Source: Puniceicoccus vermicola
GTDB taxonomy: Bacteria; Verrucomicrobiota; Verrucomicrobiia; Opitutales; Puniceicoccaceae
NCBI RefSeq assembly: GCF_014230055.1
Contig: NZ_JACHVA010000101.1
Location: forward strand, 1-64,000
Direction: 5' to 3'
DNA length: 64,000 nucleotides
Shown here: positions 1-64,000 of the stretch, piece after piece
Position numbering within the stretch: position 1 is the first letter of the stretch
Layout of the letters: each line of letters starts with the position of its first letter
Made by a program: the position numbers and the translations under genes
The notes under the pieces: generated by a model
Told to the model about the DNA's origin: nothing
The model's input: the letters and a program-made list of their open reading frames with translations, nothing else
The model's database searches: none

Positions 1-828
1 TTGCCTTGGCACACCGTCAAACGCATTGACAAAGCTAGGTTGGTTCGGGAGTTGCCTGAAGTCGATTACGGTTCGCTCAGAACTCTGGTCATGGATGAGT
101 TCGCATTGCACAAGGGGCACCGCTACGCCTCCGTCGTAGCCGATGCGGACACTCGGCAAGTGCTTTGGATCGGTGAAGGGCGCAGTCGCGAATCCATACG
201 CCCCTTCTTTGAATCACTGGGCGAACACTGCGATCAAATCGAAGCGGTCGCGATGGATCAGAACAGCGCCTTTGACCTGGAGGTGAAGATGCACTGCCCG
301 AATGCGGAAGTCGTCTACGACCTTTTTCATGTCGTTGCCAAATACGGCCGTGAAGTCATCGACCGAGTCCGCGTGGATCAGGCCAATGAACTAAGGCAGA
401 ACAAGTCGGCTCGCAGAGCGGTCAAACGTAGCCGATGGTTACTTCTAAAGAACAAGGACAACCTCAATGAAGAAGAACTTGTCAGGCTCGAAGAGCTGAT
501 GAATGCCAACCAATCCTTGGCTCAAGTCTACGTCCTGAAAGAACAGCTCAAAGAACTATGGCGAAGCTCAAGCATCTGGGGCGCCTTCAAACGCTGGCGC
601 ACATGGTGGAGGATGTGCCGTGAGTCCAAAATCAAACCCCTGCTCGCCTTCGCTGATAAACTCAGACCCTACCTCCGTGGAATCATAGCCTCAGCCAAAT
701 ACCCACTCAACACCAGCGTGCTCGAGGGCATGAACAACAAGATCAAGGTCATCAAAAGAACCGCTTATGGCTTCAGGGATACGGAATACTTCTTCCTCAA
801 GATTAAGCATGCTTTCCCCGGGAAATGA
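1..828 (+). CDS. ISL3-family transposase (5' partial)
   Basis: C-terminal part, 275 residues, of a DDE transposase that cuts and pastes its insertion sequence. The frame is open at the window edge, so the TTG at position 1 is not a real start; the zinc-finger/HTH N-terminus is missing. The catalytic triad is visible as D32 (VMDEFALH), D86 (VAMDQN) and E242 (SVLEGMNNKIK), and the C-terminus (AYGFRDTEYFFLKIKHAFPGK) is typical of DDE_Tnp_ISL3 proteins. The triad is intact, so the enzyme may be active if the left part is whole. It sits directly against a truncated adaptor gene, which fixes the insertion site. Confidence 0.9.
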   Translation: MPWHTVKRIDKARLVRELPEVDYGSLRTLVMDEFALHKGHRYASVVADADTRQVLWIGEGRSRESIRPFFESLGEHCDQIEAVAMDQNSAFDLEVKMHCPNAEVVYDLFHVVAKYGREVIDRVRVDQANELRQNKSARRAVKRSRWLLLKNKDNLNEEELVRLEELMNANQSLAQVYVLKEQLKELWRSSSIWGAFKRWRTWWRMCRESKIKPLLAFADKLRPYLRGIIASAKYPLNTSVLEGMNNKIKVIKRTAYGFRDTEYFFLKIKHAFPGK

Positions 829-836
829 CGATGAAC
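1..836 (+). mobile_element. ISL3-family insertion sequence, right end only
   Basis: The window opens inside an insertion sequence whose left end lies outside. What is seen is the transposase reading frame and, straight after its stop, the switch to adaptor-protein coding sequence by about position 840. The exact right end is uncertain; the stretch GATGAACC at 829-836 is my best guess because ISL3 transposase stops usually lie close to the right terminus. The terminal inverted repeat and the 8-bp target duplication typical of ISL3 cannot be checked without the left end. Confidence 0.75.
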
Positions 837-1684
837 CAAAAGAATTGCGGAAGATCAGCGGTGGCAAGATTCCCTCCCAGGCTACGATGGATTCAGCTGT
901 CGCCTCACTGGAACGGGCCCGTGCGGATCTCCTCAGTGCTGAGGCCTCGGTGCACCAGCAAGAAGCCCAAGTTCAGATCACGGAGACAGATCTCTCGAAG
1001 ACCATCATTCGATCACCGACCAAGGGTGTGGTCCTCAGTCGCAAACTGGAACCTGGGCAGACGGTGGCCGCGAGTTTCACTACACCCGAGTTGTTTGTGA
1101 TTGCGGAGGACCTCGCGAGCATGCTCCTCGAAGTTTCGATTGCCGAGGCTGATATTGGGTTCGTGAAGGACGGGCAGGTCGCTCGCTTTCAGGTTGATGC
1201 TTGGCCGCAGCGCACCTACGAGGCCACTGTGTCGAAGGTCTCCTTTGGCTCGAAGGTGACCGACAATGTCGTGACCTATCCGACAGAGCTGAAGGTGGCG
1301 AATGCGGACCTGAGCTTGCGTCCCGGCATGACCGCGACGGCTGACATAGATGTCGCGCATCATACGGATGTATTCCTGGTTCCGGTCGCCGCCCTCCGTT
1401 TCGAGCCGATGGAACCGGCCGAGAATGGGGAATCAGGTGAGGAAATGTCCTTCCTTGAGAAAATGATTATGGGTCCGTCGCCACAAAAACATGAGCGCCG
1501 GGAAGGGTATGATGGGTCAGATCCCAGTTTGCTGAAACCCGCGATCTGGGTGCTGCGGGATGGTGAGCCCCAGAGGGTTGTGGTCATGCTTGGTCTCAGC
1601 AATGGGCAGATGACTGAAGTCTCCTCAGCAGATCTCTCCATTGGTGACGCAGTCATCATCCGTGAAGAGTTGGCCAAACGGTGA
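837..1684 (+). pseudogene. MacA/HlyD-like periplasmic adaptor, 5' end removed by the IS
   Basis: Periplasmic adaptor (RND/MacA type) that would link the MacB-like ABC transporter to an outer-membrane channel. About 280 C-terminal residues remain: part of the alpha-helical hairpin (ASLERARADLLSAEASV), the lipoyl half-motif (TIIRSPTKGVVLSRKLEPG), the beta-barrel (LRPGMTATADI) and the membrane-proximal domain. The signal anchor, first lipoyl half and first hairpin helix are absent because the ISL3 element replaces everything upstream of LRKISGGKIPSQATMD. The open frame runs back into the transposase end (ATG at 767), so a short chimera could be made, but it would lack export and anchoring signals. 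The stop overlaps the ATPase start (TGATG). Loss of function is inferred. Confidence 0.85.
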
Positions 1685-2412
1685 TGAATACAGGGATTAA
1701 AGAGCCATTGATCGAGCTCCGGGAGCTGAGAAAAACCTACGGTCAGGGGACGGCGGCGTTTGAAACGCTGAGGGGCATTAATCTGGCCATTTACAAAGGA
1801 GAGTTCCTTTCGATCATGGGGCCCAGTGGTTCGGGAAAATCGACGTTGATGAATTTGCTGGGATGCCTCGATCAGCCAACCTCGGGGTTCTACTCGTATC
1901 AGGGGATCTCGGTCGAGAGTCTTGATGCAGTGCAGCGGTCTTTGCTGCGTCGCTACGCATTGGGGTTCATCTTTCAGGGATTTAATCTCCTGGCCCGCAC
2001 GAGTGCTCTGGAGAACGTGGAGCTGCCATTGCTTTACCGCGGGATCAAGCGGAGCGAACGTCATCACGTGGCCCGAGAGGCGCTCGCTTCGGTCGGACTT
2101 GGCGACAAAGCTCGGAATACCCCGGCAGAGTTATCGGGGGGACAACAGCAGCGAGTGGCGATTGCCCGGGCCATCGTAACCAATCCGAGCACTCTCTTCG
2201 CTGACGAGCCGACGGGAAACCTCGATACGACGACGACCGGCGAGATCATGGACTTATTGACCCGACTGAACGCTGAACGGGGCATTACGATTTTGATGGT
2301 TACTCATGAAGATGAGGTCGCCGCGTACGCCAAGCGGGTCGTGCGGGTGACGGATGGGCTGATCGAGCACGATCGGTCTCAGGAGAAACCAAGCCGGGAG
2401 TTCCTACGATGA
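1684..2412 (+). CDS. MacB/LolD-type ABC transporter ATP-binding protein
   Basis: Cytoplasmic ATPase of a MacB-type export or lipoprotein-release ABC system, 242 residues. Walker A GPSGSGKST is near residue 46, the signature LSGGQQQRVAIARA near 147, and Walker B LFADEPTGNLD near 170, followed by the H-loop VTHED. The MacB/LolD/FtsE subfamily is recognised by the length and by the separate FtsX-like permease that follows with an ATGA overlap. I chose the ATG at 1684, overlapping the adaptor stop; a GTG at 1681 would add one residue. Neighbours: adaptor relic, permease, then a two-component system, which often control such exporters. The substrate is unknown. Confidence 0.93.
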   Translation: MNTGIKEPLIELRELRKTYGQGTAAFETLRGINLAIYKGEFLSIMGPSGSGKSTLMNLLGCLDQPTSGFYSYQGISVESLDAVQRSLLRRYALGFIFQGFNLLARTSALENVELPLLYRGIKRSERHHVAREALASVGLGDKARNTPAELSGGQQQRVAIARAIVTNPSTLFADEPTGNLDTTTTGEIMDLLTRLNAERGITILMVTHEDEVAAYAKRVVRVTDGLIEHDRSQEKPSREFLR

Positions 2413-3632
2413 TCGCCATGTTGGGAAATGCTTTTCTGATCGCGATTCGGGAAATCCGGCGGAACCTGACGCGGACTTTTTTGACGGTGCTGGGCATCAT
2501 CATTGGAGTATCGGCGGTGATTACAATGGTAACCATGGGGGAGGGAACGACCCAAGCGGTCAAAGACGAGATCTCTCAGCTGGGGAGTAATCTTTTGGTG
2601 TTAAGCCCCGGTGTTGGCTTTGGGCCGCGTTCTTCCGAGGCGGGGGTGCCCAATTTTACACTGGAAGACGTCCGGGCCATTCGCACCCAGATTCCCGGTG
2701 TTGCTGCGGTAGCTCCGATTCGGGGAGCTTCGCTGAGCACGATCTATCGTCAGGAAGCCCGGAAATCCCAGGTTGTTGGGACCTCTCCAGAATATTTTTT
2801 CATCAATAAGTGGGTCGTCGGTGAAGGAAGGATCTTCACCGAGGGCGAAGCGGAGCGGGGAGACGCAGTTGCGGTTATCGGGAATACGGTCCGCCAGAAG
2901 CTTTTCGGATCGGAGGATCCTATCGGGAAAAAGATTCGTCTGGGGCAGGCGTCCCTTCAAGTCGTCGGTCTTCTCGCTACGAAAGGACGCATCGGAATGG
3001 AGGATCAGGATGATATTATTGTCGTCCCTCTGGCGACGATGCAGCGGCGGCTTGGGGGGCGGGGTTCCTCCCGGGATATTACCGATATCACGATCTCGGC
3101 CATCGACGATTCGGATGGCGATCAGTTGATTGCCGAAATTACCCAGCTGATGCGTCAGAGGCGGAATCTGCAATGGAATCAGGACGATAATTTTAGTGTT
3201 TTCGATACACGTCAGATCGCTGAGACGTTGAGCGCCTCAACCAAAATGATGACCATGCTTCTGGGGGCGGTCGCGGGCGTCTCTCTTCTGGTCGGTGGGA
3301 TTGGAATTATGAACATTATGCTGGTCTCGGTGACCGAGCGAACCCGGGAGATTGGAATCCGGCTTGCGATCGGGGCGACCGCCCGTGAGGTCCTTTGGCA
3401 ATTTATGGTCGAAGCCCTGACCCTTTCGTGTGTCGGGGGATTGGTCGGAATCGGATTGGCCTTTCTCTTCTGCTCAGTGCTCGCTCCAATCATTGAAGTG
3501 GGCTTTCTCTTCAACCTGCAGATAAATCTGATCGCTTTCGTCTTCTCGGCCGTGGTTGGGGTGGTCTTTGGATTCGCACCGGCGCGCAGGGCGGCAGGAC
3601 TGGACCCGATTGATGCTTTGCGTCACGAATAA
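2409..3632 (+). CDS. MacB-like ABC transporter permease (FtsX family)
   Basis: Inner-membrane permease, 407 residues, matching the MacB_PCD plus FtsX layout: a first membrane helix near 18-40 (TFLTVLGIIIGVSAVITMV), a periplasmic domain of about 220 residues, then three helices near 280-300, 330-355 and 365-395. The conserved LLVGGIGIMNIMLVSVTERTREIGIR segment spans the second helix and first cytoplasmic loop (20 residues or fewer shown in parts: GIGIMNIMLVSVTERTREIG). Coupled to the ATPase by ATGA overlap. With its adaptor gene truncated, the transporter is intact in the membrane but probably cannot form a tripartite pump unless another adaptor substitutes. Confidence 0.92.
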   Translation: MIAMLGNAFLIAIREIRRNLTRTFLTVLGIIIGVSAVITMVTMGEGTTQAVKDEISQLGSNLLVLSPGVGFGPRSSEAGVPNFTLEDVRAIRTQIPGVAAVAPIRGASLSTIYRQEARKSQVVGTSPEYFFINKWVVGEGRIFTEGEAERGDAVAVIGNTVRQKLFGSEDPIGKKIRLGQASLQVVGLLATKGRIGMEDQDDIIVVPLATMQRRLGGRGSSRDITDITISAIDDSDGDQLIAEITQLMRQRRNLQWNQDDNFSVFDTRQIAETLSASTKMMTMLLGAVAGVSLLVGGIGIMNIMLVSVTERTREIGIRLAIGATAREVLWQFMVEALTLSCVGGLVGIGLAFLFCSVLAPIIEVGFLFNLQINLIAFVFSAVVGVVFGFAPARRAAGLDPIDALRHE

Positions 3633-3654
3633 TCCTCTGCTCTGCTGAAGCCTT

Positions 3655-4305
3655 ATGAGGGTCCTGATCGTTGAGGATGATGCTGCGCTTTGCCGAAGCC
3701 TAGCCGCTACTTTGCGGGACGAGGCGATCGCGGTCGATATGGCAAATGATGGGGAAGAAGGGTGGATCCGCGCGCGGGAAGAAATCTATGACGCGGTTCT
3801 GCTCGATGTCATGATGCCGAAGCTGGATGGCTGGGAGGTGCTCAGTCGTCTTCGGCAGGAATCCAAAGTGCCCGTCCTGATGCTCACGGCGAGGGATACG
3901 ATCCCCGACCGCGTGAAGGGGTTGGACAGCGGGGCCGATGACTATTTGACCAAGCCCTTCGACAACAGCGAGCTCCTCGCTCGGCTGCGGGCGTTGATCC
4001 GTAGGTCGGCGGGCTCTTCTCAGGCCGTTTTGACGGTCGGTGCGCTTCAGGTCGATACCGCGAGACGACAGGTAACCCGGAACGGCGTCGGAGTGGATCT
4101 CACTGCCCGCGAATACAGTCTCCTGGAGTATTTGTTGCTAAACCGTGGGAAGGTCTTGAGCCGGACGCTGCTCTACGAGCGCCTGTTCGACGAAAACGAC
4201 GACAGCCTTTCGAACCTCCTGGACGTCCATGTCTCCAATCTCCGGAAAAAGCTGGGGGCCGAGCTCATCACTACCCGGCGTGGCCATGGCTACATCATCG
4301 AATAG
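3655..4305 (+). CDS. OmpR/PhoB-family response regulator
   Basis: DNA-binding response regulator, 216 residues. The receiver domain (1-115) has the acidic pair E7-D8-D9, phospho-acceptor D51 (VLLDVMMP), the conserved threonine (LTARD) and K in YLTKPFD. The C-terminal winged helix (125-216) carries LTAREYSLLEYLL and the recognition part LLDVHVSNLRKKLG. It lies 22 bp behind the permease and is followed after 10 bp by its sensor kinase. By position it probably responds to envelope stress or a toxic compound and controls the upstream transporter. That role is inferred. Confidence 0.95.
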   Translation: MRVLIVEDDAALCRSLAATLRDEAIAVDMANDGEEGWIRAREEIYDAVLLDVMMPKLDGWEVLSRLRQESKVPVLMLTARDTIPDRVKGLDSGADDYLTKPFDNSELLARLRALIRRSAGSSQAVLTVGALQVDTARRQVTRNGVGVDLTAREYSLLEYLLLNRGKVLSRTLLYERLFDENDDSLSNLLDVHVSNLRKKLGAELITTRRGHGYIIE

Positions 4306-4315
4306 GAGACCAGAG

Positions 4316-5794
4316 ATGAAGTTCCCTTTCCATTCCCTCCGTTGGCGTCTCCAGATCTGGTATGCGGTCATTCTTCTGCTGACGATTTCCGCTTTCTGCT
4401 TCAGTGCCTACCAACTCTCCTGGTTGAACCAAACTCGCCGAATCGATCGGAGCCTCGTTGAAGAAGAACGGGAGATGATCGAAGCCTTCATCAAGGAGGA
4501 GCCTAATCGACAGAAGAGCGAATCGAATGGAGAGGATCGGTCCATATCTCCGGCGGAGTTCTTTCTCCGGGAGTTGCAGGAGGGAGCTGTCCAGCTTCCC
4601 GAAGGATTGGAAAGTTCGTTCGATTCGCGGAATGATGGGTTTCAGTATTTTGCCTTTGCCGACGCGGATGGACGGGTCCTTCTCGCCAGTTTGAACGCAC
4701 CGGATGACATCCGTTTTCTCCCTGTCCCCGAGCGGGGGATGGAGGAAGATTTCCAATTTGACGGGGCCCGTCGTGAAAGCCGGAGTAGCTTTTCCTTTGG
4801 TCTGCGGACGGTCTACGGCAAAGATATTACCCCTGAATTGCGCGATCAGCAGACATTTGCGTGGTCACTCGTTCTATCGGGGGGAGCTCTCTGGGTCATC
4901 GGCCTTCTCGGTGGGTGGTGGTTGGCGGGGCGAGCGATTCGCCCGATTCAGTCCATCAGTCGCACCGCTACCCGCATCGCCGGGGGAAATCTGGACGAGC
5001 GCATCAACGTGTCGGGCCGGGAGGACGAGCTGCACCAACTCAGCCGGGTTTTGAATCAGACCTTCGACGAACTTCAAAATTCGGTGGAGCGGCAACGCCA
5101 ATTCACCGCTGATGCCTCCCACGAACTCAGGACTCCCTTGACGATCCTGATCTCGGAGACGCAGCGGATGTGCAAAAAGACACGGTCGGTGGAGGAATAC
5201 GCTGAGTCGATGGCAGTGTGCCGTGATGCAGGACAGCGGATGCGGAAGCTCGTGGAGAGCTTGCTCCTTCTGGCGCGCCAAGAGGATCAGGTCGTCAAAT
5301 TTGGCGCCGAAGCCGGGGAAAAAGTGGATTTCGCGGAGGTTGCCGAACAGGCCGTGCGAGAGATTCGTCCGCTCGCGGAGGAGAGGGGCGTGAGGTGCTT
5401 AACGAGTCTAAGCCCAGCCTCTGTCGTTGGAAGTCGGGCCGCGTTAGGGGTGCTGGTCAACAATCTGATCTCGAATGCGGTGCTTCATCATCCGGGTCAG
5501 GGTCAGGTCGAGGTGCGGGTCGAAGAGACTGAGGGGGAGGTCATCCTCATCGTTGCCGATGATGGAACGGGCATCGCCGCCGAGGATCTTCCTCATATCT
5601 TTGAACGGTTCTACCGGGCGGATAAATCGCGCACGGACTCGGGAGAGCACTCCGGGCTGGGTCTGGCATTGGCGCAGTCGACCGCCAAGAACCATTGCGG
5701 AAGTATTTCGGTGGAAAGTCGAAAAGGCGAGGGAGCAGTCTTCACCGTAAGATTGCCGAGCTGGGGGGCCGAATGTTCTTCCAAATCCTCCTGA
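4316..5794 (+). CDS. Two-component sensor histidine kinase
   Basis: Membrane sensor kinase of 492 residues. Order: first membrane helix (about 13-33), periplasmic domain of about 145 residues, second helix (181-204), HAMP linker, dimerisation domain with H269 in FTADASHELRTPL, and the HATPase domain with N box NLISNAVLHHP, G1 box DDGTGIA, F box IFERFYRAD and G2 box GLGLALAQ. An upstream in-frame ATG at 4229 would overlap the regulator gene; ATG 4316 is preferred because AGGAGA sits about 7 bases before it and the first helix then starts at residue 13. It pairs with the adjacent OmpR regulator. Confidence 0.94.
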   Translation: MKFPFHSLRWRLQIWYAVILLLTISAFCFSAYQLSWLNQTRRIDRSLVEEEREMIEAFIKEEPNRQKSESNGEDRSISPAEFFLRELQEGAVQLPEGLESSFDSRNDGFQYFAFADADGRVLLASLNAPDDIRFLPVPERGMEEDFQFDGARRESRSSFSFGLRTVYGKDITPELRDQQTFAWSLVLSGGALWVIGLLGGWWLAGRAIRPIQSISRTATRIAGGNLDERINVSGREDELHQLSRVLNQTFDELQNSVERQRQFTADASHELRTPLTILISETQRMCKKTRSVEEYAESMAVCRDAGQRMRKLVESLLLLARQEDQVVKFGAEAGEKVDFAEVAEQAVREIRPLAEERGVRCLTSLSPASVVGSRAALGVLVNNLISNAVLHHPGQGQVEVRVEETEGEVILIVADDGTGIAAEDLPHIFERFYRADKSRTDSGEHSGLGLALAQSTAKNHCGSISVESRKGEGAVFTVRLPSWGAECSSKSS

Positions 5795-5866
5795 TGGGCG
5801 CGTATCTTCTCGAGTTTCCTGTTTTCCGGCTGCCGGGGATTGAATCGGTGCCGTTTTGAACATCGT

Positions 5867-7234
5867 ATGCCGTCAGAACCAAAATCCACTCCGCGCTTAA
5901 TCCGCAGACCCGTTTATTCGACTCTCTGGCGGATGGCTTTGCCGATGCTGGGTGGGACGTTTGCCATGAACGCCTTCAACTTGGCGGATACTTGGTTTGT
6001 GGCGAAGCTGGGAACCGTTCCGCTGGCGGCGATGGGGTTCAGTTTTCCGGTGGTGATGTTGCTGATTACCTTGGCGCTCGGGCTGGGGATGGGGGCGACG
6101 ACTGTCATTTCCCAGGCATTGGGGGCCAGTGATCATGAGAGGGCGAAGCGGTTGACGACCCACGCGATCATTTTGTGCATTCTCATTGTCGTTTTCGTCT
6201 CCGTGGTGGGGCTGTTAACGATCGAGCCGGTCTTCCGCGCTCTCGGGGCCGGGCCGGAGGTCATGCCGGCGATTCGGGGGTATATGCAGGTCTGGTATCT
6301 GGGGGTGATCTTTTTGGTGATTCCCATGGTGGCCAACAATATCATCCGAGCTACAGGCGATACCATCCGGCCGAGCATCATCATGGGAGTGACATCGGTG
6401 CTGAACATTTTTCTGGATCCCATTTTTATCTTCGGCTTCGCCTTTATTCCGGAAATGGGAATCCAAGGGGCGGCTTTGGCTACGGTTCTGTCCCGTGCCG
6501 TATCCTGTGTCGCCGCGCTCTGGATTTTGATCCACCAATATGATCTGATCACCTTCTCGCGACTTCGTTGGGCCAATATTTGGAATTCCTGGAAGGCGGT
6601 CATGCGGATCGGTCTGCCCAGTACGGTGACTCAGGTTCTCATGCCCATCGCCGGGGCGATCATCACTTGGTTGCTCGCCCGGCACGGCCCTGCTGCGGTG
6701 GCAGCTGCGGGGGTTGCGGGGCGTTTGGAAATGTTTGCCTTTATGGTTCCCATGGCTCTGGGGATTTCATTGGTCCCCTTCGTTGGCCAAAATTTTGGTG
6801 CAGGACGATTGGACCGGGTCAAAGAGGGGATGTTTTACGGGAATACTTTCGCTTTTGGCTATGGCCTCATCATCGCCGTGGTTTTCTGGATCTTTGCTCC
6901 GCAGATCGGCGGTCTCTTCAGTCAAGATGAAGCGGTGATCGGGGTTCTGACCCAGTACATGCGGATCATTCCGGTCGGCTATGGTCTCCTTGAAATCCAG
7001 CGCTACAGTGGTTTTCTCATGAACGGGATCAACAAGCCCATGCAGTCGCTCTGGCTCAATGCTCTTCGTATCATTGTCTTGTTGATTCCGCTCTCCTTGT
7101 TGGGGGACAAATTCTTGGGGCTGACAGGCATTTTCTGGGGCCGCTTAATCGCCGATGTTGTCTCGGGGACCGTTGGTTTGGTCTGGGCGATTGCCTTGCT
7201 GCGCAAGGTGAGTGCGGAGAAAAACGCTGGATGA
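5867..7234 (+). CDS. MATE-family multidrug/sodium efflux transporter
   Basis: Polytopic inner-membrane exporter, 455 residues, with about 12 hydrophobic helices in two homologous halves, the usual MATE size. Typical segments are ALPMLGGTFAMNAFNLADTW at the start, GLGMGATTVISQALGA in the first half and GISLVPFVGQNFGAG in the second. MATE proteins swap protons or sodium for cationic drugs. A TTG at 5840 could extend it by nine residues; ATG 5867 is preferred although no Shine-Dalgarno sequence is seen. It follows the two-component genes by 72 bp and may be under their control. Confidence 0.92.
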   Translation: MPSEPKSTPRLIRRPVYSTLWRMALPMLGGTFAMNAFNLADTWFVAKLGTVPLAAMGFSFPVVMLLITLALGLGMGATTVISQALGASDHERAKRLTTHAIILCILIVVFVSVVGLLTIEPVFRALGAGPEVMPAIRGYMQVWYLGVIFLVIPMVANNIIRATGDTIRPSIIMGVTSVLNIFLDPIFIFGFAFIPEMGIQGAALATVLSRAVSCVAALWILIHQYDLITFSRLRWANIWNSWKAVMRIGLPSTVTQVLMPIAGAIITWLLARHGPAAVAAAGVAGRLEMFAFMVPMALGISLVPFVGQNFGAGRLDRVKEGMFYGNTFAFGYGLIIAVVFWIFAPQIGGLFSQDEAVIGVLTQYMRIIPVGYGLLEIQRYSGFLMNGINKPMQSLWLNALRIIVLLIPLSLLGDKFLGLTGIFWGRLIADVVSGTVGLVWAIALLRKVSAEKNAG

Positions 7235-7458
7235 GTAGCCGCTCAGCTTCAGCTGCGCGGCTTGTGGTTTCGTAGATTCGACCAGCTCCACCTTTCCTCG
7301 AGGGGTAAAGCGAAACGGCCGGTGCTCCGTATGCAGGTAGAAAACTTTTTTCCCTTCAAAAGGACTCTGGGTAGGCGGATGGGCGACGCGGTGGGCGCAG
7401 CTGAAGCTACGGCCTTACTAATGTAGCCGCTCAGCTTCAGCTGCGCGGCCTGGGGTTT
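7235..7458. repeat. Dispersed intergenic repeat, two direct copies and one inverted fragment
   Basis: Two direct copies of a 36-bp sequence occur at 7235-7270 and 7423-7458; both contain GTAGCCGCTCAGCTTCAGCT followed by GCGCGGC and end in GGTTT. A shorter inverted piece (GCGCAGCTGAAGCTACGGCC) lies at 7395-7414. The set fills the gap between the convergent MATE and AraC genes. No convincing gene is present here. It behaves like a REP/MITE-type intergenic repeat that could form mRNA hairpins at the ends of both genes. Confidence 0.7.
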
Positions 7459-7486
7459 GGCATCCTTCGTAAGCTCATAGAAGCGA

Positions 7487-8371
7487 TTACTGTTGGATCG
7501 GTTCCCCATGGTTCCGTCGATAGGCGTCCGGGGAGACTCCGTGGACCCGCTTGAAAGATCGGGTGAAGTGGTAGGGGTCGGGGAAGCCGAATTCATCGGC
7601 GACTTCCTTGACCAATTTCCCTTGGCGGACCAGCGAGAGTGCCGCCGATTTCATCTTCTCCTTCTGCAGAAACCGATACGGGCTCTCGTGGGCAAATCGG
7701 CGGAAGAGTCGGCTGAGGTACGCAGGATCGACATGGCAGGCGCGGGCCACCTCATCAGCTTGTTTCAATCGGCGGTGATGGTTGAGGATAAAATCCCGGC
7801 AGCGTTCATAGGTTTCGTAGCCTTGGCTTGAGGCTTCTCCAAGAGGCGTCTGGTGAGTGCTCGCGAGCATGATAAGAGTCTCGAGTAGCAATCGACAGAG
7901 TCGGGGTGACTGGGGAATGTCTTCGGCCCCGGAATCGATCAATCGGTCAAAAATGTCGATGGCACCCGCATTCGCGCTGAGGCGGTAGAAGCCGGGGATC
8001 TGTAGTCCATGGGTTCGGAGAATGGAGAGAGCCTGAGGACCTTCAAAGTCGACGAAAAGCTTGGTGAGGCGCTGTTGGGGATGAGTTCGGATCTGGTGGG
8101 GAATGCCGGGTCCGTAGAGAAAGAGACTCCCGGGAGAGAGATCGTAGGAAACACCGTTCAAGCAGAGGTTTCCTTGCCCAGAAGCGACGAGCTCGAGACC
8201 AACATAAGGAAAGGTTTTTCGATCAATTGTGTAATCCTCCGCACAATGTTCCCGACCCCCACAGATTACAGTAAGCCCGTCGATAGGAGTCGGCTCCTGA
8301 AAGAAGAAAGTTCGCTCACGTTCAACCTCACGGGAAAAGAAGTCGGGAGTTTTCTGTTTTGAGGTTTCCAT
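7487..8371 (-). CDS. AraC-family transcriptional regulator
   Basis: About 294 residues. The N-terminal cupin-like sugar-binding domain includes LCLNGVSYDLSPGSLFLYGP, and the C-terminal domain has two helix-turn-helix motifs (ADEVARACHVDPAYLSRLFRR and VKEVADEFGFPDPYHFTRSFK, the latter with the conserved GF.D..HF.R.FK pattern). Divergent from the L-galactose dehydrogenase-like gene, whose cluster it most likely controls in response to the sugar. In-frame starts also exist at 8404, 8425 and TTG 8431; none has a Shine-Dalgarno sequence, and the longer ones would overlap nearly all of the 80-bp promoter gap, so ATG 8371 was chosen. Confidence 0.88.
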   Translation of the reverse strand: METSKQKTPDFFSREVERERTFFFQEPTPIDGLTVICGGREHCAEDYTIDRKTFPYVGLELVASGQGNLCLNGVSYDLSPGSLFLYGPGIPHQIRTHPQQRLTKLFVDFEGPQALSILRTHGLQIPGFYRLSANAGAIDIFDRLIDSGAEDIPQSPRLCRLLLETLIMLASTHQTPLGEASSQGYETYERCRDFILNHHRRLKQADEVARACHVDPAYLSRLFRRFAHESPYRFLQKEKMKSAALSLVRQGKLVKEVADEFGFPDPYHFTRSFKRVHGVSPDAYRRNHGEPIQQ

Positions 8372-8451
8372 TGTGGGAGAGGTCGATAGGTCAAGAATTG
8401 GCATGGAATGGTCAGTTCCGTCCATTGTCAAAGCGGAAGCTCGAATCTAGA

Positions 8452-9420
8452 ATGGTGAGCATGGAATACCGCCCCCTAGGATCCACCGGAATGTCTGTTT
8501 CGTGCTTGAGCTTTGGTGCCTCGTCGCTGGGCTCGGTCTTTCGTGAAGTTTCGCTGCAGGAATGCATGGATACGGTGCAGGCAGTGTTGGAGGGAGGAAT
8601 GAACTTCATTGATGTTTCTCCCGCCTATGGGGAGACTCTCGCCGAGCTGAGATTGGGGAGAGCCCTTGAGGGGGTTCCCCGAGATTCATACTATCTCGCC
8701 AGTAAAATTGGCAGCTATAGTGAGGCCCGGGGCGACTACGACTATTCCAAGGCCTCGACTGAACGCAGCGTCGCTCACAGCTTAAAACGGCTCGGGGTGG
8801 ACTACTTGGACTTGATCCAATGCCACGATATTGAGTTTGCGGACCATCGCCAGATTCTGGATGAGACTCTGCCCACGCTGCTCAATCTTAAGGAACAGGG
8901 GATCGTTCGACACATCGGTTTGACAGGACTACCTCTGGGCATGCTGAAGGGGATCTTCGATCGTTCAGATCCGGGGACGGTTGAGACGGTGTTGTCCTTC
9001 TGTCACTACACCTTGAATGACTCTTCCCTCTTGGACTGGATTCCTTACTTCAAGGAAAAGGGCGTGGGGATCATCAATGCCTCGCCTACGGGAATGGGTT
9101 TGTTGACCGAGCGCGGGGCCCCGGACTGGCATCCCGCCTCGCAGGAGATTCAAGAAGGCTGCCGGAAAGCGGTGGACCACTGTCGCGCCAAGGGAGTCGA
9201 TATCGTTCGGCTGGCGATTCAATACAGCTGTGCGAACCCTGAGATCGCGACCACTCTGGTCGGCACAGCGGATCCTCAAAACATTCGTGATAATCTCGCC
9301 TATGTCGAGGAGCCGATCGATGCCGAGCTCCTCGCGGAAGTGCAGGAGATTCTCGAGCCGATCCACAACTTCAACTATACCCGGGGCCTTCCTGAGCACC
9401 GGGATCCCATCCTTTCCTAG
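8452..9420 (+). CDS. Aldo/keto reductase, L-galactose 1-dehydrogenase-like
   Basis: Cytoplasmic NAD(P)-dependent aldo/keto reductase, 322 residues. The AKR catalytic residues are visible: Asp in FIDVSPAYG, Tyr in SPAYGET, Lys in LASKIGSY and His in LIQCHDIEFAD. Long identical stretches with plant L-galactose dehydrogenase (PLGSTGMSVSCLSFGASSLG, LIQCHDIEF, LTGLPLGML, CHYTLNDSSLLD, SPTGMGLLTE.G.P.WHPAS) make oxidation of L-galactose, or of the related L-fucose, to a lactone the best guess. It starts a tight operon: 9 bp to the cyclase gene, then ATGA overlap to the dehydrogenase. An upstream open frame to 8359 is ignored because homology begins at MEYRPLG. Confidence 0.88.
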   Translation: MVSMEYRPLGSTGMSVSCLSFGASSLGSVFREVSLQECMDTVQAVLEGGMNFIDVSPAYGETLAELRLGRALEGVPRDSYYLASKIGSYSEARGDYDYSKASTERSVAHSLKRLGVDYLDLIQCHDIEFADHRQILDETLPTLLNLKEQGIVRHIGLTGLPLGMLKGIFDRSDPGTVETVLSFCHYTLNDSSLLDWIPYFKEKGVGIINASPTGMGLLTERGAPDWHPASQEIQEGCRKAVDHCRAKGVDIVRLAIQYSCANPEIATTLVGTADPQNIRDNLAYVEEPIDAELLAEVQEILEPIHNFNYTRGLPEHRDPILS

Positions 9421-9429
9421 GAGGTTATC

Positions 9430-10092
9430 GTGCGTATTTTTGATCTATCCCAGCCGCTCTTTGACGGGTGTCCCAATTGTCCGGCCCATCCACCCATTCG
9501 GCTTCCGCGAAGTGCCGATCATCCTGAGGACGGCTGGCGGATGGAGGAATTTCATATGGCTTCCCATAGTGGAACGCATCTCGATGCACCTCTGCACAAG
9601 ATTGCCGGTGGCAGCAGTATCGACCAGTTTCCTTTGGAGGCTTTCTGCGGTCGTCCTGTCGTTGCGGATTTGATCGAGCAGGTCTCTCCAGGTCGTGCGA
9701 TTGGGAGCGAGTTGCTGGAGTCCGTTCTGGGGTCTGGACCGGATCTCAGGGATGCGATTGTTTTGCTGAATACCGAGTGGGGATCGCTGCGAAAGTCAGA
9801 AGAGCGCTGGCTTTATCAATCGCCATACTTGCGATGCGATGGGGCGGAATGGTTGATCGAGCGAAAGATTCGGGCCGTAGGGATCGATCATTTTTCCATC
9901 GGCGGGATGGACGCGGACGAAAATTTGCAAACTCACGAAGCGCTACTCGGCGCCGGACTTTGGGTCGTCGAAGAGCTCAATTTTCGGGATGGATGGAAAG
10001 AGTTTCTTCCTGGATCCACGTTTCAAGCTTTACCCCTGAGCCTTCCCGGATTCTCGGGTTCTCCCTGTCGCGCCGTTTTGATCCAATCATGA
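9430..10092 (+). CDS. Cyclase-family (kynurenine formamidase-like) metal hydrolase
   Basis: 220 residues with the PF04199 cyclase signature HSGTHLDAP (HxGTHxDxP), which binds the catalytic metal, and a second conserved region AVGIDHFSIGG. Members hydrolyse N-formylkynurenine, cyclic amides or lactones. GTG 9430 is supported by AGGAGG at 9420-9425, which overlaps the stop of the preceding gene. Between a lactone-forming dehydrogenase and an L-galactonate dehydrogenase, the missing step is lactone opening, so I infer a lactonase role. This is not established for the family and should be treated as a hypothesis. Confidence 0.82.
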   Translation: MRIFDLSQPLFDGCPNCPAHPPIRLPRSADHPEDGWRMEEFHMASHSGTHLDAPLHKIAGGSSIDQFPLEAFCGRPVVADLIEQVSPGRAIGSELLESVLGSGPDLRDAIVLLNTEWGSLRKSEERWLYQSPYLRCDGAEWLIERKIRAVGIDHFSIGGMDADENLQTHEALLGAGLWVVEELNFRDGWKEFLPGSTFQALPLSLPGFSGSPCRAVLIQS

Positions 10093-11114
10093 ATACCATC
10101 GTCTTACAAAAGCCGGAAAAGCTAATTCTTGAGGACACCTCTGAACCGGGGGATCCGCCAGGAGGGGAGGCCTTGGTTCAAGTCCATCGGGTGGGTGTCT
10201 GTGGGACCGATCTTCATGCCTATCGGGGTATACAGCCATTTTTCCAGTATCCTCGAATTCTCGGGCACGAGCTGGGCGTCGAAATCCTCGCGGTGGGGCC
10301 CAACGATCAAAATCTAGCGCCCGGCGATCGATGCTCGGTAGAGCCTTACCTGAACTGCGGCAAATGTATCGCCTGTCGTCGGGGAAAAGGGAATTGCTGC
10401 ACTTCCCTCAGGGTCATGGGGGTTCACGTTGACGGCGGGTACCGGGAGCGCATTCATGTGCCTGTGCATAAGCTCCACCGTTCCAATGATTTGGGCTATG
10501 ATCAGCTCGCGTTGGTCGAGACCCTGGGAATCGGAGCTCATGCCGTAGCAAGGGCTCAGATCGAGTCGGGCGAGGTGGTGCTCGTGATTGGTGGAGGCCC
10601 GATCGGTCTCTCGGTCATCCAGTTTGCCAAAGCAGCTGGAGCCCGCGTGATCGTGATGGATCTCAACGAGAATCGACTCGCCTTCTGTCGGGAGGCGATG
10701 GGAGTGGATGCGACCCTGAGGCCAAGCTCATCGGAGTCGGTGGTTGCGCAACTCGAAGAACTAGCAGACGGGGATCAGCCCACGGTCGTCTTGGATGCCA
10801 CGGGAAATGCAAACTCCATGCAGTCTGCATTTTACTATCCGGCCCACGGTGGCCGACTGGTATTTGTCGGTTTGTTTCAGGGCGATGTCACTTTCCACGA
10901 TCCGGATTTTCATAAGCGCGAGTTGACCCTTCTGGGCAGCCGCAATGCTCGACCGGAGGATTTTCGAAACATTATTGGCATGATTGAAAACGGGAGGATC
11001 GATACGACTCCCTGGATTACGCATCGGGCACCGCTCAAGGAGGTTCCTGAACGTTTCCCTGAGTGGACTCGACCGGAGAGCGGAGTTCTCAAGGCGATGA
11101 TCGAAGTTTCGTAA
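10089..11114 (+). CDS. Zinc alcohol dehydrogenase, LgoD-like L-galactonate 5-dehydrogenase
   Basis: Medium-chain zinc dehydrogenase, 341 residues. The catalytic zinc site is GVCGTDLHAY and GHE; the structural zinc site has four cysteines in CGKCIACRRGKGNCC; the Rossmann motif is VIGGGPIGLSV. Compared from memory with E. coli LgoD (YjjN) it shares GxCGTDxHAxxGxQPFFxYPRxLGHE, the VxGVHxDGG loop, VDATGN-like and FVGLFxGxxxFxDPxFHKxExTxxGSRNAxPEDF segments. LgoD oxidises L-galactonate to D-tagaturonate. The start overlaps the upstream stop (ATGA). The product would feed the uronate pathway, which has genes near 21-23 kb. Confidence 0.88.
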   Translation: MNTIVLQKPEKLILEDTSEPGDPPGGEALVQVHRVGVCGTDLHAYRGIQPFFQYPRILGHELGVEILAVGPNDQNLAPGDRCSVEPYLNCGKCIACRRGKGNCCTSLRVMGVHVDGGYRERIHVPVHKLHRSNDLGYDQLALVETLGIGAHAVARAQIESGEVVLVIGGGPIGLSVIQFAKAAGARVIVMDLNENRLAFCREAMGVDATLRPSSSESVVAQLEELADGDQPTVVLDATGNANSMQSAFYYPAHGGRLVFVGLFQGDVTFHDPDFHKRELTLLGSRNARPEDFRNIIGMIENGRIDTTPWITHRAPLKEVPERFPEWTRPESGVLKAMIEVS

Positions 11115-11207
11115 CGCGGCTGATCTTTTGCCATGGGCAACTTGTTGCAGCCTTGCCCCCTCCTCGGGATTCTTGGCGATTGAACCGATTCCGGGGCCCT
11201 TGAATTC

Positions 11208-11957
11208 TTAAGGATTCCAGAGATCTTTCTCGCCACCCGAATTGTAGGGAGGCAGTGCCATCTCGTCCCATTTCTCGAAGAAACGAACGGAGCCATCGAC
11301 CATCAGGGCGTCTCGACCGCCCTTATAGGTAGCTTGAGGTAGATTCGCGAGTAGGGTCGGTTCGTATACGGAAAAATCGGGGATGGTCTTTTCCCCACCA
11401 GGTCCCATGGGGCCCTCTGTTGCGAGGATTGTATTGGAGGGATCTGAAATTGTGACTAGCGGGCGTTGGACCTCGACTCGCTGACCCTTCTCGTTTTTCG
11501 AGTCCATTCTAAGCCTTTCGTTCATTGCATAGCTTGTCACGTAGGGTCGTCCTCCATTCTGTTCGATCATATCGACGATAACTGGGGAGGTGAACGGAGA
11601 ATTGAAGAGATCGTCGCGAGTCGAAGTGTGATCGGGATTTCGCTCTGCATATGCGAGCGTCGCCCGGCGCCAATAGGCGGAAGGGTCTGATCCAATATGG
11701 AAGATCAAGGGGAGTCGGCCGCCGTTGTCTTGTGCATAGAGATGGAATGCTGATCCGAGCTGGCGGAGGTTGTTGATGTTTTTCGCATGATCCGCCGACT
11801 CTCTCATCTTGCCGAAAACCGGGAGGAGTATTGCTGTTAAAATCCCTAGGACGGCAATTACTGTCAGGAGTTCGATGAGAGTGAATCCTCTCGGGAGGGG
11901 GGCGCTCTTGGGAGGTTCCTTTGGGTGAGGGGTAATAGGGGAGAAGGGGACTTTCAC
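11208..11957 (-). CDS. Type II secretion pseudopilin-like protein
   Basis: 249 residues with a prepilin N-terminus: an unusually long 24-residue leader ends in RG, followed by FTLIELLTVIAVLGILTAILLP with E at +5. The rest resembles the large verrucomicrobial/planctomycetal family of pseudopilins, including NNLRQLGSAFHLYAQDNGGRLP and the C-terminal H-x9-DG-like MVDGSVRFFEKW. It would be cleaved by prepilin peptidase and sit in the inner membrane; the role of these lone family members is unknown. The start is GTG. A LacI-type operator lies 70 bp upstream. Confidence 0.85.
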   Translation of the reverse strand: MKVPFSPITPHPKEPPKSAPLPRGFTLIELLTVIAVLGILTAILLPVFGKMRESADHAKNINNLRQLGSAFHLYAQDNGGRLPLIFHIGSDPSAYWRRATLAYAERNPDHTSTRDDLFNSPFTSPVIVDMIEQNGGRPYVTSYAMNERLRMDSKNEKGQRVEVQRPLVTISDPSNTILATEGPMGPGGEKTIPDFSVYEPTLLANLPQATYKGGRDALMVDGSVRFFEKWDEMALPPYNSGGEKDLWNP

Positions 11958-12026
11958 GATTTTAATGAGATTGAGGGGTCCTGGATTCTTTTACTTTGAT
12001 CAGAGAATCAGACGATGCAAGAAAAA

Positions 12027-12040
12027 TGCACCATGGTGCG
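12027..12040. promoter_or_regulatory. LacI-type operator, site 1
   Basis: TGCACCATGGTGCG includes the perfect 12-bp palindrome GCACCATGGTGC. It lies 70 bp before the start of the pseudopilin-like gene and just after the end of the lacI-type gene. One half matches the other three sites in this cluster. Confidence 0.65.
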
Positions 12041-12092
12041 CAGTTGGATAAGTCCGCTCTCTCGATTTTTTTATTGCGGTCTCTCAGACCCC

Positions 12093-13124
12093 TCAGGCTT
12101 TGCGAGAGGAGACGGGGCCGGTCGATTCCCGAACGATCAGTTCAACGGGAAGAAGGACTTGGTTGGCGGGGTCGGCGGATGTTGCGGAGGGCTTTTCGAT
12201 CATTTGCCAGAGGCGCTTCGCGGCTTCCTGTCCAACTTTGCCGCGGACAGAGCTGGTCGTGGTCAATGCCGGACTGAGGTACTGCGAGAAGTAGTCGTCT
12301 CCCATTCCGGTGACTGAAATATCTTGTGGGACTCGGAGTCCCAGTTGTTTCAGGCCTCGAATCGCGCCCATTGCAATCGAATCATTGACGCAGACGATGG
12401 CGGTCGGTTTTGGCTGGTTGCGCATGAGCTGCTGAACGGATTGATCCGACTCTTCGGGGGTCCATCCAGATTGACAGATCCAGTTCAGGTTTACGGGATG
12501 GTCGTGTTTCTGCATGGCTTGGAGGTATCCGAGATACCGTTTGTCCATCGATTCGTGAGGCATGGATCCACGCATGAGAGCGATATTTCGGTGGCCGAGA
12601 TCGGAAAGGTGGTCGACGATTTGCATTGTGCTGGCTTGGTCGTCCGCAGCTACGTGGGGAGCTTCAACCTGTTCGACATTGGGCCCAATGATTACGAAGG
12701 GGATCTCGTAGCGTCGCAGTTCTTTAAAATAGGGATCTTTGGCGTTCTGGTCGGCGGGTGCGACGATCAGGCCTTCGACCCGGTGGCATGCGGCCTCATG
12801 AAAGCTCAACAACTCGAGCTTCGGATCATCTTGTGTATTGTAAACGAAAGTCGAAAACGATTTTCGGAGAAAATATTGCTGGATCGGTCCAAGAATTCCT
12901 CCAACGTCTCGAGTGGAGTCCGCTAAAACGACCGCTATACACTGGCTCTTGCCGGACATGACTCCTTTAACCAGGCGATTGGGCATGTAATTGTAGGTCT
13001 CAGCGATTTTTTGAATGCGGGCTTTAACGGTTTTCGAAATGCGCGGGTCGTCTTTGAGTGCCCGCGATACGGTGGTGTGAGATACGTTGCAGATTTCCGC
13101 TAGTTGTCTGAGTCCGATGGCCAT
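12093..13124 (-). CDS. LacI-family transcriptional regulator
   Basis: 343 residues. The N-terminal HTH reads LRQLAEICNVSHTTVSRAL with the hinge region MPNRLVKGVMSG, and the rest is a periplasmic-binding-like sensor domain (VEGLIVAPAD, GHRNIALMRG, AIVCVNDSIAMGAIRGL, SVTGMGDD). It probably senses a sugar released from a glycan and represses the surrounding genes. Four copies of a shared operator-like sequence flank it, including one 52 bp upstream of its own start, which suggests autoregulation. Divergent from the PEP-CTERM-like gene. Confidence 0.93.
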   Translation of the reverse strand: MAIGLRQLAEICNVSHTTVSRALKDDPRISKTVKARIQKIAETYNYMPNRLVKGVMSGKSQCIAVVLADSTRDVGGILGPIQQYFLRKSFSTFVYNTQDDPKLELLSFHEAACHRVEGLIVAPADQNAKDPYFKELRRYEIPFVIIGPNVEQVEAPHVAADDQASTMQIVDHLSDLGHRNIALMRGSMPHESMDKRYLGYLQAMQKHDHPVNLNWICQSGWTPEESDQSVQQLMRNQPKPTAIVCVNDSIAMGAIRGLKQLGLRVPQDISVTGMGDDYFSQYLSPALTTTSSVRGKVGQEAAKRLWQMIEKPSATSADPANQVLLPVELIVRESTGPVSSRKA

Positions 13125-13175
13125 GGGTTGGATGATGGTCGACGTAGCGGAGTATCACAAGTTCTGATGCAGTTA

Positions 13176-13189
13176 GTTTCCATGGAGTA
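13176..13189. promoter_or_regulatory. LacI-type operator, site 2 (lacI promoter)
   Basis: GTTTCCATGGAGTA matches the site-4 sequence GTTTCCATGGTGCA at 12 of 14 positions. It lies about 52 bp upstream of the lacI-type start, a position suited to self-repression. Confidence 0.55.
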
Positions 13190-13289
13190 ATTTTGATGAA
13201 TAGAGCCGCCCGTAGGATTTTTGAAAGTTACAGGAATCCACAGTCAAAATCGTCGATTGCCTAGGAGAGAGACGATTTTTGCTACACAG

Positions 13290-13303
13290 GTTTACATGGT
13301 GCA
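13290..13303. promoter_or_regulatory. LacI-type operator, site 3
   Basis: GTTTACATGGTGCA matches site 4 at 13 of 14 positions. It lies 76 bp before the start of the PEP-CTERM-like gene, on the other side of the lacI/PEP divergent promoter region. Confidence 0.65.
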
Positions 13304-13378
13304 AAAAGTTCTTGATTTTCCGATTTTTTCAGTCATGTTCAGACTGTTTTTTTAAGAGAACCCTAACCACAATATCCT

Positions 13379-14212
13379 ATGAAAAAGTTCCCCTCTCTCT
13401 GTTTGTCTGTCTCAGCTCTTTCTCTTTTTGCAGTCTCCTTGTCGGCTGCGGTGTTCGATAGTTTTGAGTCTTACCCAACCGGAACTCTGAATGGAAGTAA
13501 CGGAGGGGAGGGTTGGACAGATGCCTGGAGTTCCAGTTTGAATTCTGCTCAGGTTGCCGAATTGTCCCTCAGTTACTCGTCTGGAGATATCAATATTTCC
13601 GATGGTGACCAAGTGATGCAACAAGGCTTGAGCGCTAGCACGGACAACACTGCGAATCAGACGAACCGGAGCTTTGACGCTTACAGTGCCGGCTCAGATA
13701 CTCTCTATATGAGTTTTCTGATCCAGAGCCCGACTCTGGAGGGTAACGACTACTTCTCTGTCTGGCTCAACCAGGATCAGGATTTTGGAGTGATTATTCG
13801 CAATGGTGATATTCGATCAGTCGCTCCGAATCAGAGTGAAAAATCGAGTGGCGTGACCTTGACCAATAATCAGACCTTTCTGCTTATCGTGAAAGTATCG
13901 TCATCCGGCACGACGGCTGGGACCTTCTTCGATCAAAACGAGATTTACATCAATCCTACGAGCCTGACCGAGCCGCTGAGCCCTTCGATTTCTTCCACCA
14001 CGGATTCCTCTACGATCTCCTCCATCGACACGTTCGGAGTGCGGTATGCACTGTTTGAGGCCAATACGGATGTGGCTTATGTGGATCGGGTCACAATTTC
14101 CGACAATTGGGCCGATGCGGTGAGTCCGATTCCAGAGATGAATCATTCGGCTTTGTTTCTTTCTCTTGTCCCAATTTCTTGGCTTCTGATTTCCCGCCGC
14201 ACGAAAAAATAG
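13379..14212 (+). CDS. Secreted PEP-CTERM-like protein with an atypical sorting tail
   Basis: 277 residues. A signal peptide (about 1-22, ending VSLSAA) precedes a Ser/Thr/Asn-rich, Cys-free beta-type domain starting VFDSFESYPTGTLNG. The C-terminus has the PEP-CTERM layout: short motif, hydrophobic helix (LFLSLVPISWLLI), basic end SRRTKK, but the motif reads IPEMN instead of PEP. It may be anchored by an exosortase variant or may have lost sorting. The domain resembles lectin-like secreted proteins of Verrucomicrobia; its ligand is unknown. It is followed 24 bp later by the GH110-like gene, so they are likely one transcript. Confidence 0.75.
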   Translation: MKKFPSLCLSVSALSLFAVSLSAAVFDSFESYPTGTLNGSNGGEGWTDAWSSSLNSAQVAELSLSYSSGDINISDGDQVMQQGLSASTDNTANQTNRSFDAYSAGSDTLYMSFLIQSPTLEGNDYFSVWLNQDQDFGVIIRNGDIRSVAPNQSEKSSGVTLTNNQTFLLIVKVSSSGTTAGTFFDQNEIYINPTSLTEPLSPSISSTTDSSTISSIDTFGVRYALFEANTDVAYVDRVTISDNWADAVSPIPEMNHSALFLSLVPISWLLISRRTKK

Positions 14213-14236
14213 ACTGTCGATCGTAACAAGATTTCA

Positions 14237-16042
14237 ATGAAACTCAGTATGTCCGGCTGGAAGTCTTTCTTCTTTGCCTGTATTTTCATGGGAACTTTAG
14301 TTCAGATGGTCTCAGCCGGATCGCTGGAGACGGAGAGACAAGCCGGCGTTGAGCTTCAAAAACGTATTCGTGAGGCTCTTCAGCAGGGCGAAAAAAAAAT
14401 TGTAATACCGAAAGGTACGTATCGGGTTTCCTCCGGCGAAAGTCGTGCAGCCTTTGCCCTTACGGGAGTGGAGGATGTGGTGATCGAAGGCCACGATGCG
14501 ACGGTGATCGTGGAAGATCTGTTCGGGGCTTTTCAGTTTTCGAACTGTCGAGGAGTTATCCTTCGAGGGATTACTCTAGACATGGATCCACTGCCCTATG
14601 TTCAGGGAACCATCGTGCAGGTCGATGATGAGTCGGGTCGAGTATTGCTCGAAATGGATGAGGGATATGAGAGTAGAGAGGTGCTGGATGCTTACTTTTC
14701 TCTCAAGTTGGCTGTTCTCTTCGATTCTGACGAAGGACGTTTGGTTCCCGGTTATGCGGATTGTAGCGTTAAGAGCCTAGAGCTTGCAGATGAGAGACGT
14801 CTTTGGGTGAAGCTCAACCCTTACGACAATGGAATGAGTCTGACTCAATGTGGCTACAAATCCGGCTTGCGTCTGACTCTCTCAGGAAAAGGTCAGCCGA
14901 TCATTAGCCAGAACGATTGCGAAAGCATGGTTTTCGAGGATGTCTCCGTCTTTGCTTCCGCGGGACTAGCCGTTTATGAGCGTGCATCTAAAAACCAGAC
15001 AGTTTACCGGGGATGCTCGATTATTCGTAAGCCCGGCAGTCAACGTTTGCTCGCCGGAAATGCGGATGGCTTTCACTCCTCGATGGCGAAAGTCGGTCCC
15101 CACTACGAATCCTGTCGTGTGGAGGCCCTTTGCGATGACGGATTTGCCGTCCACGGATTCTTTTCACTTCTGTTGGCTCAGCCTTCTGAAGATACGGTCA
15201 TCATTGCTCCCTTATTGCGTCGTGACTTTGATGTTGGAGACGAACTCGTTTTTTACCAGATCCGCAGCATGGATAGTGAGGGAAGCGCGAAGGTCGTAGC
15301 AGTTGAGAAAGTTGAGGATCTGGCGTTGATCGAAGAAGCGAAAGCTCTGCCATCCCGCCTCACCAGGCAGGGCCAGCGGATTATTCGTATGGCGACTCAG
15401 GAGATTCTTTCCGTGCGGTTGAATCGCAATCTAGACTTGTCGGAAAATGCTCTGGTTGAGAGCAATGGTTGGAGTGGGTCGGGTTCTGAGATTCGAAACT
15501 GTTCTATCGATAACCTTCGGGGGCGAGCTATCTTGATACAGTCAACCGATGTGCGGATCGTGGGCAACCGGGCTTCGTGGATTAGCGGTCCTGCGATGGA
15601 ACTGAGTGGCGAGGTGCCTTGGATGCAGGGACCTTTTTCCGAGAGAATTGTCGTGAAGGACAATGTCCTTGAAGATGTAGGGTTGAGCGTTTCCGCGAAA
15701 GCCTCCTATAAAACGGCTTTAGGGGCTATCAGTCTCCATGCCTACTACGGGGGGAATTTGAAGGAAGGATTTTTCCCGATTCGCGATATTGAGATCTCGG
15801 GCAATACGATCAATCGCTCTTATCTTCCGGCTGTTTCGATCCTGAATGCGAGTGATGTCGAGGTTCGTGGGAATGTATTCTCCGATTCGAATTTATCGCC
15901 AGTTGAGAGAGCGGGAGAAGACCTGGGGATTTCTCCCTCAGAGGCCATTGTCATTGCTGGGAGTGAAAAAGTTATCCTTTCCGGGAATCAGTTTGAACAG
16001 ACCGATCCACAGGCCTCTGTCGGAATCCTAATCAACCCCTAA
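14237..16042 (+). CDS. Secreted right-handed beta-helix glycosidase, GH110-like
   Basis: 601 residues with a signal peptide (about 1-28, ending MVSAG). Short degenerate beta-helix turns run through the whole protein (VEDVVIEGHDATVIV, CRGVILRGITLDMDP, SDVEVRGNVFSDSN, SEKVILSGNQFEQT). The central part NADGFHS followed by CRVEALCDDGFAVHG has the spacing and acidic residues of GH110 alpha-galactosidases, which cut alpha-1,3-galactose ends. From this I infer an exported alpha-galactosidase-like enzyme; a lyase or epimerase of the same fold is possible. It shares a transcript with the preceding gene and lies within the LacI regulon. Confidence 0.7.
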   Translation: MKLSMSGWKSFFFACIFMGTLVQMVSAGSLETERQAGVELQKRIREALQQGEKKIVIPKGTYRVSSGESRAAFALTGVEDVVIEGHDATVIVEDLFGAFQFSNCRGVILRGITLDMDPLPYVQGTIVQVDDESGRVLLEMDEGYESREVLDAYFSLKLAVLFDSDEGRLVPGYADCSVKSLELADERRLWVKLNPYDNGMSLTQCGYKSGLRLTLSGKGQPIISQNDCESMVFEDVSVFASAGLAVYERASKNQTVYRGCSIIRKPGSQRLLAGNADGFHSSMAKVGPHYESCRVEALCDDGFAVHGFFSLLLAQPSEDTVIIAPLLRRDFDVGDELVFYQIRSMDSEGSAKVVAVEKVEDLALIEEAKALPSRLTRQGQRIIRMATQEILSVRLNRNLDLSENALVESNGWSGSGSEIRNCSIDNLRGRAILIQSTDVRIVGNRASWISGPAMELSGEVPWMQGPFSERIVVKDNVLEDVGLSVSAKASYKTALGAISLHAYYGGNLKEGFFPIRDIEISGNTINRSYLPAVSILNASDVEVRGNVFSDSNLSPVERAGEDLGISPSEAIVIAGSEKVILSGNQFEQTDPQASVGILINP

Positions 16043-16043
16043 C

Positions 16044-16066
16044 GCCTCCTTGCTCATACAGGAGGC
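16044..16066 (+). terminator. Hairpin after the GH110-like gene
   Basis: GCCTCCT and AGGAGGC form a 7-bp GC-rich stem around a 9-base loop, two bases after the stop codon. No U-run follows, so it may be a weak or Rho-assisted terminator or an mRNA-stabilising hairpin. Confidence 0.45.
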
Positions 16067-16082
16067 CTCAATGAATCATTGA

Positions 16083-16096
16083 TGCACCATGGAAAC
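16083..16096. promoter_or_regulatory. LacI-type operator, site 4
   Basis: TGCACCATGGAAAC (reverse complement GTTTCCATGGTGCA) lies 57 bp before the flavoprotein start and differs at one position from site 3. It gives the flavoprotein gene its own regulated promoter within the cluster. Confidence 0.65.
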
Positions 16097-16152
16097 CCGT
16101 TTCGGTGTAACTGAGCGCTTCAGTTGAATTCAACGGATCCAGAAGAATTGAC

Positions 16153-18105
16153 ATGAATAATCTCCAAGAGAAAAAGAAAATCGTAGAGTGCGACGTCGCA
16201 ATTATTGGCGGAGGATTTGGGGCGATTGCCGCGGCACAAGCCTGTTTGGAACGAGGTCTTCGAGTGGTCATTTCAGAGCAATATCCATGGGTGGGAGGGC
16301 AAGCTACAAGCCAAGCATTGTGTGTGCTGGATGAGTATCATGATCCGATTTCCGAGGCAGGCGTCGGCTACAGCCGCCGTTATGGGGGATTTCGCCAATC
16401 ACTCCGCAAGCATTACCAAGAGGGATACCGACTTTCGGAGTTCGGACGGGATCAATTATATTTCAACGCAGGAAACTCCATGAACTCTATGGTCGTCGCC
16501 GAGCCTCCGGCGGCGTTGAAGGTAATCGAGGATTTGTTCGAGAAATCCGGTGGCAAGGATCGCCTTACGATTTTTACGAATTATGTCCCGACGGATGCGG
16601 TCGTAGAGAATCGCTTGATCCAATCGGTAACTTGCGATTCAGACAGCCCCAATCAGCCGAGCTTAGAAATTGTGGCGTCCTTTTTCCTCAATGGCGATGA
16701 GACGGGAGAACTTTTTCCCATCTTGAATCTTCCGTTCTTGATCGGAGCCGAAGCGAAGTCCGAATTTCAGGAGCCTCATGCTCCCGATGATGCGGCCCCG
16801 GATTCCGTGCAGAGTTTTACCTATTGCATCGCAGCAGAATTCGTCCCGGGTGGAAGTTTTGTGATCTCCAAGCCGGATGATTACGAGTTTTGGAAAGAGA
16901 AGCATGGAGATTATTTCTATTTAGATGCTCCAGGGGCGAGAGCGGATGATCCGGCGCTGATGTTCTCCGCGAAAAAGGGGAGGAACGACCTTCCCATCCC
17001 ACCGGCCTTTTATTATCGATGCATGGTTGATCGGGCAAATTTCGATGATCCCCGGCTCCCCTACAGTCGGACGATTTTCAATGTGACAGGCAACGATTAT
17101 TACCACGAGAATGCGATTGGTAAGGAGGACCGGCAGGAGATTTACGGTCGGGCGCGCTCTTTAGCGAAATCCTACCTGTATTGGTTACAGACAGAGGCTC
17201 CTCGCGACGAGGGTGGATATGGATACCCGGAATTGCGCCCAATGCCGGAACTGACAGGAGCGCCCGATGGGATTGCGATGGCTCCCTACATTCGAGAAGG
17301 ACGTCGGCTGCGGGCCTGCCAGATCGTGACCGAGAATGACATTTCCACGGCGACAGCCAAGGAAGCAAGAGGATCGCATTTTCGGGATTCCGTGGGCTTG
17401 GGGTGCTTCATTATTGATATTCACCGTCGCAACGGTGCTCCCAGTCTTAGCCAGATGTCACGGCCCTATCAGATTCCGTTGGGGGCCTTGCTCTCTCCAG
17501 AGCTGGATAACTTTGCGGTCGCTGGAAAGAGCATCGGAGTGACCCAAATCGCCAACGGTGCCTACCGCCTTCACAATGTCGAGTGGGCTGTGGGGGAAGC
17601 CGCTGGAGAGTTTGCCGCCTATGCCTTGGAAGAAGAGATTTCTTCACAGCAGATCGGCGGTGAGCAGCTCAAAGAATTTCAAAGCCGACTGGTGAAAGCG
17701 GGTGTTCCCCTTTGCTGGTTTGAAGACGTATCTTTTGATGATCCCGCTTTTGAAGCGATCCAGTTGCTTTCGGTCTGCAAGCTCTTGCCGATGAGCCGTG
17801 AGCATCTTAGATTCAACCCTTATTACAGTGTGGCGCGCAGTCGAAAGTTAGCCGATTTTGTTTTTGACCGTCTAGATGAGTATGGGGTCGATTATGGAAG
17901 TTTAAGACGCAAGGTCGTCGAGATTCACTGCACAAGATTTGCCCAGTTGTTGATTCATGTTTACCGATTGTTGGAGCGGCAGAAGTGGCCCGAGCCTTTG
18001 CTGCGGGCAACGAACCAACCCGACGGAGATGTCGAGAGCTTACTTTTCAACGATGTCATTCCCGAGGGAATGGATGAAACGGATAAGCATGCTTACAAGG
18101 CATAG
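16153..18105 (+). CDS. FAD-dependent oxidoreductase
   Basis: 650 residues, cytoplasmic. The FAD-binding Rossmann motif is VAIIGGGFGAIAAAQACLERG near residue 16-36 (20 or fewer shown: VAIIGGGFGAIAAAQ), followed by the PF12831-type WVGGQATSQAL and, near the C-terminal end of the FAD domain, NFAVAGKSIGVT. Members are common in verrucomicrobial and planctomycetal sugar loci and are thought to oxidise sugar-derived substrates, but their reactions are mostly unknown. Position and operator site 4 tie it to the GH110-like enzyme, so it may act on the released sugar. No signal peptide is seen. Confidence 0.85.
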   Translation: MNNLQEKKKIVECDVAIIGGGFGAIAAAQACLERGLRVVISEQYPWVGGQATSQALCVLDEYHDPISEAGVGYSRRYGGFRQSLRKHYQEGYRLSEFGRDQLYFNAGNSMNSMVVAEPPAALKVIEDLFEKSGGKDRLTIFTNYVPTDAVVENRLIQSVTCDSDSPNQPSLEIVASFFLNGDETGELFPILNLPFLIGAEAKSEFQEPHAPDDAAPDSVQSFTYCIAAEFVPGGSFVISKPDDYEFWKEKHGDYFYLDAPGARADDPALMFSAKKGRNDLPIPPAFYYRCMVDRANFDDPRLPYSRTIFNVTGNDYYHENAIGKEDRQEIYGRARSLAKSYLYWLQTEAPRDEGGYGYPELRPMPELTGAPDGIAMAPYIREGRRLRACQIVTENDISTATAKEARGSHFRDSVGLGCFIIDIHRRNGAPSLSQMSRPYQIPLGALLSPELDNFAVAGKSIGVTQIANGAYRLHNVEWAVGEAAGEFAAYALEEEISSQQIGGEQLKEFQSRLVKAGVPLCWFEDVSFDDPAFEAIQLLSVCKLLPMSREHLRFNPYYSVARSRKLADFVFDRLDEYGVDYGSLRRKVVEIHCTRFAQLLIHVYRLLERQKWPEPLLRATNQPDGDVESLLFNDVIPEGMDETDKHAYKA

Positions 18106-18161
18106 AGTCGCTTCGGGCTCTTGGCTAACCTTCCCTAAATCGATCTGGGATGATCAGGAGT

Positions 18162-19757
18162 TTAGCTGAGAAGTGAAATGACGGTTTCGAAGTGATCTGC
18201 TTCTTTTGTCGGTTTGTCGCGCCGCCAGCGGTGAATCCGAGGGAAGCGTACAGCGAGGCCGGACTTGTGGCGTTTGGAGGGTTGAATGCCTTCGAAGGCG
18301 ATTTCGAAAACGAGCTCAGGGTCGACGACTCTTACCGGACCATGGGATTCGCGGGTGTGCTGGCGGATCCAGCGGTCGACCTCGCGAATTTCTTTGTCGG
18401 TTAGTCCGGAATACGCTTTGGCCAAGGGGACGAGTTCGCCGTCTTTCCAGATGGAGAAGGTATAGTCCGTGTAGAGTCCCGCCCGCCGGCCGTGACCCTG
18501 TTGGGCGTAGACTAGAACGGCATCCACCGTGTAGGGATCGACCTTCCATTTCCACCAGAGGCCTTTTGTCCGACCGACTCCATAGGGAGATGTGGCGGCC
18601 TTGAGCATTAAGCCTTCGACGCGGTGTTGGCGCGATTGTGCCCGCATTTCTGCGATCTCGGTCCAACTTTCGGCCTGAAGGGTGGGGGAGAGTCGGAACG
18701 ATTCCCGCTCGGAGGATCCCAATGTATCCAGAATGCGGCGTCGTTCGGTCGTTGGACGGGATCGCAGGTCTTTCCTCTGGAGTTCCAGTAGGTCGTAGGC
18801 CATAAAGACAACGGGGACTTCCTTTCGTAGTTTCGGTCCCACTTTCTTGCGGCCGAGACGCCTTTGTAGAGCGGCAAATGAGGCGGGCTGATCTTCGTCC
18901 CACGCGAGAATCTCGCCGTCCAGAACCAAGTCTTCGGGCCACTGCGCGGCCGATTCGACGATTTCCGGGAATTGTTCGCCGACGAGTTCTTCCCCCCGCG
19001 ACCAGAGTAGGACTTCGCCCGATCGCTTAATCAGCTGGGCCCGGATGCCGTCCCACTTCCACTCAATCTGCCAGTCCGAGGTGGGTCCGAGCTTTTGCAG
19101 ATCGGGTTGTTCCAGAGGGTAGGCGAGACAAAAGGGGTAGGGGCGGGCCGGATCATCCTCCGCGGATTCGGGTTGGAGGAGGGCGCGAAAATGGTCGGCA
19201 GTGGGTTGCCAGTCTCCCATCAGTCGATGAGCCATGGCCGGCGGTTCGACTCCTGCCACCTCGGCGAGAGCCCGGTTGATCAGCGCTTTGCTGACGCCCA
19301 CCCGAAATCCTCCGGTGATCAATTTGTTGAGAACGAAGCAGGCTTCTCCGTCCAAGGAATTCCAGATGTCGAGCATGGACTGCTGCTGCTCGGGGGGAGT
19401 TAGGTCGCGGAGCGGCAGGATGTGATCCTCAATCATCGCCCGGAGCCCGGGCATTTCCGTGGGGGGCGGGGTCGAAGAACGGTTGGCCAGAAGGAGGGCC
19501 AGAGTTTCGGCCAGATCGCCGACATGACCATAGCATTCCTCGACCATCCAGAGGGGGAACTGGCAGGCTTCGGCGGTCCAGGTGCGGAGGTCGCCCGTTT
19601 TCACGAGGCGTTTCAGTCGCCTCCCCGTTAGAATGTAGACCGCCCAGGCGGCATCCTCCGGAGGGGCCGATTCAAAATAACGCTTGAGGGAGGCCAATTT
19701 GGCAGTCGTGCGGTTTGAGGCGTCAAGCTCCAGATAGAGTTCGGTAAACCGTTTCAT
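18162..19757 (-). CDS. ATP-dependent DNA ligase (LigB/LigC-type, exonuclease-associated)
   Basis: 531 residues. N-terminal helical DNA-binding domain (1-200), adenylation domain with the nucleotidyl-transfer motif EWKWDGIRAQ (lysine in K-x-D-G), motif III LDGEILAWD, motif IV VEGLMLKA and motif V WWKWK, then an OB-fold ending RFPRIHRWRRDKP. It seals nicks using ATP. Its start overlaps the stop of the upstream exonuclease gene (ATGA), the layout of the bacterial ligase-associated repair cassette. The third usual member, a DEXH helicase, is not next to it. Confidence 0.94.
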   Translation of the reverse strand: MKRFTELYLELDASNRTTAKLASLKRYFESAPPEDAAWAVYILTGRRLKRLVKTGDLRTWTAEACQFPLWMVEECYGHVGDLAETLALLLANRSSTPPPTEMPGLRAMIEDHILPLRDLTPPEQQQSMLDIWNSLDGEACFVLNKLITGGFRVGVSKALINRALAEVAGVEPPAMAHRLMGDWQPTADHFRALLQPESAEDDPARPYPFCLAYPLEQPDLQKLGPTSDWQIEWKWDGIRAQLIKRSGEVLLWSRGEELVGEQFPEIVESAAQWPEDLVLDGEILAWDEDQPASFAALQRRLGRKKVGPKLRKEVPVVFMAYDLLELQRKDLRSRPTTERRRILDTLGSSERESFRLSPTLQAESWTEIAEMRAQSRQHRVEGLMLKAATSPYGVGRTKGLWWKWKVDPYTVDAVLVYAQQGHGRRAGLYTDYTFSIWKDGELVPLAKAYSGLTDKEIREVDRWIRQHTRESHGPVRVVDPELVFEIAFEGIQPSKRHKSGLAVRFPRIHRWRRDKPTKEADHFETVISLLS

Positions 19758-20806
19758 GATTCTTCCTCCTTCGGCTTCTCCTCGGGATTCTCCTCTTCGC
19801 TCTCTCCTGCATAACGGGTCGGTATCTCATAGGCAGCCAATCCTCTTTCTTCGCGGAGCCAGCGAATCAGTGGGGCGGCGTAGCCATGAGTTACCCCTAT
19901 GCGACTCGCTCCGCTCGCTTCAATCGTTTGGAGGAGTCCGGGCCAATCGACATGGTCGGAAAGGACAAATCCCCGATCGAGGGCTCGGCGACGGCGGGAT
20001 CCGCGAACCGCCATCCATCCCGAGGCGAAGGAGAGCGAGTAGGGGGCAAAACGGCGGATCCAAGGCGTGTTCTGAGCAGATCCCGGGGCGACAATCAGCC
20101 CGCGTCCTCGGAGAATGGATCGGGTTTCCGCGTTGGCATGGATGGTTTCCGGAAGAGGAATCCCCGCTTCCCGGTAGTGGGGATTGAGACGAGCTACGGC
20201 GCCATGGATACCAATGGGGCCGATCGAGGGATCGAGTCCGCAGAGGACGCGCTGGGCTTTGCCGAGGGCGTAAGCGAAGAGGATACTGGTCCGGCCTTCC
20301 TCCTGATTGTCGCGCCACCATTGGTGAATCTGCCGGAAAACCTTTTCGGGCTCGGGCCAGCGGTATACTGGTAGGCCAAAGGTGGACTCCGTGATCAAGG
20401 TATCACAGGAAACGGGTTCAAAGGCTTCGCAAGAGATGTCGGGATCGGTCTTGTAGTCGCCGGTGACGACCCAGACCTCCCCGCGGTGCTCGACGCGGAT
20501 CTGCGCAGACCCGAGTAAATGCCCGGCAGGATGAAAAGATACGTGGACCTCGCCAATCTTCCGTCGCTCGCCAAAAGGGATTCCCTCTATCGGAGCGTCG
20601 TGACCGACGCGTTCGCGGACGATGGGGACCCCTGCAGCGGATGTGAGGTATCGGCCCATGCCGGAGCGGGCGTGGTCGCTGTGTCCATGGGTGATCAGAG
20701 CCCTGTCCACCGGGCGCCAGGGATCGATGTAGAAACCTCCCGTTTCGCAGAAGAGACCCCGTTCGGTGGGGCGGATGAGGGGATGTTTGGGGGCGTCGGA
20801 GTGCAC
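19754..20806 (-). CDS. Ligase-associated metallo-beta-lactamase-fold DNA exonuclease
   Basis: 350 residues, mRNA 3'-processing/SNM1-like MBL nuclease. The metal motif is THGHSDHA, followed by HPAGHLLGSAQI, VVTGDYKTDPD, TESTFGLP and, in the C-terminal part, LSDHVDWPGL and VTHGY. It matches the family found upstream of ATP-dependent DNA ligases (TIGR04122 type), thought to act in interstrand crosslink or double-strand break repair. Start is GTG at 20806. A charged Glu/Lys-rich tail of about 15 residues ends the protein. Confidence 0.92.
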   Translation of the reverse strand: MHSDAPKHPLIRPTERGLFCETGGFYIDPWRPVDRALITHGHSDHARSGMGRYLTSAAGVPIVRERVGHDAPIEGIPFGERRKIGEVHVSFHPAGHLLGSAQIRVEHRGEVWVVTGDYKTDPDISCEAFEPVSCDTLITESTFGLPVYRWPEPEKVFRQIHQWWRDNQEEGRTSILFAYALGKAQRVLCGLDPSIGPIGIHGAVARLNPHYREAGIPLPETIHANAETRSILRGRGLIVAPGSAQNTPWIRRFAPYSLSFASGWMAVRGSRRRRALDRGFVLSDHVDWPGLLQTIEASGASRIGVTHGYAAPLIRWLREERGLAAYEIPTRYAGESEEENPEEKPKEEES

Positions 20807-20879
20807 AGAAGTTCACTCTAGCGCCCTTCGCCCTCAGATCAAATGGTTGAGTCGCTTTGGGCTGGAATGGCGATTTTCC

Positions 20880-21725
20880 CTAGGTGCCCGGGCAGGCGAG
20901 GAATCCGCCGTCGACGGGAACTGTGATTCCGGTGACGAAGCCAGCGGCTTTTTCGTCGATGAGCCAGTTGACGCAGCCGAGGAGTTCCTGGGCTTCTCCA
21001 AATCGTCCGGCTGGAGTGTGATGGAGGATCTGTGAACCGCGTTCGCTGAGGGAGCCATCCTCTTGGTAGAGAAGCTTGCGACTGCGCTCATTGACAAAGA
21101 AGCCTGGAGCAACGGCATTGACCCGAATTTTGGCCGGAGCGAGGTAGGATGCCAACCATTCGGTATAGTTGACGAGAGCCGCTTTGGCGGCTGCGTAAGG
21201 CGCAACTCGCGAGAGAGGCCGGAAGCTGGTCATCGAGGCGAAGTTGAGAATCGATCCACCTCCGTTCTCCGCCATCGAGCGTCCGAAAGCCTGGGAGCAA
21301 AGGGCGACACTGCTGAGGTTCATGTCCACCTCTGCACGAAAGATGGAGAGGTCGCAGTTGAAGAATCCGTTGAGCTCTTCGGAAGGGGAGGTCAGCTCTT
21401 CGGGGGTGAAATGGGTGCGGGACATCGTTCCTCCGGGAAGCTTTCCTCCGGCTCCATTGATCAGAAGCGAACAGGGACCGAGTTTGCGGGTTACGGTCTG
21501 GGCGGCTTCTTGAACTGCGGCAGAGTCCGTCACATCGACCGAGAGGACCATGGCTTGGCCGCCCGATTCGACAATTTCCTTTTGAACGGCTTCCAACTTG
21601 CTGAGGGTGCGTCCTAGAAGGACGACTTTCATTCCCTGTCGGGCAAGGTCTTTGGCGATGACCGAGCAGAGGGTGCCTCCCGCTCCGGTGATGACGGCGA
21701 TTTTCTCTTGGGTGATTGAGCTCAT
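20880..21725 (-). CDS. Short-chain dehydrogenase, D-mannonate oxidoreductase/fructuronate reductase-like
   Basis: 281 residues. The NAD(P) motif TGAGGTLCSVIA is a variant of TGxxxGxG; the catalytic residues are N in LLINGAGG, S in ASMTSF, and Y-x3-K in YAAAKAALVNY; the C-terminal DGGFLACPG is typical of the UxuB-type SDR clade. It overlaps the uronate isomerase stop by four bases (ATGA), so the pair most likely converts D-glucuronate via D-fructuronate to D-mannonate. ATG 21725 is chosen because homology starts at MSSITQEKIAV; the longer open frame upstream is inside the isomerase gene. Confidence 0.88.
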   Translation of the reverse strand: MSSITQEKIAVITGAGGTLCSVIAKDLARQGMKVVLLGRTLSKLEAVQKEIVESGGQAMVLSVDVTDSAAVQEAAQTVTRKLGPCSLLINGAGGKLPGGTMSRTHFTPEELTSPSEELNGFFNCDLSIFRAEVDMNLSSVALCSQAFGRSMAENGGGSILNFASMTSFRPLSRVAPYAAAKAALVNYTEWLASYLAPAKIRVNAVAPGFFVNERSRKLLYQEDGSLSERGSQILHHTPAGRFGEAQELLGCVNWLIDEKAAGFVTGITVPVDGGFLACPGT

Positions 21726-23146
21726 AAGGTGGGAAGGGGGTTGGAATCTTTGGGTTGAACCAGGTTCCGGGCATTCCGGAAACAGATGTTTTCGAGGAGA
21801 AGTGCAGTGGACGGGTTTTCGGGATCGAGTCGCCCCGCTTCGACCCACTCGCCGACTAGGTTACAGAGGATACGTCGGAAATAGCGGTGCCGAACACTGG
21901 ATAGAAAGGATCGCGAATCGGTGTTCATCCCCACGCTGTGTGCGAGAACGCCATAGGCGGCGACCGATCGAAGTTGTCGCTCAATGCCATCGTGATGGTC
22001 GTTGAACCACCAGGCAGGGCCGAGTTGGACTTTTCCGGAAAGACCTTCTTCGACGAATGATCCACTCAAGCAGGACATCCAGTCGTAGTCGGCTGCGTGG
22101 AGGGAGTAGAGGATGATCCTGGGGAGGCTGGCCCGGTGCTCCATCTGATCGAGGAGCGAAACCAGGGCCTTGTCATCCACCCGGTTCCTCATGACCGCGA
22201 AACCGCCGGCTTTGCCGGAAAGGCCAGCGAGACGGGAACTGGTTTCGCGACGGGCTCCCATGTGGAGCTGGAGAGTCCACTCGCGCTTCGTGTATTCTCC
22301 CGACAACCACAAGATGAGAAAGGTGCTTATCTTGGCAACCTCGTCTTCGGAAGGGATGTGGTCGGTTAAGATTTTTGCGAAGATGGCTTCGGCTTCTCCG
22401 TCGGAACAGGGTGCATAGACAACCGTGTCCATGCCGTGGTCGGCCAGTCGGCAGCCAGCTTTATTGAAATCATCGAGGCGCTTGCTCAGGATCTCCAGAA
22501 AATCGGCGAGGGATTGTAGCGGGTGTCCGTTCACTTCTCGGAGGCTCTGTAACCATTGAGGATACTCGGTTGATCCGAAAGCGAAAGCGGCGTCGGCACG
22601 AAGAGAGGGAAACATCTGGGGCTGAAGCCCTTCCTGGCGCGCCCTCAGATGAGGTGAGATCGAGTCCAGCCAAGAATCGGAAGTGACGAAGGTTTCGACA
22701 CCGGATTGTTGAAGAAGGGCCTGGGGGCGAAAGTCGGCCTCCTGAAGTCGTTGATTGCAGACTTCTCGAATCTCGGAAGCGTTTTCCGGACTGAGAGGTT
22801 CGTCGACCTGAAAATACTTGGCCAGTTCCATCCGAGCCCAATCGTAGAGTGGATTTCCAATCAGGTGGGGAAGGGTGCTGGCCCAAGCCGCGAACTTCTC
22901 TTTTGCAGAGGCGTCGCCGGTGATGAATCTCTCCGGAACTCCGTGAATTCTCATCGCCCTCCATTTGTAGGGATCCGAGGCCACCCAGAGTTCAGAAATA
23001 TCGGAGAAGGGCTGATTTTCGACGAAGGTCTTCGGAGACAGGTGAGTATGAAAATCTATGAGAGGGGCATTGGCCGCGTGTTCGATGTAGAGGGAGCGAG
23101 AGGCCTCGGTTTTGAGGAGAAAGCGGTCGTCAATTTGAAGATTCAT
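21722..23146 (-). CDS. uxaC: Uronate isomerase
   Basis: 474 residues, an amidohydrolase-fold enzyme that isomerises D-glucuronate to D-fructuronate and D-galacturonate to D-tagaturonate. Seen: the N-terminal DFHTHLSP metal motif, WRAMRIHGVPE, LQLHMGARRET, the PAWWFNDHHDGIERQL segment and MNTDSRSFLSSVRHRYFRR at the C-terminal end, all characteristic of UxaC. ATG 23146 is preferred over a TTG at 23164. It is transcribed with the SDR gene and is divergent from an IclR regulator, with a KdgR-like palindrome between them. Its tagaturonate product is also the end product proposed for the 8-11 kb cluster. Confidence 0.94.
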   Translation of the reverse strand: MNLQIDDRFLLKTEASRSLYIEHAANAPLIDFHTHLSPKTFVENQPFSDISELWVASDPYKWRAMRIHGVPERFITGDASAKEKFAAWASTLPHLIGNPLYDWARMELAKYFQVDEPLSPENASEIREVCNQRLQEADFRPQALLQQSGVETFVTSDSWLDSISPHLRARQEGLQPQMFPSLRADAAFAFGSTEYPQWLQSLREVNGHPLQSLADFLEILSKRLDDFNKAGCRLADHGMDTVVYAPCSDGEAEAIFAKILTDHIPSEDEVAKISTFLILWLSGEYTKREWTLQLHMGARRETSSRLAGLSGKAGGFAVMRNRVDDKALVSLLDQMEHRASLPRIILYSLHAADYDWMSCLSGSFVEEGLSGKVQLGPAWWFNDHHDGIERQLRSVAAYGVLAHSVGMNTDSRSFLSSVRHRYFRRILCNLVGEWVEAGRLDPENPSTALLLENICFRNARNLVQPKDSNPLPTL

Positions 23147-23190
23147 CGGGGGAGATTCTGGCAAACTCGAAAATTGACGCTAATCAAAAT

Positions 23191-23207
23191 TGAAAATATA
23201 TTTTTCA
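23191..23207. promoter_or_regulatory. KdgR/IclR-type operator between uxaC and iclR-type gene
   Basis: TGAAAATATATTTTTCA is an almost perfect inverted repeat of the form TGAAA-N7-TTTCA, like the boxes bound by KdgR-type IclR regulators of hexuronate genes. It lies in the 64-bp gap between the divergent starts, so one bound dimer could repress both directions. Confidence 0.6.
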
Positions 23208-23210
23208 AAT

Positions 23211-23975
23211 ATGAAAAGAGGTATGGAGATTCCGGTGAGAGCAAAAGACGCGGGAAACCGTATTCCAGCGGTAGAGAAAACCGTCCGCATCCTTCATTAT
23301 CTTGCGAAGGAGGGGCGCGGAACGCCGACAAAGGCAATTGCGGCCGAGGTGGAGGTGAGTGCTTCGACCTGTTACCGAATTCTCAAGACCTTGGAAGTGG
23401 CCGGTTGGATCGCCCAGGACGAGTGGGGAGGGTTTCACATTGGCAAGGGACTCCTTCCGGTTGTCGAACCGCTCGCTGATCTTCGGGAGGTAATTCGCAG
23501 GTCTCGCCCCGTTCTCGAGGCGGGCGCGAGAAGATGGGGAGTCACCGTGAAGCTTTGCTTCCGGCAAGGAAGTGAGCAAATTACGGTGGCGGTCGGGACT
23601 CCCTCAAATCCGGTGGGCATCCTCGCTCCAGAAGGCGTGCCGTATCCGGTGGTCGAGGCGGCTTCGGGTGCCGCCTTGCTGGCGGGATTAACCGAGTCCG
23701 AGCTGGAGGATCTCATACATCGGACCCCCGAAGAGCATTGGCGACGTCATCGGCCGGAGGAACTTCGGGATCGGGTTGATCAGTGTCAAAAGAGGGGATG
23801 GTGCGAAAACATCGGAAAGCATCCGCAGGGCATCGACGCCATCGCCTGTCCAGTTCGCATCGGGGATCATAGACTGGCCCTTTGTATGATCGGACTGCGT
23901 GGGGACTTTCGCGAGGAGGTTCTTTCAGACCTGCGAGAAGGCTTGCTGGAAATGGCTCGGGAACTCGAGGAGTAG
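23211..23975 (+). CDS. IclR-family transcriptional regulator
   Basis: 254 residues. N-terminal winged helix (RIPAVEKTVRILHYLAKEG, AAEVEVSASTCYRILKTLEV) followed by the IclR effector domain ending GLLEMARELE. Divergent from uxaC, so likely the hexuronate regulator, functionally like KdgR, which responds to 2-keto-3-deoxygluconate. ATG 23211 or ATG 23223 are both possible; a TTG at 23190 lies within the operator and is unlikely. No Shine-Dalgarno sequence is clear. Confidence 0.9.
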   Translation: MKRGMEIPVRAKDAGNRIPAVEKTVRILHYLAKEGRGTPTKAIAAEVEVSASTCYRILKTLEVAGWIAQDEWGGFHIGKGLLPVVEPLADLREVIRRSRPVLEAGARRWGVTVKLCFRQGSEQITVAVGTPSNPVGILAPEGVPYPVVEAASGAALLAGLTESELEDLIHRTPEEHWRRHRPEELRDRVDQCQKRGWCENIGKHPQGIDAIACPVRIGDHRLALCMIGLRGDFREEVLSDLREGLLEMARELEE

Positions 23976-24020
23976 GGGGCTTGTGACCTTCTCAGGATCT
24001 CGAGACCTAGAAAAACGGGC

Positions 24021-24066
24021 AAAAAGAAACCCTTCGTTTATCGGAAGGGTTGGAAGAATGGCTGCC
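24021..24066 (-). repeat. Orphan copy of the tRNA-Asn terminator with a tRNA 3' scrap
   Basis: Read on the minus strand, the hairpin AACCCTTC/GAAGGGTT followed by TTTCTTTTT is the same as the terminator behind tRNA-Asn at 25.9 kb. To its right, 24057-24066 keeps the end of a tRNA 3' acceptor (TTGGGCAGCCATT on the minus strand). No GIY-YIG gene follows this copy. It is the most decayed of four cassette copies. Confidence 0.7.
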
Positions 24067-24221
24067 CAAGCATAAATTGGTTTCAGAGGGCCTTCCGCAT
24101 TCGCCATTGTCCGGAAAAGGTCACAGATCAAGTCATTATGGTAGACTCTTCAATATTTTCGGGGGTGGTTTCCATGGCACGATTTCAATCAATTCAATCA
24201 CCGGTCTCTAAAGGCCACTGC

Positions 24222-24249
24222 TTGACATGATGTTTTTACATGATAAATT
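24222..24249 (+). promoter_or_regulatory. vapBC promoter with direct repeats
   Basis: A perfect -35 box TTGACA (24222-24227) and a -10-like TAAATT (24244-24249) are 16 bp apart. ACATGAT occurs twice, at 24225-24231 and 24238-24244, overlapping both boxes, as expected for autoregulation by a VapBC complex. Transcription would begin at about 24256, the A of the start codon. Confidence 0.55.
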
Positions 24250-24255
24250 TGGTTC

Positions 24256-24507
24256 ATGAAAACACTCACCTGCACATTAACCAAGCGCGGGCAAATTTCT
24301 GTGCCGGCATCTATACGCAAGGATCTGGGTCTGCGTCCGGGGCAGAGGCTGCGTTGGGAAAAAATCGCCGGAGGCGAGTGCCGGGTGACGGTGGAGCAGG
24401 AGGGCGCACCCGGTCCTCTGGCCGCACTGGGGTTTGGTCCGAAGCTCCGGGGCGACGATGGCAAGGCCACTTCTGACTGGATGAAAGAGTTGCGGGAGGG
24501 CGAATAG
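24256..24507 (+). CDS. VapB-type AbrB/MazE-fold antitoxin
   Basis: 83 residues. The N-terminal swapped-hairpin AbrB DNA-binding fold is clear (LTKRGQISVPASIRKDLGLRPGQRLRW); the C-terminal part would bind and block the toxin. It probably represses its own promoter through the two ACATGAT repeats. The gene is two bases upstream of the toxin gene. The mRNA may lack a 5' leader. Confidence 0.88.
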   Translation: MKTLTCTLTKRGQISVPASIRKDLGLRPGQRLRWEKIAGGECRVTVEQEGAPGPLAALGFGPKLRGDDGKATSDWMKELREGE

Positions 24508-24509
24508 GC

Positions 24510-24920
24510 ATGGCTTGGGTTGTAGATACTTGCGTCGTTATCGACGTGCTTGAAAACGATCCTATGTTTGGAGTCGGCTCCGCGAAGAAGCTTCAATCGC
24601 TCCTCGACCAAGGGCTAGTGCTGTGCCCGGTCAGTATGGTCGAACTTAGCCCGGCCTTCGCGGGAGATTTGACTGCCCAGAAGTCCTTTCTGGATATGTG
24701 TGGAATCTCCTATCACGAGCCCTTCACTTTGGCTGATAGTGAGACGGCGCATGTGGCGTGGAATGCATACATCCAGGCCAAGCGCAGCAAGCAGGTCGCC
24801 AAGCGTCCAGTGGCGGATTTGCTCATCGGAGGATTCGCTCTACGTTTCGACGGTTTGGTAACCCGCAATCGCTCTGATTTTCAGCGTTGGTTCAGAGGCC
24901 TCAAGATTGTAGAGCCCTGA
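24510..24920 (+). CDS. VapC-type PIN-domain toxin
   Basis: 136-residue PIN ribonuclease. The four acidic active-site residues are seen at D6 (WVVDTCV), E45 (SMVELSPA), D103 (PVADLLIG) and D123 (RNRSDF), so it should be active against RNA, in known cases tRNA or rRNA. Nearby tRNA cassettes make a tRNA target an attractive but unsupported idea. It is followed by a 70-bp gap and then the GIY-YIG repeat region. Confidence 0.9.
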   Translation: MAWVVDTCVVIDVLENDPMFGVGSAKKLQSLLDQGLVLCPVSMVELSPAFAGDLTAQKSFLDMCGISYHEPFTLADSETAHVAWNAYIQAKRSKQVAKRPVADLLIGGFALRFDGLVTRNRSDFQRWFRGLKIVEP

Positions 24921-24991
24921 GTAGTGTCTGAAAAGACCGACCCCGAGGGCAGATGGTATAGGGTGACGACAATATTCCAAATGCCTACAAA

Positions 24992-25105
24992 TTAAAGAAT
25001 CTTAGCCTCAGGTGAATTGTGTTGGCGAAGGCGTCTATGTATATCCTCAGTGTGGCCGATGTAGAGTCGGCCTTTGAGATTTTCGAGGATGTAGACGTGA
25101 AACAT
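24992..25105 (-). pseudogene. GIY-YIG nuclease, truncated copy C
   Basis: 37 residues: MFHVYILENLKGRLYIGHTE continues to QHNSPEAKIL and stops. It keeps the GIY-YIG-type core (VYIL...LYIG) but lacks the rest of the domain that copies A and B have after QHNSPEGKEHLGKY. The break is abrupt, and the sequence to the left is unrelated, so this is the damaged edge of the repeat array. The longer open frame reported to 25201 reads through the terminator and tRNA relic and is not real. Confidence 0.75.
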
Positions 25106-25109
25106 GGGC

Positions 25110-25141
25110 AAAAAGAAACCCTTCGTATATCGGGAAGGGTT
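25110..25141 (-). terminator. tRNA-type terminator, copy C
   Basis: Minus-strand hairpin AACCCTTC/GAAGGGTT followed by a T-rich run. One loop base differs and the loop is one base longer than in the copy behind tRNA-Asn. It ends four bases before the ATG of the truncated GIY-YIG copy. Confidence 0.7.
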
Positions 25142-25144
25142 CAA

Positions 25145-25227
25145 TGGCTGCCCAGGTAGTCCCGCGACCGCGGGATCCGACAAAGTGATTAATCCCGACA
25201 AGGTCGGGACTCTACCGCTGAGCTACT
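25145..25227 (-). pseudogene. tRNA-Asn relic C carrying two palindromes
   Basis: Compared with the intact tRNA-Asn at 25888-25962, this copy keeps the 3' acceptor and CCA, the variable-loop side (GACAAAGTGATTAA on the plus strand) and the D arm with part of the 5' side. The T arm is interrupted by the palindrome TCCCGCGACCGCGGGA (25160-25175). The 5' anticodon stem is replaced by TCCCGACAAGGTCGGGA (25193-25209), removing the GTT anticodon context. The first acceptor bases are replaced by the end of GIY-YIG copy B. It cannot be a working tRNA-Asn but would make a very structured RNA. Confidence 0.75.
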
Positions 25228-25477
25228 AATCGAATAGTTCTCGGACTTTTTTTGGCGATTTCCAGCTTTTGAGTTGTTTCTCTCGTTGCATGGCCTTTGC
25301 GCGAGTTGGGTAGTTCTCAGATCCGAGAAATCTCCATGGGCCGTTTCTGTGCGTATACTTCCCGAGATGTTCTTTGCCCTCTGGAGAGTTGTGCTGGCTG
25401 AGACGTCTCTGACGGTCTTCCGTGTGTCCAATGTAGAGGCGCCCCTTTGGGTTTTCTAAGACGTAGACGTGAAACAT
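25226..25477 (-). CDS. Small GIY-YIG nuclease, copy B
   Basis: 83-residue single-domain GIY-YIG protein of the UPF0213/YhbQ-like group: VYVLENPKGRLYIGHTED (GIY-YIG core), R in RRLSQHN, HRNGPWRF, and E in QREKQLKSWK. These proteins are predicted DNA endonucleases related to SLX1/UvrC N-domains. ATG 25477 follows the U-run of terminator B by four bases. The stop lies inside the next tRNA relic. It is about 75% like copy A by eye. Confidence 0.82.
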   Translation of the reverse strand: MFHVYVLENPKGRLYIGHTEDRQRRLSQHNSPEGKEHLGKYTHRNGPWRFLGSENYPTRAKAMQREKQLKSWKSPKKVRELFD

Positions 25478-25481
25478 GGGC

Positions 25482-25512
25482 AAAAAGAAACCCTTCGTTT
25501 ATCGGAAGGGTT
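25482..25512 (-). terminator. tRNA-type terminator, copy B
   Basis: Minus-strand hairpin AACCCTTC-N8-GAAGGGTT followed by TTTCTTTTT, identical to the copy behind tRNA-Asn. The GAAGGG strand could also be the only Shine-Dalgarno-like sequence for GIY-YIG copy B. Confidence 0.75.
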
Positions 25513-25515
25513 GGA

Positions 25516-25590
25516 TGGCTGCCCAGGTAGGGATCGCGACCGCGGGATACGACAAAGTGATTAATCCCGACGGAGTCGGGACTCTACCGC
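25516..25590 (-). pseudogene. tRNA-Asn relic B carrying palindromes
   Basis: Same design as relic C. The 3' acceptor, CCA and variable-loop side match tRNA-Asn. The T arm contains a CGCGACCGCGGGAT insertion around 25535-25548. The 5' anticodon stem is replaced by TCCCGACGGAGTCGGGA (25565-25581). The D arm is reduced to GGCGGTAGAG, and the 5' acceptor is missing beside the stop of GIY-YIG copy A. Not functional as tRNA-Asn. Confidence 0.75.
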
Positions 25591-25594
25591 CAGT

Positions 25595-25849
25595 TTATCG
25601 TTTGAAGAGTTCGCGAACCTTTTTCGGAGACTTCCAGGCTTTGAGCTGTTTCTCGCGTTTCATTGCGTCGGCTCTCGAGTCAAAGTCCTCGGATGCGATG
25701 AGTTTCCAGGGCCCATTGCGGTGGGTGTATTTGCCGAGATGCTCTTTCCCCTCAGGTGAATTGTGTTGGCCAAGGCGTCTTTGTATATCCTCAGTGTGGC
25801 CGATGTAGAGTCGGCCTTTGGGATTTTCGAGGATGTAGACGTGAAACAT
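25595..25849 (-). CDS. Small GIY-YIG nuclease, copy A
   Basis: 84 residues, full-length single GIY-YIG domain: VYILENPKGRLYIGHTED, RRLGQHN, THRNGPWKL and the conserved glutamate in KREKQLKAWK. Predicted DNA endonuclease. It starts four bases after the U-run of the intact tRNA-Asn terminator, with no promoter space of its own, so expression would need readthrough of the tRNA transcript. A TTG six bases upstream lies in the terminator and is unlikely as start. Confidence 0.85.
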   Translation of the reverse strand: MFHVYILENPKGRLYIGHTEDIQRRLGQHNSPEGKEHLGKYTHRNGPWKLIASEDFDSRADAMKREKQLKAWKSPKKVRELFKR

Positions 25850-25853
25850 GGGC

Positions 25854-25884
25854 AAAAAGAAACCCTTCGTTTATCGGAAGGGTT
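25854..25884 (-). terminator. Rho-independent terminator of tRNA-Asn
   Basis: Minus strand: AACCCTTC, 8-base loop, GAAGGGTT, then TTTCTTTTT. It begins three bases after the encoded CCA of tRNA-Asn. The same hairpin is repeated three more times to the left (copies B, C and the orphan at 24.0 kb). Confidence 0.85.
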
Positions 25885-25887
25885 GGA

Positions 25888-25962
<75 letters not shown>

Positions 25963-26185
25963 ACGGTAAAGGGTGGACATTTGCGGTTTCTGGAGGATCG
26001 ATCAACCCGAAAATGAAAGAAATTTGGAATTTTTTGGGATCGAACATCTACGGATCGGACGGAAGGCCCATCGATAGAGGAGTTTGGCGGGAGAGGGTAG
26101 GCACAGACCGAATATTTCGATTTTCTGAGTGTGGTTTCGCTTGACGGGGAGGGCCTGCATCTTGTTTTCTCCTCTTTTCGACCGT

Positions 26186-26278
26186 GGAGAGGTGGCAGAG
26201 TGGTCGAATGCGCTGGTTTGCTAAACCGGTGAACCGCCAAAAGCGGTTCCGTGGGTTCGAATCCCATCCTCTCCGCCA
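26186..26278 (+). tRNA. tRNA-Ser (GCT)
   Basis: Class II tRNA: acceptor GGAGAGG pairs with CCTCTCC, anticodon loop TTGCTAA gives GCT, a long variable arm (GAACCGCCAAAAGCGGTTC), T arm with GGTTCGAATCC, discriminator G and encoded CCA. 93 bases with CCA. No clear terminator follows; the palindrome-like CTTCGCGAAG at 26287-26296 is weak. Confidence 0.96.
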
Positions 26279-26633
26279 TCAGGCGGCCTTCGCGAAGCGA
26301 AAGTGAGGGTCTACGGGTCTACATCAAACTGTGGGGGATTATTCATTTTTTTATATTTCGGGTTAGTTTTCATGCGCAAGTGGCGAGGACTCTGAGTCGA
26401 TAGTTGTGGAAGGACCTGAAGCCGTAAGCTCTTCGCTGGATTCGTTTCATTCTTCTATGGAACCTTTCTCAGATGACCTTTGTTTTCTGGTAGATCGCCA
26501 CATGCTGGCGATGGGCTCGATCCATTGTTCGATTGTTGCCGAGGTGGCAGAAAGTGGTGCAAAAGCGGTTCTTTTTGCTCAGAGTGTGTTCGCTCGAGTC
26601 CGAGCACTCAGGAGTAATACTCTTCTTGGGATA
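26279..26633. other. Gene-free stretch between tRNA-Ser and the GntR-type gene
   Basis: About 355 bp with no open frame that resembles a protein. AT-rich near 26335-26365. I see no repeat, RNA gene or clear terminator in it. Confidence 0.5.
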
Positions 26634-27725
26634 TCAAGCGCTTGGAATGGAGGATTCTCGAACGATCAGGGTGCCGTGAAAAGCAATGTGGTGAGGCGGT
26701 CTTTCCGGATGTTTGATTCGGTTGACCATCGTTTCAACGGCGAGGCGCCCCATAACCTGGCAGGGTTGGCGATAGCTGGTGAGAGGTACGCTGAGGAGTG
26801 AGGCGTATTTAACATCATCAAACCCACATACTTTAATTTGATCGGGAATCTTGGCACCGAGGTCGAGGAGGGAACGTAGGATGACGGCGGCAGTTGTATC
26901 GTTGGCGCAGACAATCCCATCCACATTTGAATTCAATAGCCGGGCTGCCGCTTTACCGGGATCTTTATGATCGTATTCGACGGAGAGAAGGCTGCGAGCT
27001 GAGAAACCTTTTTGGACGAGTGCTTCGCGGGTCCCTATAATCCGGTGCCCCACGGTCATCGCGGGATTTCGGGGGGAGACAAAAGCTAGTTGGGTGCAGC
27101 CATTTTCCAAAAGGTGGTCCGCCATAGTGAACCCAGCCTCGATGTTGCCGATGCAAATCAAATCGAAAGAGGTTTGTCGGGGCCACGGATAGATGTCGCG
27201 ATCCAGTAGCACGACTTGAACCCCTTTTTCCGTGAAGCGTTCGACGATTCTGAGATTGAAGGCTTCTGGGTCTGAAATGTTTTCAAGAGGGGCGAAAAAG
27301 ACGCCTTTGACTTTCTTTTTTATGTATTGTTCGGCCTGAGCGAGGGCCATGGCTTTACGGTCTTGGGACCGATTCAACTCATAGGGGTGTGTGATCTGCA
27401 GCTCATACGCGGGCGAATTTTCGATGATGCTATCAACGATGGGGGTGAAAATCTCGGTGTCAGGGAATTCCGGAATAAGCAATCCTGCCGACAAACCGGA
27501 AAAATCGGGTGCTAACACCTGGGTGCCGAATCCCGCTCGGCGCCGAACGAATTTCGCATCGCTGAGCATCTTGATCGCCTTGGCGACAGTAGGGCGGGAG
27601 GTGCCGTATTGCTCGCAAATCGCCTTCTCGCTGGGGAGCAAATCACCTGGGACGTAACTTTGGTTTCGGATCGAAGTATGGAGGTCTTCGTAGATTTGCA
27701 GATACATCGGTTTTGAAGTGCTCAT
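26634..27725 (-). CDS. GntR-type DNA-binding domain fused to a LacI-type sensor domain
   Basis: 363 residues, AraR-like architecture. Residues 1-70 form a GntR winged helix (PMYLQIYEDLHTSI, LLPSEKAICEQYGTSRPTVAKAI); from about 75 on it is a periplasmic-binding-like sugar sensor (SAGLLIPEFPDTEIF, KGVFFAPL, LAFVSPRNP, VDGIVCANDTTAAVILRSL, VCGFDDVKYASLLSVPLTSY). It is divergent from the ABC importer and probably represses it until a pentose, hexose or polyol binds. Three AAATGTAAT repeats and one inverted half-site lie just upstream of its start. Confidence 0.92.
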   Translation of the reverse strand: MSTSKPMYLQIYEDLHTSIRNQSYVPGDLLPSEKAICEQYGTSRPTVAKAIKMLSDAKFVRRRAGFGTQVLAPDFSGLSAGLLIPEFPDTEIFTPIVDSIIENSPAYELQITHPYELNRSQDRKAMALAQAEQYIKKKVKGVFFAPLENISDPEAFNLRIVERFTEKGVQVVLLDRDIYPWPRQTSFDLICIGNIEAGFTMADHLLENGCTQLAFVSPRNPAMTVGHRIIGTREALVQKGFSARSLLSVEYDHKDPGKAAARLLNSNVDGIVCANDTTAAVILRSLLDLGAKIPDQIKVCGFDDVKYASLLSVPLTSYRQPCQVMGRLAVETMVNRIKHPERPPHHIAFHGTLIVRESSIPSA

Positions 27726-27730
27726 AATTT

Positions 27731-27788
27731 AAATGTAATCCAAATGTAATATTAAAATCAGTCAAATGTAATTTTTTGAATTTACATT
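27731..27788. promoter_or_regulatory. Phased operator array upstream of the GntR-type gene
   Basis: AAATGTAAT occurs at 27731-27739, 27742-27750 and 27764-27772, and the inverted half TTTACATT at 27781-27788. Start-to-start distances of 11 and 22 bp place the direct copies on one face of the helix. Likely binding sites for the adjacent regulator. Confidence 0.6.
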
Positions 27789-28068
27789 CTGCGCCTTTTA
27801 TGGATTTCTTATGAGCAGTCAGAACCCCCATTCGAATTTCCGATTCGCTGACAAGCATTCTTACCATGAACCCCCCATTTAAAGTCGTCGGTATAGGTGA
27901 CCTCCCCCAGGGACCGTTATTACGAGTATCAACGGATCGGTGGATGGCCGACCAACTTTGTCCATCACGCACTAGCGCCAGTCGATAGAGATCCTCTGCT
28001 AAGACGATAATCCAATTTTTCGCTCTCTGATTAATCCTCAATCCATCAAAACGAACCTCAAAAATCCC
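27789..28068. other. Promoter region of the ABC importer, no gene seen
   Basis: 280 bp before the substrate-binding protein. A 40-codon open frame from 27867 has no recognisable features and is not called. The importer promoter must lie here, but no convincing -35/-10 pair stands out. Confidence 0.4.
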
Positions 28069-29028
28069 ATGAAAATAATACTCACAGGACTAATGCTCTG
28101 CTGCATGTCACTCACGATCGTCGGATGCGGCGGCAAAGAAGACGGAACAAGCTCCGCCGATCCCAAAGTAAAGATTGGCATGACGGTGCAGACCTTGACG
28201 AATCCGACTTGGGCTGGATATTGCCAGGCCATCGAAAAGGAAGTTCAGGCGCATGGCGGCAGCATCAACTACGTCTCCTGCGACAATAATATTGGTAAGC
28301 AGATCACCCAAATCGAAAACTTTGTTTCCCGGGGGGTCGATGTCATTATCGTCCATCCGGCCGACCCTGAGGGGGTTGAGTTTGCCCTGAAACAAGCGCG
28401 TGAGGCCGGAATTAAGGTGCTCGCATGGGATGATAATCTGAAGAACGCTGATATCGCCTGGTTGATTGATAATCACGAATTGGGCTACACCATCGGAGAA
28501 TACGCGGCGATGTGGATCGACGAGAAGCTCGGGGGCACTGCAGAGGTCGCCATCCTTAATTACCCGCAATTGCCGATTTTACTGGAACGTGGCAATGGTA
28601 TCCGCGATGCCATCACCGAGTTAGCCCCCAATGCTAAGATTGTTGCGGAAAGTAGCGCGATCGACACCAAAGAGGGGATCGAAAAAATGGAAACCATCTT
28701 TCAGTCGAACCCGAATGTGAAGGTCGTTTGCTCGATCGGTGGCGGCGGTTCCGTCGGTGCCAATGAAGCGGCCAAGGCGGCTGGAAAGATCACTGATGAC
28801 TTCGGTATCTTTGCAGCGGACGCGACTCAACCGGAATTGGCAGCCATGAAGAACAATGAAGGGATCCGCATGACTGTGACGATTACCGGAACCAACACGG
28901 CTATCGGCGAGAAGATCTGGGAGATGGTGTCCGAGCTGAACTCCGGGGAGCCGATCGAGAATAAGGTCGTCTACCGCGAGATTATTCCCGTCACGAGTGA
29001 GAACGTCGATGAATACTTAGGAAAGTAA
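28069..29028 (+). CDS. Sugar/polyol ABC transporter substrate-binding lipoprotein (RbsB-like)
   Basis: 319 residues. Signal peptide with lipobox IVGC, so C20 would be lipidated. The mature part is a class B periplasmic binding protein (IGMTVQTLTNPTWAGYCQAI, VDVIIVHPADPEGV, LAWDDNL, ICSIGGGGSVGANEAAKAA-like VVCSIGGGGSVGANEA, FGIFAADATQPE). First gene of the importer; a strong stem-loop after it probably keeps its mRNA in excess over the ATPase. The ligand is unknown; the dehydrogenase downstream points to a polyol or a uronate-like sugar. Confidence 0.92.
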   Translation: MKIILTGLMLCCMSLTIVGCGGKEDGTSSADPKVKIGMTVQTLTNPTWAGYCQAIEKEVQAHGGSINYVSCDNNIGKQITQIENFVSRGVDVIIVHPADPEGVEFALKQAREAGIKVLAWDDNLKNADIAWLIDNHELGYTIGEYAAMWIDEKLGGTAEVAILNYPQLPILLERGNGIRDAITELAPNAKIVAESSAIDTKEGIEKMETIFQSNPNVKVVCSIGGGGSVGANEAAKAAGKITDDFGIFAADATQPELAAMKNNEGIRMTVTITGTNTAIGEKIWEMVSELNSGEPIENKVVYREIIPVTSENVDEYLGK

Positions 29029-29046
29029 GCTTCGATCTTTGTAAAT

Positions 29047-29087
29047 CCAGGTTGGCGTAGGGGCCAGAATACTCTGCGCCGACCTGG
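29047..29087 (+). promoter_or_regulatory. Intra-operon stem-loop after the binding-protein gene
   Basis: CCAGGTTGGCG (29047-29057) pairs with CGCCGACCTGG (29077-29087) as an 11-bp stem with one G-T pair and a 19-base loop. No U-run follows. Such hairpins between binding-protein and ATPase genes stabilise the upstream message or cause partial termination. Confidence 0.65.
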
Positions 29088-29125
29088 GATACCCCTCATC
29101 CATTCTACCTCAGCCCCAAACAGAC

Positions 29126-30604
29126 ATGAATATCCTTGAACTAAGGAACATCACGAAGAAATACCCCGGTGTGATTGCGCTGAACGATGTCAGCATTGAT
29201 TTCATTGAAGGGGAGGCTCATGCCCTAGTTGGTGAAAACGGTGCGGGTAAATCGACCTTGATCAAGAGTTGCACCGGTGCAGTCAAACCGAATGCCGGCA
29301 GTATCGTGATCGAAGGAGAAGAATTTACTTCGCTCACCCCGCAGGTATCCGAAGCGCACGGTATCGGTGTCATCTACCAGGAGTTTAATCTGGTCGGCGA
29401 ACTTTCTGTTGCGGAAAACATCTTTCTGGGTCGGGCCATCCGCAAAGGCCTCTTCATTAATAAAAAAGCCATGGTCCGCGAGGCCGCGGCGATCTTCGAG
29501 CAGTTTAACATCGATATCGATCCCCACGAGTTGGTCTGCAACTTAACGGTCGGCTATCAGCAACTCGTGGAGATTGCCAAAGCCTTATCGCAAAAGGCCC
29601 GGATTTTGATCATGGACGAGCCTTCCGCGCCTTTGACTTCGGCTGAAGCGGAACGCCTCTACGAAGTGGTGGATAAATTGAAGGCCAAAGGTGTGACCGT
29701 TATTTACATTTCGCACCGCATGGAGGAAATCTTCCGACTCACCGATCGCATCACCGTCTTGAGGGACGGACAGAAAATCGAGACCCTCAAGACCAGTGAG
29801 ACCAATATGGACGAGCTGGTGAAGTTGATGGTGGGCCGCGAATTGAAAGAAACCTATCCGCAGCGCAAGTCTTGCATCTCTGATGAGGTGTTGCTGGACG
29901 TGCAGAACCTCTCCGGCAACGGCGTGACCGACATTAGCTTTCAAATCAAAAAAGGTGAAGTTTTAGGCTTTGCGGGTTTGATCGGTGCCGGTCGCACGGA
30001 AACCGCAGAGCTCCTTTTTGGCGCGGCGAAGAGAACTGGCGGAACCGTTTCTCTCAACGGCAAAGAAGTCCGCCCCAAGACGCCTAGAGACGCCATCGAC
30101 TGCGGCATCGCTCTCGTTCCCGAAGATCGAAAGGGCAAAGGTGCCTTGATGGATATGAGGATCCGCAGCAACATCAGCATGGCTGTCCTGGATCGGATTT
30201 CGAAATTCTTCGTGATCGATCTGAAAGAGGAGAAGCGACTGGCCGAAGAATACAAGCAATCCATTCGGATCAAAACGCCCTCGGTCGAACAGCAGATCAA
30301 GAACCTCAGTGGCGGAAACCAGCAAAAGGTCATTATCGCCCGATGGCTCGCTTCCGAACCCGAACTGGTGATCTTCGACGAGCCCACCCGAGGCATTGAT
30401 GTGGGGGCCAAGTCCGAGATTTACACTCTGGTCAATGCCCTCGTGGAAGACGGAAAGTCGGTCCTGATGATCTCCTCTGAAATGGAGGAAGTCATGGGCA
30501 TGTCCGACCGAATTGTCGTCCTTTGCGACGGTAGGATTTCCGGCAGCTTGGACCGTAAAGATTTCAATCAAGAAGCAATCATGAATTTCGCATCTCAAAG
30601 ATAG
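29126..30604 (+). CDS. Sugar ABC transporter ATP-binding protein (RbsA/MglA-like, two nucleotide domains)
   Basis: 492 residues with two ABC domains. First: Walker A GENGAGKST at 36-44, signature-like LTVGYQQLVEIAKAL, Walker B ILIMDEPSAPLT. Second: degenerate Walker A GLIGAGRTETAELLFG, signature LSGGNQQKVIIARWL, Walker B LVIFDEPTRGIDVGAK. This asymmetry is normal for the CUT2 sugar-import class. Twelve bases separate it from the permease gene. Confidence 0.95.
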   Translation: MNILELRNITKKYPGVIALNDVSIDFIEGEAHALVGENGAGKSTLIKSCTGAVKPNAGSIVIEGEEFTSLTPQVSEAHGIGVIYQEFNLVGELSVAENIFLGRAIRKGLFINKKAMVREAAAIFEQFNIDIDPHELVCNLTVGYQQLVEIAKALSQKARILIMDEPSAPLTSAEAERLYEVVDKLKAKGVTVIYISHRMEEIFRLTDRITVLRDGQKIETLKTSETNMDELVKLMVGRELKETYPQRKSCISDEVLLDVQNLSGNGVTDISFQIKKGEVLGFAGLIGAGRTETAELLFGAAKRTGGTVSLNGKEVRPKTPRDAIDCGIALVPEDRKGKGALMDMRIRSNISMAVLDRISKFFVIDLKEEKRLAEEYKQSIRIKTPSVEQQIKNLSGGNQQKVIIARWLASEPELVIFDEPTRGIDVGAKSEIYTLVNALVEDGKSVLMISSEMEEVMGMSDRIVVLCDGRISGSLDRKDFNQEAIMNFASQR

Positions 30605-30616
30605 GAGAACAATAAT

Positions 30617-31585
30617 ATGGGACATTTAGAGAATTTAAAAGGCACCGCGAAAGCCATAGATTTCGCAAAACGGAACGGTATCTACGTCGTTTTGTTCGTA
30701 CTCATCGGGTTCTTCTCCTTTGCGACGGAGAATTTCCTCGTCGCGAATAACTTGATGAACGTCGCCCGCCAGGTATCGATGCTCGGCATCGCGGCGGTCG
30801 GTTTTGCCTTCGTTCTTTTGCTGGGAGGTATCGACCTTTCCGTGGGTTCGGTGATCACCTTGGTCAATGTGGTCTGTGGCTGGTTTATGGTCAATGCGGG
30901 CCTTAACCCAGTGCTGGCGATCTTTATCACTCTTACGCTGGCCACCATGATCGGTTTCGCCAACGGCTGGATCATCGCGAATATTCATATGCCTCCACTG
31001 ATTGTGACGCTGGCCATGTTGATCATTGTCGAAGGGGTGGCGTTTTTGATCAGCAAGGGTTTGCCGATTTATGGTTTTCCCGACTCCTTCGCCGTCATCG
31101 GGCAGGGCTATCTGGGGCCGGTTCCGATCCCCGTCATCATCATGGCGGTTGTTATGGCGATCGGAGCGTTTATTTTGAACAAAACCTACTTTGGTCGCTA
31201 TTTTTATGCCGTGGGCGGTAATGAAGAAGCCGCGAAACTCTCCGGCATCAAGGTGAAAAATGTTAAATACCTCGTCTATTCATTGTCCGGTTTCTTTGCG
31301 GGTGTGGCGGGTATCGTCATCCTTTCGAGAACGAATTCCGCGACAGTCACGGCAGGTAAAATGATGGAGTTGGAAATTCTCACCGCCTGCGTGCTCGGTG
31401 GCGTTAGCGTCACTGGCGGCGTCGGTCGTATTTCCAATGTCATCGCCGGTGTCTTGATTCTCGGTGTGCTCAGCAATGGTATGGTCCTCATGAACGTCTC
31501 GGATTTTACGCAGATGGTCATCAAAGGCTCCGTTCTGTTGATCGCTGTCGCCTTTGACTGCTTGCAGCATCGGAAGGCCAGTTAA
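30617..31585 (+). CDS. Sugar ABC transporter permease (RbsC-like)
   Basis: 322 residues with eight to ten hydrophobic segments. The family signature GGIDLSVGSVITL is seen near residue 72-84, and the cytoplasmic EAA-like loop as YAVGGNEEAAKLSGIKV. Forms a homodimeric channel in CUT2 importers with the preceding ATPase. An AGGAGAA sequence lies about 9 bases before the ATG. Confidence 0.94.
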   Translation: MGHLENLKGTAKAIDFAKRNGIYVVLFVLIGFFSFATENFLVANNLMNVARQVSMLGIAAVGFAFVLLLGGIDLSVGSVITLVNVVCGWFMVNAGLNPVLAIFITLTLATMIGFANGWIIANIHMPPLIVTLAMLIIVEGVAFLISKGLPIYGFPDSFAVIGQGYLGPVPIPVIIMAVVMAIGAFILNKTYFGRYFYAVGGNEEAAKLSGIKVKNVKYLVYSLSGFFAGVAGIVILSRTNSATVTAGKMMELEILTACVLGGVSVTGGVGRISNVIAGVLILGVLSNGMVLMNVSDFTQMVIKGSVLLIAVAFDCLQHRKAS

Positions 31586-31623
31586 GCCATCATCAGGTCC
31601 ACCACCAATTGGAGAAACGCATC

Positions 31624-32283
31624 ATGAACACCATCGCAATTTCCAGACTGGTCGGCAGTGATGCCGGCGCGATCGCAAAGCAGTTGGCTGTATCCCTGGG
31701 CTACGACCTGGTCGATAAAGCCGTCTTGCAGGGCACCCTGCAGCAGTACGGGCTGACTCGCTTTGGCGAGCTCTACACATCGCCGCCCAACTTATGGGAT
31801 TTGGCTAATACAAAGAACCTGGAAATCGTATCCATGCTGAACGATACCATGCGGGCGCTCGCCCACCGCGGACGGACTGTGGTTCTCGCACGCGGAGGTT
31901 ACGTGGCCTTAAACAAGTATGCCGATGTGTTGCATGTCCGCTTGCACGCTCCGTTTGATGTTCGCGTGGATCGTGTCATGGCGCGAGAGAACATCGCGAA
32001 GCGGGAAGACGCGAAAACGAAAGTGGCTGCCGACGACAAAGCGCGGATCAAATTTGTCGAGAGGTTTTACCGGTGTAAATGGCACGACGAGAGCGAACTC
32101 GATCTCGTCCTCAACACCGATATTATCCCGAAACCAACTGCCGAATCCTGGATTACAGAAGCGTTGCGTTTACAGGAGGCGAAGGATGGCCGCCCCGATG
32201 TCCAACTTGCTCAAAAGACTAGGGTCGATCCTCTTCTCCTGAGTGCAATCGATGAAGCCATTGAGCGGCGCATATCAATTTAA
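31624..32283 (+). CDS. Cytidylate kinase-like family protein
   Basis: 219 residues. The start MNTIAISRLVGSDAGAIAKQLAVSLG is a P-loop-like region with AISRLVGSDAGAIA in place of the usual GxxGSGKS, and the rest (YDLVDKAVLQ, VVLARGGYVALN, VRLHAPFDVRVDRVM, LVLNTDIIP) matches PF13189 cytidylate kinase-like proteins. ATG 31624 is chosen because GGAGAA lies 8 bases before it. Within a sugar importer operon its role is unclear: a sugar kinase-like or regulatory function is possible but unproven. Confidence 0.82.
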   Translation: MNTIAISRLVGSDAGAIAKQLAVSLGYDLVDKAVLQGTLQQYGLTRFGELYTSPPNLWDLANTKNLEIVSMLNDTMRALAHRGRTVVLARGGYVALNKYADVLHVRLHAPFDVRVDRVMARENIAKREDAKTKVAADDKARIKFVERFYRCKWHDESELDLVLNTDIIPKPTAESWITEALRLQEAKDGRPDVQLAQKTRVDPLLLSAIDEAIERRISI

Positions 32284-32340
32284 GCTCACCGGTAGAGCCC
32301 CTGCAGCTGCAGAAACGTCAATACCAAACATTATCATCAA

Positions 32341-33813
32341 ATGACGATTCAATTAAACAATGCGAACCTCGGTAAATTGGATTCTCGGATCCAACGCCCG
32401 AACTACGACAGAAAAGAAGTCAGCCAATCCATTATGCATGTGGGTGTCGGCGGCTTTCACCGAGCCCATCAGGCTGAATATGCCGATGATTTGCTCAATC
32501 AAGGAGGCGACAAGACTTGGGGCTATTGCGGGGTAGGATTGCTCCGGCATGACGCTCGCATGGATGCGATCATGCGTGCCCAGGATTGTCTTTATACTCT
32601 TGTGGAGCGAGGCCCGGAGGGGAACTCGGCGCGTGTGATCGGTTCGATTGGCGAGTTTGTCTATGCACCGGATAACAGGGAGGCGGTGATCGAGCAGATG
32701 GCCTCGCCCAAGACTCGAATTGTTTCGCTGACGATTACAGAAGGGGGCTACTATTTCGCCTCGAACGGGGAATTGGATGCCGCGCACCCCGACTTGGTCA
32801 TGGATCTTGAGAATCCTCATGCGCCATCCTGTTCGTTCGGATACTTACTTGAAGCTTTAGACCGGAGGCGCCTTCGCGGACTTTCACCATTTACGATCAT
32901 GTCATGCGATAACGTCCAGGGCAACGGTGAGGTCGCCAAGAAAATGCTGTCGGCCTATGCGGAGTTGAGAGACCCCGCGCTCAGAAACTGGATGGATACC
33001 AATTGCCTGTTCCCAAACAGTATGGTCGACCGGATCACACCCGCCACGACCGACGAGCTTCGAATCCTTGTCCGTGAAGAATTCGGAATCGAAGACGATT
33101 GGCCAGTGATGACCGAACCTTTCAAGCAATGGGTCATCGAGGACCACTTTATCGATGGGCGTCCACGATGGGAAGACGTTGGTGCACAAATGACAGAAGA
33201 TGTGCTCCCTTACGAGTTGATGAAACTCCGCCTGCTTAACGGCACACACCAAGCTCTTTGCTATATCGGATTACTGCTCGGAAAAGAATTGGTTCACGAA
33301 ACCATGGAGGATTCCGAAATTCGTACTCTCTGTCGTCGAATGATGGATGAGGAGGCAACGCCGACATTGTCTCCTGTTCCCGGCATCGACCTCACTGAAT
33401 ACAAGGACTCGGTGATCGAGCGTTTCGCGAATCCGGCGATCCGAGACCAACTCTCGCGTATCGGAATATACGGGTCTTCGGGGATTCCCAAGTTCGTATT
33501 GCCATGCATCAGCGAGCAGTTGAAAAAGGGTGGTTCCATCAAACTACTCAGTTTTGTCATCGCATCATGGTTCCGTTTCCTCAGTGGGCTGGACGAATCG
33601 GGGAAGGAAATGCCAATGCTCGACCCCATGGCCGAGAAACTTCGGAATCGAGCCCAGGAAGCGGGAAGTGACGCAAGTCCTCTGCTAGCCATGCGTGAAG
33701 TTTTTAGCGAAGAGTTGGCGAATCAGCCGCTCTTTGTCGAAACGGTCTCTTCCCTCTTGAAGAGTTTTTACGAACGGGGAGCTGCTGCGACCTTGAAGGA
33801 CTGTCTCCTCTAA
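32341..33813 (+). CDS. Long-chain mannitol/fructuronate dehydrogenase family protein
   Basis: 490 residues, polyol-specific long-chain dehydrogenase. The NAD-binding start is MHVGVGGFHRAHQAEYADDL, and the catalytic motif K-x4-N-x2-H is seen as K295, N300 and H303 (KLRLLNGTHQ). The family includes mannitol, arabitol and sorbitol dehydrogenases and tagaturonate/fructuronate reductases; length and sequence lean to the mannitol 2-dehydrogenase side. It likely acts on the substrate imported by the preceding ABC system, oxidising a polyol to a ketose. Confidence 0.88.
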   Translation: MTIQLNNANLGKLDSRIQRPNYDRKEVSQSIMHVGVGGFHRAHQAEYADDLLNQGGDKTWGYCGVGLLRHDARMDAIMRAQDCLYTLVERGPEGNSARVIGSIGEFVYAPDNREAVIEQMASPKTRIVSLTITEGGYYFASNGELDAAHPDLVMDLENPHAPSCSFGYLLEALDRRRLRGLSPFTIMSCDNVQGNGEVAKKMLSAYAELRDPALRNWMDTNCLFPNSMVDRITPATTDELRILVREEFGIEDDWPVMTEPFKQWVIEDHFIDGRPRWEDVGAQMTEDVLPYELMKLRLLNGTHQALCYIGLLLGKELVHETMEDSEIRTLCRRMMDEEATPTLSPVPGIDLTEYKDSVIERFANPAIRDQLSRIGIYGSSGIPKFVLPCISEQLKKGGSIKLLSFVIASWFRFLSGLDESGKEMPMLDPMAEKLRNRAQEAGSDASPLLAMREVFSEELANQPLFVETVSSLLKSFYERGAAATLKDCLL

Positions 33814-33861
33814 AACCAGTAAAACTCATCGATTGACAGGAGTCAGATCAATCCAACATAG

Positions 33862-34039
33862 GAAGGTGAAACCGCCGTTGTTGTCGGAGGTGTATCCAGC
33901 ATCGAGCTTGGCAGCATAACGGCAATGCTCGGAGATGGCGCCCGAGTCGCGTTCATAGATCGCGATGCAGAATCTCTTGGATTGCTGCAGGAAGATTTTG
34001 GGGATCGCATGATATCTATGAGGATTGACCTTCCCGGTT
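33862..34039 (+). pseudogene. Relic of a short-chain dehydrogenase N-terminus
   Basis: The frame 33862-34039 reads ETAVVVGGVSSIELGSITAM, then LGDGARVAFIDRDAESLGLL and QEDFGDRMISMRIDL: the Rossmann beta1-alpha1-beta2 part of an SDR, with the glycine motif decayed (GGVSSIEL for GGxxGIG). No start codon at the expected place and no continuation after about 34040. An SDR was probably once the last gene of the polyol operon. The overlapping 163-codon minus-strand frame has no recognisable features. Confidence 0.65.
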
Positions 34040-34426
34040 TCGTTATTGCTCGCTCTTACCGATCGAGGACAGACAAGATCGGTTCCCATCGAGGCTGGAC
34101 ATGGATCGCCTTCGGGGGGAGTTGAAATATCGGTGAGTGGATCTGAGCGAATAAAAGGGATGCCTGAACTACGCTGCGGATGGTAGCTTCGACTAAGGAA
34201 ACGGTTCTCTTCTCCGGGGAAGCATTGATACCGTGCATTGCCTGTTGATCCGAAGCGTAGCAGCTGCCCGGTCAGTCCGGCTAGCGGGTCGATTTTTTTT
34301 AAAAAAAGGGGGGGCATAGAGAAAGTGTTCTTGAAGTCAACGATGTGAATTGCGCGACAATTGCGGGCGGTCTGATTCAGGGGGTAGGGTGGTTTCTTCT
34401 TTTAACGGACCCATTCTTTCAAAAAC

Positions 34427-36130
34427 ATGAAGCCAACCCCTGATATCCAATCCTTGCTCGAGAAAATGTCCGTCCAGGACAAGGTCGGCCAATGCTTTGT
34501 CATTGGTTTTACCGGGAGCGTGATGACGCCAGCGATTCTGGAGCGTATTGCCACGATCCGTCCCGCAGGGATTCGGATGGGCATGAACTTTCGGATTAAG
34601 TCCGCGTATTATGATCCTTATGCGGTGGGGGAGAAATTCGCGCACCGTGCTCTAAGAGCTCCTACGGGGACGGTAAAGGACTTCCTTCCGGGGTTGCCTC
34701 CCCCTTACGTGACCGGAGAAGAGTATGCCCATTTCCTGAATCGTCTGAAGGAAGCTGCGCTGAAAAATCCCGCGGCAATCCCGCTTCATATCACCTATGA
34801 CATGGAGGGTGACATTAGCGCGGACTTTCCCCGGAGCCCGCTGCGGTTTTTCCCGAGTAGTCGGGGCCTTTCTCAAAGTGGAGACCCTGAACTGGCTGAG
34901 CGTGTCGCTTGGGCGGTTGGGGCGCAGATGTCGGGGCTCGGCTGCAATTGGATTCATTGGCCCGTGCTGGACGTCAATACGGATCCTTTGAATCCGGAAA
35001 TTGGTACCCGCAGTTTTGGTGATAGTGCCGAGATCGTTGAGAAATACGGGAAGAAAGTTTTTGAAGGTCTAAAACGTTCCAAGACGATCGCAACGGCGAA
35101 GCATTTTCCCGGGCGTGGACACTCGATCGGCGATGCTCATCATGGTCTTCCTCTTGTCGAGCTGGATCGGGAGGGAATGGAAGAGCACTTGAAGCCATTT
35201 CGCTCGCTCATCGAAGCGGGGGTGCCGTCGATCATGACCGCTCATACCGTCTATCCCGCCCTCGATCCGAGCGGGGATCCCGCCTCTCTGTCGAAAACCA
35301 TCATTACGGATTTCCTCAAAGGTGAGATGGGATTTGAAGGAGTGGTGACTTCCGATGATATTACCATGGGAGCGATCCTTGAGAAATACGAGGTGCACGA
35401 GGCCGTGATTAAAGCTATTGATGCCGGATCTGATCTCATTCTATTGCGTGACGAAAGCACCTTGGTCGATGAGGTATATGCGAAGGTCGTCGAGGCCGTT
35501 GAAGAGGGTAAGATCAGCGAGGAACGTTTGAATGACGCTGCGGGCCGGGTTCTCAAAATCAAAGCAGAGTACGGCCTTTTCGAGGAGGGGGCACTTGTCG
35601 ATCCTGCCGAGGCGGAGGCTCCAGCGCGTTCGTCCGAGGTGATATCCATCGCGTCAGAGGCGGCTCAACGGGCGACCCGGGTTCTGCGGGACCGCAAGGG
35701 AATCCTTCCTCTCGACCCAGGCACGCGGGTTCTCTTGGTGGAACAGGCCAATCCCCTGCACATCAATGTCAACAGTCAGGAGTGCCATCCCGGTATTCTC
35801 TGGGAGGCAATGATGGAGCACGGCTCGAGTGTGGCCATGGTTGAGGTCAAGATGAGTTACGAGGAGGCGGATCATCAGCGCATCGCCAACCGAATGGAGG
35901 AAGCTGACGTCGTAGTGCTGACGAATACCTACTATCGGCGTGGGGCGAATGGGCATGAGTTCGTGCAAGAGTTTTGTCGGAACTGTGAGAAGCCAGTGGT
36001 GGTGGTCACGAATACCGATCTACCTCTCTCGCTGGACGATAGTTTTGACTCGGTCGTGCTCAGTTATGGTTCTTCATCGGAATGCGTGAAGGAGGTTGCC
36101 CGGCACCTCTACGGGAAGGCGGAGCGATAG
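34427..36130 (+). CDS. GH3-family glycosidase (NagZ/beta-N-acetylhexosaminidase-like)
   Basis: 567 residues. The GH3 TIM barrel shows the NagZ-type motif KHFPGRGHSIGDAHHGLP (residues 225-242) with the Asp-His general acid/base dyad, and the nucleophile in GVVTSDDITMGAI (D310). A second alpha/beta domain follows from about 420 (RVLLVEQANPL, VVVLTNTYYRRG). No signal peptide, so it would act in the cytoplasm on small imported glycosides. It is longer than E. coli NagZ (341) because of the second domain. Substrate could be a beta-N-acetylhexosaminide or beta-glucoside. Confidence 0.9.
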   Translation: MKPTPDIQSLLEKMSVQDKVGQCFVIGFTGSVMTPAILERIATIRPAGIRMGMNFRIKSAYYDPYAVGEKFAHRALRAPTGTVKDFLPGLPPPYVTGEEYAHFLNRLKEAALKNPAAIPLHITYDMEGDISADFPRSPLRFFPSSRGLSQSGDPELAERVAWAVGAQMSGLGCNWIHWPVLDVNTDPLNPEIGTRSFGDSAEIVEKYGKKVFEGLKRSKTIATAKHFPGRGHSIGDAHHGLPLVELDREGMEEHLKPFRSLIEAGVPSIMTAHTVYPALDPSGDPASLSKTIITDFLKGEMGFEGVVTSDDITMGAILEKYEVHEAVIKAIDAGSDLILLRDESTLVDEVYAKVVEAVEEGKISEERLNDAAGRVLKIKAEYGLFEEGALVDPAEAEAPARSSEVISIASEAAQRATRVLRDRKGILPLDPGTRVLLVEQANPLHINVNSQECHPGILWEAMMEHGSSVAMVEVKMSYEEADHQRIANRMEEADVVVLTNTYYRRGANGHEFVQEFCRNCEKPVVVVTNTDLPLSLDDSFDSVVLSYGSSSECVKEVARHLYGKAER

Positions 36131-36202
36131 CGTTCCGACTTCGGGGGGATTTTTAAGGATTCGTGCTTTCTCGGAGAGAGGAACCTCTGTCATTCTTAGT
36201 CC

Positions 36203-37225
36203 ATGGCTCGCGATGACACAGTGACGATGAAGGATATTGCGAGGGAGGCGAAGGTCAGTGCCTCGGCAGTATCTCTCGCTCTGCGGGGTAGCCCGCGAAT
36301 ATCCGAGCTCACCCGAACGAGGATTTCGGAGATCGCGGAGAGGATGGGGTATCGGCCCAACCCCCTTGTCTCGGCTTTGATGCAAAGTCGGCGTCGGCCT
36401 CATCAGGAGCAAGGCTTTTTGACAGGAGCCTATCTTTCGTTTGAGGAGATGGCGCCTGTGCTGCGGGAAGAGTCGATCTATGCGGAATTCGAGAGAGGAG
36501 CCATGGCCGAAGCGGCGCGGCAGGGCATCCGGCTGGAGAAATTCAAAGTCGACTCGGAGATGCCTCTTTCTCGCATTGGCCAGATCCTTCACGCTCGCGG
36601 AATCCGTGGAATCGTGGTCTCTCCTTTGCCGCCGGAGTTGGAGGAAATCGAATGGGATTGGGCGGGTGTCTCGGCCATTGCGATTGGACCCACGCTGCGC
36701 AAGCCAGCCCTCCACCGGGTGATGAGTGACCATTATTCCAATATGGAGTCTCTGTTGAAAGCCTGTGCCACATGGGGCTATCGGCGGCCAGGGTTGTGCT
36801 TGGAAACTCTCTCGGACGAGAGAATCGGGGGGCAGTGGGAAGCCTGTTTCTTGAGGCAACAGACGGAAAATCCTTTGTTTGAAAAGGTTCCTTTGATGAA
36901 ATATGCGGACCTCTCCGATTCGTATCTTTTGCATTGGATCCGAGACGAAAGGCCGGATGTGGTCATATGTTCGAGTCCTTGGCGTATCCTCTCCATTTTC
37001 GAGAAGGCCGACATCCGATTGCCGGAAGATGTTGGCCTCGCTTCGGTGAGTGCGGCGCGTCCCGACGGTGACTTGAGCGGAATCGTCGAAGATGGATTCT
37101 CGGCTGGAGCCCAATCTGTCTCGCAACTGTTGCGGATGGTGTACGCGAACGAAGTCGGTTTGCCCGAGAATCCTTTGAAAATTCTGTTGCCCGGCAGGGT
37201 CTATCGCGGCCGGACCACCCGATGA
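36203..37225 (+). CDS. LacI-family transcriptional regulator
   Basis: 340 residues. HTH TMKDIAREAKVSASAVSLAL with hinge YRPNPLVSALMQSRR. The sensor domain is of the divergent type common in Opitutales (GIRGIVVSPLPPELEEIEW, VMSDHYSNMESLLKACATWG, DVVICSSPWRIL, VGLASVSAARPDG). Closely related in layout to the regulator at 44.9 kb. Lies between GH3 and HAD genes in the same direction and may regulate them. Confidence 0.92.
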   Translation: MARDDTVTMKDIAREAKVSASAVSLALRGSPRISELTRTRISEIAERMGYRPNPLVSALMQSRRRPHQEQGFLTGAYLSFEEMAPVLREESIYAEFERGAMAEAARQGIRLEKFKVDSEMPLSRIGQILHARGIRGIVVSPLPPELEEIEWDWAGVSAIAIGPTLRKPALHRVMSDHYSNMESLLKACATWGYRRPGLCLETLSDERIGGQWEACFLRQQTENPLFEKVPLMKYADLSDSYLLHWIRDERPDVVICSSPWRILSIFEKADIRLPEDVGLASVSAARPDGDLSGIVEDGFSAGAQSVSQLLRMVYANEVGLPENPLKILLPGRVYRGRTTR

Positions 37226-37236
37226 AAAGCTGAACG

Positions 37237-38055
37237 ATGAGTTTATCCACAACATTCGCTGTCGCCATCGATTCCGATGGATGCGTGTTCGACAATATGT
37301 CACTGAAGCACCGTGAGTGTTTTGGTCCTTCACTCATTCGTCTCTGGCAGCTTGAAGCGGTTGCCGGTGAGGTGCAGCAGGCCTGGGAAACGATAAACCT
37401 CTATTCGCCAAAACGGGGGATCAATCGGTTTCTTGCGTTGTTGGCCTTTTGGAGGAGCTTTCCCTCTGACCAGTTGCCCCAAGGATTTGTGCGTCCGGAT
37501 ATTAGTGGGATGGAGGTTCTCGCCGATGGAACCGCTTCACTTTCTCCCGATTCGATAAAGCGGGAGCTGGCGAAGAAAGAAGACCGGTTTTTGTCTCAAG
37601 CTCTCGAGTGGAGTCGGGCTGTCAATCGGTGTGTCGCTGAACTGAAGTCGCAGCCTCCCTCGTTTCCGTGCACCCTTGAGTTTATCCGCAGTTTATCGGC
37701 AGTTGCCAGAATCGATGTCGTCTCTTCAGCGAATCGGGAGACGATTCAAGAGGAATGGACTGCGGCGGGATTGGATCCGTTTGTAAACGACTACGTGACC
37801 CAGGAGCGTTGCTCGAAAAAGGAGTATTTGACGGATTTGGTTCGTCAAGGACGCAATACTCTGATGATCGGCGATTCGCCGGGAGATTGGGACGCCGCGA
37901 AGGCCGCGGGTTCTTGGTTCTATCCGATTTTGCCCGGGAATGAGGCCGAGAGTTGGAGAAAACTCCTCCAATTTTGGGAGGAGTCCGGTCATCAAGGAGT
38001 CTTTTGTGAGCATTCGAAGGCCGTCGATGAATACTCGACGACCCTGGGTCTGTAG
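37237..38055 (+). CDS. HAD-superfamily hydrolase
   Basis: 272 residues. HAD motif I is IDSDGCVFDN near residues 11-20, motif II VVSSANRET, a lysine region KKEYLTDLV, and motif IV MIGDSPGDWDAAKAAG. A large helical cap (about 25-150) suggests a small phosphorylated substrate such as a sugar phosphate. Eleven bases after the LacI gene, so probably co-transcribed. Confidence 0.88.
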   Translation: MSLSTTFAVAIDSDGCVFDNMSLKHRECFGPSLIRLWQLEAVAGEVQQAWETINLYSPKRGINRFLALLAFWRSFPSDQLPQGFVRPDISGMEVLADGTASLSPDSIKRELAKKEDRFLSQALEWSRAVNRCVAELKSQPPSFPCTLEFIRSLSAVARIDVVSSANRETIQEEWTAAGLDPFVNDYVTQERCSKKEYLTDLVRQGRNTLMIGDSPGDWDAAKAAGSWFYPILPGNEAESWRKLLQFWEESGHQGVFCEHSKAVDEYSTTLGL

Positions 38056-38482
38056 TTCGCCAATTCTATCAGAAGGCAGAAACGGTTCCTCTTTTTTGGG
38101 ATGGCCGCGTTGATGTCGTGGATCTCATCCTTATCTAGGTCTCTCCCTTTTTACCGTTCGGAACCTTTCTTGGATTGTCGCGAGTTTGCGAACACAAATC
38201 GGACCTTGCTGATGGAGACGATGGGCAGCTCAAAAAAGTTGTTCAAGTGGACGGTTGCGCGGTGCTATTGGAGCCGGAGATGACGATGCTACAGGATCTT
38301 CTGCTGGGCAATCGACCTATCCGACCGGGGCCGATGATGCGTCCGGTGGCTCACATCGCCCGCCATGTGGTGCTCGATGGATTCGGCTACCAGATGGCGG
38401 CCTTGTTTATTATGTGTGGGCTTTGTTGCTGGGGGAATATGATTCGGTGGACAACGTACTGGCCTTGGGAGGAGCGGTGCTT
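38056..38482. other. Gene-poor stretch, possible decayed coding sequence
   Basis: About 430 bp. Open frames of 60-100 codons overlap in different plus-strand frames (for example 38175-38486 and 38255-38506), as in a frameshifted old gene, but none resembles a family I know. No terminator or repeat is clear. Confidence 0.35.
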
Positions 38483-39292
38483 TTAGGCGCGACGACGCCG
38501 CACTAGGCAAATCGCTCCCAATATTCCGGCGAGCAGCCCGAAGGAGGAGGGTTCGGGAATAGCATTGATTTGCACCGAATTTATAAAACCACGATCATTA
38601 TCCAATCCGGTCGTATCGTTGGCGAGAAACAGAGATTGCCCTTCAGAAAGAGTGATCGTGGCCCTGGCGTAGTTTTCGCCCTCACTCCAGAAGGTGTTAT
38701 TTGTGATAGTAGAGGAAGTTGCCATTAAACTACTAAAGTCGAAGGAATTGCTGCTTGCACCTACTCCGCTGTAAAGGTTCATAATCGCTCCGCCGACGTT
38801 GCTATTGGTGTTGGATCCTACAAAAAAGATTTCGTAAGCGCCTGCAACAAGTCCATCGATTCGCAGGCCATTGGCAGCATTATCGGGACCCCAGATGCCG
38901 TCTGTGCCGACCGATTGATCCGCAAATATGCCTTCACTGAACCAACCAGCTCCACCGTCAATACCATTGAATCCGGTTCCCAGTGCAGAGGATTTTCCCG
39001 GATTTGTCGTAAAACTAATCACATCACTGCCAGCGAACGTCTCGGTTCCAAGGTTGACGGATACACCTGTTGCTGCGGTGCCGTCCGCAAATAAAAGTCC
39101 GGAGGAAACATCAGCTTTCCCCAAGATATTCCAAGTGGTATCGGAAACCGAAATCGCACCACTAGCATGAGCTGGGCTGTTGTACAGATCCGTACCTATC
39201 GGAATTGTTGGACCAAAATCCAACATAAGTTGGGCGGAAGCGGTTGAAAACGCAAACGCAGTCGAAATGAGAAAGCAAATACTCTTATTCAT
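38483..39292 (-). CDS. Secreted PEP-CTERM sorting domain protein
   Basis: 269 residues. Signal peptide MNKSICFLISTAFAFSTASAQ, a Gly/Ser/Thr/Asn-rich Cys-free domain with GINGFDGGAG-like and SEGENYARATITLSEGQSLF segments, and a canonical C-terminal tail: IPEPS, hydrophobic GLLAGILGAICLV, basic RRRRA. It would be processed by an exosortase and displayed at the cell surface. The open frame extends 45 codons further upstream, but the signal peptide fixes the start at 39292. Divergent from an AraC regulator. Confidence 0.88.
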   Translation of the reverse strand: MNKSICFLISTAFAFSTASAQLMLDFGPTIPIGTDLYNSPAHASGAISVSDTTWNILGKADVSSGLLFADGTAATGVSVNLGTETFAGSDVISFTTNPGKSSALGTGFNGIDGGAGWFSEGIFADQSVGTDGIWGPDNAANGLRIDGLVAGAYEIFFVGSNTNSNVGGAIMNLYSGVGASSNSFDFSSLMATSSTITNNTFWSEGENYARATITLSEGQSLFLANDTTGLDNDRGFINSVQINAIPEPSSFGLLAGILGAICLVRRRRA

Positions 39293-39426
39293 GGTTTTCT
39301 TCGATTGGGGTTTAGGGGGGCGGAATTTGATGTTAATTGAGACATATATATGTGTGCGACATTCCTGCATTTGTGAAAAGTGAATTGACTTGCTAGACTT
39401 CACCAAAAAGTTATCAAAATTAACCA

Positions 39427-40299
39427 ATGCCGGCCTCGACTAACTTCTCTCTCGAACGGACAATCGACCATTCCCGCTGCCGGGCGAAGTTGATTTGGGC
39501 GAATGAACGAGTGGTCGAAGCATTTTTCCGAGATCATCGGACTCGCGCTCGCCTTCACACGGTCTGCTGGTTTTTGGATAGAGGCACAGTCCGGGTGGAT
39601 GAAGCGGATCAAAGCTACGTAGCAAAACGGGGTGATTGGCTTTTTTTGGCGGCCAATGAGAGCACTCAACACTTTTCCCCTCAGGCGCGAATCATATCCT
39701 TGCGCTTCGATCTTTGCTGGCTGGACGGTACAGAGTTGTTTCGTCGTCAACGCACCCGGATCCTCCGCCACAAGGATTATCCCGAGCTGGAGCACAGTGC
39801 ACGTGAACTCATCCGCCGCCTCGACCCCTGGCGTGCCACCCATTCGCTCCTTGTCGGACGCAACCAGATCCCCATTTCCGAGAACTTTGCCATCGATGCC
39901 GCTTTCAACCAATGGCTGAGCAGCTACACTTTTTCTATGATCCGTGAAGGGGCTCAAATACTTTACACAGAACAATACGATGATCGTGTTCTGACCGCCT
40001 TGCGCGCCATCGAAGATCACCCAATGAGCGAATCCTTCTCCGTGAGCCAGCTTGCTGCGCATTGTGCTCTCAGCGTCAATCAACTCGGGCGTCTCTTAAA
40101 AAATGAAACCGGCATGTCTCCCTTTGACTGCTTCGAAAGACGTCGGCTCAACCTTGCGCGACACGCCTTGGAAGACACCGAGATGCCTATTAAGGAAATC
40201 GGCTACAATCTCGGTTTCAAAAGTCCCTCCCACTTCAGTAATTGGTTCATCCGGCACGAACGAAAATCTCCCCGCAGCTATCGCAACCGGACTTCCTGA
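39427..40299 (+). CDS. AraC-family transcriptional regulator
   Basis: 290 residues. Cupin-like N-terminal domain (YVAKRGDWLFLAANESTQHF) and a C-terminal double HTH (SVSQLAAHCALSVNQLGRLL; IKEIGYNLGFKSPSHFSNWF followed by HERKSPRSYR). Divergent from the PEP-CTERM gene 134 bp away, which it may control. Downstream there are only gene relics, so its other target may have been lost. Confidence 0.9.
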   Translation: MPASTNFSLERTIDHSRCRAKLIWANERVVEAFFRDHRTRARLHTVCWFLDRGTVRVDEADQSYVAKRGDWLFLAANESTQHFSPQARIISLRFDLCWLDGTELFRRQRTRILRHKDYPELEHSARELIRRLDPWRATHSLLVGRNQIPISENFAIDAAFNQWLSSYTFSMIREGAQILYTEQYDDRVLTALRAIEDHPMSESFSVSQLAAHCALSVNQLGRLLKNETGMSPFDCFERRRLNLARHALEDTEMPIKEIGYNLGFKSPSHFSNWFIRHERKSPRSYRNRTS

Positions 40300-40490
40300 G
40301 GCCAAATTCTTTACAGACGAAAGAGGGCTACCTGAGTCAATAGATACCACCCACGATTGCGGTTCCGCCAATCCTAGAAATACCACTTCTCAAAAATTCT
40401 GACACGATCCCGCCGTAAGTATTAGAATTTTTTAGATTCGGTGCGACTCCTCTACCAAATCGAGTCCTCTGCTGCTTAAAAAATCCAGAG

Positions 40491-41250
40491 TTATTGAGCG
40501 AGGATGATAGGGCCCTTATTGGGACGCGCGTTGACGAGCGCATACTGCACACCTTCGTGATTCACTACGGTGACCGGTATGAATTCGTTGTCCTGCATGG
40601 CCCGGCAGCTATTCCATGTTTCGGAAATACGGATTTTAAGGGTAAGAGGGTAGTTGAAGAGAGTTGGATCCATGAGGCTCGTGAGTTCTAAGACAATGCG
40701 GGTTTGGTTGCTCTCGATCGTTTCGAGCGTGGCAGCGTCGCGCTCCTGACCTAGGTTGCAATGTCGCCAAGTGTGCCGACCCAGATGTCCTTTCAGTTGT
40801 CATTGAAAAACGTGAAGAGCTTGTCGGGTGCTTGGAGGTAGCGCTTCTCGGATGTAGCGAGATCCTCGCTCTCCTTCATGGCCAGGTCATGAGTAAAGAC
40901 TGTGGCCTAGCCACGATAGATGGGGTTGTCCGGGGAGGGATTGAGAATCTGGAAATACTGATTCTTGCGTGTCTAGGCGTTTGCCTTGTCAGAGGTATCG
41001 ATGAAAGATGCAATGTGGGCCGTAGTGCGGATGTCGAAATAGTCGATCCGGTTGGCGGGGTGTCTCCCGGTGGGTAACGGATACCTGCTGGCGATTCCCT
41101 CTGGAGGGCGAATAGAAGCTCTGGATGAATTTCCCTCCAATATCCCGAAGCCAGAAAAATGGGTCCGATTGAAGAATTTTCCCGTAGATAAGAGGCACAA
41201 TGCGAAGATTGATTACCGAGCTCTGAGGAAGAAATGCGGTCTCTCTTCAT
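40491..41250 (-). pseudogene. Decayed polysaccharide deacetylase-family gene
   Basis: No intact frame, but pieces in shifting minus-strand frames join into a polysaccharide deacetylase-like C-terminal half: VFTHDLAMKESEDLATSEKR, then KDIWVGTLGDIAT, then QERDAATLETIESNQTRIVL, and finally PLTLKIRISETWNSCRAMQD ... YALVNARPNKGPIILAQ followed by stop at 40491. At least two in-frame stops and one frameshift separate them. The 5' limit near 41250 is approximate. Functionless; it once would have removed acyl groups from a glycan. Confidence 0.7.
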
Positions 41251-41568
41251 AATCGGAATGGGTTGAATCGGCGGTTAAAGCCCCCAGTCCCCGTTTTGGA
41301 GAGGTATTCCCGTGTCGTTGCATCTTATGTTCGGCTCATCGGTTGAGTCTGATGGGATAGGGGGCGTATTGCCGCTCTCGAACCATCGCTTGGGACCCGT
41401 GACCCAAAAAGCCTAGTGGAGGGCCTGCTCCGTTTGTGGGCTCTGGTCGGGGTTAGATTCCGGAAATTGCCACATTTGGCACATTTCCAGCGATCTTTTT
41501 CCCGGCTGGTGGACTTTGGGGTTTACTCAAGCTCTATCGGAGAGTGTTTCTAATCGTTTGCACAAATT
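41251..41568. other. Gene-free stretch upstream of the SulP transporter gene
   Basis: 318 bp without a supported gene. CACATTTGGCACATTTCC at 41470-41487 contains a short direct repeat (CACATTT twice, 10 bp apart), which might be a regulator site. No clear promoter boxes. Confidence 0.35.
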
Positions 41569-43269
41569 ATGCTAAATTTCTTTCGAAAACATTCTGGAAA
41601 CCTCAAAGACGACGTTTTGTCAGGGCTCACCGTGGCCTTGGCGCTCGTCCCGGAGGCGATTGCGTTTGCCTTTGTGGCCGGGGTTTCACCCATTGTGGGC
41701 CTCTACACTGCTTTCTTTATCGGACTGATTACCTCAATTTTTGGCGGCCGCCCCGGGATGATTTCGGGTGCGACCGGAGCGATCGCTGTGGTCGTCGTTG
41801 GGTTGGTGGCCATTCACGGGGTGGAGTATCTGTTCCCGACGGTGATCCTCTGCGGTTTGATTCAAATGGCTGCGGGCGTCGGCAAATTGGGGCAATTGAT
41901 CCGGATGGTCCCGCATCCGGTGATGCTCGGGTTCGTCAATGGTCTGGCGATTGTTATCTTCATGGCCCAATTCGGGAGCTTTAAGACCATCAATGATGCC
42001 GGGAGTTTGATCTTCATGGAGGGTCCGGCGCTTTATCTGATGCTGGGGTTGGCGGGCCTGACCATGCTCATCATTTGGCTGCTGCCGAAGATCACCCGGG
42101 CAGTGCCAGCCTCGCTGGCCGCGATTTTGGTGGTTACGGGTCTTTCGATCGGGATCAACCAGTTCGCACCAGAAAGCTGGGCAGCGGAAAATCAGGACGC
42201 TCCTTTGCTGACCGTGGGGGATATGTTGGAAACCAACACCGTGGCAAAAGCCACAGCAGACGCTTGGGCAGATATGGGCGCCGATGCCGATCCCGCGATG
42301 GTGGATGAAGTTGTCGCCGCTGCTACGGCTGAAGGGACCGGGATTCAGGCGGGATTGCCGAAGCTCTTTTTTCTCGATGACCAATATGAGGTTTTCCCGC
42401 CATTTACCTGGGCGACTCTCTGGATCATTCTCCCGTTTGCCCTGACAATGGCCGGGGTCGGACTCATCGAGTCGCTCATGACCTTGAGCTTGATCGACGA
42501 AATTACTGAAACCCGTGGCCGCGGAAATCGGGAATGTGTGGGGCAGGGATTGGCTAATGTGGTCTGCGGTCTTTTCGGCGGTATGGGAGGTTGTGCCATG
42601 ATCGGACAGTCCCTGATCAACGTGAATTCCGGTGGACGCGGGCGCGCAAGTGGAATCACTGCGGCGGTCTGTCTGCTGCTCTTCGTTCTGGTCCTGGCAC
42701 CTTGGATTGAGATGATTCCCATGGCCGCGCTCGTCGGGGTCATGTTCATGGTGGTGATCGGAACCTTCGAGTGGGCCAGTTTGAAGATGTTCAAAAAGGT
42801 CCCAGCCGGGGATTTGCTCGTTATGGTTGTTGTCGCGGCATACACCGTTCTCATGCACGATTTGGCGACGGCCGTCATCATCGGGGTCATTATCTCGGCT
42901 CTGAAATTTGCTTGGCAGCACGCCACCCACTTGGGAGCGGAAGAAATGATCAACGAGCAAGGGGGGAAGATCTACCAGTTACACGGACCGCTCTTTTTTG
43001 CCTCCGTGTCTTCCTTTAAAGACCTCTTCAATCCTCGCGAGGATCCGGAGGATGTGGTCATCGATTTTTATTTTACCCGAGTCTATGATCAATCGGGTTT
43101 GGAGGCCATCAATTCTCTGGCGGAGAAATATACGAACCTCGGAAAACGCCTCCACCTTACCCACCTGTCGCCGGAATGTCGCGAGCTCTTGAGCAAGGCG
43201 GGGGATCTGGTCGAAGTGAATCTCTCCGAGGATCCGCAGTATCACGTCGCCACCGACCGATTGGGGTAA
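41569..43269 (+). CDS. SulP-family inorganic anion transporter with STAS domain
   Basis: 566 residues. N-terminal membrane domain with about 10-12 helices, including the family start [21 protein letters not shown] and [12 protein letters not shown], and [20 protein letters not shown] in the second half; C-terminal STAS domain from about 455 ([19 protein letters not shown] ... [20 protein letters not shown]). An acidic insertion of about 70 residues between helices (near 210-280) is unusual. Carries sulfate, bicarbonate or similar anions. Next to a sulfatase locus, sulfate movement is plausible but only inferred. Confidence 0.92.
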
Positions 43270-43397
43270 GGGGGGCGGTTAGAGGGACTGGGATCAGGCA
43301 AAGGGCTGCACTCTTTGGCATTTCGTTATCAGTATTCAAACTGTCTGGCAGGAAATCCGTTGTGCGACAGAGGATGGACCTTTGAATTTTCTGGTAT

Positions 43398-44519
43398 ATG
43401 GATACGGGCTTCCTTCTTCGCTTCCCCTTCATACTCTTAGTTACGCTTATGGCGAAAAGTGTTTTGGGACAAGATTTTGAGATTTCGGAAACGGTAGAAT
43501 TGCCGCTCAGCCACAGCTTGGGTTGGGTGCGCCGCAACATTCAACCGAGCGATCAGCCGGTTTGGGATGGGGTTCTGGACGAAGCCAAGTGGGGCTCTCC
43601 CTCGAAGAAGCAGGCGGTTGCCCGAAATTGGGAAATTCCCCTGAGCGATGAGGAGTGGGAAGCGCTGGTGGCCGAGAATGAGCCCACAGAGCTCGAGGAA
43701 GTGACTTATGATCTCTGGATTCCGGAGGGGAAGGATTTGATCCGGGGAGTTGTGGCCATGAGTGCACACGGCACCGGTCAGCAAATGTTTGAAGATCCGA
43801 ACCTTCGGGAGATTGCCCGGGATCGGGATCTCGCTTTATTCCGTTTCGTCGGGAATCCGGTTCAGCGGGGATTCTGGCCGCGGAGTCTGCTGTTCGAGCA
43901 GCTTCGATCGATGGGAGAGGCCGTAGGCTATCCGGAGATCGGTGACGCGCCCTTGTTTCTCTACGGCCATTCCAATGGCACAGGCTTTTCCGCTTTTTTT
44001 CCGGCGGCCGAAAGTGATCGCGTGTGGGGTTGGGTGTCGATGCGTCCGGGGACGACTTTTCAAGTCTACCAGCCAGGAGCGGCGAACGTTCCGGGGCTCG
44101 TCATCTTCGGGGAAGAGGATTCCTTTTTGACCCGACCCTCCGTTGAGGAGAATCTCGCTGTGGTTCCGGCTGTTCGGAAGAATCACGATGCGGTCTGGAA
44201 CTATGTCGTCGAAGCGGGCACGGGACATGGTCCGACAGCGCAAACTTGGCCGTTGGTCTATGCGTTTCTCGTGAAGACTTTTGAAGCTCGCGTTCCAGAG
44301 GGGGCTGATCCTCGCGAAGGTCCGGTGGAGTTGATCGAGCTCTCTCCCGATTCCGGCTGGCGAGGTGCCCACTGGGATCCGGTAGCCGGAGGCCATCAAG
44401 AGCTAGAGATCGCCCCGGTCGACAAGTTTACGGGAGACGTTGAAACAGCTTCCTGGCTGCTGGATGAGGAATATGCCGAGGACTGGCAGGCCTTCCAGCG
44501 GGATGGGCTGATCGAGTAG
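43398..44519 (+). CDS. Secreted alpha/beta-hydrolase-like protein
   Basis: 373 residues with a signal peptide (about 1-24, ending SVLGQ). The alpha/beta-hydrolase core runs from about 105: VVAMSAHGTGQQMF (oxyanion region), nucleophile elbow GHSNGTGFS, acid in VIFGEEDSFL and histidine in AGTGHGP. The family resembles esterase-like secreted proteins of Verrucomicrobia, possibly removing acyl groups from glycans. No close family assignment. No Shine-Dalgarno sequence seen. Confidence 0.78.
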   Translation: MDTGFLLRFPFILLVTLMAKSVLGQDFEISETVELPLSHSLGWVRRNIQPSDQPVWDGVLDEAKWGSPSKKQAVARNWEIPLSDEEWEALVAENEPTELEEVTYDLWIPEGKDLIRGVVAMSAHGTGQQMFEDPNLREIARDRDLALFRFVGNPVQRGFWPRSLLFEQLRSMGEAVGYPEIGDAPLFLYGHSNGTGFSAFFPAAESDRVWGWVSMRPGTTFQVYQPGAANVPGLVIFGEEDSFLTRPSVEENLAVVPAVRKNHDAVWNYVVEAGTGHGPTAQTWPLVYAFLVKTFEARVPEGADPREGPVELIELSPDSGWRGAHWDPVAGGHQELEIAPVDKFTGDVETASWLLDEEYAEDWQAFQRDGLIE

Positions 44520-44624
44520 GGGACGGAAACGGATTACAGTGACCGGAGCGTCCGAAGGGGGAGTTGTTCTCGGTCCCGCGCTAACCAGTGCAAGTTGAGT
44601 GGCGACTGCCGATGACTTCGCCCC

Positions 44625-44739
44625 CGGAGCGCGGACTTTAGTCCGCCCCGATGGATTGGCCGCGACGGAGAGGAATCTTCGGCGAGGAGACGGGAATGTG
44701 ACTGCGGGGCATGCGGGGCGGACTGAAGTCCGCGCTCCG
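44625..44739. repeat. Inverted pair of a 26-bp palindromic repeat
   Basis: Two copies of one 26-bp sequence face each other at 44625-44650 and 44714-44739, identical at 25 of 26 positions. Each contains its own palindrome (GCGGACTTTAGTCCGC and GCGGACTGAAGTCCGC). The whole is a 115-bp unit with 63 bp between copies and no gene, like a small MITE. It lies between two convergent coding ends. Confidence 0.75.
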
Positions 44740-44758
44740 ACAAGAGACTTCTTCGGGT

Positions 44759-44876
44759 TCAGCTCCGAGGGCGTCGGACGAGCACGATGAATCCCGCGAT
44801 GAGGAGACTCATCAGACCGTAGGACGGTTCGGGAACGGCGGAGAAGGAAAAGTTCTCGATCGTTATTGCGGAGCTA
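44759..44876 (-). pseudogene. Orphan PEP-CTERM tail
   Basis: In a different frame from the LacI gene that it overlaps by a few bases, the minus strand reads ITIENFSFSAVPEPSYGLMS followed by LLIAGFIVLVRRPRS and a stop at 44759. This is a complete PEP-CTERM sorting signal without the protein it belonged to. The body of the gene was probably deleted when the LacI gene came to lie here. Confidence 0.75.
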
Positions 44877-45900
44877 TCTGGATTTTCCGGGTGGTGAATC
44901 CGGCATTCCATCGACTTTCGATCATCAGCGTTCTTGGTTGAGCGGGGATTCCACGTTCATTGCGCTGGAGCATTTCGATGATCATGTCGATGGCGGCCGC
45001 GCTGATTTGCCGCATCTGCTGGTTGATCCCCGTGCAGGTTTCATAATTTTGATTCCAGTCGAGTAGGGCGAAGCCGCAGTCCCCGGGCGCGGGCTGATCA
45101 TTTTCCTTCATCCAGGTCAGTACCTCGATTCCGCCGCCGAATACGATGTCGGGCCGATGTCGTTTCATCCATCGACGGAAGGAATAGGCACCCGGTTTGT
45201 CTTGGAGGAGAACGGGGATGCGGTTCTTTTTCAGCAGGTTCTCCTGTTCCAGAAGAAAGGCAGCTCGGAACTGACGGTGAGTTCGCCGGTCCATCTCCCG
45301 ATTGATGACCAAGCCGAGTTTGCGGTATCCCTGGGCGAGACTTCGGTCGAAAAGTTCACACATGCCTTGAAAGTGATGGGAGCAGGCGCGATGCAGTTGA
45401 GGTGATTCCATCGTGTATCCAATCGTCGCCGCGGAGAGATGCTGCCAATCCAGTTGCCAGCGTCGATCAGTTCGATGGGACGGAGCGATCAAGGCACCGG
45501 TGATGCCCCGGGCCCGAAGAATGTCGCTGATTCGGGCGTCGGTCATGTCCTCGCTATCGGCCCAGAACTCTTCGATGCGATAACCCAGTTTCTCCGCTTG
45601 ATCGGACGCTCCCTGAACGATTTCGCGGTAGTAGGGGCTGCGTCGTCGTTCGGCGGGTTTCGGGTGAGCGTGGAGAATGGCGATGACGGGCGAGGTGTTC
45701 TCGGGGCGGGATGGACGCAGGTTGGACATCAAGGCCGCGATCAGAGGATTGGGGCGATAGCCCAACTCCCGGGCAACTTGCTGAACCCGTTCGCGGGTTT
45801 TCGCAGAGATCCGGGGGTGATTGCGCAAGGCCATCGACACGGTGGACACCGCGACGCCCGCCCGCTCGGCGACGTCACGAATGTTGATCGGAGAGGACAT
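44863..45900 (-). CDS. LacI-family transcriptional regulator
   Basis: 345 residues. HTH INIRDVAERAGVAVSTVSMAL with hinge YRPNPLIAALMSNLRP; sensor domain of the same divergent type as the regulator at 36.2 kb (GITGALIAPSHRTDRRWQLDW, CSHHFQGMCELFDRSLAQGY, DIVFGGGIEVLTWM). ATG 45900 is preferred; an upstream ATG at 45960 adds 20 residues and almost reaches the divergent sulfatase gene. Probably controls the sulfatase locus to its right. Confidence 0.92.
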   Translation of the reverse strand: MSSPINIRDVAERAGVAVSTVSMALRNHPRISAKTRERVQQVARELGYRPNPLIAALMSNLRPSRPENTSPVIAILHAHPKPAERRRSPYYREIVQGASDQAEKLGYRIEEFWADSEDMTDARISDILRARGITGALIAPSHRTDRRWQLDWQHLSAATIGYTMESPQLHRACSHHFQGMCELFDRSLAQGYRKLGLVINREMDRRTHRQFRAAFLLEQENLLKKNRIPVLLQDKPGAYSFRRWMKRHRPDIVFGGGIEVLTWMKENDQPAPGDCGFALLDWNQNYETCTGINQQMRQISAAAIDMIIEMLQRNERGIPAQPRTLMIESRWNAGFTTRKIQIAPQ

Positions 45901-45986
45901 TTGTCGAACGATTTCAACAATCCTGTATTTGTGCAAGCGAACATCCCCGGTAGGCTCCATCTCTGAACCCGAACGTTTTCCCCTTT

Positions 45987-47522
45987 ATGTCAAAATACAA
46001 CGTCTTGATGGTCCTTGCCGACCAACACCACGCGGGATTGATGGGCTGTGCCGGCCACCCGCAAGTGATTACCCCGAACATCGATGCCTTTGCCGAGTCG
46101 GGCATCCGGTTTGATCAGGCCTATGCGCAGAACCCGATCTGCACACCGAGCCGGGTCAGTATCCTGAGTGGTCAGTATTGCCATAACCACGGCTACTACG
46201 GTTTGTCCGGGCGCGCCCCCCGCCTGGACAATCTCTTCCGCCACTTCAAGCGGAATGGGTATCGGACGGCGGGATACGGAAAGTTGCATTTGCCGGAGTC
46301 GCCGGAGAGTTGGATTGCCGACGATGTCGATGAGTTTGGCGACACCTATGAAACCTGTGACGGGGAGCGGGGCACGACCGAGTATTTTCGGTATTTGGAG
46401 GAGCGGGGACTCCGGGAGTGGGAAGACAGTTATCACAATCCCTGGAATTATGGGAAGAATACCATCTCCCTCGATGCCCAGCCGACGCGTATGCCCTATG
46501 AGCATACTCACGAAATGTGGTCGACGCGCAAGGCAATGGATTTTATTGAGGCCGATCCGAATCGACCGTTTTGCATTCAGATTTCGATGCAAAAGCCGCA
46601 TCATCCCTTGTTGCCGGTGCAGAAGTTCTGGGACCTGTATCCGGACGATCTCAATCTACCTTCTACTATTGGAAATGATGCCTCTCACCGGCCGCCGCAC
46701 TTTCAGGAGGCCGTGCGTCAGTTCCGGTCTTTGCAATGGGATTATGCCCGTGAGGGCGAATCCTTTGAGGACGGTGCGCGGCGGGCCTGGAAGGGGACGC
46801 TGGCTTGCGTGACGCAGGTGGATGATGTTTTTGGGAAGCTGCTGCGTTTTCTCGAGGAAAAGGGTCTGTCCGAAAATACGATCGTGATCTATGGCAGCGA
46901 TCACGGCTGTTACCATGGAATGCACGGGATTTCGGAAAAGGCTCCCGGGATCTGCTCGGACAATGTTTGTCGCGTTCCGATGATCTGGCGAGTCCCCGGT
47001 GTTACCCCGAAGGGAATGGTCTGCGATCAATTGGTTGAAAACATCGACATGACCCCAACCCTGGCGGAGTTGTGCGGATTGCCGTCGTTCGATTCTGCGG
47101 ACGGTCTGGACATGACCGAGCTTCTGCGTGGCCACGACCAACCGCTACGCGATGTAGCGGTGACGGAGAATGTCTGGAGTAAGTCGATGCGGTGGGGGAA
47201 GTGGCGATTCGTTCACTACCAGCCCGAGCACTTCGACGGTGCGGATGTGGGCGAGCTTTACGATCTTGAAGCCGATCCGGAAGAAACCATTAATCTCTAC
47301 AGCGATCCCAAGCATGCTGACCAAGTCGTCACCTGTCGGCGTCTGCTGCTGGAATGGATGATCCGCACCCTGCGTTCGAGCACCGGGCAGGAGACGGTGA
47401 AAAACGAGAACCTGCCAAACTATACGAAAGGGATGCATTTTACCTATCCGATTTGCGAGGACGGGCGTCTGCCAACTCCGCTTCAACCTCGTAATAAACG
47501 GTACAATACGATGTATTTGTAG
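45987..47522 (+). CDS. Sulfatase (formylglycine-dependent, S1 family)
   Basis: 511 residues. Metal residues in MVLADQHH, the active-site signature CTPSRVSILSG with C52 as the residue converted to formylglycine, the GYGKLHL lysine-histidine motif, KPHHPLLP, and IVIYGSDHGCYHG for the second metal pair. The C-terminal subdomain has LYDLEADPEETINLYSDP. No signal peptide is evident, so it may act in the cytoplasm or periplasm by another route. It removes sulfate esters from sugars; the substrate is unknown. Divergent from a LacI regulator. Confidence 0.94.
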   Translation: MSKYNVLMVLADQHHAGLMGCAGHPQVITPNIDAFAESGIRFDQAYAQNPICTPSRVSILSGQYCHNHGYYGLSGRAPRLDNLFRHFKRNGYRTAGYGKLHLPESPESWIADDVDEFGDTYETCDGERGTTEYFRYLEERGLREWEDSYHNPWNYGKNTISLDAQPTRMPYEHTHEMWSTRKAMDFIEADPNRPFCIQISMQKPHHPLLPVQKFWDLYPDDLNLPSTIGNDASHRPPHFQEAVRQFRSLQWDYAREGESFEDGARRAWKGTLACVTQVDDVFGKLLRFLEEKGLSENTIVIYGSDHGCYHGMHGISEKAPGICSDNVCRVPMIWRVPGVTPKGMVCDQLVENIDMTPTLAELCGLPSFDSADGLDMTELLRGHDQPLRDVAVTENVWSKSMRWGKWRFVHYQPEHFDGADVGELYDLEADPEETINLYSDPKHADQVVTCRRLLLEWMIRTLRSSTGQETVKNENLPNYTKGMHFTYPICEDGRLPTPLQPRNKRYNTMYL

Positions 47523-47915
47523 AGTAGCTTCTGGGGTAAACTCTTCTTCGACAAGGTTGGCGAGTCGAGCCCGGTATGGTAGTGAACTTCCGGGGGTGGG
47601 TTTGTCCCCTTTGCCTCGCGTTTGATCGGAATCGAGAGGGAAGAGAGTGGACCGGGGAGGCCGTGGTGAGTTGATATTGGTTCAGACCGCCGAGTGAATC
47701 GAGGAAAGTTTCCATCTTTTGTCACGGTATTCGTTGTTCTCAGGGGGACAGGAACTGAAAAACTTCAGTTTTGGACTTTACTTCTCACTTATGATAGTAA
47801 TAGATGAGGATCATCAATTCGATTATCCCTCTGGCTATCATGAACCCCGTCTTGGTGTTGCCTCGCATGGATCTTAGCCGGTGATGGATTCAAATCCCTT
47901 AGTTCCCTATTTACT
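47523..47915. other. Promoter region of the large secreted protein, no gene seen
   Basis: 393 bp. Short minus-strand frames here have no recognisable content. A 13-bp palindrome GATGAGGATCATC lies at 47804-47816, and TTATGATAGTAATA at 47789-47802 resembles a motif (reverse complement TATTACTATCATAA) repeated near 57.6 kb. Both may be regulator sites for the sulfatase locus. Confidence 0.4.
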
Positions 47916-50900
47916 ATGAAGTCCTACTGCTCCATCTTTGCCTTCTCGCTTTTCGTATATTCCTTGCTTATCCAGTTGTCGTGGGGTCAAGACATATCGG
48001 AAGGGCCGATGGGGGGTGCGGTTCTTGACTACGATCGGGGTGATCTGATTTGGCAGCTAGGCAAAGAGGATATCGGTGAAGGGGCGATCCCTGCCTCCGG
48101 TTGGGTCGAATTCGATGTCACGATTACGGAGCCGGGTTGGTATGTTCTTTCTTTTCAGGAGATGCCGTTTTTTGCGCGGGAAATTCTAGTCGATGGAGAG
48201 CGAATGGCCATGACTTTCAGCGAAAGCGTCAAGAGTGCGGCCGAGCTTCAGGGTATTCCATTGAAGGATCTGACGGTCGATGGATGGGCGAAAGAGGTGA
48301 ATCTTCCGCTGGAGGCGGGAGAACATACGATTCGTTTGGCGCGTTATGGACGCATGGGATTCCCGAAAGGGTTGCCTCGCCAATGGTCCTTGGAGCGCGC
48401 TTCCCAGGATGCGCCCCAAGATCGTATTTATGTTCGGGTAGAGGGTTACCGGGAACTGCGATTGGGCGAACCTTTGAAGTTGAAAGTTACATCCGGGTGG
48501 GGAGATGCATCGCAATACGAAATTTACCGGGCGAACATGGAGACCGGCGAGCAAGAACGGGTTGGAGAGCTCGATTTCGCGGAGTCGAATCGGTTTGAGA
48601 CCCAAGTCCTGGAGATTCCGACGCCGGAAGAAGGGGTTTTCCAGCTGCTGGCCAAAACGGGTGATACGTATCTTACCCACCAAGAGTTCATCGAAGGTCC
48701 CTACTTTGTCATCGATACGGAAAACCGATCGGCCCCCATCTCGGCCAATGCCAAAAAGAAGCTTCTCTACGACATCGACTGCATCACCAACACGATCAAT
48801 GGCGAACCGGTCGAACTGAACGTCAACTACTGGGAGGCAAATGGGGCGACTCGGATTAGCGAGACCGAGGCGGGTCGTTATCGCGAGTCGGGAAATGGGA
48901 TGGGGCCGGAGACCAATCCGTTGGCGAAAAATATTCAAAACAACTTCTCTGGATTTTCCTACCAGTTCGACGTCCCGGAGCCCGGCAAGGCCTACTTGAT
49001 CGAAATCGATCACCCGGACGATGCATGGCGGTCCGTCTGTGTCCCGTTTGTGGAATACTACAGCTTTAATCCGGAAGGTCCTTCCAACGGCTACGCGCCG
49101 CGGGCTTTTGCCTATGAGACGGGGGGCACGCTTCCGCTTTCGAATGAGATGCTGACGGAATCGTTTTTCACTTGGCCGAATGGTGAGAAAATGGTGCTCG
49201 GGCTTGCATCCTCTCGTATCGGCAAGCGTGCGGCCGCTGCACGAATCCGGATTTATGAGATCCAGGAGCAGTTGCCTGCCCAGACGCGGGGAGCGGATGG
49301 ACGTTTCATGGGACTTTTCATGGAGGAGCCGGAACGGTGGCACAATCATTTCAATACACCTCCGAACCTGGAAGGGCCCGTGAGGGATTTCATCGGACTG
49401 AACCGAGTGATGGAGTGGGCTTCCTATATCGGAATGAATGGTTTTTGGCCGTCGGTCACGGCTTATCAGAACACGACCTATCCCTCGAAGGAGCTCGAAG
49501 GGTATCTTATCAGTCACTACAACACTCCTCGGTTGAGTGCGTTGCTGTGCGAAAAATACGATATGGCCTTTGCGGGAGATATCTTTCTGGCCCGGCAGAA
49601 GTATTTTAATGATCGGACCATGTTGGAGGGGGGCGAAAATCCGGAGGACCTCTACACGACCACTTGGTGGGGGTATCGCTACGATCCCGAGGTGCAGGGG
49701 GGGATTTTGCCCACCTGGAATATTCTTCATCCTCGGGTGCAAGACAAGATGATCGCGATATACGGGGAAATCGCCGATACTTTGGGAGATACCGAGTCAT
49801 TCGTCGGGTTGGCCGGTCGTCTCATGAGCTGGCGCTGGGATGGGCTTTATGCGCTCTCGAGCCTCAACTGGGGATATTCCGATTGGACGATTGAACAGTT
49901 TGAAGCCGATACCGGAATCCAAGTTCCAGGGAAGGTCGATGACCCTGAACGTTACGAGGTGCGTTACCGTTTTCTGACTTCCGAAGCGATGATCGAAAAT
50001 TGGATGGAGTGGCGAAACGGTCGTGTGACTGATTTCCTGAAACGTCTCGGTGCGCGCATTCAAGAAGCGAAGCCCGATGCCGTGTTTTATTTGGCGGGTT
50101 CAGCCGAGAGTGACCAGATTCACAATCTAAGTCTTTCGGAGAATCTTTCGGAACGCTATCGATCAATGGGAATCGACGTGGATGCACTCGGCCCGGATTC
50201 GGGAGTTTCGATCATGCCGATAGGATTTTTCGGACGCGGAAAACCGCGCACCTATTATGAGGATCAAGAGGCGTATGACGTCTTTATGGATCCGACTTAC
50301 TCAACTAGCGGGGGCGGGGCGGTCACCAGTTTTTCCCACAGCGGATTCTATCAGGAGTGGGGAACGGAATTTCCGTATGAAAAGCTGGGAATGCTCTTGA
50401 AGCGTCGTCCGCATTATTGTACTGGATCAGACGCCGCGGGAAGAAATCTGCTTGAACGGCTTTCGGTGGTTCTCGCCGAGCAGGATACGATGGCGATCCG
50501 GCAAGGAGCCTATCCGCTTCTGCACGGACGCCGTGATTTCTTCTCCGAGTGGATGGCGGAGTTCTCCAGCCTGCCGCGCCGATCCTTCACACCGGTGGAA
50601 TTCGCCCGGGATCCGGTCGCGGTCTGGGAGCGCGAGGATGAAGAAGGCTATCTTTTTTATATGGTGAATCGCGAGCGTTATCCGGTGACGATTACACTGA
50701 ATCTGACGGGCGCGGCGTCCGTGCAACGCATGGGGACGGGTGAGCCGCTGCCTTTGCGTATGGATCGGCTCGTGGTTCGATTAGAACCTTATGCGCTGCA
50801 ATCGTTCAAAGCCCCTCATGAGGCGAAGATCGTCGATGCGGATATCGCGGTGCCGACCGAGCAGATCGTGCTGCTTGAAAATCGGTTGGCGACGATCAGA

Positions 50901-52097
50901 GAACTCGGGGCTGAGATCGAAGACCGGGAGGATGACGCGGCCGAGGAATATCGAAGCCGGATGGCTCTTGCCGAGCAGGCTCTGGAGGACGGTGCATTCT
51001 GGAGGGCTCGGACACTGATGGCGTCTGCCCCCATGATCAAGATCTATGATGATCTCGGTTCGTTTCCCGAGGGAGTGGTTCACGTCCGTTACCCGAATTT
51101 GCTGGAGCAGACTGTAGCAGGCCGATACGACCCGGATAGTCCGTTTCTCGATGCCGAGGACCTTTTGGGAGATCTGGAAACCACGCAAGGAATAGAGCTG
51201 GTGGATTCGTCCGTTTTTGATCCCGACTGGAGCTATACCCCGGTCATCCGCAGCGAAGCCGGAAGTCTTACATTTAGGCTCGATGTTCCGGTGAATGGTT
51301 TTTACCGCCTCAGTTTCGGCTATGTGGTGACCGAGCCCACCTCGCTGGAAGCCACTCTGGCAGAAGGCGAAATCTCGAAGTCTTTCGAGGTTCCGGAGTT
51401 CGGTCTTCCGGAAAAGGGCGTCTTCGGCGAGTTGAAGTTGGAAGCGGGCACTCTGGATCTGACGGTTTCGGCTCCGGTCGATTTCGGAGTTTACGCCGTT
51501 CAGTTGGAGCCCGTGTTGCAGTCGCTGCCAACGACACTATGGTCGACGGTCGGGAATTTTGGAAGCTATTGGGATACGAGCGTGCGTCGGCGTGAATTTC
51601 AGGATCCGTTGATCCGGCAAGGGGCGGAGCGTGAATACGGACCCGAGAAAGATCCCTCCATCGATGCGACCTACGTAGACTTCAAAGGCAAACCGGTGAC
51701 TTGGAGTCAAACCGAAGAAATCATCGCTCTTAACGAGGACAACGGTGTCAATTTTGCGCCCCGCGAAGGTATTATCAGCAACGCGATCGCTTTTGCCCAG
51801 ACCTTTATCGAAAGTCCGGTTGAGCAAGAGGTTATTCTCTATATCGGGACGGATTGGTGGGCAAATGCCTACTTTAACGGTGAACTTTTGCGGCCCGCTG
51901 CGGGCGAGGAATTGAGCCAGCGTCATGGCTATTGGTATTCGGGATGGAAACCGCGTCCGGTTCGGGTGACTCTACAGCCCGGTGTGAACCGCTTGCTGAT
52001 TAAGAACCAGGGGGGATCCATGCACAGTTGGTTTACGGTTCGCATGACCGAGACCGGCGATCTGAGGATCGGACCGACCCCCGAGTCGGTGCAGTGA
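47916..52097 (+). CDS. Large secreted multidomain protein, putative glycosidase of unrecognised family
   Basis: 1393 residues. Signal peptide about 1-24 (ending SWGQ). Regions by eye: N-terminal beta-sandwich-like module (about 30-165; SGWVEFDVTITEPGWYVLSF, LPLEAGEHTIRLARYG), Ig-like part to 270, a further beta region to 460, a TIM-barrel-like centre about 480-860 (WASYIGMNGFWPSVTAYQNT, YGEIADTLGDTESFVGLAGR, MEWRNGRVTDFLKRLGARIQ), a helical coiled stretch near 980-1050, and two beta modules to the end, the first again of the N-terminal type. No known GH family is recognised; the centre recalls GH10-like GHL10 proteins. It is probably exported and acts on the sulfated glycan. Confidence 0.75.
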   Translation: MKSYCSIFAFSLFVYSLLIQLSWGQDISEGPMGGAVLDYDRGDLIWQLGKEDIGEGAIPASGWVEFDVTITEPGWYVLSFQEMPFFAREILVDGERMAMTFSESVKSAAELQGIPLKDLTVDGWAKEVNLPLEAGEHTIRLARYGRMGFPKGLPRQWSLERASQDAPQDRIYVRVEGYRELRLGEPLKLKVTSGWGDASQYEIYRANMETGEQERVGELDFAESNRFETQVLEIPTPEEGVFQLLAKTGDTYLTHQEFIEGPYFVIDTENRSAPISANAKKKLLYDIDCITNTINGEPVELNVNYWEANGATRISETEAGRYRESGNGMGPETNPLAKNIQNNFSGFSYQFDVPEPGKAYLIEIDHPDDAWRSVCVPFVEYYSFNPEGPSNGYAPRAFAYETGGTLPLSNEMLTESFFTWPNGEKMVLGLASSRIGKRAAAARIRIYEIQEQLPAQTRGADGRFMGLFMEEPERWHNHFNTPPNLEGPVRDFIGLNRVMEWASYIGMNGFWPSVTAYQNTTYPSKELEGYLISHYNTPRLSALLCEKYDMAFAGDIFLARQKYFNDRTMLEGGENPEDLYTTTWWGYRYDPEVQGGILPTWNILHPRVQDKMIAIYGEIADTLGDTESFVGLAGRLMSWRWDGLYALSSLNWGYSDWTIEQFEADTGIQVPGKVDDPERYEVRYRFLTSEAMIENWMEWRNGRVTDFLKRLGARIQEAKPDAVFYLAGSAESDQIHNLSLSENLSERYRSMGIDVDALGPDSGVSIMPIGFFGRGKPRTYYEDQEAYDVFMDPTYSTSGGGAVTSFSHSGFYQEWGTEFPYEKLGMLLKRRPHYCTGSDAAGRNLLERLSVVLAEQDTMAIRQGAYPLLHGRRDFFSEWMAEFSSLPRRSFTPVEFARDPVAVWEREDEEGYLFYMVNRERYPVTITLNLTGAASVQRMGTGEPLPLRMDRLVVRLEPYALQSFKAPHEAKIVDADIAVPTEQIVLLENRLATIRELGAEIEDREDDAAEEYRSRMALAEQALEDGAFWRARTLMASAPMIKIYDDLGSFPEGVVHVRYPNLLEQTVAGRYDPDSPFLDAEDLLGDLETTQGIELVDSSVFDPDWSYTPVIRSEAGSLTFRLDVPVNGFYRLSFGYVVTEPTSLEATLAEGEISKSFEVPEFGLPEKGVFGELKLEAGTLDLTVSAPVDFGVYAVQLEPVLQSLPTTLWSTVGNFGSYWDTSVRRREFQDPLIRQGAEREYGPEKDPSIDATYVDFKGKPVTWSQTEEIIALNEDNGVNFAPREGIISNAIAFAQTFIESPVEQEVILYIGTDWWANAYFNGELLRPAAGEELSQRHGYWYSGWKPRPVRVTLQPGVNRLLIKNQGGSMHSWFTVRMTETGDLRIGPTPESVQ

Positions 52098-52126
52098 AAC
52101 TGATTTTAACAATTCCCTATCGACCC

Positions 52127-54469
52127 ATGAATCAAAAAAAACTCCTCTCCCTATTCGGCTTCATCTTCATCGCTGTCGTATCATCGGCTCTGGGCGAAGA
52201 TACGGTTGCAGACGGTATCATCTCCCGTGACGGATGGTCTTTCGACCGCCATGGCCTGGAAGGGCGACCGGAGGAGATCGATGCGCTTCTCGCGGAAAAG
52301 GGGAAACGGTTCAAGGCCAGTGGTTGGGTCGAGTATGACATCGAGGTCCCTGGGACCGGTTGGTATGCCCTTTGGCTTGCCGGGAGCCCTCCGGAGTGGC
52401 CCCGTGATCTATACATTGATGGAGAAACCGTCATTCGTCTCGGGGTTTCTTATGGGAGCGACGTGAATGAAACTCCTCCCGGCCATCCGACTTGGTATAA
52501 AGAGGCTAACCTATTTCTGGAAAAGGGCAGTCATGCGCTTCGCATTCAGCGTTTAGGTTTCCCCGGAATGTTGCCGACGGCTTTGGAGCTCCGTCCGGTT
52601 TCGGGAGAAGCTTCCGGAAGTATTCGTGCTTTGGTGGGTGCAGACCGTCTGGTCGAGGCAGGAGAATCGACAACTCTCGAGCTGATCGGAGGAACCACAC
52701 GGCCCTTGGATTATGAGTTTTACGTGCAGAACGAAGTTACCGGTGAACTGTCGCCGGTCGGGAATCTGTTGTTCCCGAAGGCGGATACACCGATTCATAA
52801 AGAGGTCGCTTTTACCCTTCCGGAGCCGGGGCTCTATTCGATCGTTGTCCGTGCCGAAGGTGAGGTACTGCGTCCATCGGATGTGAAAGGCGGATACTTC
52901 GTCGCGGCGGAGAAAAGCGGGCATGGAATCGTTCAAGACGGATTCCGTCTGGCGGGGGTCTTTCGCGATGGAATGGTGATCCAGCAGGGAAAGCCATTGC
53001 CGGTATGGGGAGTCGCTCCGGCCGGTGAAAAGGTGCAGATCTCTCTGGGCGGACAAAGTGCCGAAACGGTGGCCGACGACGATGGACTGTGGGAGGTGAT
53101 TTTGGAGCCCATGAGTGTCGGAGGCCCACCCATGCAGTTGGTTGCTACTGCCGGTGACGAGAAACGTACCTATGACGATGTACTGGTCGGTGAAGTTTGG
53201 GTGGCTTCGGGGCAGTCGAACATGGGAGGACGTATGGACATCAGCCCGAACTTCGACGAATGGTTGGCTCGTGGGGACTATCCGGATGTCCGCGTGACTT
53301 CCTTGAAGCAATGTGAAACGGATGACGGAGATCCTCTGATCGAAGGATATCGTTGGTCGGATGCAGACTTTCAGGGCGATGAAAAGGCAATCAAGCAGTG
53401 GAAGCCGATTCAGTATGCTTTCGCCACCGATCTGCATCGCGCACTCGATGTTCCCGTGGGCATCGTCATGGTCAATCGCGGGGGAACGGTGATTTCGACT
53501 TGGACCAGTATGGACTTGCATGAAAACCATGAAGCTTTTCGTCCTATGTTGGAGGGGCTTCATGCAAACCAGCGCGAACGAGTGCCGGAGCTGACCCATG
53601 TTCAGGACTATATCGGTGACATTCGAAAGTGGCAGAAACGGTCCGAGAAGGCGAAGGCTCAAGGGAAAATAGCCCCGAAGATGCCCGAGCCTCAGTTGGA
53701 GATCTCTCGGAAGAACGATCCCGGCTACTTGTTTGAGGCGTTGATCGAGCCATTGGCCCGTTTTCCGGTCCGAGGGATTATCTGGTATCAAGGAGAGAGC
53801 GACAGCAGTATGGCCGAGGCTTACCGGGATCGATTTCCGGCGATGATCCGAAATTGGCGTGAACTTTGGGGTGAGCCCGATCTTCCATTCTATTTTGTGC
53901 AGATCGCCTATGGGCAAGGAGAGCGTTTTGAGGGAACTCCCGGAGATTACAGGCATGGGGAGATCAAGGAAGCGCAGGCGATGGCTCTCACCGTTCCCCA
54001 TACCGGGATGGCTGTCACCGATGACTTGATGCAGCCCGGCGACGACGTGCACTATCCGAATAAGTTGCCGGTAGGGCATCGCTTGGCTCTCATTGCGCTG
54101 GCGAATACTTATGGAATGGATCTGGAATACTCCGGTCCCGTTTACCGGGAACATCAGGTGGAGGGGGATCGGATTCGGCTCTTCTTCGATCATGCCGAAG
54201 GTCTTGAGGTTGCGGGTGGAGAGTCTCTGCGAAACTTCTGGATCGCCGGAGAAGATCGCGAATGGTTTTGGGCGGAAGCCCGAATTGACGGGGAAAGCGT
54301 CCTCGTGAGCAGCCCGGAGGTAACGGATCCGGTAGCGGTTCGATACTCTTGGGGAGATCAGCCCATGGGAACCAATCTGGTTAATGCGGCAGGATTGCCG
54401 GCGCCGGTCTTTCGAACCGACGATTGGCCGATGGAAACCGAGGGTGTCTACTGGATTAAGAAGGATTAG
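52127..54469 (+). CDS. Secreted sialate O-acetylesterase-like enzyme with N-terminal module
   Basis: 780 residues. Signal peptide about 1-24 (ending SSALG), then a module homologous to the start of the 1393-residue protein (SGWVEYDIEVPGTGWYALWL, EKGSHALRIQRLGFPG), an Ig-like part, and a SASA/SGNH esterase domain from about 285: FRDGMVIQQGKPLPVWG, catalytic serine in VASGQSNMGGR, RGIIWYQGESDSS, and the Asp-His pair in DDLMQPGDDVHYPNK. Removes O-acetyl groups from sugars. ATG 52127 is set by the signal peptide; it lies 29 bp after the previous stop, so the two genes form an operon. Confidence 0.9.
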   Translation: MNQKKLLSLFGFIFIAVVSSALGEDTVADGIISRDGWSFDRHGLEGRPEEIDALLAEKGKRFKASGWVEYDIEVPGTGWYALWLAGSPPEWPRDLYIDGETVIRLGVSYGSDVNETPPGHPTWYKEANLFLEKGSHALRIQRLGFPGMLPTALELRPVSGEASGSIRALVGADRLVEAGESTTLELIGGTTRPLDYEFYVQNEVTGELSPVGNLLFPKADTPIHKEVAFTLPEPGLYSIVVRAEGEVLRPSDVKGGYFVAAEKSGHGIVQDGFRLAGVFRDGMVIQQGKPLPVWGVAPAGEKVQISLGGQSAETVADDDGLWEVILEPMSVGGPPMQLVATAGDEKRTYDDVLVGEVWVASGQSNMGGRMDISPNFDEWLARGDYPDVRVTSLKQCETDDGDPLIEGYRWSDADFQGDEKAIKQWKPIQYAFATDLHRALDVPVGIVMVNRGGTVISTWTSMDLHENHEAFRPMLEGLHANQRERVPELTHVQDYIGDIRKWQKRSEKAKAQGKIAPKMPEPQLEISRKNDPGYLFEALIEPLARFPVRGIIWYQGESDSSMAEAYRDRFPAMIRNWRELWGEPDLPFYFVQIAYGQGERFEGTPGDYRHGEIKEAQAMALTVPHTGMAVTDDLMQPGDDVHYPNKLPVGHRLALIALANTYGMDLEYSGPVYREHQVEGDRIRLFFDHAEGLEVAGGESLRNFWIAGEDREWFWAEARIDGESVLVSSPEVTDPVAVRYSWGDQPMGTNLVNAAGLPAPVFRTDDWPMETEGVYWIKKD

Positions 54470-54528
54470 GGAGAGAATAAGCGGTCAGGTGGGAGACTTT
54501 TTCGAAGCGGTCGCTCTCCCTTTTGAAA

Positions 54529-55959
54529 TCAATGCCGGAGCTGGAACTGTTCGTCGAGCCAGCGCCATGCGAGCCGGTCGAATTCGGCGGACCAGTCATG
54601 GCCGAGGCCGGCTAGGGGAACGATCTCCTTGTCGTCGGTTCCAAGGCGATTGTAGATTCCCCAGACGCTGTAGGCCGGAGAAATCGGATCGATTAAGCCT
54701 GCGTTCATCAAGACGGGACATTCGACGTCGGGCGCGAAGTTCATGGGATCGTAGTAGGCAACGCATTGCCCTCGGGCCGTTTCCAGCCCGGAAGGCGGTG
54801 TGAACATTTCGATCGGGTCCGTCCCGGGAATCGGGGTGGTTTTCGCCTCATTCAAGTCCTCTTCCCACCGGAGATGGGGTTCGTTGCCGGAGTTGGCGAT
54901 ACAGGAGACGATTGCGGTTACGCGTGGATCCAATGCGGCGACGATCACGGAAAGCCGCCCGCCTTGGCTACCCCCGACTGCAGCGAGCTTTCCGGGAAGA
55001 ACGTCGGGTCGGGAGGCCAGGAGATCGACCGCCCGTTGGGCTCGGAGGTAGACGTTGTGAAAGTAGTTGGCTTCGACCGGATCGTAGACCTGATCGCGTT
55101 TATAGTATCCAGCCAGTTTTTCGTAGTTTTCCAGATCGACGTCTTGACCATGAATTTGAATATCGAGAGCGACGTAGCCGTGGCGGGCATGCTCAAGGGG
55201 GCGGGGGCGCGCGGCGAATCCGGCTCCGGGGAGGACCAGCATGGCAGGAAACGGACCGTCGCCGACTGGTTTGGCGAGCCAGCCGTACACGCGTTTTCCC
55301 TCGGGACCCTTGAAACTGATTTTGTAGGATTCGACTTTGTCGTAGACAATTCCTCCCGGGTCGTAGCGAGCGGGAAGGTTAGCGGATTCGCGGTTGTAGG
55401 CGTCGATCTGCTCGGCAGTGAAAACTCGGGGAGTGTCTTCGATTCTAGGGTCCAAGGGAATCTCCGCAGATTGGTCGAGAGCCGTTTCCCAGAACCGGGA
55501 AAAATCGTCGGGCCGAGTCTTGGACATCGGCATTTCGGTCGGATCGATGCCGAATGTGCAAACTCCCTCTTCGGGTTCCTTCAACCCGGTATCCACCGCA
55601 ATGCGGAGGTCGTAAAAACCCGGAGGGAGATCGCGGGTGTCGATGTCGATTAGAAAAAGATTGGCGGGTAGTGGTTCGGCCTTGCCCGTCCGGAACTCTT
55701 TCCGGATCTGATTGAGGTGGAGAGACCAGCTCATCGAGATCGCTTTGACATTCACCTGACAGTAGATTCGCACTTTCCGAGGATTCTGTTCGAAGATAAA
55801 GTTCGGCGATTCCGCACAGAAAAAGCTGAGGTTCGGGTTTTGCGGGGGAGAGCCTTTGATGCTCCAGGGACGTGCGAGGTTGAGATTCATGGAGTGAAGC
55901 GAGCTGCTCGCGGGGCTCAATAAGGCGAGTGACAGGAGGAGGAATCGAAGGAAATGCAT
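54529..55959 (-). CDS. Secreted acetyl xylan esterase-like enzyme (CE7 type)
   Basis: 476 residues. Signal peptide about 1-20. N-terminal beta domain to about 145, then the CE7/AXE1 fold: VYGWLAKPVGDGPFPAMLVL, nucleophile elbow GGSQGG, acid in NAGLIDPISP and histidine in GLGHDW. CE7 enzymes remove acetyl groups from short oligosaccharides. Convergent with the preceding esterase gene, 59 bp apart, and followed upstream by a sulfatase gene in the same direction. Two esterases beside sulfatases imply an acetylated and sulfated substrate. Confidence 0.9.
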   Translation of the reverse strand: MHFLRFLLLSLALLSPASSSLHSMNLNLARPWSIKGSPPQNPNLSFFCAESPNFIFEQNPRKVRIYCQVNVKAISMSWSLHLNQIRKEFRTGKAEPLPANLFLIDIDTRDLPPGFYDLRIAVDTGLKEPEEGVCTFGIDPTEMPMSKTRPDDFSRFWETALDQSAEIPLDPRIEDTPRVFTAEQIDAYNRESANLPARYDPGGIVYDKVESYKISFKGPEGKRVYGWLAKPVGDGPFPAMLVLPGAGFAARPRPLEHARHGYVALDIQIHGQDVDLENYEKLAGYYKRDQVYDPVEANYFHNVYLRAQRAVDLLASRPDVLPGKLAAVGGSQGGRLSVIVAALDPRVTAIVSCIANSGNEPHLRWEEDLNEAKTTPIPGTDPIEMFTPPSGLETARGQCVAYYDPMNFAPDVECPVLMNAGLIDPISPAYSVWGIYNRLGTDDKEIVPLAGLGHDWSAEFDRLAWRWLDEQFQLRH

Positions 55960-56074
55960 CGGGTATTGGCAGGTTTATCCGTAGAAAAGAGCCATCGGGG
56001 AAAATGGCCCGGTGGCTCCCTTCATGAGGTGGGTTCTTTGATCGTCGGGAGGATGTTCTGGGAGGAGAGGTTTC

Positions 56075-57439
56075 CTAGACTTTGAGGCGATCCGGGCTGA
56101 GTTCGACCCAGCCGACGCCGGGGACGGCGGCGTGACCGGGGTGGGTATAGTGTTTGGCATAGGCATCACCCGTGGAGCGACACCATTCGGCGAGGAGTTC
56201 ACGGTGCTTTTGGAGGGTATTCGCATGACGCTTCTCGACGGCCAAATTGATCATCTCGCCGGGATCGTCCTCCAGATCGAATAGCTGTTCGTTATTCTCT
56301 CCCCAGCGGTGTGCTATGTATTTGAAGCGTGGTGTGCGCACCATCCGTGCTTCGCAGGCGTTGTTCAAGCGCGTTTCTGCTATGAGAACCTCGCGGGCGG
56401 AGCTTGAAGAATCGACGCCTTCATGGCGAAGGCTTCTTCCGCAAAGGCCTGCGGGTGGCGTAACGCCTGCGTAGTCGCAGCAGGTAGGAAGGAGGTCGAA
56501 CCCAATCGATACGAGCTGGTCGTCTGTGACACCCCGGCGGGTATCTGCCGGGTCGCGCACAATCAGCGGCACGCCGACACTTTCTTCGTAGAGCACCTGT
56601 TTGTGGAAAAGTTGGTGGGCCGCGTTCATCTCACCGTGATCGCTGGAAAGAATGACCACCGTGTCGTCCGCGAGTCCGGATTCGTCCAGTGCGTCCAGAA
56701 TCTGACCGATCTGAGCATCTACCTTCTCGATCAGCCGATAGAATTGATGGCGGTAGCGGCGCCAGCGTTCCTCGGAGTAGGGGGTGACCGCCTGATTTTG
56801 AGCTTGGGCTCGTCTCAGGCTAATGACCTGAGGCTCGCCTGTCGAAGGGCGGAAATTCTGGGGAAGGTTCGGGTACTCGTCGACTGGCACGTCTTGTACT
56901 TCTCCCCAGGGGAGTGGCTGGTTTCGGTCTGCCTCGCAAATGTTGTGTGGGTTGTCGAACCCGGCCACTAGAAAGAATGGCCGTGGATCATCGACCTGCA
57001 GGAAGCGAGCGCAGGCCTCGGGGAGATGGTTGTCATCCAGCCCGCAAATCCGTTCGAAGCCAAAGTCTTGATCCGAGGGCTCCGGGGGACCGAGATCTTC
57101 GAGCGAATGATCGCTAATATGCCACTTCCCGCCCCATCCGCAGCGATAATTCCCCTGATCCCGAAGGAGACGGCCCAAGGTGGGCGGGAGATCTTCCTTC
57201 TTCCAATCCGTCTCAAATCCCGTAATTCCCAACTGGGAGGGGAGTCGGCCAGTGATCATACTGGCGCGGGAAGGGGTGCAGAGAGGGTGAGTGCAGTAGG
57301 CGTTGGTATAGCGGACCCCGCGTTGAGCCAGTCGATCGATGTTCGGCGTCTCAAGATCGGAGTTCCCCGCACAACTGAGGGCGACTGGGTTGAGGTGATC
57401 TCCAAAAATGTAGAGGATATTCGGTTGTTTTTTGTGCAT
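56075..57439 (-). CDS. Sulfatase (formylglycine-dependent, S1 family)
   Basis: 454 residues. ILYIFGDHLNP metal site, active-site motif CTPSRASMITG with C54, GGKWHIS, DNPHNIC, and VVILSSDHGEMNAAH with the second metal pair; C-terminal LFDLEDDPGEMINLA. No signal peptide seen. It is a different lineage from the sulfatase at 46 kb (iduronate/heparan-type look, uncertain). Lies 115 bp upstream of the CE7 esterase gene on the same strand, probably co-expressed. Confidence 0.94.
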   Translation of the reverse strand: MHKKQPNILYIFGDHLNPVALSCAGNSDLETPNIDRLAQRGVRYTNAYCTHPLCTPSRASMITGRLPSQLGITGFETDWKKEDLPPTLGRLLRDQGNYRCGWGGKWHISDHSLEDLGPPEPSDQDFGFERICGLDDNHLPEACARFLQVDDPRPFFLVAGFDNPHNICEADRNQPLPWGEVQDVPVDEYPNLPQNFRPSTGEPQVISLRRAQAQNQAVTPYSEERWRRYRHQFYRLIEKVDAQIGQILDALDESGLADDTVVILSSDHGEMNAAHQLFHKQVLYEESVGVPLIVRDPADTRRGVTDDQLVSIGFDLLPTCCDYAGVTPPAGLCGRSLRHEGVDSSSSAREVLIAETRLNNACEARMVRTPRFKYIAHRWGENNEQLFDLEDDPGEMINLAVEKRHANTLQKHRELLAEWCRSTGDAYAKHYTHPGHAAVPGVGWVELSPDRLKV

Positions 57440-57675
57440 GGTTCGCGGGGGGATTATTTCGATTTTACGAAAATCCCATATGATAGTTTCGGGGGTTTGT
57501 AGGTCAAATGACTTTGTTTCGAAGAGAATATTTCGAGTTGAACATCAGATTGTTGCCATCTCGGCGAGAAGTTTTCTTGCTATTACTATTATATGATAGA
57601 TAATGGTTCTCTCTTGATCAATACCTCAGTTGATTATTTAGCTCTAACTCCCCCCTTGATTCTGCTCGATACCCC
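57440..57675. promoter_or_regulatory. Divergent promoter region with repeated ATATGATAG motif
   Basis: 236 bp between divergent starts. ATATGATAG occurs at 57478-57486 and 57591-57599; around the second copy CTATTATATGATAG is an almost complete 14-bp palindrome. A similar half-site is found upstream of the 1393-residue protein gene (47789) and, with one change, at 62980-62989. Possible shared operator of the sulfatase locus. Confidence 0.4.
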
Positions 57676-60600
57676 ATGAGAAACTTCCGGAAAGGTCGAT
57701 TGTCCGTCGCCCGCGCGGATCGTTCTGCGATCCATAGTGGCGGTGGTACGATCTTGGGGTCAAAGAATCCTGGATTTGCTCTGGTCATCGCTCTTTCGTT
57801 GATGGCATTCATCGTATTGCTTCTTTTTTCGGTCAGCGTGATGGTCGGTGTGGAGATATCGACGGCTGAGAAGCAGAAATACCGCATTCTTGCCCGCCAG
57901 AATGCGCTTCTTGGAGTTCAGGTTGCCATGGGAGACACGCAGGTGGCTCTGGGGCTCGACACGCGGGTGACGGCGACGGCGGCACGGCGTGACTCTGACC
58001 CGTATGATGGCGACGACTTGGATGAGACCACAGGAGCATTGATTGTGGATGGTTTGGACCGGGATCGTCAGCAATGGACAGGGGTTTGGGATGCGGCTCG
58101 CGATGCTGAGGGATATCCCATGACAACATTCCGTCATTGGCTGGTTTCGGGTTTTTCGAATGATCATGTGTTTGTTGAGGCAGATACGGATACTGGATCG
58201 ACACCGTTTCAGAATCCACTGGAGATTTTACCCGGGCCGAATCCGGTTACCGTGGGCTTGGAGGAAATTGCATCTCGCGGCGGCTTCGCTTTCTGGGTCG
58301 GCGATGAGGGGGTAAAGGCGAAAGTAAATCTGAGTTCCTCTCCGGTGGTGAGCGATTCTTCATCGCCGAGTCGTTTTGGAGTAGGTGCGGTCGATGGTTT
58401 CGATTGGTTCGATTCAAACCAATTGACGGAAGTCGGCAGAGTCTTGAATCAGCCCAGTTGGAACCTTTTGGCGATTCGAACCGGTGGACAAGGGGCGGTC
58501 GATAGCGTTGCTCAGCGGTTTCATGATGTCACCCCGTACAGCTATGGTGTTTTCGCCAATACGATCGACGGCGGGCTAAAAAAAGATCTGACGACAGCGC
58601 TTTTCGATACGACCGACTTCCCGATCGGACAGGTTTTTGGCCCCTTGGCTGATCTAGCCAATCCTCTTGAGGATGTTGGGGGACCGGATTGGGATCAGGT
58701 TCGTTCTTGGGTCAATACCTCAACAAATAGCGAGGGTGCTCTTTTGCCGCGCGAGGAGACGCAGACGCAGGCGGGAATTTCTCCGCTGATTGCCGCTTTT
58801 CAGATTTACATGGTGCCCGGATGGCGAGTCGTAGATGGCTTGGTAAAGTTAGATCTCTACGCGATGCCGGCTGTGGTGCTTTGGAATCCATACAACGTTC
58901 CGATCGGGGCCTCGGACTATGTCGTCGAAGCGGCTTCCATTGTGCCCAAAGGCGTTTCATGGGATATTGATGACGCCTACATTGAAAAAATATGGCAGGG
59001 ATTGGCCTATTCGTTGAGCCTCGACGAGAATCCTGCGGGTTTAACTACGGATTCCGGTGGAAGCCTTCACATCGGGTCGGTATCATTCGATACTCAGGAG
59101 GAATGGGATCATTTTTTCAACGATCCGGCACAGTTTCGATTGGAGGGGGTGGAGTTGGAGCCGGGGGAGGCGGTTGTTTTTACTCCTACCAGCCCTATTC
59201 AAGAGTACGATTTGCTCGATCCCCAAGCAACGCTCTCACCCGGGTTTCGGCCGGGATTTGCCTTCAGGATCCCGTTGACGGGGAGAGATTTTGCCTACGA
59301 CGAGGATTTGCATGACGACAATCCGGATACTTACCCGTTTACGTACCAACTGGTGGTGAAATTGATCAACAATGCGTTGGGCTTGCAGTTGTACAAGGAT
59401 TCTGTCGCCCCCGGGAATTTATTGCAGACCATGGTCCGCATGGGAAATGGTCCCGAGTGGGATTTGAATTCCGGTTATGTGCAATTGCAGAGAGCCCCGG
59501 GAACCGGTCCGATTACGGATCTCAGTTATGGTGCGGGTTTTAAATTGGTCCACAATTATGTCGTGAATCTTCCCTTTTGGAATTCGTCTGGGGCGCGGTC
59601 TTTACCGGATTCCTACAAGTGGCTGGCGCACTTCAATCCGAGAGCCGCGCATCACGGGCCGATTCCCGTCGTATTTGAGAAAGGAAACAAGGGAACGCAG
59701 GTTAACAAAGTGTCGCCGAATCCTACTTTTTCCGGAAATTTTCTTCGCGGTGATATTTCCAACCATATGCAGCAAGGGTTCAATATTGCCGCAGATGATC
59801 AGAGTGTCAGTGTCGGAAGTGACAATAATTATCGAAGTGTTTTATTCCAGGTTTCTCCCGAGCGAGGGGAGCTGCATTCGCTGGGACAACTGTCTCAGGC
59901 CTCTCTATTTCGATCGCCTGATGAGAATACGGATTTCAAGTTGTACGATGCCTATGACTACGCCCGGTTTGGAAACCAGCTTCCTGCTTATGCAATCGGG
60001 AACGGTCGGGCTTCTCCGATGATCCCGCTGGATCAAACTGAGGTGAACTGGACGACTCGATATCAATACACGAATCCGAACATGAACTTTCTGGGAGTAC
60101 ACCACGACTATTCCTACAAATTGAATGAAGGTCTTTGGGACCGGTACTTCTTCTCGACTTTGGAGGTCGAAGGGGGAGGGTACGAGCCCGGTTTTGATCG
60201 ATATGTATTGAAAGAATCTCTTTCCCCGCCAGCGACGATGGATGAGGTTGCCGGTAATCTGATGATCGACGGACCCTTCAATGTGAATAGCACCTCGGTG
60301 GACGCTTGGAAGGCCTTGCTGGCTTCCTACTATTACGAGGATGTTATTCGGAGTGATGGCACGACCGAGGTGGCCGATCTGGTGGATCCCGAGTCGCCGC
60401 TGTTGAGAGTGGACCGGCCGGTTGGAGATGCATTTGATTCAGGGTCCGAAAACTATTATTCGGACAGTGCGTATGATGGATATCGTGTATTGTTGCCGGA
60501 TGAGATCGATACGCTTGCCGAGAAAATTGTCGAGGAGATCAAACTTCGGGGTCCATTCGCCAGTATGGCGGAGTTTGTGAATCGATCTCCCAACCTGGAC

Positions 60601-61068
60601 CACACGAATCGGTTGGCCGGAGAATCGGTGGATGATTTCCGCCTCCAAGGCCTTCTGAGCCGGGCAATTGAGAAAGCAGAACTAAACGACGAATTGCGTT
60701 CTCCCGGGACCCAAACTTCCTACAGTGGAGTCCCTGATCTCATTCCCGAAGTTGAAGAGGGGGATCGGAGCGAAGATCTTCCGGGTTGGTTGAGTCAGTT
60801 CGATTTGTTGGCCCGGTTGGGAAGTGTTTTGACCACACGGTCTGACACCTTCCGGGTGCGGGCGTATGGTGAAGTAACCGACCCCTTAACCGGCGCGAAA
60901 GTATCGACGGCAGTTTGTGAGGCGGTGATGCAGCGATTGCCGGAATTTGTGGACTCCGTTGGCAATGATCCTGAGGATGATCTCGATTCATTAAACCCGT
61001 TCAATGAGAGTTTCGGCAGGCGCTTTGTCGTAGTGGATCTTCGTTGGTTGGAGGACTTGGAAATATGA
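57676..61068 (+). CDS. Pilin-like large protein, Verru_Chthon cassette protein A-like
   Basis: 1130 residues. After about 30 polar residues comes one pilin-type hydrophobic segment, GFALVIALSLMAFIVLLLFS, then a heptad-like stretch and NALLGVQVAMGDTQVALG, followed by a long domain of about 1000 residues with no recognisable enzyme motif (GGFAFWVGDEGVKAKVNLS, WNPYNVP, TTRSDTFRVRAYGEVTDP). This matches my recollection of Verru_Chthon cassette protein A (TIGR02600), found only in Verrucomicrobia with pseudopilin partners. The usual partners B, C and D are not here. Stop overlaps the next gene (ATGA). Confidence 0.7.
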   Translation: MRNFRKGRLSVARADRSAIHSGGGTILGSKNPGFALVIALSLMAFIVLLLFSVSVMVGVEISTAEKQKYRILARQNALLGVQVAMGDTQVALGLDTRVTATAARRDSDPYDGDDLDETTGALIVDGLDRDRQQWTGVWDAARDAEGYPMTTFRHWLVSGFSNDHVFVEADTDTGSTPFQNPLEILPGPNPVTVGLEEIASRGGFAFWVGDEGVKAKVNLSSSPVVSDSSSPSRFGVGAVDGFDWFDSNQLTEVGRVLNQPSWNLLAIRTGGQGAVDSVAQRFHDVTPYSYGVFANTIDGGLKKDLTTALFDTTDFPIGQVFGPLADLANPLEDVGGPDWDQVRSWVNTSTNSEGALLPREETQTQAGISPLIAAFQIYMVPGWRVVDGLVKLDLYAMPAVVLWNPYNVPIGASDYVVEAASIVPKGVSWDIDDAYIEKIWQGLAYSLSLDENPAGLTTDSGGSLHIGSVSFDTQEEWDHFFNDPAQFRLEGVELEPGEAVVFTPTSPIQEYDLLDPQATLSPGFRPGFAFRIPLTGRDFAYDEDLHDDNPDTYPFTYQLVVKLINNALGLQLYKDSVAPGNLLQTMVRMGNGPEWDLNSGYVQLQRAPGTGPITDLSYGAGFKLVHNYVVNLPFWNSSGARSLPDSYKWLAHFNPRAAHHGPIPVVFEKGNKGTQVNKVSPNPTFSGNFLRGDISNHMQQGFNIAADDQSVSVGSDNNYRSVLFQVSPERGELHSLGQLSQASLFRSPDENTDFKLYDAYDYARFGNQLPAYAIGNGRASPMIPLDQTEVNWTTRYQYTNPNMNFLGVHHDYSYKLNEGLWDRYFFSTLEVEGGGYEPGFDRYVLKESLSPPATMDEVAGNLMIDGPFNVNSTSVDAWKALLASYYYEDVIRSDGTTEVADLVDPESPLLRVDRPVGDAFDSGSENYYSDSAYDGYRVLLPDEIDTLAEKIVEEIKLRGPFASMAEFVNRSPNLDHTNRLAGESVDDFRLQGLLSRAIEKAELNDELRSPGTQTSYSGVPDLIPEVEEGDRSEDLPGWLSQFDLLARLGSVLTTRSDTFRVRAYGEVTDPLTGAKVSTAVCEAVMQRLPEFVDSVGNDPEDDLDSLNPFNESFGRRFVVVDLRWLEDLEI

Positions 61069-61859
61069 GAGGTTTTTCGCTGGTTTGCTGTTTTTTGATG
61101 TCTTTGGGGATCACGACTGTTCTCTCTGGGCAGAGCGAGTCAGATTCGGTGTCGGTCTCGTTCTATGTATACTTGTGGCCGTCCTACTCGGGGTTTGCCG
61201 GAAAGTCTCATGCAAACTTTGAGGAATATAGTGCAGCCGAAGAATTGGGCTCGGGACGAATCCTCAAGGCAAACAAATACAAGTTGCCCCTTTTATATGC
61301 CAGTGGAGTCGATGAGGACGGAGTCTTGGAGGATCCGGAACAAGTGGAATTGCGCCTTGGACGACTGTCGGCGTTACAATCGTACTCGGGGCCTGGGACT
61401 TTGTATTTCTATCTCCCAAAAAATATGGGGGATGGCGTGGACGGGGCTCCTCAGTCGATCGGGTCGGTCACCTTGGATCCGGCGGTGAAAAAGTTCATTA
61501 TCTTGCTCATTCGAACGGGGGAGAGCAGCTATCGATTGCTGCCTGTTCCGTACCCTGAAGTGGATGGGGCAGACAAGGTCAATTTTGCTTATAACTTAAC
61601 GAGCGATTCGATCGGTTGTACCATGGGCGTCGATCATTATCAGTTGGAGCCGATGCAGTCCGTCGTCCTCGACTCGAAGATTGTCGACACGTATTTTGAG
61701 ATGATCCTGGTGGCCGCTCGGGATTCCGAAGGGAAGTGGGAGCGAAAGCTCAGTCGCAAATATCCTAGAGAGGATGCGGAGGATACTTTGTTTTTGGTGT
61801 TTAACCGGGACGGAAATCGGGAGCATTTTGACCTGATGCGAATCAAAATCGGTCGGTAG
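61065..61859 (+). CDS. Secreted protein of unknown function, coupled to the pilin-like protein
   Basis: 264 residues. Signal peptide about 1-24 (MRGFSLVCCFLMSLGITTVLSG in parts; cleavage near LSGQS). The mature part is beta-rich with no known motif (SVSFYVYLWPSYSGFAGKS, SVTLDPAVKKFIILLIRT, YFEMILVAARDSEGKWERK). ATG 61065 overlaps the stop of the large protein by four bases, implying translational coupling and a joint function. An upstream GTG/ATG in frame is inside the previous gene and ignored. Confidence 0.75.
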   Translation: MRGFSLVCCFLMSLGITTVLSGQSESDSVSVSFYVYLWPSYSGFAGKSHANFEEYSAAEELGSGRILKANKYKLPLLYASGVDEDGVLEDPEQVELRLGRLSALQSYSGPGTLYFYLPKNMGDGVDGAPQSIGSVTLDPAVKKFIILLIRTGESSYRLLPVPYPEVDGADKVNFAYNLTSDSIGCTMGVDHYQLEPMQSVVLDSKIVDTYFEMILVAARDSEGKWERKLSRKYPREDAEDTLFLVFNRDGNREHFDLMRIKIGR

Positions 61860-61886
61860 CTGTTTTTGCGTGGATCGAATCAAGCC

Positions 61887-62165
61887 TCAGCCGAAAGTCG
61901 TCCGGGGCTGAAAATGGGGTTCCGAATCCATGCGCTTGCGGATCAGCTTTTCGAGGAGGTCGGTCTTGGTCTTTTGGTGTTCGGGGTGTGTCCAAAGGTT
62001 CTCGTATTGATCGGGGTCATTGCGGAGGTCGTACAGTTCGCCCAAGGAAAATCCTTGGGTGAGGATCAGTTTGTAGGGGGTCGTGACGAGAGTGATCTGA
62101 TTGAGATGTTCTCGGTTCGGGCGACATTCGACAAGAATGGAGTTCTGAACCTGACCGGTTGCCCC
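61887..62165 (-). pseudogene. Sulfatase relic, C-terminal part
   Basis: In-frame stretch on the minus strand ending at the stop 61887-61889: QNSILVECRPNREHLNQITL, PYKLILTQGFSLGELYDLRN and DPDQYENLWTHPEHQKT are typical of the last 90 residues of a sulfatase. The start and catalytic part are missing. The matching N-terminal end lies across the 625-bp element at 62844-62921, so this is one gene cut by an insertion and a large internal deletion. Confidence 0.8.
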
Positions 62166-62218
62166 GTTTAGAACGGGGCTCAGATCGTTTCCCTGTAGGT
62201 GGGGGTAGCCTTTAACCC

Positions 62219-62843
62219 GAATGGCAGTTTAAGAGCTCTTGCGAAGATAATCTGGCGATTGGCACGTCGAAAAGAACCCCTCCATCCCGCGTCCGCGGGA
62301 TCCCCCTCCCCTCCAAGCAGGGGAGGAGTCTCTACTGAAGTTTTCAACTTCCCTCCTACGAGCATATCCTTACACACATTTTTCTCGTCTCTTCGAGTCG
62401 ACGACAATGCTTATGACAAGGAACTTAGATTGGGTTAAGGTTTTCGCTGGATTCGTGACGGTCCATCGGTGCGCTGAAAGCGCCATTCAAGATTAGCCTC
62501 GGGCTACGCCCGAGGATCCCAAAGCAAGAAATGGGCACGCTGAAAGCGTGCTTTAGCGCGTTCATCCGGAGCGATTGAGGTAGGACTTTCAGCCTACCAG
62601 CTATCCCATCCGTTTCACCTCGGGCGTCGCCCGAGGCTAGGGTAAATAAGACCTTCGGCCTTAGGAGGGAGCAATCGAACAAAGTCAAACCACAGTGAAA
62701 TTAGCCTCTCAACCAAAAGTATGTTCAAGACCGTGTTGCTCACCGGATTTGTGTGTAAGGATATGCCTACGAGTAGGAGGGGGGGACCAGCGCCAGCTGG
62801 TGGGGTGGTTTCGCGATGCGTAGATATCCTTAAACTGCCATTC
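62219..62843. mobile_element. 625-bp MITE-like element with terminal inverted repeats
   Basis: Ends are perfect 15-bp inverted repeats: GAATGGCAGTTTAAG (62219-62233) and CTTAAACTGCCATTC (62829-62843). It is flanked by 11-bp direct repeats GCCTTTAACCC (62208-62218) and GCCTTTGACCC (62844-62854), as after transposition. A second perfect inverted pair of 17 bp lies inside (62362-62378 and 62750-62766). There is no transposase; the centre is an array of short palindromes: ATCCCGCGTCCGCGGGAT (62284), CCTCCCCT/AGGGGAGG (62305), GCGCTGAAAGCGC (62471), CCTCGGGCTACGCCCGAGG (62497), GCACGCTGAAAGCGTGC (62535), GGTAGG/CCTACC (62579) and CCTCGGGCGTCGCCCGAGG (62618). Confidence 0.75.
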
Positions 62844-62921
62844 GCCTTTGACCCCGGCCAAGCCCAAGTGATCGAAGCGTTGTTGATCGGTCGTAATGAG
62901 AAGAATATTGGGCGGTTTCAT
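62844..62921 (-). pseudogene. Sulfatase relic, N-terminal part
   Basis: On the minus strand from ATG 62921: MKPPNILLITTDQQRFDHLG and LAGVKG, the standard start of an S1 sulfatase with the first metal-binding aspartates. Homology ends exactly at the terminal repeat of the 625-bp element. Beyond the element, 62180-62218 reads GLKATPTYRETI and stop, which continues the sulfatase (usual pattern G-K-x-TP-x-x-DR), so the insertion site is fixed to the codons for GVKG. Confidence 0.78.
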
Positions 62922-63089
62922 GTTTGGGGATGGATCGAATGATTGTGCCAAAAGGAAATGTTCGGTTGACAAGTAACTACCATAGGATAGTTGTTGATCG
63001 TATTCTTCAATGCAAGCCTATCCCTGATTCCCCTGTATTCTGATTGTCGGATGGGCGAAAACTTCGGTTCTCTCCCGTATTTACCCTCT

Positions 63090-63533
63090 ATGCTCCGCGA
63101 ATCTTCTTCTTTTATCCGTCGTCCCAACATCGTTTATATCCTCGCGGACGATATGGGCTACGGTGACTTGAGCTGTCTGAACGAAAATGCTGCCGTTCGC
63201 ACGCCGAACCTGGACCGTATGGCGGCTCGGGGAATGTCGTTTACGGACGCCCATTCGAGTTCGGCAGTCTACACCCCGTCGCGTTATAGTATTCTAACCG
63301 GTCGCTACATGGATGACACCTCTCATTTGCCCGCGATCCAGCTTTATGATCTATGGGAGGATATTGGCGAACGGGAAAACGTGCGGGCGGATTTTCCCGA
63401 GGTGGAAGAAGAACTGACGAAGCTCTTTTCCCGCTATGTTTTGGAGGACAGAAGCACCCCCGGGGCTCCGCAGCCGGATACGCGGCCATCCCATCGGGAA
63501 CAGTTGAATTGGGAGATCGAAAGAACCGCTTAA
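63090..63533 (+). pseudogene. Sulfatase with internal deletion and mutated active-site cysteine
   Basis: 147 codons in one open frame. The N-terminal part is a clear sulfatase (RRPNIVYILADDMGYGDLSC, TPNLDRMAARGMSFTDAHSS), but the active-site motif reads VYTPSRYSILTG: Tyr (TAC) stands where Cys (TGC) is required, a single-base change. After TGRYMDDTSHLPAI the frame jumps to a sulfatase C-terminus (QLYDLWEDIGERENVRADFP ... EDRSTPGAPQPDTRPS), so about 300 residues are missing. It cannot be an active sulfatase. Fifteen bases downstream a secreted enzyme gene begins. Confidence 0.85.
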
Positions 63534-63548
63534 AGCGGAAGCAGAGAA

Positions 63549-64000
63549 ATGAAGAGATTTTTTCGAAAAGGATCCTTGGTCGGTTGGATGCTCGGTGCCG
63601 TGTTATCACTAACGGCATTGGGTGACGGAGATGGCACGATTGCCCGGGAGGGCTGGAGTTTCGATCGTTCCGATTTGCACTGGTATGATTGGGCCAAGCC
63701 GGAAGAGGCCCGTGAGGAGGGGATTCTGAAAAATGTCATCGGCTGGACCGAGTACGATTTTGAAGTGTCGCAAGATGGGTGGTATGCCCTGTGGTCGGCC
63801 GGAATTCCGGCGAGCTGGACTCAAACCATCTATTTAGACGGGGAAAAGATATTCGAACATGTCCAATCTTCGGAGCTCGACCGGGACCCGGAAACCGATC
63901 TCTTCAAAGGGGCGAATTTGTGGCTGGAGGAAGGTTCGCATACGATCCGTTTTCATCGGGTCACGTTTCCGGGAGTGCTGCCCAGCCGTTGGGAGCTACG
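63549..64000 (+). CDS. Secreted protein with the shared N-terminal module (3' partial)
   Basis: First 150 residues only; the window ends inside the gene. Signal peptide about 1-25 (MKRFFRKGSLVGWMLGAVLS, ending TALG), then the same module as in the 52.1-kb esterase: DGTIAREGWSFDRSDLHW, IGWTEYDFEVSQDGWYALWS, TIYLDGEKIF, NLWLEEGSHTIRFHRVTFPG. Spacing and wording are closest to the esterase, so it may be a second sialate O-acetylesterase-like enzyme, but the catalytic part is outside the window. Confidence 0.8.
   Translation, partial: MKRFFRKGSLVGWMLGAVLSLTALGDGDGTIAREGWSFDRSDLHWYDWAKPEEAREEGILKNVIGWTEYDFEVSQDGWYALWSAGIPASWTQTIYLDGEKIFEHVQSSELDRDPETDLFKGANLWLEEGSHTIRFHRVTFPGVLPSRWEL

Follow-up and report, generated by a model that had tools for sequence, protein, structure and literature searches.

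In at least 10 phyla, among the matches listed, bacteria carry extra copies of an essential gene, that of tRNA-Asn, and hairpins of a single kind disable these copies at one precise position. In the window analyzed here (the whole 64,000-nucleotide stretch from Puniceicoccus vermicola), two such copies alternate with genes for small GIY-YIG nucleases behind an intact tRNA-Asn gene. This arrangement hints at a selfish cutter, one that inserts copies of itself into tRNA genes. It would imply either a selfish tRNA-gene cutter with a built-in rescue or a new hairpin-inserting activity, it offers a reason for the recurrence of small GIY-YIG genes beside tRNAs, and it has a simple sequence signature, GGTAGAG-TCCCG-N3-12-CGGGA.

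The tandem tRNA-Asn array of the window

Read on the minus strand from 25966 to 25001, the array consists of an intact tRNA-Asn(GTT), a GIY-YIG gene, a tRNA relic, another GIY-YIG gene, another relic, and a third, truncated GIY-YIG gene; the period is 372 bp (Table 1). The terminator hairpin of the tRNA-Asn recurs behind both relics and behind a remnant of a tRNA-Asn 3' end that is probably the far end of the array. Between this remnant and the truncated GIY-YIG gene lies a toxin-antitoxin-like pair (24256-24920, plus strand), consisting of a gene for a MazE/PrlF-like antitoxin and one for a PIN-like protein that has no Pfam match. Among the Rfam covariance models at the gathering threshold, two intact tRNAs match in the window; the relics have no match, and no non-tRNA family was found.

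Table 1. Features of the tRNA-Asn array and a dispersed palindrome of the window
Feature	Position	Strand	Basis
Intact tRNA-Asn(GTT), 5'-most array member	25888..25962	-	ARAGORN and Rfam RF00005, 68.9 bits
tRNA-Asn terminator hairpin	25861..25884	-	Sequence; 45-nt repeat family D3
GIY-YIG nuclease gene 1 (86 aa)	25595..25855	-	Pfam PF01541, E=2.7e-18
tRNA-Asn 3'-type relic, right, GGA palindrome	25516..25591	-	nt 34-50 and 55-75 identical to intact gene (L171)
Hairpin TCCCGAC-N3-GTCGGGA replacing tRNA nt 25-34, right relic	25565..25581	-	Sequence
Partial GC palindrome, T arm of right relic	25535..25547	-	Sequence
GIY-YIG nuclease gene 2 (85 aa)	25226..25483	-	Pfam PF01541, E=6e-17
tRNA-Asn 3'-type relic, left, AAG palindrome, nt 6-75	25145..25227	-	nt 6-23, 34-48, and 61-75 identical to intact gene
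Hairpin TCCCGAC-N3-GTCGGGA replacing tRNA nt 25-34, left relic	25193..25209	-	Sequence
Full palindrome TCCCGCG-AC-CGCGGGA, T arm of left relic	25160..25175	-	Sequence
Third GIY-YIG gene, truncated	25001..25111	-	Match E=6e-15, 37 aa
tRNA-Asn 3' end and terminator remnant	24017..24073	-	Repeat families D3/D4
Dispersed palindrome TCCCGCG-TC-CGCGGGA, no tRNA adjoining	62285..62300		14 family copies genome-wide, reversed control 0

In both relics, CAGGTGACTG (about nt 25-34 of the intact tRNA-Asn, comprising the 5' anticodon strand and the first anticodon base) is gone and TCCCGACnnnGTCGGGA stands in its place. An earlier sequence-only reading of this DNA, which had described this swap of the 5' anticodon stem, located both palindromes exactly (TCCCGACAAGGTCGGGA in the left relic and TCCCGACGGAGTCGGGA in the right one), and it was also right in seeing a T-arm palindrome, which the left relic has in full and the right one in part, and a GC palindrome near the end of the window, TCCCGCGTCCGCGGGA, which comes from a 14-copy dispersed family. 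The 5.2-Mb genome contains two exact copies of TCCCGACnnnGTCGGGA, both in the window relics, which rules out TCCCGAC-N3-GTCGGGA as a dispersed repeat of its own genome. Unlike this anticodon hairpin, the T-arm TCCCGCG type is dispersed in the same genome (14 copies), and the form with the AC center found in the left relic has one other copy (L039).

The two window relics are tandem copies of a single 372-bp unit, with 93% identity over 56 nt, and therefore prove little by themselves. The sequence-only reading had argued that random decay would not hit both copies at the same places; within the window, this coincidence possibly reflects common descent, and it is because the swap recurs in other genomes that it must be regarded as more than chance.

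A second site was found in the same genome on contig C75, where the order is an intact tRNA-Met, a different GIY-YIG gene, a tRNA-Met relic, and another GIY-YIG copy. Palindromes are thus present near another tRNA/GIY-YIG site, as the earlier reading had anticipated: the anticodon arm of the tRNA-Met relic contains TCCCGCGTCCGCGGGA, identical to the palindrome of the 14-copy family, and its T arm contains CCAGCAAAGCTGGTCCCACTGAGCGGGA, so that the same two arms are struck in unrelated tRNAs. The dispersed copies of TCCCGCGTCCGCGGGA are embedded in a larger repeat (tggcactagtttaag ... cccctccA-palindrome-Tccccctcccctgc ...; window positions 62200-62660, loci L031-L049), a composite REP-like element with further hairpins and about a dozen copies. 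A palindrome of another type, GCGGACTN2AGTCCGC, occurs twice in the window, at 44631-44646 and 44718-44733, ~87 bp apart.

Recurrence and anatomy of hairpin-bearing tRNA fragments

The pattern TCCCGN4-10CGGGACTCTACC is present in 9 of the 384 genomes of the class, and nearly all of the matches are tRNA-Asn relics. A wider pattern scan covered 84,980 species genomes, with counts given for the matches listed. The 118 stretches listed include at least 67 tRNA relics, at least 50 of them of tRNA-Asn and the remainder of tRNA-Gly, fMet, Phe, or Thr or unassigned. The Asn swap beside an intact tRNA-Asn was identified, among these matches, in Verrucomicrobiota, Thermodesulfobacteriota, Planctomycetota, Spirochaetota, Myxococcota, Hydrogenedentota, Nitrospirota, Zixiibacteriota, Ignavibacteriota, and Chloroflexota; the Gly cases listed come from Balneolota and some of the fMet, Thr, and Phe cases listed from Bacteroidota. 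A tRNA-Gly example (L161) is carried by Rhodohalobacter sulfatireducens. Another array, with an upstream relic, the intact tRNA, a GIY-YIG gene, and a downstream relic, was detected at tRNA-Leu by a GIY-YIG search in the genome of a Bacteroidota match. Analogous swaps are present in tRNA-Met, fMet, Gly, Leu, Thr, and Phe and probably in tRNA-Asp, the likely identity of the relic at locus L181, where the tRNA-Ile(gat) called by ARAGORN proved to be a false call on a hairpin-bearing relic; such relics may be misannotated as tRNA genes. Carriage by plasmids or phages was considered and rejected, given that the GIY-YIG matches there are few and distant and that the nine pattern matches on viral contigs lack a tRNA-relic context.

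Because all of these patterns demanded TCCCG, an unbiased gap pattern, CTCAGN1-3GGTAGAGN13-30TTAAYCA, which allows any 13 to 30 nt, was run on 388 genomes of the phylum. It yielded six matches, and all six inserts are TCCCG hairpins. In a set of 80 loci, 54 of 74 TCCCG hairpins abut GGTAGAG, and most of the other 20 likewise lie in tRNA relics.

The arrays share a general architecture: n upstream units (tRNA nt 1-23, hairpin, nt 34-46, and spacer), the intact tRNA, and n downstream units (GIY-YIG gene, tRNA nt 10-23, hairpin, and nt 34-75). Upstream fragments thus represent the 5' part of the tRNA and downstream fragments the 3' part, and nt 10-46, common to both, form an overlap that resembles a direct repeat. 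The swapped-in element is a 15- to 18-nt TCCCG hairpin that replaces the segment around the 5' anticodon strand. Nucleotides 24-33 are retained in none of 87 fragments, most of which come from loci chosen by the hairpin, with the loci chosen by the nuclease alone in agreement. The flanks usually match the intact tRNA of the same host at 100% identity. Where a relic starts past the anticodon arm, that hairpin is missing (L174, nt 46-75; tRNA-Ser loci L188, L214, and L230). In a minority, namely, tRNA-Met and one tRNA-Asn locus, the 3' instead of the 5' anticodon strand is swapped, and hairpins are also found in arms other than the anticodon arm. One locus (L209) contains five short tRNA-Asn 3' fragments (nt 54-76), about 95-300 and 657 nt past the start of tRNA-Asn; four of the five are in a 62-nt tandem, and each is preceded by a hairpin of another type, TTCCGAA-N4-TTCGGAA, after GTTAA or a near variant.

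Among loci with at least 700 nt of downstream sequence, a GIY-YIG gene is present in 24 of 25 with a downstream relic and missing from 6 of 14 arrays with upstream relics only; two genomes with such GIY-YIG-less arrays have UvrC-type GIY-YIG matches only. The role of leader RNAs for the nuclease genes, which the sequence-only reading had suggested for the relics, is not supported by this layout: most of them lie downstream of the GIY-YIG gene and overlap its 3' end, and upstream relics also occur at tRNAs without a nearby nuclease gene.

The hairpins covary. In the first set of 56 distinct anticodon-arm hairpins (15-18 nt), stem pair 6 is A-T in 29, C-G in 23, and G-C in 4, that is, paired in all. 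Across 23 hairpins of equal length, 98.1% of the cells pair, and the covariation score is 0.272; shuffles give 0.079 (0/500), and sliding the alignment lowers the score to about 0.05 or less. Of 63 distinct relic hairpins, 62 keep the sixth pair, compared with 20 of 55 chance matches outside tRNA relics (Fisher p = 1e-14; like the other pairing figures, these are raw counts that ignore kinship among the sequences). Constraint falls on the stem, and the loop varies freely. Kept stems with variable loops, noted in the window by the sequence-only reading, are therefore also a property of the homologues, where stem pairing is retained, and the palindromic micro-elements that it proposed are repeatedly present at fixed tRNA positions. 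Some GIY-YIG frames extend across the relic hairpin and end directly behind it, at GAT-TAA; in the cases noted, the 16-nt hairpins (L124, L083, L084, L010, and L008) and the 17-nt ones (L089, L112, and L114) appear to be read in two different frames, with the same GAT-TAA stop kept.

The GIY-YIG protein and the dispersed palindromes

The nuclease is a single-domain GIY-YIG protein of about 85 aa. Its Pfam domain scores 62-67 bits against a cut-off of 22.6, which places it in the GIY-YIG superfamily, and Y7, Y17, G19, R27, and E68 are invariant in eight GIY-YIG proteins. The closest solved structures by sequence are UPF0213 (PDB 1zg2 and 1ywl) and SLX1 (E=1.5e-14, 7.6e-10, and 1.1e-6). Comparison of window copies 1 and 2 gives a pS of 0.86, with synonymous sites saturated, and a pN of 0.108; the window protein is therefore under purifying selection. 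The Asn-linked members of a tree of 90 GIY-YIG domains group together across phyla (7 label changes versus 29.8 when shuffled, 0/500), a result limited both by the small number of columns and by the selection of the set with an Asn-type profile. The linkage is of the kind a homing unit would have, with Asn-type genes at tRNA-Asn and no array at the same tRNA in the gapped assembly of a sister genome. This genome, of the same genus, has the same tRNA-Asn/tRNA-Ser site without a GIY-YIG gene or downstream relic and with assembly gaps (N) inside both tRNAs. At this locus (L246, G127:C66), the N runs in tRNA-Ser and tRNA-Asn have overlapping ends. Since tRNA arrays may hide in assembly gaps, the array counts are lower bounds, and such arrays may account for some assembly breaks at tRNA genes. 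A 1.1-Mb genome (G747, L077) has 18 GIY-YIG matches, mostly small and single-domain, far above the other genomes searched.

In each of the 12 carrier genomes tested, the pattern TCCCGN5-8CGGGA is commoner than its reversed control, with counts from 9/2 to 352/26 (e.g., 131/5 and 182/9), and the sampled dispersed copies look intergenic and lie away from tRNA genes. Together with the 14-copy family of the window's own genome, this constitutes dispersal of the REP kind. Y1_Tnp genes were found in 20 of 21 genomes checked compared with 5 of 14 controls, with 48 copies in the window's genome. The genome-wide enrichment and the Y1 transposases thus make the TCCCG class REP-like. The 20 sampled dispersed TCCCG regions share neither a REP tag (GTAG or CGTC) nor a flank; GTAG is confined to sites at which it comes from the tRNA D loop and is absent at CATAA^hairpin and T-arm sites.

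Candidate explanations and known systems

Our preferred, still tentative reading is a SegB-like homing unit, specific for a tRNA isotype, that carries or regenerates its own tRNA and whose hairpin marks the disabled target in the displaced halves. The GIY-YIG protein would be a putative free-standing, isotype-specific homing-type endonuclease with a recognition site within the anticodon-arm part of the tRNA gene. Repair of the cut would use a copy of the unit, either resident or incoming, that would carry or re-form an intact tRNA, and the old tRNA would be displaced, its 5' half upstream and/or its 3' half downstream. The hairpin, apparently recruited from the dispersed REP-like class of TCCCG palindromes, would be the junction of the element and would protect the displaced halves from cutting; the restored tRNA would remain a target, so that repeated rounds would build up tandem arrays. 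The upstream-5'/downstream-3' order, the exact loss of one segment, the link to GIY-YIG genes, and the clustering by isotype fit a homing-type unit, and we infer that the GIY-YIG enzyme cleaves the tRNA gene. The hairpin-disabled fragments are consistent with an enzyme that would cut the empty allele and spare its own. Against this reading, several upstream-only arrays have no GIY-YIG gene nearby, the intact tRNA should be cut too, the choice of a TCCCG-starting hairpin as the junction is not accounted for, and there are 3'-side swaps (tRNA-Met and one tRNA-Asn) as well as hairpins in other arms. It is possible, and we suggest this more guardedly, that there is a whole class of minimal selfish chromosomal elements in which isotype-specific GIY-YIG enzymes invade essential tRNA genes, bring along or rebuild a functional tRNA, and stamp the displaced halves with TCCCG hairpins. 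If true, this would be a natural cleave-and-rescue system common to ten or more phyla, with hairpins made by some further machinery.

It is somewhat unlikely that the hairpins are simply REP-type palindromes, possibly mobilized by Y1 (RAYT-like) transposases and with a preference for entering single-stranded DNA able to form hairpins, as in tRNA arms; extra tRNA copies would tolerate them, selection would keep the intact gene, and the GIY-YIG proteins would act as bystanders or structure-specific helpers. The sequence-only reading had put forward a version of this, preferred landing sites of palindromic micro-elements, which is still live because TCCCG palindromes are dispersed genome-wide. 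The enrichment in 12/12 genomes with sampled copies away from tRNA genes, the excess of Y1_Tnp (20/21 versus 5/14), and the TCCCGCGTCCGCGGGA that the tRNA-Met relic shares with the dispersed family all argue for it, as does the D-loop GTAG two bases before the hairpin, which resembles the GTAG-1/2 REP layout (PMC3733652). However, the window anticodon hairpin has no copy outside the relics in its genome, no GTAG is present at T-arm hairpins or those after CATAA, and the TCCCG hairpins of the 80 loci concentrate at GGTAGAG (54/74) and, for most others, in tRNA relics. The swap is position-exact and total (0/87 exceptions) and is linked to isotype and to GIY-YIG genes, and landing leaves unexplained why every anticodon-spanning relic has a hairpin and why 5' fragments lie upstream and 3' fragments downstream.

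A distinctly unlikely alternative has the fragments functioning as tRNA-like structured RNAs that control the processing or stability of tRNA or nuclease transcripts, the hairpin being a substitute anticodon-arm stem. Stem covariation with free loops is consistent with such a role, as is the retention of relic and terminator sequence next to genes whose synonymous sites are saturated. In upstream units, the tRNA 5' strand pairs with species-specific spacer (140 pairs versus 95 in shuffles, sd 15.5), but this pooled signal of the closed-cloverleaf test is moderate, with per-unit p mostly >0.1. No Rfam family other than tRNA reaches the gathering threshold in the window, similar hairpins lie away from tRNA genes, and some upstream relics have no nuclease gene, all of which argue against an RNA function. 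That the hairpins break homology, or prevent misfolding or misprocessing, between neighboring tRNA copies, so that only interrupted arrays survive recombination, is very unlikely: the fragments, otherwise mostly 100% identical to the intact gene, are indeed cut into 12- to 42-bp tracts, which extra T-arm hairpins shorten further, but any substitution would do, and the conserved TCCCG, the exact position, and the base pairing are left unaccounted for. Ordinary tRNA pseudogenes decaying after tandem duplication have hardly any probability. The two window relics do share ancestry through the 372-bp duplication; however, unconstrained decay is contradicted by cross-phylum recurrence, flanks mostly identical to the intact gene, and stems kept in 62/63, and it is rejected by the gap search and by the replaced segment being absent throughout (0/87). 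The claim of the earlier reading that the relics are not plain pseudogenes is borne out on these grounds.

The preferred homing-type reading draws on SegB, a free-standing GIY-YIG homing endonuclease of T-even phages that is implicated in breaks in tRNA-containing DNA and drives the amplification of tRNA-Tyr-segB units in tandem; the 5' end of the tRNA and the 3' end of the nuclease gene share microhomology (PMC13096335). Common to both systems are a GIY-YIG gene directly linked to a tRNA gene and tandem tRNA-plus-nuclease units. In contrast to SegB, the present units are chromosomal and found in many bacterial phyla, the enzymes are single-domain proteins of about 85 aa nearest to UPF0213/SLX1, and the duplicated tRNA pieces are truncated, with a covarying hairpin in the anticodon arm. 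The nearest solved structures, UPF0213 (1zg2 and 1ywl) and SLX1, are themselves entries for stand-alone hypothetical proteins or an SLX1 subunit.

REP/BIME elements with RAYT transposases comprise GTAG and CGTC superfamilies (PMC3733652). The hairpins resemble them as short palindromes with stems of 5-13 bp and loops of at least 2 bp, dispersed intergenically in genomes that contain Y1 transposases, and GTAG precedes the Asn, Gly, and fMet hairpins. They differ from REP/BIME in that the sampled dispersed TCCCG copies have no fixed tetranucleotide, the hairpins sit at exact tRNA positions in displaced halves, and the window anticodon hairpin has no dispersed copy. Integrative elements that use tRNA genes (genomic islands) restore the tRNA and leave a tRNA fragment at their far end. 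The present arrays likewise keep a functional tRNA and a far-end tRNA fragment, but no integrase gene was seen in an unsystematic look at them, the units are about 330-370 bp, and the fragments span most of the tRNA and occur as 5' as well as 3' halves. Searches of the open-access literature gave no account of tRNA fragments that bear such hairpins and accompany GIY-YIG genes, and there is a fair chance that this combination of a SegB-like tRNA-linked homing nuclease with REP-like palindromes represents a distinct class of element.

Follow-up and report, generated by a model that had tools for sequence, protein, structure and literature searches.

The 64,000-nucleotide stretch of Puniceicoccus vermicola DNA analysed here (the window) encodes a protein of 1393 residues, hereafter A, which is, on balance, probably a secreted glycoside hydrolase built from several modules. 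Its family is absent from Pfam and NCBIfam, and the putative substrate of A would be a glycan that carries sulfate and acetyl groups and probably contains fucose. This putative function is supported by the predicted fold, the invariant carboxylates and the gene setting, and from these we infer the enzymatic activity, the residue roles and the substrate of A. Algal glycans rich in sulfate and fucose are hard to degrade and keep carbon locked away, and knowledge of the enzymes that cleave them is incomplete. If active, A would add a family to these enzymes and would show a GH42/GHL10-like barrel working without the usual strand-4 acid.

Modules and predicted fold

The open reading frame matched exactly the coordinates and length given in a preliminary description of this DNA (Table 1), and it is no chance reading frame, because homologues occur across Verrucomicrobiota as well as in further phyla. 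Inspection by eye of the N-terminus revealed a lysine followed by a hydrophobic run ending SWG-QD, which plausibly represents a Sec signal peptide, as had been claimed. Likewise, the proposed arrangement of tandem beta modules around a TIM-barrel-like core agrees with the AlphaFold2 models, which cover residues 266-978 (with ten relatives) and 1062-1393.

The model of residues 266-978 (pLDDT 79.3, pTM 0.84) comprises a TIM barrel preceded by a beta-sandwich and followed by a beta domain. In the PDDxxR motif of the beta-sandwich, D368 and R372 are found in all 43 aligned rows and D369 in 42 of them. The eight barrel strands, numbered by reading the DSSP line in order rather than by residue-level superposition, span residues 464-469, 509-515, 551-556, 629-636, 723-728, 764-769, 805-815 (broken at 810) and 860-864, with an extra strand at 834-840. 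The beta domain behind the barrel gave a weak Malt_amylase_C match in A, a Glyco_hydro_42C match in one of the 43 rows and a profile match to 1sma/1gvi. The C-terminal model (residues 1062-1393) reached a mean pLDDT of 68.

Neither terminal part of A matched a Pfam family when taken alone. Residues 60-265 are 31% identical to the SASA-type esterase encoded next to A (blastp, E 4e-18), and a stretch including the last beta domain is common to a GH29 fucosidase on the same contig and, weakly, to a GH2-type protein on another contig (C36). The beta modules at both ends, being common to the esterase and the fucosidase, would probably anchor the enzyme to a common substrate.

Table 1. Coordinates of gene A, its predicted modules, its neighbours in the window and related genes on the same contig (C101)
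Feature	Position	Strand	Basis or remark
Gene A, multi-domain secreted TIM-barrel protein, putative glycoside hydrolase	47916..52097	+	ORF, homologues, predicted fold
Putative Sec signal peptide, residues 1-24	47916..47987	+	by eye from sequence
N-terminal module, about residues 30-265	48003..48710	+	common to adjoining SASA esterase and paralogues B, C, D
Beta-sandwich before barrel, about residues 266-455, PDDxxR motif	48711..49280	+	AlphaFold2, conservation
TIM barrel, about residues 461-885	49296..50570	+	AlphaFold2 secondary structure, fold matches, conservation
Beta domain after barrel, about residues 890-974	50583..50837	+	AlphaFold2; like GH42 and maltogenic amylase C-terminal domains
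CBM6/CBM35/CBM22-like beta-sandwich, about residues 1075-1200	51138..51515	+	AlphaFold2; VIA Z about 11-12
Last beta domain, about residues 1272-1383	51729..52064	+	poorly modelled, low confidence
Sulfatase, CTPSR motif	45987..47522	+	PF00884 E 8e-41
SASA-type carbohydrate esterase with same N-terminal module as A	52127..54469	+	PF03629 E 1e-24
AXE1-type acetyl esterase	54529..55959	-	PF05448 E 1e-33
Second sulfatase, CTPSR motif	56075..57439	-	PF00884 E 2e-43
Paralogue B, 1632 aa	C101:63549-68447		
Paralogue C, 1406 aa	C101:68432-72652		
Paralogue D, 1076 aa	C101:85895-89125		
GH29 alpha-L-fucosidase sharing A's C-terminal module	C101:90836-93031		

The structure prediction and fold search that the preliminary description had proposed as a check returned a TIM barrel whose nearest folds are PgaB (GH153), Cwp19 (GHL10) and GH42. 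With VIA-align, PgaB was the top match (Z 14.9, rmsd 3.6, 329 residues), Cwp19 reached Z 14.6, and GH42 chains reached Z about 12-13.6 over 370-397 residues, the following beta domain included; for 5xb7 (GH42), 390 residues were aligned to model positions 197-704. Foldseek returned 446 matches in the PDB at E ≤ 0.001, with GH13 enzymes heading the list, and the absence of a family from these fold lists does not exclude it.

Distant kinship to GHL10 and GH42 and candidate catalytic residues

The core had been said to belong to no recognised CAZy family, which stood in so far as A scored above the cut-off of no Pfam or NCBIfam family: it had no match in NCBIfam, none to PF01120 (GH29) and none to Pfam Glyco_hydro_42 at E ≤ 1, and its Pfam match to GHL10 (PF02638; residues 651-724) remained sub-threshold at 16.9 bits against a cut-off of 27.9. 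The claim did not hold for more distant kin. Two of the three paralogues of A exceeded the GHL10 gathering score (C, 29.1; D, 37.3; B below it at 18.7), and GHL10 was matched at E ≤ 1e-3 by 20 of the 43 family members, with none of the 43 cores matching Glyco_hydro_42 at that threshold. In hhalign comparisons, the barrel alignment gave p 3.2e-7 over about 200 columns against GHL10, and 4.5e-7 (local) and 7.4e-9 (global) against ten GH42 sequences. Column-shuffled controls stayed at p 0.029 or more in 40 runs and at 0.064 or more in 20 further runs, and alignments of GH29, GH2, GH4, SASA and sulfatase all gave p 0.039 or more. As judged from these profiles, the barrel is distantly related to both GHL10 and GH42. 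PDB sequence searches with A, A2 and A5 found no full-length relative among solved structures and only weak matches, e.g. maltogenic amylase and trehalose synthase.

Plain membership of GHL10 or GH42 was rejected on residues and scores. With GHL10 (Cwp19, DogH), A shares the TIM barrel and profile homology, but it lacks the strand-4 Asp-Asp, carries Glu instead of Gly on strand 7, and has its barrel set between a beta-sandwich and a beta domain. In Cwp19, these residues are D195/D196 and G328, according to a passage of PMC5765458. At the Asp-Asp place, A has R635-L636, with the gap placement in that loop uncertain, and the five commonest residues of column 635 among the 43 rows are R (20), H (12), W (4), Q (2) and L (1). 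The place of the strand-7 Gly is taken by E814 in all 43 rows. Known GHL10 proteins, DigH beside Cwp19, have peptidoglycan or glycans of the cell itself as substrates. That A acts likewise would agree with the distant homology, yet we regard it as very unlikely, given that neither the DD motif nor the strand-7 Gly is conserved in the family, that the gene sits in a sulfatase/esterase cluster, and that no relative of A was found in the two other genomes of the genus searched.

The likeness to GH42 beta-galactosidases and alpha-L-arabinopyranosidase extends to the barrel with its following beta domain, the profile homology and the position of E814 at the nucleophile place; A differs in lacking the strand-4 Asn-Glu and in an identity of about 10% in the fold alignment. 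GH153, represented by the C-terminal domain of PgaB, provided the best fold match to the barrel but is 9% identical to A and lies in another genomic setting. Its catalytic Asp on strand 4, D474 in the Bordetella protein according to the available text of PMC5933820, has no evident counterpart in A as far as the GHL10 and GH42 alignments indicate.

Across the 43 barrel rows, whose mean column identity is 29%, no substitution occurs at E470, Y517 or E814; at D656, 42 rows have Asp and one has Glu. E470 lies at the end of strand 1, D656 just after strand 4 and E814 at the end of strand 7, in regions where model confidence is about 74 (pLDDT) around E470 and moderate near E814 (block pLDDT about 65). 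In the global profile alignment, E814 aligns with the Glu of the GH42 MES motif, albeit with a low local confidence digit (3), and the strand-4 acid/base Asn-Glu of GH42 aligns to non-acidic residues in the A family; a larger set of 11 GH42 ORFs (one probably a spurious antisense frame of L084) in place of the ten placed E814 and the missing acid/base identically. We take the MES Glu to be the GH42 nucleophile. In agreement with this assignment, a passage of PMC5765458 places Glu320 at strand 7.

Hydrolysis would probably proceed via E814, at the strand-7 end and the nucleophile position of GH42, and the candidates for the second carboxylate are D656 and E470. The residues put forward in the preliminary description fared differently: the acidic residue of TESFVGLAGR (E627) is Glu in 3 of the 43 rows and Pro in 33, and that of YLAGSAESDQ (D733, in AESDQ) is Asp in 13, and both were rejected as catalytic residues for this poor conservation. 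GH42 and GHL10 have an acid at the tip of strand 4, and its absence from A could also signify a barrel that has lost catalysis in a large sugar-binding or scaffold protein. We consider this improbable, as 42-43 of the 43 rows preserve three carboxylates located in loops or strand ends of the barrel, at a mean column identity of 29%, and a family-wide pseudoenzyme with such residues would be unusual.

Gene setting and putative substrate

The placement of A between sulfatase and esterase genes, as first described, was borne out: a sulfatase gene precedes it and a SASA-type esterase gene follows after a gap of 29 bp. This gap is counted from the ATG at 52127; a start at the TTG at 52028 would give the esterase a poorer signal peptide. 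Both sulfatases in the window contain the CTPSR motif, the usual formylglycine site in sulfatases. The GC content around the cluster showed no clear break.

Together with its three paralogues, A makes up a set of four copies within about 41 kb of one contig. A and paralogue C share 48% identity over 1371 residues, each of the two genes is followed by one for a SASA protein in which the N-terminal module of A recurs, and the two SASA proteins are 50% identical; for these reasons, each gene pair, A with its esterase and C with its esterase, looks like a copy of a single cassette, the diverged copy lying about 20 kb from A and its esterase. Further along the contig, at 84-96 kb, lie genes for GH29, GH4 and two further sulfatases. 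Fragments included, the genome as a whole gave seven GH29 matches and 63 sulfatase matches, so that sulfatase neighbours are not rare there.

Sulfatases, SASA and AXE1 esterases and GH29 are thus encoded on the same 50 kb, and the substrate would be a sulfated, acetylated, probably fucose-containing polysaccharide; the putative sugar type is a weakly supported assignment. This setting resembles the fucose-polysaccharide gene clusters of Verrucomicrobiota described in PMC8857213, in which sulfatases, GH29 and carboxylesterase-type genes occur together; the barrel family of A is not named in the available text of that report.

Relatives across phyla and their neighbouring genes

A search profile built from the four own-genome copies identified relatives at E ≤ 1e-8 in 46 of 387 genomes of Verrucomicrobiota (35 of 311 better genomes). 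Among 52 nearest-kin genomes searched, the own genome was the sole match. A single-protein scan of genome contigs gave no match, and an alignment-based scan yielded five loci in named records: two from Planctomycetota (nearly the same locus), two from Armatimonadota and one from an unplaced bacterium. Each of the five carries two copies, adjoining in four and separated by a GH29 gene in L045. We found no paper describing the barrel family in the literature searched, a limited collection.

In a tree of the 43 barrels, A falls in an A-type clade of six rows (support 100/98), beside which stands a B-type clade of four rows (support 100/99). Each of the four B-type proteins has an NHL-type propeller stretch at its C-terminus, and A-type and B-type genes adjoin in L044, in L046 and, as C and B, in the own genome. 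We tentatively propose, as a possibility rather than an expectation, a new multi-phylum glycoside hydrolase family that would keep the GH42-type strand-7 nucleophile, have its acid/base moved off strand 4 (D656 or E470) and serve the breakdown of sulfated fucan as a conserved two-gene unit, consisting of an A-type protein with carbohydrate-binding-like C-terminal modules and a sister B-type protein with an NHL propeller. Its occurrence in 46 of the 387 genomes, the recurring partner gene and the named candidate residues make this barrel family a ready assay target.

We screened 32 relative loci (L042-L073, of which L042 and L043 are nearly identical) and the own loci with seeds for ten neighbour types; absences mean little here, because many of the relative contigs are short and only ten seeds were tried. 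Outside the own genome, a fucosidase seed matched in three of the 32 loci, as GH95 beside copies in L044, the GH29 between the two copies in L045 and GH29 near two copies in L066, and the fucose link of the A family is therefore only suggestive. GH4 was matched in L042 and L043, GH2 in these two and in L065, L069 and L070, and the sulfatase seeds in L056 and L060.

These neighbours bear on a further reading, in which the barrel is enzymatic, its main substrate is not a fucan (e.g. a sulfated galactan or a bacterial exopolysaccharide) and GH29 only removes fucose from side chains. The linkages cleaved by GH42-like barrels are equatorial, e.g. those in beta-D-galactosides, and in keeping with such a role GH42 beta-galactosidases and alpha-L-arabinopyranosidase are among the nearest folds, E814 falls on the MES Glu, and the L042/L043 copies have GH4 and GH2 genes nearby but no fucosidase match. 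However, copies in the three outside loci and in one own-genome locus lie near fucosidases, which belong to two families, and the own GH29 carries the C-terminal module of A, so that we hold a non-fucan main substrate to be a realistic but less probable alternative to a fucose-containing one. Other genes inspected encode an MR_MLE-like neighbour (L009:15790-17178), a trehalase-like protein (L010:2259-4259) and another protein (L009:12987-14039).

Sulfate-related genes around the putative barrel enzyme

Directly upstream of paralogue B, a further copy of the TIM-barrel protein, lies a short sulfatase-like ORF (window 62991-63533), in which the match to the sulfatase profile is limited to the first 66 positions of the profile (contig C101:63123-63323); this ORF is a sulfatase fragment. 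A SulP-type permease gene was also observed a few kilobases upstream of the sulfatase genes.

Further features of the window
Feature	Window position	Description
Second sugar cluster	29126-38055	ABC transporter ATPase and permease, mannitol dehydrogenase-type oxidoreductase, GH3, LacI regulator, HAD hydrolase
Sulfate permease	41569-43269	SulP-type, with STAS domain
1130-residue protein	57676-61068	
Short ORF	62991-63533	

Downstream protein and relative loci

For the 1130-residue protein, the Pfam search returned no match, and a match to Verru_Chthon cassette protein A was very weak (E 0.09). Prepilin-like N-termini (FTLIELLVV or FTLVELLVV) were found on genes near the enzyme genes in the relative loci L042, L043, L044, and L046 of other genomes.

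Related sequences elsewhere in the genome

GH29 matches at contigs C99:8315-8858 and C101:214273-214560 are partial, with an internal stop or a two-part split, and look like broken genes. The last beta domain of the 1393-residue barrel protein is shared with a 1391-residue GH2-type protein (L011:4145-8320, contig C36).
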